Below are positions 1-64,000 of a DNA stretch of 64,000 bases, one piece after another; positions within the stretch are counted from its first letter, which is position 1; each line of letters begins with the position of its first letter. Origin of the DNA: Mytilus galloprovincialis. Lineage: Eukaryota; Mollusca; Bivalvia; Mytilida; Mytilidae. A program made the position numbers and the translations under genes. The DNA is taken from assembly GCF_965363235.1 (NCBI RefSeq), contig NC_134841.1, positions 35,555,440 to 35,619,439 of the forward strand. The letters run 5' to 3'. The notes below the pieces were generated by a model. That model saw only the letters and a list, made by a program, of their open reading frames with translations. It was not told the origin of the DNA and ran no database searches.

Positions 1-1169
1 TTTTTATCGTTAAATATTGCAAGTTCTGTTAGTGCAAACATCAACTGATTTTACGTGTACACATTGTTTTCCCCGGCTGTTGATAATACGGACTGTAACT
101 AAGTTTACCACTACTGAAATAACGAATTAGAGTATGTAATATAGTTTGTACGAAGTATATTAAAGCAATAAAATTAAGATTATCAGATGTAAATGTAAAG
201 CCCTTTGACACTTCTAAACAAAAACAACAATTCTTACATCTGTTTATTAACAGCTGATCATAGAAATGGTTTCATGTTATTGGCCAGACGCGATAAAGGG
301 AGTTTTTGCTTTTATTTTATGTATTGGTTGCAAACTTCTTCGTTAAGCTACTTAGTTAAACATGAGTTGAATAGCCTAGGTTATTACAAACAAATAATCT
401 ATATTTCACTATTATTTTCTATTGTAAATCATAATGTAACAATTGTATTGAAACTCTTCTTCACGGATTTGGGTTATTTTTTAAGACTCGTGGTTTAATA
501 GCTTCCTTGTTTTGTGCAACGAAGCTGAAATGCACATTGTTTCGTCATAAAAAACATATTTATTTCCTGTAAAAATCTCACAAGAGATTATGTTTGTACT
601 GGTTATGATGTGTTATATGTGAACCGAATTGAAATAAAACTTTCCTTTTCGTGTTACTTATGCGTATTCGACCCTAATTACTTAATGGCTTATCAGTTCT
701 TTCATCAATTTAGAAGCTGGTTAAAATAAGATACAATTAACTCTTTTCTATCTAGGTAATAATAGTAAATGCCAAACCGAACCGACTAACAATTCAGGAT
801 ACGGAAACACTCTTTATTTTTTTCGTCAGAATAATTGTTTTTGAAATGATAAGGATGCATGTCGGATGATGCACGCATGACAGGACAGACTTGCTTCGAG
901 ATTTTGATCCCTCAGACAAAGTTGACCTTAGACGGCTTTTAATTGTTTTACTTTTTTGGTCACATATCGTTTCAATTGTTTCGGTTCTTATGCAAATTAT
1001 AAAGTATTGTTTTAATATGATCACTCAATCATGATAACTTTTTGTAAAAGTCATTCCGTAAATTCTATTTAAAAGACGTTAAAAGACCAAGAGTTTCTAA
1101 ATGTTTTCCTGTTTATTTCGTTGTTTTGATATTTTTTTTTATCTATATCAATTGTGATATATATTGCAG

Positions 1170-2212
1170 CAAGTTTACGTCAAATTTAACAGAAGAGATA
1201 AAAATTAACTGTACGAATGGTACCTTGCCCTGGAATATGCCTATAAGGTATCTTGAAACACAGTTTCAACCGGAGAACATCGAAAAGGAGCATTCCCTTT
1301 GCATCGAAAGGATTTCAAGCACTACAATTGATATCATAGAGAACAATGATGGTGAACTAACATGGCTACCACTCCCTAAGCCAGGTATTTGAATATATAT
1401 TTTTTATATATTTTATTATCAATATAAAACAGATGTTGACAACCATTATTTCAGTGAATAATAAAAATAATTTTATTCTTTGACATTCAAAGAATTTAAA
1501 TTACCTTTTTGATAACGATTTAAGCTAGCCAATGCACAGCCAGCTTCTGTTTCTTTGTAATGGAAGGTACTGCTCACAATGTCTAATACAGTATACAAAT
1601 ATTGCTTATTACAACTTATTTTACTTTAACTATTGATTGTGTTATATGTATTACATACGCGTTGTACTGTAACATCCCTCCGTTGATTGCTCACCGATAA
1701 TCTGTTCAATCCAGGCATTAAACTGTGAGCTATCAGCCCAAATTGTTTTATAAACTATGAATTGAGGGGCGAAAGATACCAGGGGAACAGTTAAACTCAT
1801 AAATCGAAAATAAACTGACAATGCCATGGCTAAAAATGAAAAAGACAAACAGATAAATAATAGTACACAAGAAACATCAAAGAAAACTAAAGACTGAGCA
1901 CTACCGTACCCCACCAAAAACTGGGGTTGATCCCAGGTGCTCTTGAAATGTAAATAGATCCTGCTCTGCATGTGTCCACACATAACATGTACATGTATAA
2001 TATTTCGTATACTATTTCGAAATAAAATTAATGTTCTCTAATGATTATGTAATTTGTCATTTGTATTTTACTTTGCTTTAGGTAACCCGAGCTGTTCTAA
2101 GCCTAAATTTGGAAACATCACAATGGCGTTTAAAGGTCCACATTTTCCTAAATCGTTTGCCGTATTTATATCATTTAGATTAGTAAAGAAGCCGGACCAA
2201 GAGGAAGGATAA
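1170..2212 (+). CDS. meteorin-like N-domain secreted protein, copy A (first exon outside the window)
   Basis: Two coding exons are visible: 1170-1384 (acceptor TTGCAG, donor GTATTT) and 2082-2212 (acceptor CTTTAG, ending in TAA). The entering phase is 2 and the middle intron phase is 1, as in the two complete paralogues at 6590 and 30831. Exon 2 has the family core: Cys, then NGT, then W-N-M-P, then a second Cys in SLCIE. Exon 3 has the fourth Cys (PSCSKP) followed by a hydrophobic strand and the GP motif (AFKGPHF). A signal-peptide exon should lie upstream. None with a usable donor was found in positions 1-1169, so it is probably before the window, since the paralogues have first introns of 1.7-2.1 kb. 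The role is unknown; the cysteine spacing resembles the N-terminal domain of meteorin, a secreted neurotrophic factor. The W-x-YP motif is altered here (WNMP), so this copy is the most divergent. An N-glycosylation site lies at NCT/NGT. Confidence 0.7.
1765..1985 (-). mobile_element. 3' tail of a reverse-transcriptase element, 5'-truncated copy
   Basis: This matches the 3' untranslated part of the longer copy at 2323-2985, in the same orientation. It shares the GGTATCTTTCGYCCCTC-type 3' end and the segment around CCATGGC. It lies in the last intron of the copy A gene. All four copies in the window end at the same 3' point but begin at different places, as expected of target-primed retro-insertion. 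Confidence 0.6.
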
Positions 2213-2322
2213 TAGACAATTATCAATTGTTTTAGAGCTAGTAAAACAATACGTTTACTATTGTTTTTGTTCAATGGTTGTACATGTTTAAAAGAGAACA
2301 ATTAAAACAAGCTTTTTCTAAA

Positions 2323-2985
2323 AGAAGGACGAAAGATACCAAAGGGACAGTCAAAATCATAAATCTAAAACAAACTGACAACGCCATGGCTAAAAATGAA
2401 AAAGACAAACAAACAACAGCACACATGACACAACATAGAAAACTAAAGAATAAACAACACGAACCCCACCAAAAAAATAGGGGTGATCTCAGGTGCTCCG
2501 GAAGGGTAAGCAGATCCTGCTCCACATGTGGTACCCGTCGTGTTGCTTATGTGATAACAAATCCAGTAAATAGTCTAATTCGGTATGTCACATTCATTCA
2601 AGGGAGGGGATTATAGTTACGACGTAATGAACATATCCGATACTATTTGTGAAACGGTTATTCCATAACGGTCAACCAACTCGTGATGGCGTCCGTAAAA
2701 TTTACGAAGGGATGATTTCAACTTTACCATTTGGAACTCTTGGTTTAATAGCTTCCTTGTGAGCAGCAACCCTCTATCAAGAAAATCATGATAGGAAATG
2801 CAAGCACGGGAATATCGTATCAATCGGGAGATATATACCCCGTTTGCAGGTGCTGCTGGAATGTTGCTACTTAGAAATGGAAAGTTCACAATTGAAAAGC
2901 TGAAATCATCTCTTTTGTTGTAAAGTTTTGTTTTCAACCGACCCCCATTGTTAATTTCTAGATGTGACATTCAAATCCATGTTCA
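2323..2985 (-). mobile_element. 3' part of a non-LTR/Penelope-like reverse-transcriptase element
   Basis: The minus strand has an open frame (complement 2617-2970) of 117 residues followed by about 290 bp of tail that recurs at 1765, 17087 and 22983. The protein has the motifs YNKRDDFSFSIVNFPFLSSN, GVYISRLIRYSRAC and LRKFYGRHHELVDRYG. I know these from the C-terminal side of reverse-transcriptase ORFs that are very abundant in bivalves and cnidarians. No catalytic YxDD segment is present, so the copy is 5'-truncated and cannot encode a working enzyme. The class (LINE or Penelope-like) is not settled by this piece. It sits directly downstream of the copy A gene. Confidence 0.6.
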
Positions 2986-3335
2986 AAGCCATTTGATTAG
3001 TTTTTCTTGACAATAGTACACGAATAAGTTTTAATAACGTGCTAATATGAATACCTCCTCTGCTTTCAAGTTGTTTTGATATGAGCTTTCGTGATGAAAG
3101 TATGTTCATAAAAGCACTTCGGACGCATCACATTTGAAAAGTGTTTATTCAGTTTTCTATCTATATGTAGGCTGATAGTCCAGAGAGTACCATTAGTTCA
3201 GTATTCGGTGCATTGGTACTGACATTATTTCAAACATACGTTTGTGATTGAATTATTTTAAAAAAAGATCCATTTCCTTGAGGATGACTTAATTACAGAT
3301 CTATTTGTTTAATTTTTTTAAAAAGTTCCCTTAAA

Positions 3336-3766
3336 CATATAACTTTTCACTATGTAAGTTAGACATACACCCTTGTTTCTGTGTATAAATATAGACAACA
3401 GTAGTTAACCGTTGTTCACAAATTGATTTAAAGACACATCTAAATCACAAACACAACTTAGGGAATCGTATGCACTTAATCATATAGCTTTTCACTATGT
3501 AAGTTAGACATACACCCTTGTTTCTGTGTATAAATAGAGACAACAGTAGTTAACCGTTGTTCACAAATTGATTTAAAGACACATCTAAATCACAAACACA
3601 ACTTAGGGAATCGTATGCACTTAATCATATAGCTTTTCACTATGTAAGTTAGACATACACCCTTGTTTCTGTGTATAAATAGAGACAACAGTAGTTAACC
3701 GTTGTTCACAAATTTATGAAAAGACACACCTAATTCACAAACACAACTTAGGGAATCGTATGCTCT
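3336..3766. repeat. Tandem triplication, 145-bp unit
   Basis: Three near-identical units begin at about 3343, 3488 and 3633 (CTTTTCACTATGTAAGTTAG). Units one and two are almost identical. The third diverges slightly in its second half. No coding potential is seen. Confidence 0.9.
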
Positions 3767-6540
3767 TTACATGAGAACAAGACGCGTGCTCCGATAGGGA
3801 AAGAGATACCTGATATGCATGTATCACCCACCATATGAATCCACCCCAAACCATAATGTCACAATTAGGACCAGAACACAATTGGTAAAATTACAGATAC
3901 GACGACTTTTCTAGCATCTAAAAATCTATGACTGCGACACATGTCACTAGTCAGATGAGACACAAATACATCGTACCAGTCATCCGATCCGTGATGGAGA
4001 CCGTGAAAAGTTAAGTAACACATATACTGAACCTTGAGGAAAATAAAAAGCTCAAACACATCAAACTAATGGATAACAATTGTCATATTCCTGACTTGGT
4101 ACAGACAATGCAATCATACATTATTGTTTTGGAATATGGAAATATCGTCGTGTCCACTGCATCAAATTTGTAGTAACAAATGGAATCAAATCGTTGGTGA
4201 CTACGTTTTTGCTATTTATTCAACTGCATTGTAGTTGTTCGAAATAAAACAGATATTGTCATTTCCTTGTTCAATGTATCAAGAATTGAATAGTCATCGT
4301 TTCATCTTTTATAGCTTCAAATATCAGCGATTTTGCATGGAAAATAATAAATCAATCTATATTAAAAAGTAATGGCTTTCAAATTCTCAATCAATATATT
4401 TGATTTATAACATACTTAAACGTATATCCAAATTGTTAAAAAGTATGAAATGAACAAAATATAAAACATGGGCTCGATCAGATGTATAATCGTTTCAAAT
4501 AACTATCGTGTAAACCTCCACCGACTGCCGATGGTCATATAAGCGATATAAACAGATAGCGAACTCGCGCAATTGGATTATTCTTGTTATGTTTAATTTC
4601 ATATTACGGTAATCTATTACGTTCAGATTAAGTTCAAAATATATGTCAATTACCGTTTTTACCTGTATAAGAATATTTTTTGGTGGATTGAATCTTTCAA
4701 TCAAATGAGTTACCTTTATTCCGCTTTCAATGTTGACATTCATTTCCCTTTAATAACTGAACACGCATAATTCATACTTAATCCATCTCGATCTAAGGGG
4801 TTAAATTGAAGGTCAAATCAAATTAATATGGATTTAATGAAGATGAATTATTCAATTGCATGTGAATAATTCATCATCAATGTTTCTTAGCTTATTTTGA
4901 CAAAATTAAACCATATTGGCTGCTTATAGCGAATTATTATCATTTCACTTTCATTAATGATTAAAGAATATATCTCGTTATCTCGATATCTAGTGCCCCT
5001 TTAACAAATTGGTATGGATAATATGATTGTTGAATTATTTTGGACTTAAATAACTCTAAATCATACACTAATTGCCCAACTTTCTCACTGATTTTTTTAT
5101 TTGCGTTTTCCTTTATACTCCATAAAGTGAAAATCCATGTCTTATAGAGATATGTATTATAAAAAAAAAAATTGTTTAATCCAAATTGAGTCACACATTT
5201 TCATCACTGATCGAATATCTACAAAACTACCGGATAAGGGATGGAAGGTGCTTAACAAACTATTGAAAACCATAGGGCAACATACGAACTAAAAAAAAGT
5301 TGAGTTATCCGGAAATCGGATCGGAAACCCGTACAAATAAAATACCACTTGAATAGATAACACGTACCTTGGATCAAGATACCACTGCAAATGGGCGTAC
5401 ACAAAAGAGGTTAATAGTCAAGAATTCAAACTGAATGAATATACTTTGGAAGTGTTCACATCCTTTGCTGCACTTGTGACGTCAATACTTCATTTACTAC
5501 TAGTTTTATGCAACTGCACCCGAATAGTTTTTTCCTGTCAAGCTTTTAGTCACTGACATGTTGAAAAAAAGTTATATTTATGCATATAAATTTGAATAAT
5601 GAAAAACCAGTATAGACACTAAACTGATCAGTCAAACAAGTTTAAAAACCATAAGTGAACAGTAAAAATAAGTTTGAAGTTATTTTTGCCTTGTAGTTTT
5701 AATCTGCCAAACAGTATCTTAAACTTGAATTTCATCAAAATGTACCTAATTAACAGTGCACCAGTAGAAGCATTTGTCAAAATTTAATGTTGATGTATCC
5801 TGTTGACATTCGATATTATGAAATGATCATAAACAGGTTTATGGTCACAATTTAGAAAAAAATAAGAAATATGAATACAACAAAAGGACAAAAGTAGTAT
5901 ACCGCTGTTCAAAAGTCATAAATCGATTGAGATAAAAACAAAATCCGGGTTACAAACTAAATCCGAGGGAATCACATCAACTATAGAAGATAAACAACGG
6001 AACCACAGAAACAAAAAAAATGTAAACTTTTAAGACATTTCATTTATTTTCAAGTTTGCATGAGTAAATATTTGTTTAATTATATGGACGCAGGTTATCT
6101 ATCTGCTCTTACCACTAGACCAATAATACCACCAAGAAATAACAGTTAACTTGTAATTGTGGTGTCTCGATGCTGGTTAATTTAGTTAGACCATTTATCT
6201 AATTTTCCAAAAAAGTGTTTTTTGAATTAGGCTAATGGATAACCATTTGTCATTTTAAAGTAACATCTTCTTTCTATGGTTAAATATCAACATGTTATTT
6301 AGTATTCTATACATAACTACTTCACAATGTAAGTTACGTAAATTTCAAACCTTTTGACTTTTCAACATGTATTTCTAATTCTTTTTATTTAATATGAAAT
6401 TTGTATTTTCCATTAAATGTCACGATAATTCATAATTTTAATAAGTAAAGGAAATGATCAAACGTTTTATTGCTTACGATAAATGACCGACATATTTGGA
6501 AACCTCCGGTTACAGCTAAGTGTCCCGAAATATTTATCAT
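3767..6540. other. Intergenic stretch with dispersed-repeat pieces
   Basis: No gene is recognised. 4020-4110 is a copy of the dispersed family containing GCTCAAACACATCAAAC (also near 10.8, 14.6, 20.8 and 47.3 kb). 5885-6020 matches the start of the family that is interrupted at 41.6-47.1 kb (GTAGTATACCGCTGTTC). The rest is AT-rich with no structure I can support. Confidence 0.5.
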
Positions 6541-6546
6541 TTTTAG

Positions 6547-6553
6547 TATAAAA
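6547..6553 (+). promoter_or_regulatory. Candidate TATA box of meteorin-like copy B
   Basis: TATAAAA lies 37 bp before the ATG at 6590. If it is the TATA box, the transcript would have a very short 5' UTR of about 10 bases. It is the only such match immediately before this gene. Copy C has no equally clear match, so the call is tentative. Confidence 0.35.
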
Positions 6554-6589
6554 CGTGTTGCATCTTTTCATTCGTAAATATTATTAACA

Positions 6590-9500
6590 ATGACTTCACA
6601 AAGAATCCTCGTATTTCTTGTCTGTGTGTATATCGGTTTATCATATTGTTTAAGGATTGATCGATGCAACATAGGAATTAAGCGGTAAGTTAGTTATATG
6701 TGAAATACAATTGATATTTTGAATTAAGTATGAAAATATGTTATGATATTTTCACATAAAATGTTAATTTAAATGAGAGGAAAATAATTTTACAATGATA
6801 CAATTTACAAAATTCTGCGTCGTTTGAATCAATTTTTTAATATGCATTTAAAAAAGATATATCAGTACATATTTGTGCGTCTGACGTTTTTTTTTCAATT
6901 ACTTCGGTTGTTCTTTTTAAAGAAATATAATTTTGTATACTAATCTAGTTTTCCTTCGTCTATACATAAATGCTTCATAGGAAAAAGATACAAAAATTAT
7001 TTTGCATGACTTAATGATATCAATGTTTATCTTTAGAGTTTTGAAACAGCAAAAATGTACAATCTCTAAATATTAAAATGTTACCTAGTTGAAATTGTAA
7101 ATTCTTCTTACAATGGTTAGTTGATCGAAAGATAAAGTCAAACTTTTTGATGTCTTTGGTTTAAATCTGCTTACTGTTTGGTTATTGTTTTTTTGATAGA
7201 AGCAAACACACACAAACATAACGTATTTCTAAAATCATATTTTATATTGGTGTGTCCTTAAGTTATTTACTTTTTCTTCATGTCCGAAATGAAAAAAAAA
7301 ACTTTTGTAAACTCAATTCAAATACAAAAAATACACAAGGCTTGAAGTTATCATTACTTTATTTGTTAACGATGATCGACGTCTATCACATTTGCATCTG
7401 TGTCCATTTTTTTTTATGTTAAAAAAAAACCCGTATAGGAAATGCAATTAAAGAAAAAAAATTATTTGAAACTGCAATGGATAATGCCATTGTTTGTATC
7501 AATTAAGTTTATTAACGTATACGAAATTAAAATTGGTCAAATCATTAGCCAATTTCTAAAATTTATTTTCATTTGCTCAAGGATTTTTTTCTAGCGAATT
7601 ATTCATTCTCGTCCTTTTTGGTAAAATATTCACTTTTATATTGTTTTGGACAAGGTTATTCATTTTAAGTTGTTACCAGGGCAGATTATTCCTTTTTACA
7701 ACCACCTCTCATAATATTACATAATCGTGCCGCAAGAGCTTTAAAATAGTTGTATGATCACGCACGGGAATAGTGTTTCTGTGACATCAATAGTTTACAG
7801 TTTTACATAGATGACAATAAAGTCTTACATTATCTTCGAAACAGATATTAGGGAGACACAAACAATAAATATTATGTTTGAATGGAATGATTCATGAGTG
7901 TAGGGTGGGGTTTACTAAAAATATTTGTAAAAGCTGAAATCTTTATCGAATCGAGAAAAGTAAGAATATTTTTGGCAAAACTTTTAGGAATTTTTGGTCC
8001 TCAATGCTCTTCAACTTCGTACTTTATTTGGCCATTTAACATTTTTTTTATTCGAGCGTCACTGATGAGTCTTTTGTAGACGAAACGCGCGTCTTGCGTA
8101 AATATAAAACTTTAATCCTGGTATATATGATGAGTTTTTTTCATTATTCACACATTAATTTTAATTTAGTACATGTATATACTTTTATGTAATATATGTC
8201 TCACAGATTTGTTTATACGTAGTTTTACTGAAAAAAAACCAACCCTGAGTAAATGAAATCACCATAACGTTCAGAGCTATAAACAGGACTTCAATAAATT
8301 TAAAATGAGATTATACTTGTTAATTTGATGATTAAGGTCGAATAAAGAGGAATAAATGTTCATTAAAAAAGCAAATAAAAAAATGGAAAATAACTTTTGA
8401 TAACAGCGTTCGATAAATAAAACAATTGCTTCTTGGCGAATTAAGATTTATTCTATGTGCATGGATCGCAATATTGATTCAATGTTTAGTATAATAACTT
8501 ATTTACTGAACGCGCACTTTTTTTGTCTTTTCTCTTTCATCATCCTTGATAATAGACAAAATAAAGGACATTACAGATAGAAATTGTGTTTACCACAATT
8601 TTCTATTGTCTAAAAATCTTGCATAATTTTTAATATCTTTTTCGCGTTTTTCATTTAAATTAATTTTCCCAATCTATTGAAACATCTTGATTTTCCTTTC
8701 CTATAATTGTTCTGCATGTTCACCAATATATTAAACAGTCCGTCTTTTCAGGTACGAATATTCATAAATATTGTATCATATTTATTTACTCAGACGACGT
8801 GTACAAAGAGTTGTGCTGCCATCCAATTGTACAGAAGGAACGCTGTATTGGAACTATCCAGAAAAGACTTTGAAAGTGGTTGTTCCAGAAGAAAATGGGA
8901 ACTTCACATTTTGTGTGGGATATGTACATGATCCATTTGTAAAAAGGGCACAGATAACTACCCGCTCGGGATCTAGGAAAATCAATCTTCCTAGTAAGAA
9001 AGGTATGGTTTTTAAAGATTATTTTACAGTCATTCTATATACTAGTAATGTATCTCCGTATTCTTTCTTTATGTCATTATTTTTGTATTGTCAGTTCAGC
9101 CTTTGACATGACATAAGACACATAATCTTTTACACAGTAGTTGTTAAGATAAGAATCGAAGAAAGAGATGGATCGAAATCTAGAACAACAAATGCAGAAG
9201 TTTATTACTACGTATATTGTTGTTCCAAGTTTAGATAATTAAAGATGTGCGGTATACCTTATTGTGATCAACTGGATAACATAATGTCTTCAGCATTATA
9301 CTACAAATCTGCCTTCTCTTAACATCGCCGAATAAGATCAACACATGTAACTTGGAATGAACATCACGACGTGAGCCACTTGTAAAGCTGGACATGTTTA
9401 CTATTTTATTGCGTCTGAATTCATCTGTTTTATTGACATTTTTGTGCTGTATTTCTATTTTCAATGTCTGTGTTATTTTCATTGGTAACAGTCATTTCAA

Positions 9501-11147
9501 TCTATCTGATGTTATAACAATTATAAATTCCGTTATAATTTTGAATTACTAAGGCTTGTCTACCTTTGCTGTATGTGGCAAAACTTTTATGAATTTTTGG
9601 TCCTATGCTCTTCAACTTCGTACTTTATTTGGCTTTTTTAACATTTGTTTATTCAAGCGACACTAATGAGTCTTTTGTAGACAAAATGCGCGTCGGGCGC
9701 CAATATAAAATATCTATCCTGGTATCTATGATGACTGTATTAAGTTTATGAATTTGCCGAAGTCTAATGACAAGCCAAGACACAATTAACAATCTACTTT
9801 TAATTATGCCTAGTTAACGTATCGCCATGATTCCTTCAACGGCTGACTCTTCCAAAACAAAAACAGTTTAACTATAATATTACTTGTCTCTCTCCAATTT
9901 CAACTACTGTAATAACAAATAATGCATATACACCCAACTCCATTTTACATTAATAATAACCATCCATCCAAAACATTTGTGTATTTGTAAAAAGCGATAC
10001 GACAAAATTACAAAATATATTTTAGTCCAACTAGAAAGAATCACATATTTTGTATTCCTAATATCTATTGATGAACACAGTCCTAACTTGATAAATGCTT
10101 TCGACAATGACATATTTGGTAAACAAATAAAGCCACGCCTTGAATTTGTATGACAGTTACTTACTCCAACTGTCTATGCATCTGAGACACAATTTAAAAC
10201 AGGTTAAATAGTTATCAAAGGTACCAGGATTATAATTTAGTACGCCAGACGCGCGTTTCGTCTACATAAGACTCATCAGTGACGCTCATATCAAAATATT
10301 TATAAAGCCAAACAAGTACAAAGTTGAAGAGCATTGAGGATCCAAAATTCCAAAAAGTTGTGCCAAATACGGCTAAGGTAATCTATGCCTGGGATAAGAA
10401 AATCCTTAGTTTTCGTAAAATTTAAATTTTCGTAAAGAGGAAATTTATGAAAATGACCACATTATTGATATTCATGTCAACACCGAAATGTTGACTACTG
10501 GGCTGGTGATATCCTCGGGGACGAAACGTCCACCAGCTTTGGGATAAATGCATACCAGTTTAAAGACATACATGTTCCATTTAATACTATACAAAAGAGT
10601 AAGAGTTCGACTTTTAATGGTACAAAGTATAATTTCCGAAATTTTAAATAATTAAATTCATACAACAAGTTAAATAATACTTCACGAAGTTCCTTTCACA
10701 TAATAATTCGTTATTCTATATCAATATCACTAACATAGTTTGTGAAACGTAAAGTGACAAAGAACGCTGTACCCATATTTTCTACATTTGAAAATGCCTG
10801 CATGAAGTCGGGAATATGACAGTTGTTTCATTCGTTTGATGTGTTTTGTCATTTGATTTTGCCATGTGATTAGGGACTTTCCGATTGAATTTTCCTCGGA
10901 GTTCAGTATTTTTTGTGATTTTTCTTTTTAATACTTTCAATTATGATTAAACAATATTGAAATACGTCTTGTTTTTTTTTCTATTTTAGACCAGTCAGAA
11001 TGTTTTGACTACACTGGAGATTTGTCTCTTACATTTTTTGGACCAAGACGTATGAAGACATACATGGCCTTTATTCCATATATAAAGTCCAAAGAAGAAA
11101 GCAGGGACGAATACAAATACAAAGACTTCATTCAAAATCTGAGATAA
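6590..11147 (+). CDS. meteorin-like N-domain secreted protein, copy B (complete, 153 aa)
   Basis: There are three exons: 6590-6684 (donor GTAAGT), 8794-9002 (acceptor TTTACTCAG, donor GTATGG) and 10990-11147 (acceptor ATTTTAG, stop TAA). The total is 462 bp, or 153 codons plus stop, with intron phases 2 and 1. Residues 1-20 are a signal peptide (MTSQRILVFLVCVYIGLSYC). The mature protein has cysteines at 26 (DRC), 44 (NCTEGT), 72 (FTFCVGY) and 106 (ECFDY). They are joined by the motif CTEGTLYWNYP and by FFGPRRMKTYMAFIPYI near the end. Human meteorin has the same order: DRC, then CAEGAVEWLYP, then IACLRP, then RCVRW. The resemblance covers only the N-terminal, CUB-like half of the family; the protein ends where meteorin continues into its second domain. 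It is likely a small secreted factor. Assignment rests on motif spacing, without a database search. The first intron holds a hammerhead-bearing repeat, the second holds two more. Confidence 0.8.
7935..8125 (+). repeat. Hammerhead-bearing dispersed repeat, partial unit
   Basis: It holds the block around CTCAATGCTCTTCAACTTCG followed by the ribozyme at 8056-8099 and the tail AATCCTGGTAT. It lies in intron 1 of the copy B gene. Only the right part of the full unit seen at 18.7-19.2 kb is present. Confidence 0.75.
8056..8099 (+). ncRNA. Type I hammerhead ribozyme motif
   Basis: Core CTGATGA (8062-8068), stem II GTCT/AGAC with loop TTTGT, GAAA (8082-8085), then a minimal stem III and the cleavage triplet GTC. 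Stem I is GCGTCA against TTGCGT with one mismatch. It matches the hammerhead consensus by eye; activity is not shown. Confidence 0.7.
9555..9735 (+). repeat. Hammerhead-family dispersed repeat, decayed copy
   Basis: Same layout as 7935-8125. The ribozyme region (9657-9699) has changes in both core blocks (CTAATGA, and AAAA instead of GAAA), so it is unlikely to cleave. It is an old copy in intron 2 of the copy B gene. Confidence 0.7.
10210..10560 (-). repeat. Hammerhead-bearing dispersed repeat, about one full unit
   Basis: On the minus strand this is a near full-length unit of about 350 bp. It starts with the block ending ACGTTTCGTCCCCGAGGA and runs through the CTCAATGCTCTTCAACTTTG block to the ribozyme and AATCCTGGTACC. 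It aligns along its length with the unit between the two ribozymes at 18741 and 19096. It lies in intron 2 of the copy B gene. Confidence 0.8.
10242..10285 (-). ncRNA. Type I hammerhead ribozyme motif, consensus-perfect
   Basis: Read on the minus strand: stem I GCGTCA, core CTGATGA, stem II GTCT/AGAC, GAAA, short stem III, GTC, then TGGCGT. All six stem I positions pair (two G-U wobbles). Every conserved core base is present. Confidence 0.8.
10790..10925 (-). repeat. Dispersed repeat (GCTCAAACACATC-type family)
   Basis: Reverse complement of the repeat at 14590-14700 and 47285-47425, sharing the segments on either side of ATCAAATGGCAAAAT. It ends about 65 bp before exon 3 of the copy B gene. 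Function unknown. Confidence 0.6.
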
Positions 11148-12043
11148 AAGCCTGATTTTGCGTGACACTTGGAAGACAACTTTTCATGTTTAATCGAAAG
11201 TATTATATTCTATGAAGGAAATAATGCATGAGAACTTGTAAATACGACAATTCATCAAATGCATTATTCAGACAATAACAACGTATGCTGATGTATAAGC
11301 ATACATGGTAAAATAACGGTATTGTTATTCCAATATGGGACTGAGACATTATAAATATACTTAATCATTACTTAAAAAGTAATTAACTGGACAAAACAGA
11401 TTTATATCATAGATCAAAATGAAAAATATCGCTATTTTAATTATATCTTAACCATTTTTAAATGTCATAAATTTGGCGTTGTTTTTCACATTCCATGAGT
11501 AAGAGGTAACGAAAACATATATTTTATTCTCATGATTGCATATGGTATAAAATGAAATATTTATGAAATATACAATGAAATAGTACAAAAACATAAGATA
11601 TAACTTTCACATAAAATCTGTTACATTTACATGGTATATTGAAAAATAAAGTTAAGTCAATCCTCTCTTTCAGCTGAAGTTGAATGGGTATCCATAATAA
11701 TATGATACAGCATTGAAAAAAACGTTTAGAAATTCAGTAAAGATTGAAATAAAATTCACGACATAAACGAAGATTTGCTCTTTACACATTCGTTTGATTT
11801 TCATGAACAATTCAAGATCAATCTATTATTGTTGTCCCCTTTTATTAGGAAGTATTTACAAACATGAAAATCTTCAAAACTGCGTAAATTATCACATCAG
11901 AAATATTGAACTGTTAACGTTTTTAGACAGCTTTAAGAAAAGTACCTCTGCAAATAATTTTCATAGTATTTCAAAACTCAAGAATGGTATTTGTTTTCTA
12001 CATCTGAATTTACTCATCATACCAGGATTGAAATTTTGTATTT

Positions 12044-12087
12044 ACACCAGACGTGCATTTCTTCTACAAAAGACTCATCAGTGACGC
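12044..12087 (-). ncRNA. Hammerhead ribozyme motif, mildly degraded
   Basis: Minus strand: GCGTCA, intact CTGATGA, GAAA and a GTC site are present. Stem II is weakened (GTCT against AGAA) and stem I ends in TGGTGT. It probably derives from the same family as 10242-10285. Confidence 0.55.
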
Positions 12088-12816
12088 TCGAATCAAAAAA
12101 AGTTAAAATGATAAAATCATTATTTTGATTAATCCTCATCAATCATAAATAAGATATTGTTTACTAAATACAGCAACGAATACTTAATTATACACGCTTA
12201 TAATTGCCAATGTTGTGCTATCGTAACTAATACTAGTGTTGTAATATGAAATTTGTTAATTTCATTAAGACCATAATGTTTTAGGGCTTGTTAATATAGT
12301 TATTCTTCAAAGATGTACTCAACACATAACAGCTTATGTTAAGATTAGTTTACGAACTTAGATGTTCTTATTGTTATTAAAATGGGAAATTGAGAAATCA
12401 CAAATGTTCTAAGCTACTGTACTTGTGTCAAAAATTGAAATAGAAAATCAATTATAAAACGCAGTAACACGCTTAACGCATCATATTTTTGAAATTTTTC
12501 AAATTGAGGGTTAGAGGTAACAAAAATAACATCATGTATAAATACTGTTTTCATAATAACCATATATAATCCTCATTATTACATCATATATAAAATGATT
12601 TGTGCATGGTTAACAATTTACAATAAAATATTACTACTTTGATTTCTTCGACAAATATGTAGCTATATAGTGTAAAAGGGAGATGCAATTCGTATCTTTA
12701 AAGGGATAAGCATACAGTATATAATTTTGCATCGTATTTTTTAACCAATAGTTTATTAAAACACACTTCTTTTTTTCAGTTAGACAAATAGTAAGAAGAA
12801 CTAAAACATAAAATTG

Positions 12817-13045
12817 AGAATGGAAATGGGGAATGTGTCAAAGAGAAAACAACCCGACCATACAAAAAAAAAACAGCAGAAGGTCATCAACAGGTCTTCA
12901 ATGTAGCGAGAAATTCCCGCACCCGGAGGCGTCCTTCAGCGGGCCCCTAAACAAATATATATAATAAGTGATAATGAACGACATACTATTTTCCAAATTG
13001 TACACAAGAAATTAAAATTAGAATAATATAAAAGACTAACAAAGG
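12817..13045 (+). repeat. Dispersed repeat (AATGGGGAATGTGTCAAAG family)
   Basis: It begins ATTGAGAATGGAAATGGGGA and continues through a segment with GAAATTCCCGCACCCGGAGG. It matches 29895-30140, and in reverse complement 45369-45412 and the long copy at 51050-51593. No coding frame is conserved between copies, and the mobilising mechanism is unclear. Confidence 0.75.
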
Positions 13046-13446
13046 CCAGAGGCTCAAAAAAATGTATATAAAACCAGAAAATTTGGACATTAAACAAAGA
13101 ATCAATGCTAAAACTTATTTAAATCAAACTACGATTTCAAGAAAAAAATCAAATGTAGAACCAGGATAAATCAATTAATATGATTCACTGATAGTACCAC
13201 TGAAAATTGTGTAAGCAGTATTTCACTGCACAAAATATTATTTGTTATCAACCTCAAAATCATAATCGCATCCATGATCAATTGCACATATTGAATAGGA
13301 ACAGTAAAAACTTACTCAATACAACATGGTGTATTTATACGTTAAACTTAGAATTCTCAATGCTGCGTTCTATTCCAATAAAAGCATCAATTGGAATTCA
13401 TATCCGAAAAGTATCATATGTAGTCCAGAGTTTGGACCGGTTTGTG

Positions 13447-16400
13447 TTATTTTACTATAAAGAGTATTGCAAACATTGTAAAAAGGAAGAAACAGTATGA
13501 AGGAGTTGAACCATTGGCTTTGTTGAGGATGTAGATAGTGGTTGGCTTTCTATAAGGATCGAGTCCAGGATCAAACCTTTGTGGACAGTCATCAACTGTA
13601 ATCAGAAATGTGTACATTATGTAATGAAGCTTTTTACCGTAATATTCATTATGCAATTTTATGAAACATGTGGTTCATCAAAAGCATGCAATCATTTTGT
13701 TGAATACTAGGACTTCTATTAGATTGACAACTATTTTTTACACTTGTTGTGCATCAAACTTTTTGATATAACTCATTGTCTCTCTTAGTGAGATGGGATG
13801 ATTAAATCTGTAAATTGTATCAATGATAACATATATGCACTTTTTGTAAATAAAATATTTTCCCTTCTCCTCCTTTCATATTCAAGTACTTTGGATTTCA
13901 ATTCAGGGGGCTAAAGCGTTCCTGGTAAAATTAGATATAGAAAAGCGCGTCGTATTTAACTTATTTATATTTCTATATTGTACTGAAAATAAGATTGCCT
14001 TGTGAATTCAGTTTCATTTATTGTTTAGCCTATCGCTACTAAATTGCTTGACAAATTTTATTTTGACTCTATAGTATATTACATAATTGATTCGATAAGT
14101 AACCGTTGTAAGGTGCTTGGCAATTGATAGAATGCTTTCATTTCACTATCAGTGAATTTCAGTTTAGGTTCATTTGTTTAACTAAACCAATCAGAGATGA
14201 TATTAGTTTATAGTTTAGCAAAACTGATTAATCCATTTTGGATATGTAAACCAAGAAAACTAATTGAGGAAAATGCATGAAATCAAGATGTAGCAAAATT
14301 AAATGCGTGACTAAGATATGCCATGTATGCACGACCCGTCATGCGAATCAGTAAAATATTCACAGCGTTCTCTTTGAAATTGGCTGCTTTTGAAGACCAG
14401 GCTGTAATTGATTACTTACACAATCTCTCACTTTCTGTGAGTTTAAGTGACAGTCCGGTTCCATCTAACTGATAAGAATCGGCCGTTTGTTCTGGTGGAC
14501 ATCTGGCATTTTGTGACCTTGACATCATTACATCCGTCCAACTTAATCGTTCATATACCTGTAAATACAAATTACAGTGGTATAAACTATTAAAAAGTAA
14601 AATCATAAAGATACTGAATTCCGAGGAAAATTCGAAACGAATATTCCCTAATCAAATGGCAAAATTGAAGGCTCAAACACATGGATACATTAAATCTAAG
14701 CATTCAGAAAACAAATCAGATTTTAAGTTATTCAATAATCTATCATGTATTCAAGTAACGAGTTAAGAGTTGAAAAAAAAACAAAAGGATTACATACTCC
14801 AAAGGGGGTATCATTTTTTTTTAAACTTACTGTTTTGTCAGAATCCCGTATCCCGCTTATCATTGTAATAAAAGAGATTGTAATTTTAAGTGAACCGCCC
14901 GACTTTGTTTCCCGTATTCACGCAAAATGATTTACTTTTCACATGTTGCACTTTCAAGATATCGGTTAATCCCGCATCAAGCTAACACAAGAAGTGTCGT
15001 CATGAATATGCAGGAAAACTCCAACTTGACACTAAACAAGCAACAACCAACTTAAATTAATAAACTCATCATAGATACCAGGAATGAAATTTTATATTTG
15101 CACCAGACAATCGTTTCGTCATCAGTGACGCTCGAATAAAAACATGTTAAAAAGGCCAAATATAGGACGAAGTTAAAGAACATTGAGGACCAAACATTCC
15201 TAAAAGTTTAACCAAATACAGCTAAGGGAATCTTCATGGTATTTTAAAAATTTCAAGTTTCGTAAATAGTTAATTTCGATTCATGAACATATCAATGATA
15301 ACGCTAGCCAACAAATAGGCGCTGACTACAGGGCTGGTGATACTCTCGGGATATTCAAACTCCACTAGCAGTGGCATCGACCTAGTGGTTGTAAATAAAC
15401 TCAGGAATTACATTTTATATTTGTCCCAGATGCGCGTTTCGTCTACAAAAGACTCATCAGTGACGCTCGAATCAAAAATATTAAAAAGTCCAAATGAAGG
15501 ACAAAGTTGAAGAGCATTGAGGACCAAAAATTCCTAAGAGTTTTACAATATACAGCTAAGGTGATCTATTCCTGAAGTAAGAAAGGAGCATATTCAGTAA
15601 GTTCCTTATAAATGATATGTATGTCTGTCACAGATTATTTCAATCAAAAAGAAAGGGCGTACTTTTTTAAAACGCACTTACCCAACATCTGAAGTTTGAA
15701 ATGGCGTCTTCTTCATCCCAAGTAATCAAATAAGACTTGTAATCTTCCATCCAGAACCCAACACATGTCAGCTCGTGGTCAGACACATCTATATAAATAA
15801 GTGACGAATCATATAATAGAAATTAGAGTAAATGCCTCGCACAAGTTTAGATATAGCTAATAAACAATTATCTATGTTCCATTTCAAAACTTCTCACAAA
15901 AAAAGCAATGATATTAACAATAAATCTCATAGCCCTTACAGTTGGTATATTCGTCTTCAAATCTCTTCACTAAATACTTGTCAGCCAAAGTAACTCTATC
16001 AAAGTTTGAACTCGAATATATCATAAGAAGAAAAAGATGAGAACAGCATTTCAATGTCAGTCACATATGTATATATTTTATCTGTGCATGTCAAATAATT
16101 CTAACAAAATTTGCCCAAGGTATTGCTGACATGAACCTTTGATATAAGTTTTATAAAAAAACATACACGCAATAAACATTTTAGATCGCTAGCTATGAAT
16201 TTTTCATAAAATTTGAATGTCTAAAGACATAAATCATCTAAATATAATTGAGTGGCACAGACTGATCCTTTATATTATTGTCGACATAAACCTTTGGTCC
16301 GATTTCTTCGGTTTTATGTTGCTGGTGAAACCTACCATATTCTCCAATTGGGCGTCCTCTGTAGTTCAATGTTTCGCAGTATTCAGCATCAACGGATATC

Positions 16401-19400
16401 TTATTCACATCATTGGTACACGACTTCATTTCAGATACAGTTATTCGACAGTATATCTTAGACCTTGGTCGTTGTGTTACACCTCTGATTCTGGTGTTGA
16501 ATTTTTCAGTTTTTGTCATATAATATTGTTCAAAATGGTATCGTCCGGCTATAGGACAAGGAAATGGAGCTGGCGGATTCACTGAAACGAAAAGTTATTA
16601 ATTATATTTTGAAGACTATCAATTTTAAGATGTCATCGAAAAATATTGTAACTTTTGTTTAAAATGAATAATGAATAAAAAACAGTGATAGATGTTCGTT
16701 CAATTTCGTTTTATTTTTCACGTTCATATACATGTCAGTCACGAAAATCATAAAGTAATAGTTAAATACTAACAGATCAGGACTTCATATTTCCAATCGA
16801 TTTCATCTCTGTTAAAAGTAAAGGACATCCAACTACATGCTGCTCTAAATTTCTTCACCAGTATTTTGTTATTCCGTGCTTCGTCTTGCGATATTCTTAC
16901 AGGTTTGCCTGAAGTTATAAATGAATATGTTTCCATATAAACAATATAAATATGCAGTACTGAGCAATAGTTTATGCTATTTGACGTTCATTTTTAAAAT
17001 CGCAGTTCGTTACCGTAGTCTAAAGGAAATCGTTGAGGACGTTCCAGCAACTTGAAAATTGAAACGGATAATAAAATCACATTTCTCCACGACGTTTATC
17101 GAATTAGACCATTTACCGGATTTGTTATCTCATTAGCAACACGACGGGTGCCACATGTGAAGCAGGATCTGCTGACCTTTCCGGAGCACCTGAGATCACC
17201 CCTAATTTTTGGTGGGATTCGTGTTGTTTATTCTTTAGTTTTCTATGTTGTGTGATGTGTACTATTGTTTGTCTCTTTGTCCTTTTCATTTTTAGCAATG
17301 GTGTTGTCAGTTTACTTTCGATTTATGAGTTTGACTGTACCTCTGGTATCTTTCGTCCCTCTTTTATCGAAAAATGTTCATTTATTTAATAATGAAGTTC
17401 AAACCCATAAAAGTATAAACCCGAAAAAAACATACAAGTTTCGACTATATTTGCTTTAACTTTTGCAACCATGGGTCAAAGATATTAAGATAACACAATG
17501 GTAAATAAAAAAACGAATAACAGTCCACTACATAGAATTCCAAAGATTGAGTAATACGAATCCTACTAAAACGAGTTGAACATTTAATTTAATATTTAAA
17601 AAAAAACTGGTTTCATCTATGTTTTCATCTAAGTTTGCTCGAGACAGTATTAAGTTTATTGCATGATCATAACACTATAAAGTTGAATTAATGTACCTAA
17701 TGTAATCTTGAAAACTACACTGGAAATTCCATATAAACACAGTATCATTTCTTGAACACGTAAAGTTAAATAGAACGTTTTTTTCTGTTATCTTGAGTTG
17801 TTCGATAAACTATTCATTTGATAAACAAGGCTTTATTTGAAAATTGAATGCTACTTTTTTAATTATATTTGGGTGTAAAACTGTTGACCGAAACACAATT
17901 TCAATGAGAGCGGAAGAGCTTCTATACTAAACTTGTGCGCACGATCAACGATTCAAAAACCCTATAAAGAGACTTTTGTCCTTTCCATTTTTGAAGCATG
18001 ATAATTACATTGGTATTTACCGTCCAGCGAAAAATATTAGAGGCATATCATGACGAGAACATTTGAATATGTTATGAATATATAAATATGTTCACGAAGC
18101 GGCAGTATAAATAAGACATGTCATCACAATTCCGAGCACACCAATCTTTGCTTTTACAGTAAATGCCTCGTGCTTAGCTGAAAATCAACGAAAACCAAGT
18201 TTCCGAGATCACCTATCAAAAATTAAAAGTCTTTAAAGGGTAGATTCAAAATTACGATATGTGTTATGAATATCAAAATTTGTTTATCGCGAGAAAATGA
18301 GTATATTTAAATATTATCGAAACATACCTATCCTGTATCTAACAACACTATGGTGACGTGGCAAGATGTCAAAACATACCAAGTCAACTTCGCTGTAAGT
18401 ATGAACAAAGCAATATTATACCAAAATATAAGTCAATTTTTCTATGTAAATAAAAATCAAAGATACAGTAATATGTGCGTTTCCTCTACAAAAGACTCAA
18501 AAGTAACTTAATAATGTTAATTAATAGTTAATGAGCGTATGCGTGAACTGAATTTAAAAGTTTGTTGATGTTTGTTTGTCTGCTTTTTCATTAAAAAAAT
18601 ATAAATGAATGTCGCATTTAAAATACACTTTTTCATAATCTGTTCCTTTGTCCTTGCTATATAACAGGTTAAGAAAAGTCAGTCCAACTTCATTCAAAGG
18701 TCCATAGACAATAGATCTATTAACCTGCCTAAACTGATGAGCGTCACTGATGAGTCTTATGTAGACGAAACGCGCGTCTGGCGCACTAAATTATAATCCT
18801 GGTACTTTTGATAACTATTTACACCACTGGGTCGATGCGACTGCTGGTGGACGTTTCGTCCTCGAGGTTATCACCAGCCCAATAGTCAGCACTTCGGTGT
18901 TGACATGAATATCAATTATGTGGTCATTTTTATAAATTTCCTGTTTACAAAAATTTAAATTTTTCGAAAAACTAAGGCTTTTCTTGTCCCAGGATTAGAT
19001 TGCCTTAGCCGTATTTGGCACAACTTTTCGGAATTTTGGATCCTCAATGCTCTTCAACTTTGTACTTGTTTGGCTTTATAACTATTTTGAAATGAGCGTC
19101 ACTGATGAGTCTTGTGTAGACGAAACGCGCGTCTGGCGTACTAAATTATAATCCTGGTACTTTTGATAACTATTATCTTTTATACTTCTTTTTGACATGG
19201 AATTCAACTATATGTATGCAGAGGCGAGACAGCGATTATAGATAACTGTATCGCCGTAAAGTTATTTCATTTAAACATCAATAACTTTGTCATACATTCA
19301 GAGTTAAAAATTTGAAAAAAACATCAATACTAAAATATTGAGATTATGATTTCCAATGAGATAAATATTCAATAGAGACCAAAATAACGCGGATGTAAGT

Positions 19401-22400
19401 AACGATAAGGTTACGGCTTTCACATCAGGGAAAACATACCGTACTGTCAGTTATAGAAAAAATGTGAATCAACAATAACTGATTTACAGCCGGGTTAATG
19501 GCATTATATAGGCACACACAAAATAAGGTGGTGGTTTATAATATTCAAAACTTCATGAAATTTCAAGAAACGTTTACAAAATCTTCATAATCAAGAGATA
19601 AAATTATTTTCCCCCGTATTTTATTAAATGTTATAAGCAGTCAACTTTGTTTCAAGTCTGAGGTTAAACTTCAAAAATTTCGCCTTAACAGATAAAATAG
19701 GCATTCTTCAACGTTCAGTAACAGAGATGTGAGATTTTAGTTGATACTTTATAAAGCTTCATCCTATCTGATATAGTGATTTTGTGTCACGAATTATTAC
19801 ACCATATCAATTATTTAAATAAGACCAAACGGTGAATATAAAATAATTAATATTACCAGTGAATATAAAATAATTAATATTACCAGTGAACATAAAATAA
19901 TTAATATTACCAGAGAACATAAAATAATTAATATTACCAGTGAACATAAAATAATTAATATTACCAGTGAATATAAAACAATTTTTACAAGTGAATATGA
20001 AATAATAAATATTACCAGTGAATATAAAACAATTATTATAAGTTAATATAAAATAATAAATATTATCAGTAAATTCAAAATAATAAATATTACCATTTGC
20101 CCTCAGTTACTCTTGTCATCATGTATCTTGTGTCTTTTGACTGCTGGCAGGAGAAGTACGAATTCCTGAGTGTAAATTGGTTTATTCTGGTTTTAAATGT
20201 TATATGTGTTTCATTTACCAAAACATCAGATTTAAACTGTTTTCCTTGCGTAAACCAATTTCCAGACATATTCCTTGGTAACACACAATGAGGCTGTAGA
20301 AAGTTCGTAGGTGGCAGCACTGAAATTTAGTCGATGCAGAAATAAGTATCCAAAACAGTGTACAGGGTGGTGCAGAAAAAAGAGAACTTAATAAATTTCT
20401 TAAGTCTTTTAAAACCTTAACAATACATTTGTACTTGTTATTGTTCTATTTGTAAATTCTAATTGTGATTTATACAGTGTTGAAGAACTTTATTGGACCT
20501 GGGAATGCTAATCTTGTCATACTATTTGAGTACATTACCAGTTTTTGGCTGATTCGTTTTGCTCAATCTTTAGTTTTCTGTCCAAGGGTATTTTAATCGT
20601 CTTAATGGAAAGTCATTCCTATTTGTCATTTTGTTGTTCGACTCTCGGCGATCATATCAGAAGGATTATTTTCAGAGTTTTTTTCATAGTGCTTTTTTTC
20701 ATTTATATATGTTTTTTCATGTTTTTAATTATGTAATTCAATAAAAATTGGTAACCAAATGGTAAAATCAAAAGCTCAAACACATTAAACGAATGGATAA
20801 CAACGTTTGAGAAAACACAAACAGAATAGCCAAAACAATGTACGCCTAAGGTATTCTTTGAGTGAATGAAAATAGTTATATAAAATCAAGTGCATCGTTG
20901 AAAGTATACAATTGTTAAAGTGCTGGCTGTTTGGCGAATAGTTTCATACGGAAAAAACCCTTATGTAATGCACCTATAACGTTGAAAAACAATATAAGGG
21001 AACGAGAGAGTCAAACTCAGCTTGTAGATATGTGATTTTAATTCTACTTACCTCTTCTTAATATGAGCTTCCGGTCGCCATCATAGATACTGTTTAAAGA
21101 ATTACAATTTGGAAATCTGCTCATCACCCAACGAACCCAGTTATTCGGATCCTTCTGGTCTTTCATGGTCATCTAATATTAAGTTATTGTATTTGATTTA
21201 GAAAGTTCAAAATACTTGTAACTTTATTGTATATATTAATTAACTTTTATTGAGCCCTTTCTTTTAAATGAATGTAGTTTTTATCATTCACCCATTTTTA
21301 TAATGTTAATGCATGGCTGAATTAACAGTTAAAGGTTAAATCAAATGCCAAGTTGTAATGCTTTAAAAATCAAACATTCCGGAAAAGTGTACCGAATACG
21401 GTAAAGAAAATGTATGTCTTGGGAAGAAAACCCTTTATGTTTCCAACAATTCGACATTTGATATACAGTAAATTTACAAAAAAATGTACAAATCAATGAT
21501 ATTTTTTGTCAAACCGCACATGTGGCAAGTGCTGTCGACTCCGATTTAATTGAATGGAATTTGCTATTAATCCTGCCAAAGGTCTATGGTTCTCTCCGGG
21601 CACTCCCGATTCATTCGCAAATATAAACTTGCCACCGTTATATTGAAAAAAGTACCGAAATAGACGTTGTTCACCAACACTACATCTATCCTAATGAAAG
21701 AAGAAAAAGTATAGCCTGATGCATTATCAACTTTTATATATGTTACAAACAAAACATACCATGCATTTAAATTTTTCTCTGATATCAGCTTCAACCACTG
21801 CGGCAACTGCAGCGAAAATATAGCCAACACCATTCTTAACAGCATACCAAGATCCCATGCATCTATATCGTATACCTGTAAAATATGTACAGAAGGTATA
21901 CATTTGTAATATGCTATCATATGTTTTGGTAGATTCCCAATTTTTTTCATTTCGAAAACTGATATTATCTTTGATTTGTTGCTATTTAAAGCATATTGCA
22001 GTATCATTCATACAGTTTTGATCGATTTGACGATATAATTATAAGAATTTTTAAGGAATTTAGGGGTTGTTTTTACTTTTTAATATTTGGACAATTTCAA
22101 ATATATATATATATCTATATAACGCATAAGTTGTATAATCTTTGGGAAATATTAAAATTCACAATCTTTTTCAAATCATATTTCTTTGATCATTGAGATG
22201 TTCTCAGACTGTTGTTATAATTGTTGCTTTGTGTTTTATTTGTATGGTTATTTCTCATGCTTACAATATCCAGGCATTCAAAATTAAACTTATATTATTA
22301 GACAAAAATACTTAAGTTCGAAGCATACTTTGATCCTTGGAAGTAGAAACATCATAGCATCTGGAATAATTCATTTGGAAATATTTGTTGTCTACATATG

Positions 22401-25400
22401 CTGATCCTGGATCCTGACAAGCAGCTATTATACTGTTGGAATTGTTACATATACCCCCTCTCGACATGGCACCTCCGACCTCATAAGTGAACTGGTACAT
22501 TCCTTCTATTGTTGTTATACAGTTTACATCGATTGGACTTATTCCTATGGAGAAAAAAACAGCATTAACTTCAATATTGAAGAATTCCAAAATGAAAAAA
22601 ATAGATAGATACAGTTTACATTTTTTAAACAATACAAAGTTCTAACCAACATCGATAATTACAAAATTTGTCAAATTAACAGATGAATATTCAGTTTCCC
22701 CTTGCTCATTACTATGTTGTGTTATTTTATCGCTTGTTTGATATTGATTTAGTTGTCTAGTTCAGTTAGCTTTATATTTTATTTTCTTCACTTTAACAAA
22801 TATTTCTCGATGTCTAATTCTGTCTACAGCAGTGATGAACACTAAGTTCATCTATTGAGACGAATATAAACTAACTATTAATATATTAAGATGAATGCAA
22901 TATGTATATCTGTAATGATACATTAACTGTATATTTGTAAATATATATAGTGACTGTGTGTATATACATCTTTACAGATATACAGTTTGGTGGGGTCCGT
23001 GTTGTTTATTATTTAGTTTTCTATGTTGTGTCATGTGTGCTGTTGTTTGTTTGTCTTTTTCATTTTTAGCCATGGCGTTGTCAGTTTGTTTTAGATTTAT
23101 GAGTTTGACTGTCCCTTTGGTATCTTTCGTCCCTCTTTTATATTCATTTACAAATATAAGTACATTGTATATGCATCTCAATAGATATACAGGTTATCTA
23201 CAGTTTATAAGCATCTTGCTAAATTCCGCCAACAACTAAACAATATTACTTTCGTTAGTTGACTAATACCAAAAGTCGGATATACGTTTGCCTCACGCTT
23301 TACTTACTGAACATCGTTGTAGTACTATCCATGTCAGGTAGGCCTTCGGAAATACCTCTACAAATACTTATGTTAGAACCATTTGAACTCTTTATACAAT
23401 GTTCTGTTAAAAGACAAAAATATATATTAGAACTAAGCATTTGTGAGCAAGCAGCAATGATCGTCACTACCTCAATGATATACCAACAAGAATGATTGTT
23501 AGGTAAAATGTGTTTTCGATCTTGATTTTTTTTCTCAGATCTCGGAGCTATTGACTGAATCTCGTACAATAATAGTACTTACATTTTTTGTCTTCTGATA
23601 ATTTAATTGTGTGTAAGTTTTTTTCAAACTGAAGCCTTTATGTGTTTTCCTTTCTTTGACGACATTTCTCTTTCTTCATATCATGGGTTTTACATGTCAT
23701 TATTTGATGTTCCATGTTCGTAGTAGCATATAAGTAATTTAAAAAACCGTTTGATTTAACCCGTACATAAGTTAACTAGTGTAAGCATCAATGTTTGAGG
23801 GTTTATATTTCTACAAAGACAACTTATTTCAAACCAGTCGAATATAGATATAAGAAGATGTGGTATTAGTGTCCATGAGACAACTCTCCGTCCAATACAC
23901 AACTTATGCATACATATATATGCAGACAGAAATTTGAGAAATAATTACTCACGTCGTCTGTATTGTATGATATTAACTGTCCGGAATAAAACATCTACAC
24001 AGAAGAAACACCTGTGTCTGTTTGTGTCTCCACTGAAATTATATATCGTCATTTTCACAGTTTAATACAGTTTTATGACAAATTAGATGACTCCAATGAA
24101 ATACTAGTATTATTCTGCAAGTTCAAAATAGAGGAGGTTAGAGCTAATCCAAATGAATTAACCTATGGTTTTTTAATACACATTTAATTAATTTAAGAGC
24201 CTACAAAAGGTTTCGATGCCATTTTGGTATATTAAGAAAATATTACCACACTATAAATGCAATTTTGACAAATTTTGATAAAACAAGAGTATTTACCCAA
24301 TGTATATGCAGGCGATTCTTAACCATTACAAAAATTCATTGGAAGTACAGGTATATATTAAATACAAATTAATTCGATTTAATGGTTAAAGCAATATTTT
24401 ATTCAAATACAATATACAGAGTTGAAAAACCAAACATTATCATTTAATTGAAACAGGTATGAGGTAACAATAAAAGTTGTCACCAAACATTGTCATTTAA
24501 TTGAAAAAGGTATGAGGTAACAATAAAAGTTGTCACCAAACATTGTCATTTCATTGAAACAGGTATGAGGTAACAATAAAAGTTGTGCAAGTAGTTCATC
24601 TACGACATTATATTAAACTGTCAATTTTGAGGTTGGTCGTTCGAATCCCACTTTTGGCGAAGTGTTTTCGACTACGAATGGAAAGCATCTCTCCGGGTAC
24701 TTTGGCTTCCACCGCATATAAATACTGGCAATCGCGATAAAACCATTTGCTAATGCTAGCAAGTTAAAGGTTTGGTTTGCTTGCTTTGTTTGTATGAAAG
24801 TTTGCTCAAGCATTGTAATTAAGATTGACAACTTCAAACAATATCAGTAGGCAGAGTTAAACGTGTATACATTATATTTGAATATTCAATGGACATTATC
24901 AAATTTACCAAAGTGTATACATTATATTTGAATATTCAATGGACACTATCAAATTTACCAACGTGTATACATTATATTTGAATATTCAATTGACATTATC
25001 AAATTTACCAACGTGTATACATTATATTTGAATATTCAATGGGCATTATCAAATGTACCAACGTGTATACATTATAATTGAATATTCAATGGACATTATC
25101 AAATTTACCAACGTGTATACATTATATTTGAATATTCAATGGACATTATCAAATACTCAAATTTACCTGTATACAGGTTTAACTCCGCCTGCTGATATTG
25201 TTTGCATATGTCATCTTAATAACAAATAATAATAATAAACAAAGAAAGAAAGCAAACAAGTCAACCAACCTTTTAACTTGCTACCATTATGATAACAGCT
25301 GTAATTAAAATGATATTTTTAGCATTCATTACAATGACATTATTATCATTGATTACAATGATATTATGATAATTCATTACAATGTCATTATAAAAATTCG

Positions 25401-28400
25401 TTACAATGTCATTATTATCATTGATTGCAATGTCATTATTATCATTGATTACATTGTCATTATAAAAATTCGTTACAATGTCATTATTATCATTGATTAC
25501 AATGGCATTAATATCATTCATTACAATGTAATTATCATCATCCATTACGACGATGTCATTATTATCATTCATTTCAATGACATTGTTATCATTCATTACA
25601 TTGTCATTATTATTTTACATTACAATGACTTTCATATCATTTATTACAATACCATTGTAATGTTGGCATTGTTTACTTACGCAACCGACATCAACATAGT
25701 ACTGTTGACCATAGAACTATTTAGTTGTTTGATCAGTGAGATTTCTTGCTTATGTTGGCATATATCAATACATTCTAGTCGTTCTTGTGGTGTTGAGATT
25801 CTGCTCCAAAAATTGACGTCTATGTTGGTTCTAACGTCTGCACCACTTTCTTGAGAATACCAGTCGCCATGATAGGCTGCTGGTATAAAACACTTGCCAT
25901 CTAAAATGTAGTAAATGTTGGTAACAAATGAGTAAAAGCTTGCGGTGCATAGCCGGACCTATCCAATATTATCAATTAACCATGCTGTTGATTTGGTGAT
26001 ACGTATTGACTAAAAGCATCGAAGTTTAGGATTCTGGAACGCAGGATCAATCACCATAGGCGAAACGTTATGTACAAAGACATTGTCAAATAAGAAGTAC
26101 TAGTCCCCTGCATTTGTTTCATAGCAGGATAATTTTCATAGTCATTGGATTTTTTGTCATATTGACATGCAACTGATGTGATATGTGACAAAATAACAAA
26201 AAACATAGTATATAACGTGTTTAAAAAAATGACAAGAAGAATTGAAGCATGCAATGTATAAGTAAATGAACGTATGATTATAGATTGAATGGGTAATTTG
26301 GTTGTGACACTGGTAATTCTGAATATAAAACGCTGTTATAAATGCTTTAAAGGACATTTAATAGCTGTCAAATTCATGTTCACAGATTTTACTCAAATGT
26401 TTGTATTTGATTCATGATATACTATACAAATATAGCCTTTGTATGAGGTCGATACAAGGATATATTGACCTGAAAGAAGTATATTGACTGAGGACGAAGT
26501 CCGAGGTCGATATACTTCTTTGGGTCGATATATCCTGTATTGACCTCATACAAAAGCTATATTTGTTATATTATTAATTTCTGACCATATTTGTATCAAA
26601 ATCGTCATTTAGGTTTGTTGGAATTTTATAGATATTACATTGTCTCCTTGACAATAACAACATATTAGTTGTTATTTCGTGTACTTTTTTTTTTGGACAT
26701 CTTATGTATTTGAAGATTTTTTTCGTCAAATAATTGATCACAGATATCATGTGTTTCAAAAAGTTAAACAATATCCTGAAATTCATTACATGACGTCACA
26801 AAGTATATTGGTTTTTAGATATTCTAAAAATAACCGTGGAATATGCTTTTTGCAGGTCACTATGATTTTTGCTATCCGCCGTTTTCTCTCTACCTTCGAA
26901 AATATATTTTAACATGTGACTATCCCTAAACGAATCAATTTTGTTAAAATATACGAATTAATAATATAAAAACGTATATTTAATTATAAAAGTCTAAAAT
27001 AATCAATTTACGATGCACGGACTCGATAATATGTATCAACATTTCGAGTGTATTTTAGTTTAGATGCCATCTTATCAACACCATCGACATGACCCTCGAA
27101 CAATTCATTAACGATGTGTCTTTGCTTTTTTGACAAAAATATACCAAATGGCTGGTAAAAGCTAATTATTATATCACTAATTTTCTTTCTTTTATGAATG
27201 AATAAAAAACCAACTTATATCTTATCTTTTCTACATCTCGTAGCTAATGCACATTTAACACGATCAAAATCTGTTTACAAATTTGGATAGTTGTTGGCAA
27301 AATGTTCGTATCCAACACACAGAAATCATATTGAAAATGTTCTTATTCAAACAGCAAAAGCCATGCAAAACATACTAATATCTTGGCACAAAAGAAATAA
27401 AACGTTCTCTCTCAATAAACGTGCGTTTCGGGGAGCAACAGATGCAAGCGTTTATGATTTAAAAAAAAAAACAACATTTCAGTAAACAGCTCAAATATTT
27501 ATTTATGAGAAGTGGTAATATTTAAAAAAAATCCTACCAGAAAGTGTGTCATTAGAATTAAAACAACTAGCATGAGTTTTTACAATGACTACTGGACAAA
27601 ATTTAAAAAAACAAAATCGAAACTAATTTAATTTTAAAATGGAAATTCAAACGATTATATTAGCTATATAGTATATGTTGGTTCCAGTTGTAGCAGCACA
27701 GACAACAAAAAGTATAATATTGCTCTATTAATGTCTCTCTACTGTTTTTTTTAATGGTTTTTCTATCTTTCAAGAAAGATCTACAACTTGGACTGAAAAT
27801 AATGATAAATACAGAATGGCGGGTAATCCTTATTTTTAAAATGGCGAAATCCCTGCTGATAAAGAAATAACTCTGTTGTCAATGTCTTGTATGTATACAC
27901 GACCAGATATTAACATGACTAATATCAGATAAATTTGTTTATATTGTATTTATTGTAATTATATAAAATATTAAAATTAGTTATGAATTATCAACACAAT
28001 ACATGTTTAATATGTAAAGGTATATTGTTTTATGAATATATCTTATGAAAATGTATGACTGCATTTGGAAAAGTCTTGGTTTCTTACAATTACATGCATT
28101 TTAGCATTGATTAAAGACAAATTTGAACAGGCATTGAATATAACAAGTACATAGTCTTTAACTTTAATTTCAAATAATTTCAGCAATTATCTATCAAAAA
28201 TAAAAACTAAAGTCGTGTTACAAGCATTCACATTGTTTTTTCTCGAAACCGGAAACCGCTTGTTCAAATACTAAACACATCTAAAAACATCATTATAAAA
28301 GTCGCTGGACGACAACAATAATAAGATAAAAAGGAAACCACAATTGATTGTTTATTTAACTTACCGGAAAATCTCAAATACAAATTGAAAACTAGAATAA

Positions 28401-28431
28401 TCTTAAAAACGGTTCTCATATTAATAGTCAT
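13447..28431 (-). CDS. Secreted cysteine-rich protein with duplicated DUF7044/7043/7042-like modules and GPI-type tail (660 aa, 14 exons)
   Basis: Exons on the minus strand, in order: 28431-28365, 25900-25681, 24032-23953, 23403-23308, 22544-22329, 21875-21760, 21172-21052, 20319-20094, 18392-18328, 16908-16774, 16581-16336, 15788-15682, 14558-14420, 13595-13447. They sum to 1983 bp, every junction is GT-AG, and the frame stays open from ATG to TAA. Residues 1-24 are a signal peptide. Residues 25-122 carry CFIPAAYHGDWY and CFFCVDVLFRTVNIIQYR (DUF7044-like). Residues 155-226 carry GMYQFTYE and AACQDPG (7043-like). Residues 227-305 carry CMGSWYAVKNG and RFPNC (7042-like). The series then repeats: CVLPRNMSGNWF and CFDILPRHHSVVRYR (306-402), CPIAGRYHF (448-529), CVGFW, SYLITW and FRCW (530-611). 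The C terminus is hydrophobic (CFFLFTMFAILFIVK), as for a GPI anchor. DUF names are from memory of this family, common in molluscs; function is unknown. Confidence 0.88.
14590..14700 (+). repeat. Dispersed repeat (GCTCAAACACATC-type family)
   Basis: Shares ACTGAATTCCGAGGAAAATT and the following AATCAAATGGCAAAAT segment with 47285-47425 and, reversed, with 10790-10925. A related shorter piece lies at 20740-20830. It is in the intron between exons 12 and 13 of the minus-strand gene. Confidence 0.65.
15060..15600 (-). repeat. Head-to-tail dimer of the hammerhead-bearing repeat (decayed)
   Basis: Two copies of the ribozyme-containing segment lie in the same orientation about 321 bp apart (the CAGGAAT...TTTTATATTTG segments near 15080 and 15401), with the rest of one unit between them. 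The copy near 15100-15132 has lost part of the ribozyme. The copy at 15423-15466 is largely kept. It lies in the intron between exons 12 and 13. Confidence 0.7.
15423..15466 (-). ncRNA. Hammerhead ribozyme motif with ATC cleavage site
   Basis: Minus strand: GCGTCA, CTGATGA, stem II GTCT/AGAC and GAAA are intact. The cleavage triplet is ATC, which still fits the NUH rule. Stem I is weakened on its 3' side (TGGGAC). Confidence 0.55.
15940..15993 (-). other. Possible 54-bp cassette exon of the 14-exon gene
   Basis: Between exons 11 and 12, the minus strand reads VTLADKYLVKRFEDEYTN, then a GTAAGG donor. With acceptor AG just before 15993 its length is 54 bp, so inclusion would keep the frame. 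The peptide resembles the start of exon 10 (NNKILVKKF). Skipping also gives a good join (EYD-VSDHELTC), which fits the family better, so this may be a relic of a duplicated exon. Confidence 0.3.
17087..17364 (+). mobile_element. 3' tail of the reverse-transcriptase element, 5'-truncated copy
   Basis: Plus-strand copy of the tail seen in reverse at 2323-2620. It runs from about TCGAATTAGACCATTTACC to the shared 3' end TATCTTTCGTCCCTCTTTT. It is in the intron between exons 9 and 10 of the minus-strand gene. Confidence 0.65.
18741..18784 (+). ncRNA. Type I hammerhead ribozyme motif (upstream copy of dimer)
   Basis: GCGTCA, CTGATGA (18747-18753), stem II GTCT-TATGT-AGAC, GAAA, minimal stem III, GTC, then TGGCGC. 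All core bases are intact. Stem III has only about two pairs, which is typical of Penelope-associated hammerheads said to act as dimers. Confidence 0.8.
19096..19139 (+). ncRNA. Type I hammerhead ribozyme motif (downstream copy of dimer)
   Basis: Same as the copy at 18741, with stem I GCGTCA/TGGCGT pairing along all six positions and an intact core. Only the stem II loop differs (TGTGT). Confidence 0.8.
19829..20093. repeat. AT-rich minisatellite (about 27 bp x 9-10) abutting the exon 8 donor
   Basis: Units of the form CAGTGAATATAAAATAATTA plus ATATTAC. The array ends exactly at the splice donor of exon 8 (20093/20094). On the gene's strand each unit carries CTGGTAATATT, which resembles the true donor TGGTAATATT. 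Units near 19860-19950 are almost identical, while those next to the exon are more diverged. Confidence 0.85.
21535..21665. repeat. Dispersed repeat related to the SINE-like copy at 24.6 kb
   Basis: Shares the segment around TTCTCTCCGGGCACTCCCGA with CATCTCTCCGGGTACTTTGG at about 24.69 kb and similar flanking words. It is short and diverged and lies just downstream of exon 6, in intron 6. Confidence 0.4.
22983..23141 (+). mobile_element. 3' tail of the reverse-transcriptase element, shortest copy
   Basis: Starts at about GTTTGGTGGGGTCCGTG and runs to CTTTCGTCCCTCTTTTA. It is the most 5'-truncated of the four copies and is close in sequence to the 2323 copy. It lies in intron 4 of the 14-exon gene. 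Confidence 0.65.
23845..23900 (+). repeat. Dispersed repeat fragment (GAGACAACTCTCC family)
   Basis: Matches the start of 37178-37355 (ATAGATATAAGAAGATGTGG) and the GAGACAACTCTCC part of 32437-32565. It is a short fragment in intron 3 of the 14-exon gene. Confidence 0.5.
24430..24588. repeat. Tandem repeat, 53 bp x 3
   Basis: Units begin with CCAAACATT at 24430, 24483 and 24536, and each ends with AACAATAAAAGTTGT. The three units are nearly identical. They lie in intron 2 of the 14-exon gene. Confidence 0.9.
24590..24835 (+). mobile_element. SINE-like element with tRNA-type B box
   Basis: GTTCGAATCCC at about 24641 fits an internal B box. A weak A-box-like word (GTGCAAGTAGT) lies about 50 bp earlier. 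The body contains CATCTCTCCGGGTACTTTGG, shared with 21535-21665. No T-rich termination or 3' LINE tail is evident. This is a likely tRNA-derived SINE, not a functional tRNA, as no full cloverleaf folds. Confidence 0.4.
24831..25210. mobile_element. Foldback element: inverted ends around a 50-bp x 6 array
   Basis: Six units of exactly 50 bp start at 24861, 24911, 24961, 25011, 25061 and 25111 (ACGTGTATACATTATATTTG). The left flank AAACAATATCAGTAGGCAGA plus GTTAAAC is repeated as an inverted copy on the right (GTTTAACTCCGCCTGCTGAT plus ATTGTTT). It is therefore one unit with inverted ends and a tandem core, in intron 2 of the 14-exon gene. No clear target duplication was found. Confidence 0.7.
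25297..25650. repeat. Degenerate array of ATTACAATGTCATTATTATC-type units
   Basis: About a dozen variants of a CATTACAATGNCATTAT word at irregular spacing of about 24-33 bp. It gives repetitive open frames (MNDNND on the minus strand) that are by-products of the repeat. It ends about 30 bp from the exon 2 donor of the 14-exon gene. Confidence 0.8.
26422..26570. repeat. Near-perfect 145-bp palindrome
   Basis: ACAAATATAGCCTTTGTATG at 26426 is mirrored by CATACAAAAGCTATATTTGT ending at 26566. The arms continue inward (AAGAAGTATAT.../...ATATACTTCTT) to a centre at GGACGAAGTCC. Arms of about 65-70 bp have only a few mismatches. It is probably a foldback MITE in intron 1 of the 14-exon gene. Its transcript would form a long hairpin. 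Confidence 0.8.
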
Positions 28432-30830
28432 TTCCTTGGTTGTTGGTTATGGCGGCTCAGGTGAATTTTTTTTTTTTATCTTTGCTGATAATGCTATCAT
28501 TAGAGGTTCGGGTAGGGTTTGATCACACTGATATTGGTTGTAAAGTGTTTTAAACAGTAATTCAAAAATATTAATGATTTTTCTTTAACAATACCATTAA
28601 GTTTAGTATAGATTTATTTTCAATTAAATATTTGTAAATGTCTAAACGGATAGGGGCATTTGCAAGATGCTTTAAAATCGGCATTTTTACAGGGAAACAA
28701 TACATGTATGTTCATCTATATCTTCAAAAAGATGCCGATTTACATATCTTATTAAACTTGAATTAAAAACGGTTGTCATTTCGAATCAAAGTACATGTAT
28801 TGATAAAATAACGAAACTGAAAAAAGCTATCTCTTTATCTTGAAGATAAGCTTCTGTCAATTTTATCATGTCAACACATTTAATCCCAGACCGCATAAGT
28901 CCATATATCAGTCAAAAACCGAAGAATGAAATGAACATATTTTCTAAATTTTTTCTCGGAAATTATATTTTAATCGTAAAAACGCTCTGTCATAATCAAG
29001 GTTTGGCTAACTAATTGATATGTTGATTAATTGTTGGTTGCTTAACGTCTATTGGCAAATAGTTGATATGCAATAACATTTAACCCTAAAGTTAATGCTC
29101 TTGTTTATAGCAAAAAAAAATCCTTTTATCAATAAGATATGGGAAAATACAGAAAAAACATACTATTATTTTGCTGTGTATATTGTTGTCTTTCTTTTTG
29201 TCATAAGACAGCTTCTGTCAAACTTTTAAAGCTGTTTTGAAAAGAATTACTACAGGACCGTGCTGGTATTACATTAATTTAAGTGAAATCAAAAATATTA
29301 TGATTTACAAACAAGTTGATGGGAAATGCGGTATGATGAAGACTAAAGTTTTCTAGGAATGTTTTCTGAAAATTGCGATATGCAAATTAAATTATCATAC
29401 AAAGAATTCACGAAAGAACGTTTGTCGTTTGTTTAATAAAACGGTTGACTAAATAATGCATGGCTGCATAACTCCCAGTATTGCAAGTGTACATGCATAG
29501 TAAGGGCAATTAGCTGTTTTTATGTGATATGGATGTGCTTTATAGCCCGACACGCCAAGTTGGAAATTTTGTTCCTAGTTCAAACGGTCCACAGGGAGAC
29601 ATGTCACCCTACCGTTCCACATCATTTTGACAGCGACTCCATTTCGGCTCCAAATCATCAAAGCTGCGTAAGCAGCAAATACCAATTTTAAGTTCTCTGG
29701 TTTGACCCTGCGTGCGATCGAATCAATTACTACCCGCAATCTACCATGCTACCACGAGACAACCGAATTGTGCAGGGTATACGCCAATAAAACACAATTA
29801 ACACAGGGGAAATCTGCAGAGCAGCATATATGTTTTTCAAAAATAGCCATGTGTCTATACCATTTTTCAAGCGCTAGATAAGAAAGTTTTTATAGCTAGA
29901 ATTGAGAATGGAAACGGAGAATGTGTCAAAGAGACACGCCCAACCAAAGAGCTGAAAACGGCCCAAGGACACCAATGGGTCTTCAACATAATTTGACTTC
30001 AAAAGGAACTACTGTTTTTTAAAAGAAAAATGCCCCCCCCCCCCCCCTTTCCAAAAAAAAAGGACTACAAAAAAAACCCAGTCCCAAACATCCAAACTAA
30101 TAAACAGAAAAAAAAACCAAAGACAACCACTGACCAGCTTATGGTTCCTGACTTGGGAATAAGCATGCGCACATAATACTTACAAGCAAATAAAGCTTTA
30201 CATACATATACATTTTACGGTTAACAGCCGTAAAATATCTTGACCTTGGAAGAAATCGGCGAAGGAGGGAATAGGAAGTGTGATGCTTTCTTTTAAAGAC
30301 AAAGCTTAAATTTTCAAATGTCACCTGAATAAGATGTGTAAATGTGGTTAAAATTAGGAAAAACGGGTTTGTCTTACAAGAAAATAGCTTTATGATTAGT
30401 AAACCATTGTGTATTCCTAATTATGAAATGACAGGAGACCGCAAAGCCGCGCTTTTTTTTTTATCTTGAGTAGTTGGTTTGAAATGGAAAGGAAATGTGA
30501 CGGTCCCAATCGAAATTCGTGGATCAACTTCGTTGTTTACATGTTAATAGATTATTGTGTACCGGAAATAGTGAAAAACCAGAACAGAGTAGTAAACAAA
30601 CAAACTTTTGACAACTACAGTGACCTTTCAGTTGAATGACATATAGCGAACGTCATAAGAACACAAGAAAATATCACCTTGTAGCTTACATAAAAGTATA
30701 ATTAATGGAGAGAATAACATTTATATTTTAATTCATTCTTTACTGCGTAATTATCCTATGTAGTTGTCATTTATCATGTCAGATGGAGTGGAATAAAAAT
30801 TAAATAACTAATTTCATATAAGAAAATAGA
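28432..30830. other. Divergent intergenic region between the 14-exon gene and copy C
   Basis: The two flanking genes start in opposite directions here, so both promoters should lie inside it. No clear TATA box was assigned. It holds a GC-richer stretch of unknown nature (about 29.55-29.78 kb), a dispersed repeat (29895-30140, AATGTGTCAAAG family) and a poly-C run near 30.03 kb. Confidence 0.5.
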
Positions 30831-33800
30831 ATGGAAGGAATTCAAAGTATTATCTGGGTGTCTTTATTTCTGCTTCTAAATGTGATAACGGTAAATTGTC
30901 GTTTGAATACAACGGATCCTTGTAACCCAGTTTTATTTTCGTAAGTACCTATAAATTAACCTGTTACTGTCGAGTCGCTGTGGCACAGAGGTGTAACTAT
31001 AATGTTTTTTCTATGAGACATATGCATATACTAGAGTATCATAAGCATGTCTGGTTTTTCTGTAATATATATTGCATACTAGTAATTGTTTAACCTCCTT
31101 TTAGAAAATACCAATTTGAAACATTTGAAGAAATATAAATGAGATTCCGAGGTTACGACATGAGGTCTTGTTGTATAATCAATTGTTATCCGTTGTAATA
31201 ATCAAGGCTTGTTGGTACGGTACCGTTCCTGGATCTTGCGGAAATGTTTTCCATCATCAATCTTACGTTTGGTTGATTAAGTAAAATTCCAGGATCTTGC
31301 GGAAATAATTTATTTATCATATATCTTTTTATTTGATTCGTTAATTATAGGAGTAAATCAAATACAATTTAAGTGCATGTTATTTTTTAAATCACAAGTA
31401 AATTGTTTTACGTGATGTAGCGATGTTGCTTCCGATGTTGACATTTGATGCACCCTGATTTTGGTTTGTATAAAATTCCAACAACCCATTGGCCTAGTAA
31501 AATATAAAATGGAGTGTTCTTCGATGTTGAACATGAATGTGGTCATTTGAAATGTGTTTAAAAGCAGACCACTTTATCTGACTAAACATACATACAACAA
31601 TAAAGTTGATGATGGAGAACATTTTACATGGCCCCTTTATAATCTTAAATTTAGAGAATGGAGTCCTATCATAAAAAGTTGCAAATAAAAATAAAATTTT
31701 GAAGTGTAAAAACAAGTGCCAAGTTCAATTGGCTTTTAATTCAAGAAACCTTAAGGTTTTGAAATTTTTGGGTACTTAGATAAATAAATATTTTATTGAA
31801 CTCAGAAAGCTATGATATGTGTATATGTAATCCTTTAAGTTTATTTGCATGTTAATACTTTGATATGTATTCTGTATTAATAAATCATTTTTAACACATA
31901 TGCTTATGGCTTTGGTCTAGCTGTGGTAAAAAAACCATGAATTTATTGTACACCAAGGCCATTTTCAAAATGTCTTTCAAGGCAATCAGCCTAATATGTG
32001 TACTAACAAGGTTTTAGCAATAACTAGGCTTAATTTTTAACACTGTGACAATACCAATTTATAAACGAATCAAACATAGGAGGATTGCACACTTCCCGTT
32101 CTAATGAACTTCTGACTAAACAAATCCAATGGACATTTACATTACTGCTTTTGAAACAAGTTAACTAAATTTGTGAAGATAACGCTAGAATTGAGAAACA
32201 AATCTTATTTTCTAAGAAGTCTGTCACATGTAGGTTAATACTATAATGGACGAATTAATTAATTTACCATTTTTTAACACATATATTTAATAAGTAAAAA
32301 TAACTAAATAAAATTAAAATGTGTGAAACCTGCGTTGACAGAGAAATAAATTACAGAAACAAAGATGCAAAGAAAAGGAAGAAGTTTCAGTAGAACCTCA
32401 TCTGTAATTATAAATAATAATATCATATCAAATATACCAAAAAAAATGTGGTATGATTGCCAATGAGACAACTCTCCACAAGAGACCAAATGACACAGGA
32501 ATGAACACCTATAGGTCACCGTACGGCCTTTAACAATGAGCAAAACCCATACCGCATAATGACCATTGATAATTCTTTTTTTTTTGTATTTCAGAAAACG
32601 ACCAGAGAGGAACGTGGACATTCTTGATGATTGTTCTAATGGCACAGTTAGCTGGCATTATCCAATGGCATTTCTTAACATATTTTTCACAGCAACAGTT
32701 CAGGAATACGAAGTTTGTATAGGGCACATAGCAGACAAAGCTGTTAAAAAAATCTATGAAATCATTGATGGAGTCATTGAAGAGCTTCCTCTACCTGCTA
32801 AAGGTACGAACCTGTTTCATATAATAACAAATAACGTATACAGAACTGACGCGAAAAGATTCAGTTTTGTTTTCATTTTATTGGCCAATTAGGCAATATT
32901 TTACTATATGTATATCGAGTAGCAGACATTCAACTTTGTCTTAACACACGCTCAAAACAAATGCACTAATAAAAGTAGAAAAGTAAAATTAAGATTATCA
33001 CACAAAATAAAGGAGTTGTATAATATATCGTACATCAAAACAAAATAAAGGAATTGTATAATATATCGTACATCAAAACAAAATAAAACATATGGCATAT
33101 TTGGGAATTTTTGGCCCGTGTAAAATCATAATAATAAGTCCTAAGTACGAATTTTCATATTAAAAGCCAATATATGCTTGTTTTTAAGAAAATTTCGGCC
33201 AAATTGACAAGCGCCACCCAAACTATAGTTTACCAGTGAATAGAGGAACAAAATACCCCTCCTGTGTAAATATCTTTTTGGCCGAGGAATGTGCCGCTGT
33301 ATCATTCAAAGCGTGTGTCAATCAAAAACTCATAAGTTTTGTATAATTTCACAATTTTTCTTGCTTCACTGTCATCCCTTATAAATAAAATAATAATATT
33401 TTGAATCAAAACTGCAATGTTTTATTTAAATACTCGGATTATGTACCCTTGTGTTAATTCAATGCTAAACATATGGAAATTTTATAGAAAATCCACGGCA
33501 TTTATGTTAGAGTGCGCTCGATTTTAGTGACTCAGCACGAGGTATTTTGTAATTTACAGGCTGCTTAGAACTTTTGGTAAAAAATAAACACTAGCACATC
33601 ATAGAAAAGCAAGTGAGTAATATATGTTTCAAATTTTATAACAAAAATCTCTTTATTAAAGGCTGTGGATTTTCTATAAAAATCTTGATTTATTTGCCAC
33701 AAAGTACTCTTTGTCTATTAAATGCAATGAAACAATAAAAAATAATGCTTTGCATCAAGTTTCCCCTTGGTATATGCACAAAATGGACTATCCCTATTAT

Positions 33801-34592
33801 TAATTACATTTGAAGTTTTGATACAATTGAAGTTTGAAAAATTTGTACAAAAATGGCTACAGAAGGGGTCATAAACCTTAACATTCGCTCTGCAAAAACA
33901 TAAAAAAAGGTTCGAAAAACATTTGATTGAAGGGTCAAAGTTCAATCAAATCGTACCGTCGTCTTGATACTTGTTCAAAGATGTACATAAAATCACAGAG
34001 CTGTAAGATGTTTGTGTGCTTTTGATGCTTTAAGAAATGGCAGTACCATAAATTATGTCGAACATTGAAACCTTGCTTAGCCTTTTCTATCTATAAGCTG
34101 AACCTTTCAGTGGCGGATCCAGAAATTGACATAAGTGGGGGCCCACTGACTGACCTAAGAGGGGGCCCACTCCAGTCACGCTTCAATGATTCCCTATATA
34201 AGCAACCAAATTTTTTCCCAAAAAGGGGGGGCCAAAATGTTATCGACATCATGTAAACGAATCATACTTGTCCAGTGTGTTCTCAATCAGAATTTTCAAT
34301 TTTCGTGTATCAAATCAGTTTTCAGCCAAACTCATAAATCGAACAAACATTCGATACGAAATTGAATTTTTATAAAGTCATACCTTTTGGTTATGAACTT
34401 AAAATAAAAAAAACTAATAATGAGCAGCGCACGCATAACCTTGTAATACATTTTAATAACATTTTATTTGTTTTAGGTGAAGAAATTTGCACCTTACCGA
34501 CGACAAAGAATGTGACAATGAGAATTGTTGGACCAAGGAAATTCACAACTTACACGGCATATATTCCATACTTTATCTATGACATGAGCTAG
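30831..34592 (+). CDS. meteorin-like N-domain secreted protein, copy C (complete, 144 aa)
   Basis: Three exons: 30831-30940 (donor GTAAGT), 32595-32803 (acceptor TATTTCAG, donor GTACGA) and 34477-34592 (acceptor TTTTAG, stop TAG). The total is 435 bp with intron phases 2 and 1. Exon 2 is 209 bp, exactly as in copy B. The signal peptide is residues 1-23 (IIWVSLFLLLNVITVNC). Cysteines lie at 31 (DPC), 50 (DDCSNGT), 78 (YEVCIGH) and 111 (EICTLP). The motif CSNGTVSWHYP is the closest of the three copies to meteorin's CAEGAVEWLYP. ELPLPAKG and RIVGPRKFTTYTAYIPY follow. As in copy B, the protein ends after the N-terminal-type domain. It is likely secreted and glycosylated (NGT, NVT). A dispersed repeat ends 30 bp before the exon 2 start. 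Confidence 0.82.
32437..32565 (+). repeat. Dispersed repeat just upstream of exon 2 of copy C
   Basis: Contains GTGGTATGATTGCCAATGAG, GGTCACCGTACGGCC and CATACCGCATA. A reverse-complement copy lies at 60950-61068, and related pieces at 23845 and 37178. Only about 30 bp, mostly a T-rich tract, separate it from the exon. Confidence 0.75.
33001..33090. repeat. Tandem duplication, about 43 bp x 2
   Basis: GTTGTATAATATATCGTACA and ATTGTATAATATATCGTACA with flanking AAAACAAAATAAA words, in intron 2 of copy C. Confidence 0.8.
34110..34240. repeat. G-rich dispersed repeat fragment (GGGGGCCCACT type)
   Basis: TGGCGGATCCAGAAATTGAC followed by two GGGGGCCCACT words. The last 100 bp of the window (GATTGGAACCCACCC, then TGGCTGGATC) has a similar composition in reverse. 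It is in intron 2 of copy C, about 240 bp before exon 3. Confidence 0.45.
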
Positions 34593-37494
34593 TCAAAATG
34601 AAAGACGGAAGGAAATCAGTGCTATACACATCTTGACCTCACAATGTACCATTTATCAAACACAGAATTTCACTTAATGTCATTTTCCGCAGTTATGAAT
34701 TAGAAATGTAAAGAATGTAAAACATGTTACCATAAATAGTATTTACAATTAAACATTTTTGTAACGAATTTGTTTGTTTAGGTGGGGTTAACTTTTTGTC
34801 ACAAAAAGTCGAGTGCTTTGCATAAATTTACAATATGGCCATAAGGAAATATAATTTGTGTTCCAACTCCCATATACTCAAAAATATGCTGCTACACAAA
34901 TATGTATAACCTAATTTGAAGAAAAATTTAATCATCGACAGGTATATACACACTCTAAATTATTTTGACAAAATTTTGCTGAACTCGTCGTCTTCAACTA
35001 TAAAAGTGCGGTCCGTATACTTTTAGGAAAACAACAAGTATTTTATTGTTAGTCCAATATCATGTTGTTTTTGTCGCATGCAATGGAGCAAGAGTTGGAA
35101 AGTGGTAATTGATGGAACAGACAAGGATGTAATAATTGCGCTTCGATGGCCGCATTGTCTAAGTTGTTCATCGATGTTCGCTAATAAAGATCAACACTTT
35201 TAATTCATGAAAAAAAGCTTGATGTTACAGTAGTGATTAGAATGTGATCTTTAATCTATTCTTAGAAGCTGAATGGTCATGACATATGTGCGATACAAAT
35301 ATATGAAAGGAAACAGATAACTTCTTTTGTAATTAGACTAATTTACCAGGGTTGCTATGTTTAAGATGTACCTCATTGGTAAAATGTTTTGCTTTTCGGT
35401 TGTTCACATGAATTTAAATAAGGATTTTTGTACGCTGATTTATTTCGTCTGGAATGTTATTTTCAATAGGTTTAACTTTTTAACCATTAAAAACTTGATA
35501 CAGACACTGTATATGCATGTCCCATCACGCAACCTAAATGGATGAATGTGTTTGATTGCCATTTGCGAAACAATGTCAATAGATGTTGTTCAGTATATGT
35601 TTCAACTATGAACAGGATGATAAGGAAAGTAATAACCGAATAAACCAATCTTGCCAAAAGGTTCTTCCTCAATTTTATGACACTGTTTGCTGTGAAAACT
35701 GTATAAATTGAATACATGTATATCGCAAGGGTTCTGCGAAACCGTATATATCTCGCCGGACGCCTGCTATTGCTGCTGTCATAGTAAAAATGTAACTGAT
35801 GTTGAATGCCGAAAACATACATTTATCTGTTATACTGTGAATCCATTATTATTCGTTGGATACCATATTTCGTAAATTTCGAGGGTACAGGTGGATCACG
35901 AATTTAAATGTTGAAAGGGTTACTAATTTTCAATTAGATTTTATGCAGAGTTTTTAAAACGACGAAATTGAAAATCCACGAAAATGCAAGTTTTTCTCTA
36001 TCCACGAAAAATAGGTATCAACGAAAATAAGATGACATACAATCACACCAAGTATGCAAGCTTTCTGGCAAACAGTATATTACTATTGGTGTGTATCAGA
36101 TGAACAGAAAGATGGAGACCATTACCATATCCGAACGTTTTGTTGAATGGACAGATATTTTGTTTTGTCATAGGTATCATACATGCCAACCCTATGGATT
36201 TAACTGATAATTACCAAATTTTGAGTTGACCTACCACCTACAAAATCACTTTGATTGCCTCTGGAAAATGAAGGGATATTGGATAGAGACAGACATTATG
36301 CCACGAAACTTGTCACCTGCAGACCCCTCAGAGTTTTTGCAAAGGTTCTTTTTGTGCAGAGAGATTGGTTGGTCTCTCTTCACGAGACATCAGATTGTAA
36401 TATGTCCCTATTCTGAAATGCATACTTGAACATCATGTACATCCAATATCTCACTTCAAGGTTTTTACTGCTGGTTGGAAAAGAACCAAGAGTTATCATA
36501 CTTCTATTCCCTTGTCACCCTTTTGGGATTTTCTTGGGATTGCTGATTGTTTAATATCTAGTAGCCAATATTTCTTGTATGCTCAGGATATCATCAAACT
36601 ATTTGTTGGACAACTATTTTTGGAATATAACCCAAATATATATATATATATAATACAGATAGTTCATTTGGTAAGCTGCTTTGGTTGTTTTGCATTTAAC
36701 AATATCACTTTGAATCCAAATATGCCAAGGATGTATTTTTTCCAACTAATTTCTAACATTTTACTCAGCACTCACCTCCATGACCTCTACTGCTTTAACG
36801 AAGAATAGCATTTGCATGCACAATGTTTGAAATTTTGTTATATATTTAAATGACCTAATGACTTATTGCAATTGGATAACTTAACCCAATTTTCAATTTT
36901 AAAGCAACAATAGAAATTTGTAATATTTGTTTGTGAAAGGTTTTCTTGCTTTGATGTACATATTCTTGATCAGTAATGGAAGAAACTGGAGACCCCAAAG
37001 TAAATCAATGATCTATATGTAGAACTAACAAACACATATCACAACACATTTTTTTACCACACATTCCCATTTTTGCAAATTTTGGGAGAAATTTCAAAAA
37101 CCTGCCAAAGTACTAACAGTGACCTGCTGAAAAGAGCAACTAAACATTGAACAGCTGTCTACAATGGTATAAATATACTTTTAAATAGATATAAGAAGAT
37201 GTGGTAGGAATGCCAGAGTCACAATTTGTAAAAGAAAAACCATTAAAGGTCAAAGTACGGTCTTCAAATCGGAGCCTTTGCTGCCTTGGGTCACACCAAA
37301 TTAGCAAGCTATAAAGGGCCCAGAAATGACTAGTGTAATACCATTCAAACAGGAAAAACAATAGTCTAATCTATATAAAAAACGTGAGGCATGAAGTACA
37401 TAATAATTGATAAAGAATTTATCTTTACAATATACAGTTGTACATGTCAAATTGTAAACTGAAATGACAATATAAATACATGTAGCATGATCAT
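34593..37494. other. Intergenic region between copy C and BBIP1
   Basis: No gene is recognised. An ATTAAA near 34748 could serve copy C as a poly(A) signal. 37178-37355 is a dispersed repeat (AGATATAAGAAGATGTGGTA family). A short TA repeat lies near 36.64 kb. The rest is AT-rich and unremarkable. Confidence 0.5.
37178..37355 (+). repeat. Dispersed repeat (GAAGATGTGGTA family)
   Basis: Starts like 23845-23900 and continues through CAAAGTACGGTCTTCAAATC and GGAGCCTTTGCTGCC. A related GACGGAGCCTTGGCTCACC word occurs inside the element at 38119-39285. It lies about 140 bp downstream of the BBIP1 stop. Confidence 0.55.
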
Positions 37495-37716
37495 TTAAAT
37501 TCCTCCAAACAAATTATCATCATTGAGTCTTGCCTCTTTCTCTTGTTGTTTAACAGTTTCTTGTGCTTCCTTTTGCATCTTTTCTAGTTTTTCCAATGTA
37601 ACAGATTTTAGTGGCAAAATTTTTGGTTTACATAAAACTACTGTAGGCATATCCTCTTGGTACAATAAACCTTGTTTGGGTAAGACTTCTTTCAATAAAT
37701 TCTTAGATTCTGGCAT
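37495..37716 (-). CDS. BBIP1: BBSome-interacting protein 1 (BBIP1/BBIP10), 73 aa
   Basis: One open exon on the minus strand gives a 73-residue protein: ATG at 37716-37714, TAA at 37497-37495. It matches human BBIP1 along most of its length from memory: [13 protein letters not shown] against EVLPKQGPLFVED, and [18 protein letters not shown] against LCKPKLLPLKSLTLEKLE. It then has a basic, glutamine-rich helix ([16 protein letters not shown]). The protein is the smallest BBSome subunit, needed for assembly of the complex that moves membrane proteins in cilia; it is also reported to affect microtubule acetylation. A possible 5' UTR acceptor (AATTGTAG, exon from 37733) sits 17 bp before the ATG, so the promoter may be further upstream in the repeat-rich region beyond 38 kb. 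No AATAAA was found close downstream. The size and ending fit the family. Confidence 0.93.
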
Positions 37717-38118
37717 TTTTCACTTTATATTTCCTACAATTAAATAAGCACATTATATTTGAATATTATAGTCATAATAGTCGTACAGAAAAATTTATAG
37801 CAGATTTTTAACAAACGCTTCAATCATAAAAAATAAATAAATACATTAAAATAAGGTGTCAACATTTGAGATTAACACTTGCAAACTGTCATCTTTACTC
37901 TTATCTCTAATTTTTGCTCTATTTTCACATTTCTTGACTGGAGTGGACAGTGGTGTGAGAAAAATATTTCTCCTCAATAGTAAAAACTGTTCTCTGCAAA
38001 TGATTGGTCGAATCTTAATTGTGACGTTTAATTTTCTTGCTTTCTTCTGAATTTTCCTATTGTGACCTCATAAAATAAAGGGCTGCACTTTAGCGCATGA
38101 TACGCCCGTTGCTCTTTT

Positions 38119-39285
38119 CAGGGCCGTAACTACCTATGAGGCAGGGGAGGCAACTGCCTCCCCTGAATTTTCTGCACCAATTTTTTTTTTTTGAAGTAAT
38201 AAAAAGAAATATTGACAATATGTACACGAAGAACTTGAATTTGTATTATTAACAACACACGTTTACAGTTATAACAGTGTTATCGTGATACGTGATATAT
38301 ACACTGTATCTGTCATTTTCAGGATTTTTTATCGAAAGTGAACCATTTCAGAATTTGTTTTAGTTTTTTATTTCGTCTGGCCATCCATCTGTTATTCAGT
38401 ATTTCCTATGTCGTACGAGAACGCATATGAAACTTTGCTTTCGGTAATTTTAATTAAAAGTTAACTAATCACTTTTATTTACCATGTTTAGGGGCTCAAT
38501 TAAGCAGAGGAAGTTCCCTTTGTATTGTCAAGATTCGAAGTTTTATTTAGAGTCGATATTCAATAAACTACATAAACACAAGCTCTAGTGAGCTTTTCAA
38601 ATCGACTTTTGTGAATCTTTTATGATATCGGAAATTCGTTACCGGCTGAATCAGCTGTTGGATAATTTTTTTAACGTGTCTAGTCAGACAGTACGTCTCC
38701 CGATCGTACGAGAACATTATGGTCAATGCCATTAGTAGTTAAACACTCCCATTCGTTGTAGTTCTATACATGTCTGTTCAGCTTTCAAACTATGATATTG
38801 AAATTCAAGGTCCTCGATAAAAAAAAATATTCTTGCGTTCTATTACCTTGCTTTTTTTTATATGGGTTTTTTAACATACCAGTTTGATTTCTAACAAAAA
38901 TATCTTTAAATACAGATAATAATTGTTTGCAAAACAAATTGCTCCCAGGTGCAAGCATTACTGATGAGTCGTAAAGTAAGGAAATCGAAGGAAAACGTCT
39001 TTTTTTCGCCATTTTATTGAGAGAGAAAAATCGGCGGTCACAATGTATTTAATGTTAATAATTATAGTTAAAAGTACGACCTTGAAGACGGAGCCTTGGC
39101 TCACCCCGAACAGCAATCTCAGTTTGTTTTTGCATAAAAATTGCTATCAGGTTCAAGCAACACTGATGAGTCTTAAAGTAAGGAAATCGAAGGAAAACGG
39201 GTCATTTTAAGCTATTTTCTTGGGGCCTCAATCGGCGGCCAAAAACCCCTGCCTCCCCTGAAATCGATCCCTAGTTACGGCCCTG
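38119..39285. mobile_element. Non-autonomous DNA transposon with CAGGGCCGTAACTA ends (hAT-like)
   Basis: The left end CAGGGCCGTAACTA is matched in inverse at the right end (TAGTTACGGCCCTG). Both ends also have CCTCCCCTGAA words inside. A perfect 5-bp duplication, CTTTT, flanks it (38114-38118 and 39286-39290). CAGGG ends suggest hAT, and 5-bp duplications are known for one hAT branch. No transposase frame is seen in 1.17 kb. Inside, a segment with AGTAAGGAAATCGAAGGAAA occurs twice about 210 bp apart. Confidence 0.75.
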
Positions 39286-39309
39286 CTTTTAACTTGTTTT
39301 TGAAAGTGT

Positions 39310-40715
39310 TAGTTATTGTCCCAAAATTGGAAAATCCCCCCTTTTTTAAGCATAAAAATTCATAACACGGAAATGTAAAATCTGAAATTTTTAAAAATTG
39401 AAAGGGAGCTTACATCAATAGATATAAACAATTCACCAAAGTTTCATGGACACTGGTGAAAGTCTTTTTGAGTTATTGTCTGAAGTGTTAAAAATCCCCC
39501 TTTTTTTATGAATAAAGCCCCATAAATCCAAAACTTAAAATCTGAAATTTATAAAAATTGAAAGGGAGCTTACATCAATAGATATAAACAATTCACCAAA
39601 GTTTCATGGACATTGATGAAAGCGTTTTTGAGTTATTGTCCGAAGTGTGGACGACGGACCCCCTTTTTTATGAATAAAGCCCCATAAATCCAAAACTTAA
39701 AATCTGAAATTAAAAAAAAAACGAAAGGGAGCTTACGTCAATAGATATAAACAATTCACTTAAGTTTCATGGAAATTGGTGAAAGCATTTTTGAGTTATT
39801 GTCCGAAGTGTGGACGACGGACCCCCTTTTTTTATGAATAAAGCCCCATAAATCCAAAACTTAAAATCTGAAATTAAAAAAAAACGAAAGGGAGCTTACG
39901 TCAATAGATATAAACAATTCACTTAAGTTTCATGGAAATTGGTGAAAGCATTTTTGAGTTATTGTCCGAAGTGTGGACGACGGACCCCCTTTTTTATGAA
40001 TAAAGTCCCATAAATCCAAAACTTAAAATCTGAAATTAAAAAAAAACGAAAGGGAGCTTACGTCAATAGATATAAACAATTCACTTAAGTTTCATGGAAA
40101 TTGGTGAAAGCATTTTTGAGTTATTGTCCGAAGTGTGGACGACGGACCCCCTTTTTTATGAATAAAGTCCCATAAATCCAAAACTTAAAATCTGAAATTA
40201 AAAAAAAACGAAAGGGAGCTTACGTCAATAGATATAAACAATTCACTTAAGTTTCATGGAAATTGGTGAAAGCATTTTTGAGTTATTGTCCGAAGTGTGG
40301 ACGACGGACCCCCTTTTTTATGAATAAAGTCCCATAAATCCAAAACTTAAAATCTGAAATTAAAAAAAAACGAAAGGGAGCTTACGTCAATAGATATAAA
40401 CAATTCACTTAAGTTTCATGGAAATTGGTGAAAGCCTTTTTGAGTTATTGTCCGAAGTGTGGACGACGGACCCCCTTTTTTATGAATAAAGCCCCATAAA
40501 TCCAAAACTTAAAATCTGAAATTAAAAAAAAACGAAAGGGAGCTTACGTCAATAGATATAAACAATTCACTTAAGTTTCATGGAAATTGGTGAAAGCGTT
40601 TTTGAGTTATTGTCCGAAGTGTGGACGACGGACGGACGGACAGACGGACGGACAGACGGACGGACAACGGTATACCATAATACGTCCCGTCTAAAAGATG
40701 ACGGGCGTATAAAAA
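39310..40715. mobile_element. Tandem-core element: about 162 bp x 7-8, CpG-rich motif and terminal hairpin
   Basis: Units carry AAAGGGAGCTTACGTCAATA, GTTTCATGGAAATTGGTGAA and TTGAGTTATTGTCCGAAGTG. The copies of AGTTATTGTC fall about 160-163 bp apart from 39471 to 40608. The first two units are diverged; the next five or six are almost identical. The last unit runs into GGACGGACGGACAGACGG repeats (40620-40670) and then a hairpin (TACGTCCCGTC / GACGGGCGTA, 40681-40709). The layout matches the elements at 54650, 56213 and 57811. Confidence 0.75.
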
Positions 40716-41589
40716 GGCGACCATACTTGATGACGTCACATAAAAAGTACACAACTTTCTTCAAATCTTTGAAACAGAAGGTTAAAAAACTAGTGCCCAT
40801 TTGCTGGTTTATTTTATCCATGGGGTTTATTTGGGAAACTCTTAAAGTGCGATTTTTTATGGGTTTCCCGGGGATAGAAAACCCGGCAAATAGTAACAAA
40901 CCCCTTTGAGTTAAGATTAAAATTTTTACATTTATAAATAAAATATAAATTATAATGTTTACCTTCTTGCTTCTGACTAAGTTCTGACGTATTTCAATAT
41001 CTTATTAGGGACGAAAATATTTTTTTCTGTGCCTTCTTTATGACAGTATGAAGTTTATGACATCTCTATTTCGATAAACTTGTATTCAAAGGTGATTTTT
41101 AGGGAAATCTGAGTCTCGAAATCTTGACGACAAGTAAACAATTTTTTGACCGGAAGTTGTACGTACAAGGACCAAAACTGGCGAGGATACGATATTCCGG
41201 ATTCTTCTTTTGATTTAGGTAAAATAATGAGTTTGTGTTCGGAAGAAAGTCTTAAACAAATTAGTAAACTTTCGATCAATTTTAACGGTTTTGTTGTTGT
41301 ATGAAAGGCAGGTCCGGAGGATGATTTTCAATTACGAAGAGTGAAAATAAGGTATGGTTTTCAAAATTTTGAAAGGTTTAATTATTTTCAATTACCATTT
41401 TGTTTTTTATGTAATGGGGATATCTTTTCTTCTGAGTTTTAGAAGAGGCAGAATTTTTTTCAAAATTTTTTTTTTTGACATTTTTTTTAATTTCTAAAAC
41501 CCCTCCCTCATATCAAGTTTATCGCCTCTTGAAACTGATGCAGTTGTGCAAAACAGGCTACCTCCATGGTAGTTGCAAAAAAAAAAGAA
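40716..41589. other. Stretch with no supported gene
   Basis: Possible location of BBIP1 upstream sequence; nothing definite was recognised. The short frames here have no family resemblance. Confidence 0.4.
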
Positions 41590-43539
41590 GGCAACAGTAG
41601 TATCGATACCGCTGTTCGAAATTCATAAATCGATTGAGAAAAAAACAAAAAACAAATCCGGGTTACAAACTTAAACTGAGGGAAACGCATCCAATATAAA
41701 AGGAGAACTACGACACAACAGAAACACAACATTAAAATGTAACACACACTGAAACGAACTATAATATAACAATGGCCATTTTTCTGACTTGGTACAGGGC
41801 ATTTTAAGAAAAAAATGGTGGGTTGAACCTGGTTTTGTGGCATACCAAACCTCCCGCTTTTATGGCAATGTTAAATATAACATTGAAATGACAACATTTC
41901 ATAACAGTATGGCAAGCCGTTCTCGTCAAAACTATGTTTAAACCCTTTTTTCGAAAAAAATACACACTGAGATTTAAAAACCTAAAATAGCACACTGAGA
42001 AATCGAAATTACACACTGAGATTTACAAAAATAAAAAACACACACTGAGAATTCAAAATTACACACTGAGATTTTAAAAAGACACACTGAGATGAAATAA
42101 ATTGAAAAACACACACTGAGAATTGTTAATTACACACTGAGATTTCAAAAATACACACTGAGATTAATATGCAAATTACTAATGAATATTCATGAGATGA
42201 ATAATTCAACAGATTAATATCTTGATCTCAAGAACTCTTGTCATTATAATGAAATGCGATTCCTTCAACCAACATTCGTAATAAATTTCAAGACTTAACA
42301 TCGCTCATATTCATAAGTTTGTTGCCTATAATTCAGATCATTACTACCAGTAATTAAATATGTGTCCCTTTTCAAAAGTCTTCCACGGCAACTGTTTCCC
42401 TGATTTCGCTAGTTAATCTTTTATATTTTTGTTACGTTTATATGCTATAATAGACACTTGAGTAAAAATTACACTGCATTTTTTGGCAGATTGTTCCAAT
42501 GTTTTCTTATAATTTCAATAAAGTTTTTCACCATTTGGTTATATTTTGTAATAAGAGTAAGTGGGTATTTTTCTTGTTCTTGTATTTCTAAAGTTTTTTT
42601 TATTAATAATTTGGAACCAAATCGAAGGACTAACGAGTTCTGTCCCCTTGTTGTTTTAAGGTCAAGGATCAGTAAATAAACTAGTCCATAGATTTTTTTT
42701 TAATTTAGAACTCAATTAGATATTGAAAATATACATCAGAAAATGTAAAAAAAAGTATATGTCACCGACTTCGTTTTCAAGAAAAATCCATTTTTAAAAT
42801 GGTCCGAGAGGGTACTAAATTACATTGAATATATAGGGGAAATCTATATTTTTCTTCTACAATTTTCGGTTTCCGGTATAAATCACGAGAACCGCTCCAT
42901 AGAATTTTTTTCTAAATTAATATTGTTTTCCTCTTTGTCTTACGAATTAGATGATATTAAAAAAAAATATGGTCACCGACTTCGTTTTCCCTGTAGAAGC
43001 GACGCAAACCCAACATTTTGAAAAAAACAACATCAAAATTCGTGAAGTCGTAATTTTTGTTACATAACGTCAAGTTATCATGCTAATAATTTCCAACGTT
43101 CTTCGTGTTGATTCTGCACGATGATAATGTGTTTCGTATTGATAGATAATGATTCTTTTATATATCATAAGAGTCTGGATAATTATCATTAATTTTTATT
43201 ATTATTACCAATATTCTTTATTCTTTATATTTTAGCTCCCATTATACTTTTTTTCTTTTCTTTCTTTTTTGCATTTTATTCTGCAATTTTGTCCATTATT
43301 CTGTATTCCATAAACCCCAATTAGACCCTCTTTTATGAAATTATACGTTGTAAAAACTATGATACATGTATGTTCATAATCAATATACATATCTAAAACA
43401 ATTACTAATTCAGACAAAAATACGTTGTAAGTACATGAACGCAAAAATTTAAAAACTTAAAAATAGAAATCATCAGGGTTACTGTCTACAAGTTTATGCA
43501 ATAAAAGATGTAATTGAAGCTATATTTTTTTAAGGCCCC

Positions 43540-43620
43540 CCTCAACTACCCTGTACGTCTGTCCGCCCGTCATTCCGTCTGGCCGCCCGTCCTTCCGTCC
43601 GTCCGTCCCCCTTTATAGTT
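43540..43620. repeat. CpG-rich GTCCGTCCGTCC tract
   Basis: Repeats of GTCCGCCCGTC and TTCCGTCCGTCC inside the 4.9-kb transposon. It looks like the reverse complement of the CpG-rich tract at 40.63 kb, so it may be the end of another tandem-core element. No unit array follows it. Confidence 0.4.
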
Positions 43621-44929
43621 ATTCCGCAAAACATCTACTGTAACAGTTTGGATCCTAGAACGTTTTCACTTTGCTGTCTGTTTGTATGTGGTCAGAGTTT
43701 TGATCTTTATTAATATTTGCTCTAATGAAAGATAGATGAACTTTGTCATTTTTGGGTAACCAATTCATAAATCTCTCTGACTATCTTGTAAGTCATCTGT
43801 TTACACCTTTTCTTCGTTCAGATATATGATTTGGCCACTTTTGAAAAAAAAAAAACGGTTTCTTTAGCAGCGGAACATGTAATAGCTAGTGTTTTGGTAC
43901 TATATCACGACAGAACGTGTTCTGTCCATATACTGCTGCTTAACATCGCATATATAAACAAACATTATATCAATGATCCTACAAATTCTTGAAAGAGTGT
44001 CGTGTGGGTATTTACACATCTGCAAGTTAACAAGTAAAACACGCAGACAAACTGACGTACATCTTTGTTAATATCTTTTTTGTTCTGTATAAAATTTATT
44101 GTATATAAGTCTACAAAAACGTTTTAAAAAGTTTACTAAATGGTTATTGTTCCATAAGTGTACATATGTATGCGCGAAGATATATAGAACCAGTACAATT
44201 CATGATACACAACATGCGACAAATAAAGGGGGGGGGTAGTACTAGCAGGAAACTAAATAAACTAAGGCTTTGATGGAAGTAAACTTCAATAACACTGGAA
44301 GTTACATAAGGGGAACAGGAAAATTAGAATATATTGCATCACTTACAACAACTTTAAATTGACCAGTGATTTTTTATTCATTACTGACCAGCAACACCGA
44401 GATAATCCAACGATTTTTTAAGGGTCCATATTAAGTGTGGACCTAAATGTTCTTTATCTTTAAATATAACGCTTATTCTGTAAAATCTTCTATCATTACA
44501 TGATTTCTTAACTCTGTACATGGTCTACACTATTATTTTATTTTCTGTTGTTATTTTTTATAATTTTGCAAACTTTTTTGTTCATTTTTGACATTCGCCA
44601 GTATCCGTTATTCTGCAACTCTCTTTGAGAACTAATTATATGTGACAATAAATTAATGTGCTTCTCTCTCTGAATTTCGCTTTCTCTCAAAACATTGCAC
44701 GGTCTTTGTAGTACAGTAACAACATTTCCAAGGAAACCAAACATACGGAGGTTGAGATATGACATAAGAAAACAGATGTACATATTTATGTTCAATATGC
44801 CTACAAAAATACCCTCCCCCCCCTTCAAACCAAAAAAAAACAAAACAAGAAAAAAACAATCGCACAAAGGCTGAGACATGACTGGAAATATTGTGTTTTG
44901 TTATTTAGTCTATCTACACAAATGAGGGA

Positions 44930-45090
44930 GGGGGGCTTTAACGGGACTCCGGGATCGGGTGTTTTTAAGCACGGGATTTCGGGATTAATCCTTTCTGGAT
45001 GGCAGGATTTATATTTCTATATATTCGGGACCTCGGGATTTCATGTTTTAAAGTCTGGGATTTCGAGATCATCACCCCTACCCCCACCCC
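44930..45090. repeat. GGGATTTCGGGAT-type dispersed repeat
   Basis: Several GGGAT words (GGGACTCCGGGATCGGG, ACGGGATTTCGGGATTAATC, CTCGGGATTTCATG). A diverged reverse copy may lie at about 14.84-14.92 kb (ATCCCGTATCCCG). Origin unknown. Confidence 0.4.
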
Positions 45091-45368
45091 CCTACAAATG
45101 CATATCATAAGATGTCTTTTCCTTTTTAATTTTCTTTTGGTCTTGTGTTGTTGTCTGGTTGCTGTCTTATTGAAGTACTAACTACTTACGGGATTTACAT
45201 TTTACTTTATGTACTAAAAGTCTGTGACACTGTGCATCAGTAGGAATATATAGTAGTAGTTTGATATAGAGATGATCGATATACTCGGCATTCCCAACCT
45301 TCAAGTTTTATGAGTGAAATAGAGAGAACAGTTCTATTTTATATTTGAGATGCTACTTTCAGCTAATG

Positions 45369-45412
45369 GGTTGTTGTCTCTTTGGCACATTCCCCATTTC
45401 CATTCTCAATTT
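45369..45412 (-). repeat. Fragment of the AATGGGGAATGTGTC dispersed family
   Basis: TTGGCACATTCCCCATTTCC followed by ATTCTCAATTTTAT, the terminal 40 bp of the family seen complete at 51050-51593. Confidence 0.65.
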
Positions 45413-46940
45413 TATATAACAATTTCCGTTGAGGAGACAACCATACGAATCAATTCTTTTAGGATACTAAGCCATGTATAAATCTTCAAACCATATACTG
45501 TTTATACATGTATCTATTTAAAGATTTGTGTTCTATTTTTAACATCGAAATTGCGGACGAGAAAGAAAACACCATTACAAAAAAAAAAAAAAACGTTAGA
45601 ATACAAAATGTAGCGATGGATTAATGATCGTGAAACATTATTTTTGTTTGTTTTTAGGTAATTTGTCATAGTCTAAAAACTGTGTTTAAATATTAAACTG
45701 TTGTTCCAACCGTGAACTAGGTTAATTAATTTAAGTGTATAATAGTTTAGTGCCATCTATGACTGACCGACAGCAGCGGTGAATTGATGACCAGTATTGG
45801 TTCATTTCCTTTTCTCTAATTTGAAAATATTTTTATTTGTTCCGACTGGTGTGATAATTTTTAAAATAATGGATATATAGTCTTACCGTACAATACTATG
45901 TTTTAGCTTTAGTATTAATGTCTCAAACTTGCACCCCCTTCTGCTTATTTTCTGCTAGACGATGTCTTTTCCCAGTAAATATAGGGTTTTTGTAAGGACA
46001 GTTTTGGTATACTACATACAGAATACTTTCGAGACCATACTGTTTTTTCTCATCACAATTATGTAGAAATAGTAGTGAGCAACAGTTTTCACACTTGTTT
46101 TAACTGGTCGGCAGATATACAAACTCTACCACCCTACGTCCCTGACGCCAGACAAACACCTGATTTTCATTTTGAAGATCGTCTTCATGACTGTTTTCAT
46201 ATTAATTTTCAATTTCTAATTTTAGAAAAACAAGTTCATTCTCCTAGAAGTAACATACTTTCCGTGACTGAAATTTACCGTTGACGTTAACGTTGTCTCA
46301 TCGAAAAGTCGCCGGGTGCAATTTTAACATAGCAAAATCTGGTCAAAGGGACGTAATTCGTACAAAACGTCGCAATATTTCGCGGAATCCGCTAGACGGC
46401 GTTCATTTACTGTTACTTGACCTTAAGCTTGTAATAGATTCAGATTAAGTATGCTAATTAGATATGTGCGCATAAAAAGTGCGCACAAATCTCAGTGTGT
46501 AATTTTAAATTCTCAGTGTGTAATTTTAAATTCTCAATGTGTAATTTCAAATTCTCAGTGTGTGTTTTCAGTTTATTTATTCTCAGTGTGTCTTTTTGAA
46601 ATCTCAGTGTGTAATTTTCAATTCTCAGTGTGTAATTTTCAATTCTCAGTGTGCGTTTTTCATTTTTGTAATCTCAGTGCGTCTTTATGAAATCTCAGTG
46701 TGTAATTTTTAATTCTCAGTGTGTAATTTTCAATTCTCAGTGTGTAATTTTCAATTCTCAGTGTGCGTTTTGAAGTTTTAAATCTCAGTGTGTAAATTTT
46801 TCGAAAAATAGTTTAAACATAGTTTTGACGAGAACGGCGTGCCATATAACAGGACTACAATATAAATAAATTGGAGAACATATAGGACAGAGAAACACAC
46901 GAATAATAGGTAACAAAAGGTACCAGGTTTAAAATTTAAT

Positions 46941-46984
46941 AGCCCAGACGTTCGTTTCGCCCACACAAGACTAACCAGTGACGC
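46941..46984 (-). ncRNA. Decayed hammerhead ribozyme motif
   Basis: Stem I GCGTCA and GAAAC remain, but the core CTGATGA reads CTGGTTA and stem II no longer pairs. It is almost certainly inactive. It is part of the older split repeat. Confidence 0.5.
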
Positions 46985-47130
46985 TCAGAGGAAAAAAGCT
47001 CGAAAACCAAAACAAGTACAAAGTTAAAGAGCACTGAGGATCAAAAGTTCCAAAAAGTTGATTTGTGACCAATACGGCTAGGGTTTTCTGCCCAGGATAA
47101 GAACATCCTTATTATTAAAAATAATTCATA

Positions 47131-50100
47131 TCGAAACGTGGATAATAAATTTCATTTCTTCGATATCAAGTTAGACGGTCAAGTTAGCATGTACATTTAA
47201 TGGACACAACTGTTCATATGACATTGTCATAATATGAGCATGTTGAGTTAGATCAAACTATTAAACTATTAATCAAGTTTAATACAAGTAAAAAGTAAAA
47301 TCACAAAAATACTGAACTCCGAGGATGATTCAAACGGAAAGTCCCTGATCAAATGGCAAAATCAAAAGCTCACACACATCAAACGAATGGATAACAACTG
47401 TCCTATTCCTACATTGGTACAGTGAATGAAGAGTGCTTTCTTTGATATAATTTCGGTTGTTCAGTGTCTGTAATATTATTTCCAATAGAACGATACGGAA
47501 TGAAAGGTATATACTATTTGTTCCAATAGGAACATATATTATTATGGCATTTGATATATGAAAGTTCCACGGAAATTTTGTAAGGCGTCTCGGAACAAAT
47601 ATTCGTTAACTGTGCTACCATGAACGTAATCATTGATACACAATTTACATAAAGACAGTTCTGAATTATTTATATACTTGTCCCTAAATGCCTGTAGAAT
47701 GTAACTCCCAGTAGCTATTTTCAATTTTGTAGGAACTTCTGATAATTTGTTCTGACTTCATAGTGTTTGTAATAGTTATATGTTGCAATAAAAATTTAAA
47801 TATACAATCATTTAAAGTGTTGTTTTTAATTTTAAACAAGGAATCAGTTAAATCCATATTTATAAATAGGAAAAGCCGACAGTACTTTATTTTTCTGGTG
47901 TTCTAGATAAACTGTACTTATACTACTTCTGCTAAATTTTGCTGTCATGTTGAAGTGTAAAAGTTTCACAAGCAAGCTCAGAAAGCTCAGAACATGATTT
48001 ATTTATTAGTTGTAATTGGCTTTGAACTAGCTTTCAATATCTACGACTTTTATTTCAGTGATTTGTGTCAATATTGTTTTTATATGTTAGTTGTATATGT
48101 GCCACGGTACCGATCTCGCTGATATATTGTTTTATTTACCGCATATAAAATTATGTTGGACGCACGTAACTGCATGTGGGAGAAACTAAGGTCATTTTAA
48201 TGTCATTTTACTATGATTTTATATCTTATAGTGAACGAGACAAGACTTCGTTCAATTATACATAGCATGCCATTCTTAAATTTTCATATATATAAAAATA
48301 TCACAGTTGACAATAAATAGTTGAAAGGTAATCTACCGTCCTTATCTTTTGCATACTTGCACCTGAAGAGAACAACATTAGCTACCGTATGTTGACCAAA
48401 CAAAAATCAAAATTCATTTTATTTGTTACAAACATTTATAAAATCAGAATTGTAATATACAATATGCTAGCTATTAACAGTCAATTTCGGTTCAGTTGTG
48501 TCAAAATAATATGAAAAACAACGATGGTGTAATTTTATCTTGCAAGTCAATAATTCCGAACTCGTATGACTCCGTCTATTGTCATGCGAACTTCAAGTTT
48601 AGCCTTAACTTGGAAGAAATGATAATCATTAAACAGAAAAGATTTTCAACAGTGAAAAGTGAAAAAAAGGCAGCCACCAGCAAGTTCCTGCCGTTGATTG
48701 TTTCTACCCACAAAAACAGGTTAAGCGATGATTTTTACTACCTCAAACAGACCTAGAAAAATCGTTATTATATACCATTGAACGTGCTAGCCTGTGCGTT
48801 TATATTTCTGTTAGCATCATGTTATATATATATATGATCTAAGGAATTAATGCTGATGGTTATTTAGATGCCGGCTATACTAGAATAAACAAGAAATGTT
48901 GCGACATTATAATGAGTCCATGCATTGTTAGTTGTTTCTTTAAAGACCTTTTGTAATTTGGATAGGCGTTTTTAGTATGTTATAAATAAAATATGAGATT
49001 TTGTGCCAAATCAGTGAACACGAAATTGGCAGCTAATGCCCCTTTAACATTTTGGTTCATATTTCATTATCTACCAGGCTCATGGATAGTATGAATCATT
49101 GTTTTATATCTATAAATAAGTGGAAAGGTTCATTGATAGTAGAATGAATCTCTATGTCGTCGCACTAGTGCTGCTTTCAGACAATCGATTCATCGTGGCT
49201 TTATTTAAAAAATAATTGATTCAAGCTTTACTTTATTGTAGTTTTAACATGGGTAGGCATTATATTCGTGATTATTTTTGCCCGAGCAATATCAAGTGCA
49301 TGATAATTTGATAAAGATGATGAAGAAGTCAATATGCGCATGTGCAAACACATTTTATTGGATTTAGATCACGGGTTTGTTCACAAGCGAAAGAAGCACG
49401 TCATATTATAATGTGTAATGTTATGTCAAAATCCTTGCAAATTTATATTTTACAGTTGGAAATGGTTTTATTGTATGATGAATTGTGACTTGGGGAAACT
49501 TTTAATGATTGACATAAATGTTCCGGATTGTATAAGCAGATTTAAGTTACACTGATTTGAACACAAAGTCATCATTAAACTAAGTATATGTTACTGATTA
49601 CTTGGTTAAAAAGGACACATATTTAAGAAGAAAAGGGACACATGTTCGAAAAGTAAAACGACACAGAAGTATGACGTCTTGTGAAGAAGCATACATAAGA
49701 TAGGACTTTATAAAAGGACACCGAGTGAAGACTGGATACTGAGTTGACCACACATTTTCTATATTGATGAAATATATAAAAATTGTATGTAGACGTCATG
49801 ATCATAGCAAAGAGTGCATTTATGTCTAACACAAACGATTCAAACGGTTCAGCGTGCACACGTTTGTATTATTTGTTTCTTACATACGTTTGCAAAGTTT
49901 GCATAAACTTTGACAAACTATACAATCGCTGCAAATGCGTCTACAGTTTGTCGTAAATCGTTTGTTAGTACAAACGCTGCATTTCTTTCTAACTTTAACA
50001 TTCAATCAATTATATAAACATACTTTTCCCACTCAAAAAGATGTATGTTTTTGATTGCCATAACTCAAAATATTGTTTAAAATTACTCAAATTTAGGTAT

Positions 50101-51049
50101 TGCCCTCTTTTATTTCATTGCTGCTTTTTCAACAAAAAGGCCCATCACGATCTTCATAAATTCATCTGATGAAGGCGAAAAACTGACAATGAAATTAAAT
50201 ATGCAAATAGGAGCGATGTCCTCTGTGTCTATAACATCTTTTACAGAAGCTATTTTCCGTAATAAGTTTAAATACCACTACATGTGCATGCATTTTTGAC
50301 GGTTCAAACAGGGTCCGTAGACACTGATTAAACGATCCATTCCTTTCTACTTTTGTATCGTTTTCAAACTATAAAAAACGGCACACATTGTTAACGAAAC
50401 TTTGGTTAGAAAGAAATGTACTCTCAAAGTTTAAAGTTTCCAACTGGTCAGCAAGCATTTAATTTTGGTGGTCCATGTTGACCCTCTTTACCTTCATAAT
50501 TTACCGAGTCGATAAATTTGTAATTTTGTTTATAAATCTAGTAAATTTGAGAACGGATATATAAGGCATGAAACAAATTCTATCAACTCCTTCGATCAGT
50601 TCAACAGTTATCTCGCGCTCCATCTATCCTTAATTCGACAGTCATCAGATCTGGGTACTTGGCAAACATTACGTTAGTTCTTTGACATTTTCACACTTTG
50701 TAAATATATTTTCACTTTTATGAAAACGTTTTAATACTTGACGACTTATGTTTTGTTCAGCTATTCAGTAAACGTGAGCTCATCAGAGCTTATGTTTGTA
50801 TGTTTTATGCTATGTCGAATCAAAATAAAATTAATATGTCTATGCTTATTTTAGAATTGTATATATTATTTTACTAGTAACAGTAAAGTACTACTATAAA
50901 CTTTTTTAAAAACAAGCTCGGTAACATATACTTTGCATCGGAACTAAACACATTTATTTAAAAAAAAAACAGTTGTTGGCATGACACGGGTTATGTTCTT
51001 CTCATATATTTAATGGTAGTATGATACTAAACCCCTAACGGGAGGAATT
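47131..51049. other. Gene-poor stretch
   Basis: 47285-47425 is a dispersed repeat (CTGAACTCCGAGGATGATTC, then AAAATCAAAAGCTCACACAC). Beyond it I see no gene, array or palindrome. Frames are short and without family motifs. A short TA run lies near 48.82 kb. Confidence 0.5.
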
Positions 51050-51593
51050 GTGCCTGATATTCATATGATGAAGACATAATCTTTCAATCAGTTTAATTAA
51101 GTCTGGAGCTGGCATGTCAGTTAACTACTAGTAGTCTGTTGTTATTTATGTATTCATTGTCATTTTATTTATTTTCTTTTGTTACATCTTCTGATCGGAC
51201 TCGGACTTCTCTTGAAACTGAATTTTAATTTGCGTATTGTTATGCGTTTACTTTTCTGCATTGGCTAGAGGTATAGGGGGAGGGTTGAGATCTCATAAAC
51301 ATGTTTAACCCCGCCGCAATTTTGCGCCTGTCCCAAGTCAGGAGCCTCTGGCCTTTGTTAGTCTTGTATGATTTTTTTTATTTTAGTTTCTTGTGTATAA
51401 TTCTGAGTTTAGTATGACGTCCATTATCACTGTACTAGTATACATATTTTTGAAGGGACCAGCTGAAGGACGCCTACGGGTGCGGGAGTTTCTCGCTACA
51501 TTGAAGACCATTGGTGGCCTTCGGCTGTTTTCTGCTCTATGGTCGGGTTGTTGTCGCTTTGACACATTCCCCATTTCCTTTCTCAATTGTATT
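51050..51593 (-). repeat. Longest copy of the AATGGGGAATGTGTC dispersed family
   Basis: It ends in the reverse complement of AATGGGGAATGTGTCAAAGC and includes GAAGGACGCCTACGGGTGCG, AGTCAGGAGCCTCTGGCC and GAGGTATAGGGGGAGGG. The 12817, 29895 and 45369 copies cover only its distal part. Their shared end and varied other ends suggest retro-type spread. No protein is encoded. Confidence 0.7.
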
Positions 51594-54500
51594 TGAATAT
51601 TTTGGGAATACTATGAAACAATCTACTAGTAAAGGACTGGAAGATAGCTTTGTTAACTTTTGCCTGGTGCCAAATACCATTACTACCTTCATCAATTAAT
51701 GCGTTCCCACTACGGAATGGTATCAGAATTTTAGCAGAACCTCGCACCTGCGCATAACAGATTTTGGATTGAGGGGAAAACAAAAATGGCGGAAGAGCAG
51801 GTGAATTCAAAATAAACCTCTGTATTATGACAGTGCATTCATGTCATTATTAAATGCATTGAAGAAAGTGTACTGCAGGCTCCTATACATCATAATTAGT
51901 TTGCCATGCTTTCTTATTTTTATAGTGTCAGCGATTTGGCGCAAATTAAACACGTGCATCCAAGTCTAAAAAAAATTATATATGTCAAACTGAAAACTTT
52001 TTTTAAAATTTATAGTCTGTAAACCCACATCAATGACATGACAGTATCAAAATCAAATGGATTGTTCTGTTTAAAGATATAATTGGTCAATATTATGCCT
52101 GTTTCATCGCCCATGGACACAGATTCCTCAACATCATTTGGGTAGAGACTTTTCGGGAGGGGGATTCAGTTTCAGGGGAGATAACCTTTTTAAGTTGATA
52201 TTGAACTTTTAGTGTCCTATTGTTACTAGTTTTGTATATGAAAATGTCATTACAAAATCAAAGCATTTAACCACAAAAATGAAAACAAGACATTTTAAAG
52301 TATCCATTACTATGATCACACAAAAGTTTTTAAACAAAAGGTTGTGATATAAAAAATATTGTTTGGATCTTTGAATTGTGTATCAGATGTTACATTTTTT
52401 CTGAACATTGGAAGGTAAAGTATCTACAAAATAGGAGGCATTAACTCGTAGAAAATCATTTTCCAGAATCATTATACATGTATTGACCTAAATTCCAATA
52501 TAAGGTCCGAGACCACAATTGTCGTCCCTTGATTTTCGTTGTTCACAAATATAGTCCCTAGTTTTGACAGTGGGTTACTTGCCATTAATTTTTATACCCC
52601 TTCCAAATTTATTTCTCCATGTTTAATGCCTCATATTGCAAGTAGGGGGGTGAAATTACACTGTAAAAAAATTTGGGTCCAGAATTTTAAAGGAAAGTAG
52701 TGATTTGGTCCAGGTGAAAAGGTTGAAAAATAGCACTTCAGAAGCTGTCAAAAGATTTCAAGACGCCCTAAAGATAAAATTGTCCATATTTTGAGTTAGA
52801 GGCGATGAAGTTTTCTATAATTTTGATATAATTTGTCCCAAAAGTAGTAAAAGTTTCTTTGAGAAAGCGCAGGTGGGATTTTTTTTATTTTCATTTATGT
52901 TCTAAAAGAAATGCACTACGAAATAATTGTGGTCTCGGACCATAATTAGGATTCTTAAAAAAATTGACACAATTCTGAAAAAAACCAACAGTATTCATGC
53001 TCTACTACAGACCCTTCAGCCAAGACTCTTAAAATTGCTTTCTGATCTGTAAAGTTCACTTGTCTGGAAAAAAAGTTACTTGCCCTGATGGTCCCAATAA
53101 ATATTGAAGTATTTCATTGTAGTTAATTTATGATTCTTAGCACTGTTTTGCATCACTAACAAATGAAATCCATTTGTTTATTTAATTATGTGTTAAAATT
53201 TAGGAAAGTAGGTTAACATCTATGGGACAGAAACCTTACAGCAAACCAACCAATGAAATGACATGTTAAGGTAATTTTTGCAACAGTTTTTGAATACAAA
53301 TTGTAGCCAGTAGGTACATATAATGATATACTAATTTAGAGGACAGTGAGTGAAGAAATGGAAATTAAATAATGGATAAACTATTGACTTTTTTGCCGTT
53401 TCTCTCAACTGACACACTTTGTTTTTTTTTGATAATTGTCTTGATGGGCAATTAAACTGTCCCTTCTATTTACCACTCTGACAACAAATAATGTTGACCT
53501 TTTATTTATAAATATAAAGCCAAAAAATACATTTATTTTCCGAATTTCCATCCTAGATAGCCAGGTGCAACTGATATTCACGATGTCTGAAATTCTCGCT
53601 TCGGTATTTTTTTTTAATACTCCTTATCCTCCATTTGAGTTTTAGGTTTCTCGACTCATTACTCTTTTTGTCTTGCTTGCCCGGTGTTTTATAAAGTATT
53701 TATCAATCTGAATCTCGATACAAAATCATATAAAAAGACACTTCCGGTACATGATGAATAAAACCTAATCGACGATCCCGTGTCAATGGACAAAACCAAT
53801 GCAATGTTACGCAACTCGGGTTCGCATACTTATTTTATTTATTTTGTTAATCTATCTATTTCCGGTATTATGTAATATTTATTGTCATTAACATTGGTGG
53901 TTTTACTCGCTGACCATTGGTTTCTTTTACATAAATTTAACATCTTTATACATTTTGAACATGTTGAAATTAATTCTATATTTCTGTTGGATTTGAACTT
54001 TGTCTTTTATTATTTTTTTACTTGTCCATGGGCAACCCAGACAAAAAATAATTACTTGTCCAGTTGTTCAAATGTACGAGTCGGGCATAGCATTTCCACA
54101 CCCCTGCAGCTGCTGATCATTTAAAATCATGTCCAATAGGCCAACAAAATTACTAAAATTATCCCCAAATATTGCGAGTAGGGACAGCAAATTTAAAATT
54201 TCATTGTGAAGACTGAACAAGTAGAGACGTGTGTCTCAGGCCAAATGAAAATATATGTGTTCCAGTTACCCGACATACCCTAGTTAACCCCCCCCCCCCC
54301 CCCCCCCCCCTTCCGACCCTAGAACATTTTTTTATGAGGAATGTGAATTAAAATAATTAAATTCATAGATTTCTGTCATCTAAATTTCCATCAGAAGTAT
54401 CTGTTACGGCTGTTAATGCAACAAAATTAACTAAAAACGTATCATGATTGTTTATTTTACAACCAAACACATGTAAAAATGGCGGACCTCTGGTTGGGGT

Positions 54501-54648
54501 GTGTATAATACCGGAAACTATTTCGGTAAGCACCCTATTTTTTTCCGGATTATGACAATCAAAAATAAAAATTTGAAAAAAAAGAAAAATTGCCAACCTA
54601 CCGACCCTGTTTTTTATAAGTATGTAACTGGAACCACACATATATTTT
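51594..54648. other. Gene-poor stretch with poly-C run
   Basis: No gene is recognised. A run of 23 C lies at 54288-54310. The 20-mer GGAACCACACATATATTTTT at 54630 recurs at 63242, so the tandem-core element at 54650 appears to have entered another repeat. Confidence 0.5.
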
Positions 54649-54649
54649 T

Positions 54650-55926
54650 AGCTCACCTGGCCCAAAGGGCCAAGTGAGCTTTTCCCATCACTTGGCGTCC
54701 GTCGTCGTTAACTTTTACAAAAATCTTCTCCTCTGAAACTACTGGGCCAAATTAAACTAAACTTGACCACAATCATCATTGGGGTATCTAGTTTAAAAAA
54801 TGTGTGGCTTGACCCCGCCAACCAACCAAGATGGCCGCCATGGCTAAAAATAGACCATAGGGGTAAAATGCAATTTTTGGCTTATAACTCAAAAACCAAA
54901 GCATTTAGAGCAAATCTGACGGAGTAAAATTGTTTATCAGGTCAAGATCTATCTGCCCTGAAATTTTCAGATGAATCGGACAACCCATTGTTGGGTTGCT
55001 GCCCCTGAATTGGTAATTTTAAGGAAATTTTGCTGTTTTTGGTTATTATCTTGAATATTATTATAGATAGAGATAAACTGTTAACAGCAATAATGTTCAG
55101 CAAAGTAAGATTTACAAATAAGTCAATATGACCGAAATGGTCAGTTGACCCCTTTAGGAGTTATTGCCCTTTATAGTCAATTTTTAACCATTTTTCGTAA
55201 ATCTTAGTAATCTATTACAAAAATCGTCTCCTCTGAAACTACTTGGCCAAATTAATCCAAACTTGGCCACAATCATCTTTGGGGTATCTAGTTTTAAAAA
55301 TGTGTGGCGTGACCCGGCCAACCAACCAAGATGGCCACCATGGCTAAAAATAGAACATAGGAGTGAAATGTAGATTTTGGCTTATATCTCTGAAACCAAA
55401 GCATTTAGAGCAAATCTGACATGGGGTAAAGTTGTTCATCAAGTAAAAATCTATCTGCCCTGAAACTTTCAAATGAATCGGACAACTGGTTGTTGGGTTG
55501 CTGCCCCGAAATAAGTAATTTGAGGGAAATTTTGCAGATTTTGGTTATTATCTTGAATATTATTATAGAAAGAGATAAACTGTAAACAGCAATAATGTTC
55601 AGCAAAGTAAGATCTACAAATAAGTCAACATGACCAAAATTGTCAATTGACCCCTTAGGGAGTTATTGCCCTTCATAGTCAATTGTTAACAATTTTCATA
55701 AATTTTTGTTAATTTTTGTAAATTTTTAGGAAATATTTTCCAATGTAATTACTGGGCCAAGTTCATTATAGATAGAGATAATTGTAGCAACAAGAATGTT
55801 CAGTAAAGAAAGATCTACAAACACATCACCATCACAAAAACACCATTTTGTCATGAATTTATCTGTGTCCATTGATAATATGCACATAGACCAAGGTGAG
55901 CGACACAGGCTCTTGAGAGCCTCTAG
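54650..55926. mobile_element. Tandem-core hairpin element, family A, copy 1 (2 units of about 500 bp)
   Basis: The left end is a hairpin: AGCTCACCTGGCCC / GGGCCAAGTGAGCT with one G-U. It is followed by GGCGTCCGTCGTCGTTAAC. Two units of about 500 bp begin at 54712 and 55212 (ACAAAAATCKTCTCCTCTGA), with a third partial. The right end has GGTGAGC (inverse of the left GCTCACC), then a perfect hairpin AGGCTCT-TG-AGAGCCT and CTAG. Hairpin ends plus CTAG suggest a Helitron/Helentron-type or bivalve 'pearl'-type non-autonomous element. Short open frames inside are repeat by-products. Confidence 0.75.
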
Positions 55927-56212
55927 TTATTTGGCCTCATCTTGTTCTGCATTTTCTGAAAACCTTGACAATGGACTTTGAAAATAAAAAACTTAATTGC
56001 ATATGATACCTGCAAACCTCTGTATGAGGAAGATGATGTTTTGGTATAGCTGCTTCAGGGATATTTTGTTCCAAAAATTTTTGTAGTAACATTATTATTA
56101 GTACATACATATATATACAACTGTAGGCTTTATCCATGTTATCTGATGGTATACTTAATTGATTCCTAAATTAATGCACTTTAAACTGCATGTTATACAG
56201 AAAAATTCGTAA

Positions 56213-57055
56213 GGGTTCCATGGAACCCAGTGTCTCGCCTACTTTGGCTGTTAATCGCAGACTCAACAAAAATGAGGAAAAATATCAATAAAAATTTCCC
56301 TCTCGATACTGTGTTTTGATTGAAAGAAGCTTCCAAGTTTGGTAAAAATCCAGGATAGTTTATGAATCTAATAAATGTTTTATTAACTTTAACTGCAGAC
56401 TGTATGTAATGTTAACTGGAAGAAAAACTAAGTCCATTTATAAGTAAAATACGGAAAAAGTGATTTTTTTTTTTACAAAATTTACTTCTGAATAATATCT
56501 TATGATCAGAATCAAGCTTTTGTCTAAGTTTGGTAGAAATCCAGGATAGTTTAAGAATATTATAAAAATTTTAAAAACTTAAACCACAGAGTGAATGTTT
56601 TGTTTCTGGCAAAAAAACTAAGTCCATTTATAAGTAAAATACGGAAAAGTGGAAATTTATTTTAAAAAATTTTCTTCTTGATACTATCTTATGATCATAA
56701 ACAAGCTTCTGTCCAAGTTTGGTACAAATCAAGGATAGTTTATGAAAGTTATTAAAATTTTAAAAACTTTAACCACAGAGTGAATGTAATGTTTCCTCGC
56801 AGAAAAACTAAGTCCATTTATAAGTAAAATACGGAAAAAATGGAATTTTATTTTACAAAATTTACTTCTGGATACTTTCTTATGATCATAAACAAGCTTC
56901 TGTCCAAGTTTGGTAGAAATTCAGTATAGTTTAAGAAAGTTACTAAAATTTCAAAAACTTTAACCACAGAGTGAATATTTATGGACGCCGCCGCCGACGA
57001 CGGAATGTAGGATCGCTTAATCTCGCTTTTTCGACTAAAGTCGAAGGCTCGACAA
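56213..57055. mobile_element. Tandem-core hairpin element, family C (about 190 bp x 3)
   Basis: The left end is the perfect palindrome GGGTTCCATGGAACCC (56213-56228). AGTCCATTTA recurs at 56431, 56621 and 56811, giving a 190-bp period. It then has GACGCCGCCGCCGACGACGG and a perfect hairpin TTCGACTAAAGTCGAA (57030-57045). It has the same order of parts as the other tandem-core elements, with unrelated unit sequence. Confidence 0.7.
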
Positions 57056-57810
57056 AAATGATTTGGACATTAATATTCCAACCACTTAAAAATAAATAAA
57101 ATTTATTTTTGATGATTTCAATATACTGTATATAGAGATTCAATTATTAAATGGGTTTTAATACTGATACATGGGCAAAATTTCATGGTGTAGATAAACA
57201 TTTCTTCTTTTGTATACTGATTAAAAACATCATAAATGCATAGAAGCATGCAAAATTGAAAATTTATTTGTTTACTTCATTTAGCCAATTTTCACTGGTA
57301 CAGTAGACTCCGGCCAATCGGATACCCAAAATGTCAGCTAAAAATATCCGATTGTTCGATATATTCAATTAGCCGATAGACGTATATTCCTCCAAGTTTT
57401 TTTTCAAAATTGACAGACACAACCCTAAGATACCAATAGCTATTATAGCTGCTTTATTAATGGAAATTTGTAACTAATCTCATTGTTTTTTTCAGGTACA
57501 AGTTCGGATAATTCGGTTGATTGAGTAACAGATCGATCAGTTGATAATAATGTATTTTGTTTATCTGTCTATTGGCTATTAATTATTAATTATGTGTTGA
57601 TTATCTGAATAAAATATGTACCATTTAAATAATGTGACTTGTTGTTTTTGCGTAATTTGTTTCATTTGTGTGTTAAAACAGGTAAAAGCTAAAAATAGCT
57701 ATGAATTCTCGGAAGTAGGCCACAGGTAAATTCTATTAATAGCTACGAATTCATGCCGACTATAAACTAACTGTAATCGTACTCGGATCTAATTTCCTAC
57801 AGTTTTTTAT

Positions 57811-59595
57811 TAGCTCACCTGGCCCAAAGGGCCAAGTGAGCTTTTCCCATCACTTGGCGTCCGTCGTTCGTCGTCGTCCGTCGTCGTTAACTTTTACAAA
57901 AATCTTCTCCTCTGAAACTACTTGGCCAAATTAATCCAAACTTGGCCACAATCATCTTTGGGGTATCTAGTTTAAAAAATGTGTGGCGTGACCCGGCCAA
58001 CCAACCAAGATGGCCGCCATGGCTAAAAATAGAACATAGGGGTAAAATGCAGTTTTTGGCTTATAACTCAAAAACCAAAGCATTTAGAGCAAATCTGACA
58101 CGAGGTAAAATTGTTTATCAGGTCAAGATCTTTCTGCCCTCAAATTTCCAGATGAATCCGACAACCCGTTGTTGGGTTGCTGCCCCTGAATTGGTAATTT
58201 TAGGGAATTTTTGCTGTTTTTGGTTATTATCTTGAATATTATTATAGATAGAGATAAATTGTAAACAGCAATAATGTTCAGCAAAGTTAGATATACAAAT
58301 AAGTCAACATGACCAAAATGGTCAGTTGACCCCTTTAGGAGTTATTGACCTTTATAGTCAATTTTTAACCATTTTTCGTAAATCTTAGAAATCTTTTACA
58401 AAAATCTTCTCCTCTGAAACTACTGGGCCAAATTAATCCAAACTTGGCCACAATCATTTTTGGGGTATATAATTTTAAAAATGTGTGGCGTGACCCGGCC
58501 AACCAACCAAGATGGCCGCCATGGCTAAAAATAGAACATAAGGGTAAACTGCAGTGTTTGGCTTATAACTCAAAAACCAAAGCATTTAGAGCAAATCTGA
58601 CATGCGGTTTAATTGTTTATCAGATCAAGATCTATCTGCCCTGAAATTTTCAGATGAATCAGACAACCCGTTGTTGGGTTGCTGCCCCTGAATTGGTAAT
58701 TTTAAGGAAATTTTCTGTTTTTGGTTATTATCTTGAATTTATTATAGATAGAGATAAACTGTAAACAGCAATAATGTTCAGCATAGTAAGATTTACAAAT
58801 AAGTCAGCACGATCGAAATGGTCAGCTGACCCCTTTAGTAGTTATTGCCCTTTATAGTCAATTTTAACCATTTTTCGTAAATTTTAGTAATCTTTTACAA
58901 AAATCTTCTCCTCTAAAACTACTGGGCCAAATTAATCCAAACTTGGCCACAATCATCTTTGGGGTATCTAATTTAAAAAAATGTGTCCGGTGACCCGGCC
59001 ATCCAACCAAAATGGCTGCCACAGCTAAAAATAGAACATAGGGGTAAAATGCAGTTTTTGGCTTGTAACTCAAAAACCGAAGCATTTAGAGAAAATCTGA
59101 TAGGGTTAAATTGTCTATCAGGTCAAGATCTATCTGCCCTGATATTTTCACATGGATCGGACAACCCATTGTTAGTTTACTGCCCTGAATTGGTAATTTT
59201 AAGGAAATTTTGCCGTTTTTTGTTATTATCTTGAATATTATTATAGATAGAGATAAACTGTAAATAGCAATAATGTTCAGCAAAACAAGATCTACAAATA
59301 AGTTTTCATGACCAAAATAGTCAATTGACCCCTTAAGGAGTTATTGCCCTTTATAGTTAATTTTTAGCATTTTTCATAAATTTTTGTAATTTTTTAGAAA
59401 ATATTTTCCACTGAAATTACTGGGCCAAGTTCATTATAGATAGAGATAATTGTAGCAACAAGAATGTTCAGTAAAGTAAGATCTACAAACACATCACCAT
59501 CACCAAAACACAATTATGTCATGAATTTATCTGTGTCCATTGTTTAATATGCACATAGACCAAGGTGAGCGACACAGGCTCTTGAGAGCCTCTAG
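57811..59595. mobile_element. Tandem-core hairpin element, family A, copy 2 (3 units), nested in the pogo-like element
   Basis: It has the same ends as copy 1 (TTAGCTCACC to CCTCTAGTT). Units start near 57889, 58393 and 58892, so it has one unit more than copy 1. The CpG-rich tract is longer (GTCGTTCGTCGTCGTCCGTC). Its position inside the pogo-like element makes it the younger of the two. Confidence 0.75.
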
Positions 59596-60949
59596 TTTAT
59601 GAAACCCATTTCCAATTTCAAGTAATACAACTATGTTTATGATTATAAAATTGGGCATCAAGATGAGTAAAATTAATTTTGCTTTTTCTATCATATCTGT
59701 CGTGGTTCAAAATAAAAGGCTGAATATTATGTAAATTAGGAAAATGGCGTACGTGTGTACAAGTTACATAATTCTTTTTCACCTGGGACATGCTATTGAC
59801 ACACGATTCCTTTGTTTTTACACGGGACTTCTATATATATTTTAATAAATTGTTGAGAAAGAGGTACATTTCATTCATATTTAATAAACATTGATGAACA
59901 TCATGCACAGTTTATCATTTCTGTCGTGTCATTGTTTGTGAAGTAAATGATAACGATCACATTTGGATAAACACATAACAAACACATCTTGGGCAGAATA
60001 TAATATCAAATTCATAAAATAAACAAGTCAATAAGAAAAAATATGTTTTATTTGACTATGAAAGATCGTTTTTATTAATAAAATGAAACATTTCTGTACT
60101 GAAGTTTTCTTAAACTTCGTAATGGCGTAACTTCCGGCTTCCAGTGATCGGGAAGGACGTGCGCCCTGCGCCTATAGCGCATATCGACCAGAAATGGCGC
60201 ATAGAATGACAATTGTAAGCGCCCACGTGGCGCACAATATTTTTCACTTCATTTCGAAACGTTTAGATATCGTCAAATGGATTTCCGATCGTGTTCCGTA
60301 CCGCCATGTGTGTACACACGAACTATATAATGTTCCTCCAAAGATAGGAGCACCTATATATTTTTGGGTTGTCTCGGGTGTTTTCCTATTGTAAAAGAAC
60401 CATGCGGTTTAACGTCTCGGGTGTTTTCGTATGGTAATAATAGAACCATGCGGTTTAACTGATCACCCAAAAAATGTAATTAACCATCATTCTTGATATA
60501 ATTTTTTATAAACAACTTTAAATTTGTGAAATTTGGCTAGTAAAGACGAGATTTATCTCTAATTATAATCTTTTAAATTAGTTTAGCTTGCTATTATTTC
60601 GATTGAAAAACCCCAAAGCCTTTTAATGAATATAGTTTTTGTCTCCATAAAAGGCGCTTAACTGTCCTTGTCATTTTTTGGTCTTTGGCACGTTTTGACA
60701 TTTTGTAAACATGACTTCATCGAATTGTTGTTTTGTTCTATCAATTAATGATACTCTCTACTGTTATTCTTGTCATTGTCATGAAGTAATAATAATACAA
60801 GAAGTGCAGAGGAAATGCCAGAAATGCTCTCTGATACGGAACGTCTGGAATAAATATGGTTTCGACGAAGACCCAAATTTAATGTACAAAAAAACATGAA
60901 CATGTAGAAGGCAACAAAACAGTCTTATCGGGGCCTATTATAGCTGACT

Positions 60950-61068
60950 ATGTGGTATGGGCTTTGCTCATTGCTGAAGGCCGTACGGTGACCTATAGTT
61001 GTTAATGTCTGTGTCATTTTGGTCTTTTGTGGATAGTTGTCTCATTGGCAATCATACCACATCTTTTT
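60950..61068 (-). repeat. Dispersed repeat (GCCAATGAGACAACT family)
   Basis: Reverse-complement copy of 32437-32565: GGTATGGGCTTTGCTCATTG, GGCCGTACGGTGACCTATAG and GTTGTCTCATTGGCAATC. Confidence 0.75.
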
Positions 61069-61617
61069 TATATTGAATATTGTAAATAAAGGTTATCTTA
61101 AATATTGTCCGGTTTGGAGGAAGTTAAAATAACTTATTGTATATTCATTGAAATTGAAATTACAAAATCACAGAAACAATATCCATGATATAATTTAAAA
61201 TCATAAAGGTAAGTATTACCACCTCTTTGTACAGATATACTGATACTTTTTTTTTTACAGTAGTCAATTTAAATGGCCCACTCATTTGACAACATGGCCC
61301 ATTATTTTTTAAAATGGCCCATTGAATATATTATTGGGGGGGCCCTGGGCCCATAGTGAAAAAATCCTTCCATATCACTGGGCTTCATTTCCTGTCAAAA
61401 AAAATATGAAATTATTTCAAAATATTCGATTGTACATGGTTTTCACACATTTTCCATGAATATTCCTATCCAATTGGCCGATATATTCTAATAACCGATA
61501 TTCGATTATCCGATGTATTTTGACTGAAATGTATAGGGAATGGTTCGGTGTTTTGAAATAATATTACAATAGCCGATATATTCAATTAACCGATATCCGA
61601 TTAGGTGGAGTCTACTG

Positions 61618-63467
61618 TACCTATGTTGTGGTTTTTATATGACCCTTTTAAATTTCAAATGTTTCTGGTGATCAAAGTATATATTTTTAAACCAAAGAAC
61701 CAAGTAAGGATAATCATCTTCAAGGGTGCTTATTTAATGATTATGGGGGATTTGTCAACGTCTTCCCAATCCTAATATTTGCAACCATACATTTTTCTTT
61801 TTCATAGTGGAAGTCCATTCTTGTCCAGAATGATAACAGTTGATCATAATTGAGAATGAATTAATGATTTGGAAACAGTGTTCTCCCCAGGCCGTTTTAC
61901 TGTGACGCTATAATTATTTTCAAATGATATTGTTCTCGTTTCTATATGGCAAAGCCATGTCCTAATTTTTGAACTTTCATCTCATTACCGCTTATGATCA
62001 TAAAAAAATTTATTGAATTCCCTTCAAGTCGGACAATAGAGGCAATTTAGAGTGATTAAATAGGTGTTGATTGCCCTTTGGGTGATAACTGTTTGGATAC
62101 GAATACCCCAAGCTGTCACTTGTGACATGATTAATACCACGTGGTCTGCAATCACAATTTCGACTGCAAGGAGAAAATGTAATCGCAAATCATAAAAAAA
62201 GATCGAAATATATATTTGCAAAATGAAAATTCAAAGAAACAAACAATTTTTCTCTTTTAAAAAGAGGTTGAGTCGTATCTTTTTATGGCTCTCAAAATAT
62301 TAGCATACATTCTTTCTCTTCCTATTACTTTTTGTAAATCGAGTGAAAATTTTGATTTTGAGCTAAATAAGTTTTGTACTTTCTTTGGAAAGTGATCATA
62401 ACTGGCTTTAGTTTATGTTTCATCCATTTAATGCATTAAAAACGCCATATTCATTCCCACTCTCTTGTCAAACATTGTTTATTTTCGTATTTTCCATTGC
62501 TTTCGGCAGCCATTGAATATTTTAGAGTAAACTACTGATCGGAACCGGACCAGATATGACAAAAATCTGCATTTGACAGTTCTGTGTTTTTTTCTGGGTA
62601 CTTTGGTTAACTCTGCCAATAAAACTGACTGTCTTACCGGTACATGAAATTATCCATGATGTAGAATGTGACATTGACGGTTGACCCCTTTCAAAGAAAC
62701 TACCAGCATGTACACACAACAATGCTGCAATGCTTTAGACAAAATTGATCTAGAGACTTCATGATTAACATGGATAAAGCTTTTAAATGTAAAAAAAAAA
62801 AAAAAATCCCTACCTACCTACCCACCTGCTGATAGTGTGGGTCGGCAATGCCAAACAAACAATTTTTTAAGGGTGGCCTTACGATAAGAACTACATATGC
62901 ACAAATGGCACAGTAGACAGAAAACAATGATACTTAAAGAAAAAACAAGCAATAACAGACTATTTGTTAGATAACTTTTTAAAAAAATATATATCATTTT
63001 GATAAAAAGAAACAACTGGGACTAATTTATTGAGTACCATATGAACCAATATATTTCATAGACATGATAAAGAAAAAGTTTTTTAATTTAAATTTTATTG
63101 CTATATGATACTTTCTCTTCCTTTTTTTTTTTTTATAAGAACCAGTGTTTTTTCTACATATGACCTGCAACTGTATCTATACAGGTTGCACTTTAATTAA
63201 CAATTCATTCATTTAGCTGGGTACATGTAGGTAGGGTATTTGGAACCACACATATATTTTTGTTTGTCCCAAGAGGAAAAAAATAATTGTGGAACTGAAG
63301 GGTTCTCACTAGGAATTTTTCATGGTGAGTCCTGGGACTCATCACTTTTAGAAATGGTGAGTCCCAAAAGATTTTGATGAGTCCAGGACACATGTAATTT
63401 TGTGTCATAATATAATGAAATATGACGAAATGAAACATAAACGATGCATGTTGGGTTGGTAGATTTT
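61618..63467. other. Gene-poor stretch
   Basis: No gene recognised. Poly-A and poly-T runs lie near 62.79 and 63.12 kb. GTGAGTCCTGGGACTCATCA at about 63.32 kb is a small imperfect palindrome. The 20-mer shared with 54630 is at 63242. Confidence 0.5.
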
Positions 63468-63870
63468 CCCCTGTGAGATGATAATGAATAATTCATGAAT
63501 ATGCATGAACATTTCATGAACTGTTCATGAACAGATTTCATGAACAGTTCATCATATCTTCATGAACATTTGATGAGCAATTCATGAACTGAAAATCGAC
63601 AGTAATGTTCATGAACTTTAATGTTCATGAACAATTCATGAACAAGAAAGGGTTCATGATCATTGTTGAATTTAAATGTTCATGAACCTTTCTTGTTCAT
63701 GAATTGTTCATGAACATTAAAGTTCATGAACATAACTGTCGATTTTCAGTTCATGAATTGCTCATCAAATGTTCATGAAGATATGATGAACTGTTCATGA
63801 AATCTGTTCATGAACAGTTCATGAAATGTTCATGCATATTCATGAATTATTCATTATCATCTCACAGGGG
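63468..63870. mobile_element. 403-bp near-perfect palindrome made of TTCATGAAC words
   Basis: The ends are CCCCTGTGAGATGATAATGA and its exact inverse TCATTATCATCTCACAGGGG. Arms of about 185 bp pair almost completely, through AATCGACAGT and its inverse ACTGTCGATT, to a short centre near 63665. More than twenty TTCATGAA or GTTCATGAAC words lie inside. It is likely a foldback MITE; no certain target duplication was found. Confidence 0.85.
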
Positions 63871-64000
63871 TAATTTACTGTCAAGGAGAGGATTCTGGGG
63901 GGGATTGGAACCCACCCTTTTTTAGCAAGATCAATGCATATGAAAGGGTTTATAGTACATAGTTTGAACCCCACACCTTTTTTAAAATGGCTGGATCTGC
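63871..64000. other. Window edge, probable repeat
   Basis: GGGGGGGATTGGAACCCACC and CCCCACACCTTTTTTAAAAT, ending in TGGCTGGATCTGC. It resembles the inverse of the G-rich repeat at 34.1 kb and is cut by the window end. Confidence 0.35.

Follow-up and report, generated by a model that had tools for sequence, protein, structure and literature searches.

The closest described relatives of the locus studied here are the non-LTR retrozymes of animals, among them those of the mussel Mytilus galloprovincialis itself. According to PMC7229834, this species carries ∼5000 type I hammerheads, usually in repeats of 350–390 bp; a hammerhead from a cloned genomic repeat cleaved at ∼0.1 per min, and northern blots showed mussel retrozyme RNA mostly as circles. 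The same account mentions target-site duplications for retrozymes when they are present. It also describes axolotl HHR_Amex2, a 350-bp repeat that differs in its vertebrate host. Plant LTR retrozymes (PMC4918200; described in PMC7229834) are likewise non-autonomous, with hammerheads and circular RNA, but they have type III hammerheads, a length of ∼700 bp, LTRs with PBS and PPT and 4-bp target-site duplications. As summarized in PMC7761336, most invertebrate hammerheads cleave as monomers, and no motif indicates the element that mobilizes metazoan retrozymes.

Hammerheads also occur in Penelope-like elements (PLEs). In PAc, a PLE of the anole Anolis carolinensis, reverse transcription starts internally in an AC-rich stem loop, 111–118 bp into the ORF, the hammerhead cut lies 26 bp into the ORF, and the places where reverse transcription starts are those where insertions in the genome end (PMC11167929). 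Mutation of the PAc ribozyme left insertion in vitro unaffected, and the dominant substrate was suggested to be unprocessed RNA (PMC11167929).

Results

The 64-kb stretch of M. galloprovincialis DNA analysed here (the window) contains an 83-bp direct repeat with copies at 18737–18819 and 19092–19174, spaced by 355 bp. Each half includes a type I hammerhead, the first at 18741–18784 (plus strand; RF00163, 34.4 bits, E 7.9e-05; predicted cleavage after 18778) and the second at 19096–19139 (plus strand; RF00163, 32.6 bits, E 3.3e-04; predicted cleavage after 19133), with the predicted cleavage sites taken from the GTC of the motif. These matches and the direct repeat confirm the initial annotation, which had placed two type I hammerheads head to tail, 355 bp apart; the limits it gave, 18727–19170, marked the right locus but were 10 and 4 bp off those of the repeat. 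The covariance comparison with Rfam that it had proposed supports one of the two ribozymes fully: the gathering score of Hammerhead_1 (RF00163) is 34, which the first hammerhead passes and the second falls below. Five matches to the core pattern CTGATGAGTC N0-12 GACGAAAC were counted in the window, against none in any of 100 dinucleotide shuffles.

The two halves of the repeat differ at 2 positions: a base of loop II and a base of stem I, the latter a change that preserves pairing (G-C or G-U). For stem II, 4 pairs with a five-base loop can be drawn, and stem III, read from the sequence, consists of 2 pairs (A-U, C-G) with a GCGC tetraloop on top. A minimal stem III had indeed been proposed, but the parallel then drawn to Penelope-linked ribozymes is inexact: a two-pair stem III with a tetraloop is described as similar to invertebrate hammerheads (PMC7229834), whereas helix III nucleotides are usually missing from minimal hammerheads, which include some in PLEs (PMC7761336). 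Between the predicted cleavage sites lies a 355-nt unit (18779–19133, plus strand), the putative linear monomer or circle, whose G+C content of 39% is under the 45–50% limit for metazoan non-LTR retrozymes. No stop-to-stop ORF of at least 90 amino acids overlaps 18737–19174. A candidate antisense hammerhead in the central hairpin (18820–18912, minus strand) was rejected, with no Rfam hammerhead match at E up to 5.

Folding was predicted with an energy model that excludes tertiary contacts. The 355-nt circle folds at −80.2 kcal/mol (z −1.4) and the linear unit has a z of −1.62; in both cases 9 of 100 shuffles were at least as good, and we therefore rejected the idea of an unusually stable unit. 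A hammerhead alone is not the predicted minimum-energy form, neither for the first one of the dimer (A1a; −7.1 versus −10.6 kcal/mol) nor for the second (A1b; −5.7 versus −12.1 kcal/mol). The dimeric double hammerhead is the predicted minimum for A1a+A1b (−30.9), A1a+A1a (−32.3) and A2+A2 (−29.5), but not for A1b+A1b (−29.5 versus −31.0) or B1+B1 (−23.5 versus −28.0), where A2 and B1 are further copies described below. For a 438-nt transcript of the whole dimer, the model gave −99.6 for the cis-dimer, −89.5 for two monomers and −105.5 without constraint. Because the cis-dimer outscores two monomers, cleavage at both sites would be easier to reach as a dimer. One monomer scored −101.2 at the first site, a slightly more favourable prediction than that for the cis-dimer, and −95.0 at the second.

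When the window was aligned with the unit in tandem form, eight copies of the repeat emerged on both strands, where the first reading had found only the dimer; six of them are shorter than one unit, and two, A1 and B4, exceed one. The dimer itself, copy A1 (18737–19174, plus strand), is 438 bp or 1.23 units of 355 bp long and aligns without gaps from unit position 314 to position 41 in 3 of 3 scorings, coordinate 1 being the first base after the predicted cleavage site. Copy A2 (10205–10537, minus strand) is 93% identical and has one hammerhead with an exact core at 10255. Copies B1–B4 form a second subfamily, 72–80% identical to the A unit, with 67% identity between the A and B4 units. B1 (7971–8139, plus strand; RF00163, 27.7 bits) has an exact core at 8062 and 1 mismatch in stem I, B2 (9491–9742, plus strand) has a mutated core and a weak 5′ limit, which moves to 9563 under stricter scoring, and B3 (12011–12115, minus strand) is short, with a damaged stem II. 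B4 (15058–15652, minus strand; limits shift with scoring) comprises ∼1.7 units of this diverged subfamily, and its second hammerhead is without stem II. Copy C (46905–47131, minus strand; 75% identical) has a mutated core, and copy D (21316–21516, minus strand; 68% identical) is decayed, without an aligned hammerhead or the common 3′ end described below. A 31-bp hammerhead relic upstream of A1 (18477–18507, minus strand; nhmmer E 1.5e-04; local score 18.5, where 60 reversed segments under the same scoring reached at most 12.5) was excluded from the counts of ends.

The exact cores outside the dimer, at 8062 (plus strand), 10255 (minus strand) and 15436 (minus strand), had been overlooked in the initial annotation. 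Their Rfam scores of 27.7 and 33.0 bits (RF00163) and 26.3 bits (RF00008, gathering score 48.5) are all below gathering. In B4, the hammerhead with the exact core carries AUC at the cleavage site, and its stem I pairs poorly. Altogether the exact core pattern is kept in 5 of the 9 hammerhead stretches compared, and three hammerheads, both of A1 and that of A2, are fully intact by inspection.

Seven of the eight copies are clustered within 13.5 kb (7971–21516), the eighth (46905–47131) lying 25 kb away, and B2 and A2 are oriented tail to tail. None of the eight copies matches another in its 400-bp flanks, with two exceptions: where A2 and B2 face each other, one stretch is the same DNA, and the 5′ flanks of A2 and C have in common a different repeat of 122 bp, 87% identical and in opposite orientation. 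These otherwise unrelated flanks suggest that each copy inserted on its own. When viral contigs and bacterial and archaeal genomes were scanned with exact patterns, no copies were returned, as expected for an animal repeat.

The 3′ ends of the copies fall close together on the unit. In the lenient alignment they lie at position 41 for A1 and C, 42 for B1, 43 for B2 and B4, 47 for A2, 39 for B3 and 319 for D, which places 7 of the 8 in the 9-nt arc 39–47 of 355. With wider (500-bp) flanks and the same lenient scoring, the end of B4 moved to 60, giving 6 of 8, and under two stricter scorings only 4 and 3 of the 8 ends were inside the arc. This drop arises because subfamily B aligns poorly just beyond the cleavage site; the end at 41 of A1 and C was recovered in all three scorings, and that of A2 at 43–47. 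For ends placed at random, the probability bounds are 1.5e-8 (7 of 8) and 1.8e-6 (6 of 8), and such clustering was reached in 0 of 200,000 simulations. The 5′ ends, on the other side, are spread over unit positions 65 to 314, with those of B2, B4 and C varying with scoring: in the lenient alignment both B2 and B4 begin near 146, whereas the middle scoring puts them at 225 and 212. In a first alignment the 5′ end of B2 sat at the edge of the aligned stretch, and the later alignment used more flank.

By eye, A1, C, B2 and B4 have TATT as their last common bases, after which the unit continues with TACACCAC (A1) or TACAACCAC (B4). Within A1, alignments of the copies locate the place where other copies end, here read through, at 18815–18830 (plus strand; TATT^TACACCAC, unit position ∼41). 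The common 3′ end falls just before an AC-rich stretch, which opens a hairpin in one predicted fold but is paired differently or unpaired in others, so that a stem loop is a possibility there. Past position 41, the read-through copies A1 and B4 remain alike, and the copy ends are therefore not simply the point at which the family diverges. On the subfamily B reference unit the 3′ junction could not be located because that unit has a deletion there, and the nhmmer profile was left out of the argument since its segments had been cut at the junction. All copies but D, seven in number, align across the cleavage site in the lenient alignment. Seven copies tested had no target-site duplication above chance (longest shared words 4–6 nt, like random pairs), and no A-T-rich target preference is claimed, as the 25-nt 3′ flanks average 72% A+T versus 68% for the window.

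Elsewhere in the window, a tandem repeat with a 162-bp period (39376–40633) has 7.8 copies with 97% matches, and a long palindrome of TTCATGAACA-like units (63484–63854) gives sub-threshold microRNA-family matches on both strands. Pfam matches in 22312–22641, 16238–16594 and 25677–25958 (all minus strand) are to DUF7042 (31.8 and 24.1 bits, cut-off 27) and DUF7044 (18.9 bits, cut-off 27). A C-x-x-G-T-x-x-W motif recurs in ORFs at 1048–1392, 8768–9106 and 32563–32892, which have no Pfam match and possibly belong to related genes. Related hydrophobic stretches (CCLFFSFLCCVMC or CLSFSFLAMALSV) that recur in four ORFs, at 1651–2037 and 2271–2546 (minus strand) and at 17108–17389 and 22919–23239 (plus strand), are perhaps another dispersed repeat.

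Discussion

The locus is, with high probability in our judgement, a dispersed copy of a non-autonomous metazoan non-LTR retrozyme. Its type I hammerhead, 355-bp head-to-tail repeat (range ∼170–400 nt), low G+C content, multiple copies and lack of an ORF of at least 90 amino acids are those of this class. The initial annotation had already read it as retrozyme-like, and the unit size, the tandem type I hammerheads, the 39% G+C, the two subfamilies and the dispersed copies all support that reading. Its mention of small hammerhead circles in mussels also agrees with PMC7229834, which reports them in M. galloprovincialis. The element type is therefore already published (PMC7229834) and not new as a kind. 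By its description, the mussel retrozyme of that account resembles the locus in low G+C content and a two-pair stem III with a tetraloop. So does axolotl HHR_Amex2 in its nearly equal unit length and its two-pair stem III with a tetraloop; its dimeric constructs cleave better (PMC7229834), as folding suggests here. Unlike what we see among the copies in the window, the available text of the mussel account describes no common 3′ insertion end (PMC7229834). A search of titles and abstract openings, with most subscription papers outside its scope, found no report of a common 3′ end of animal retrozymes, although one may be in print; five short words of the repeat had no match in the literature searched.

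From the published family we infer that the locus would be transcribed, cleaved and circularized. Both hammerheads of a transcript would cleave after GTC and release a 355-nt RNA, which a host ligase would close into a circle. New copies would then be made in trans by a reverse transcriptase whose most likely source is a Penelope-like element. It would begin internally at one fixed point, ∼41 nt past the cleavage site and beside the AC-rich stretch, on a template continuous across that site, either the circle or an uncut multimer. Halting at a variable place would leave variable 5′ ends, and one full round plus a little would give a hammerhead dimer, the 1.23-unit copy. Copies that end alike at 3′ but vary at 5′ indicate reverse transcription from one start place. 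Because that place differs from the hammerhead cut, the template was presumably something other than a linear monomer, released by cleavage and copied from its terminus.

PAc resembles the copies here in its partial tandem, its type I hammerhead and, if the lenient alignment is followed, insertions that end tens of nucleotides past the cut, at or beside an AC-rich stretch (PMC11167929). Its start site is farther from the cut, at about 85–92 nt, and its preference for AT-rich targets (PMC11167929) is not seen in the flanks of our copies. PLEs encode a reverse transcriptase and GIY-YIG protein, whereas the 438-bp copy A1 is without an ORF of at least 90 amino acids, and neither domain was found in 30 of the 41 stop-to-stop ORFs of at least 90 amino acids in the window. 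The Penelope step is the weakest part of the explanation; the parallel is suggestive and does not identify the enzyme. We put forward only tentatively, and would not yet expect it to hold, the wider proposal that animal retrozymes are copied by a Penelope-like reverse transcriptase from one AC-rich site on the circle, with a common 3′ end ∼41 nt past the cut and dimers as products of more than one round.

How the copies arose could be explained in other ways. A partial tandem satellite, in which unequal exchange or slippage in a local array made the dimer and the DNA is inert, with no movement through RNA, would suit the partial tandems A1 and B4, and newt hammerhead repeats were first named satellite DNA (PMC7229834). 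We regard it as very improbable, given that eight copies lie on both strands, six under one unit in length, with flanks that do not match in register and, for most, a common 3′ end in the lenient alignment. LINEs and SINEs also combine a constant 3′ end with 5′ ends that vary, which favours a SINE-like element moved by a LINE reverse transcriptase, its hammerhead incidental; metazoan retrozymes could indeed count as a novel SINE family (PMC7761336). Such an element is unlikely here: by eye, none of the seven common junctions has a poly(A) or short-repeat tail, ARAGORN found no tRNA gene in the window (a diverged head could escape it), target-site duplications do not exceed chance, and A1 and B4 are longer than one unit.

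Closer to our own explanation is a variant in which the template is the uncut multimeric transcript rather than the circle, and ribozyme cleavage is unneeded for insertion. Circle and multimer leave copies that sequence alone does not tell apart, and the unimpaired insertion of PAc ribozyme mutants in vitro, with unprocessed RNA as the suggested dominant substrate (PMC11167929), speaks for the multimer. The mostly circular state of mussel retrozyme RNA on northern blots (PMC7229834) speaks against it, as do the halves of A1, each of which agrees with A2 at one of their two differences, as if both changes postdate insertion. That last argument is weakened because copy C has the base of the second half in loop II. 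We therefore treat the multimer as a possible template, though a somewhat doubtful one.

The locus is probably one dispersed copy of a small mobile element that encodes a self-cutting RNA and from which RNA circles could arise. If it holds true across the thousands of mussel copies, the fixed end beside an AC-rich site would be a clue to how retrozymes move.
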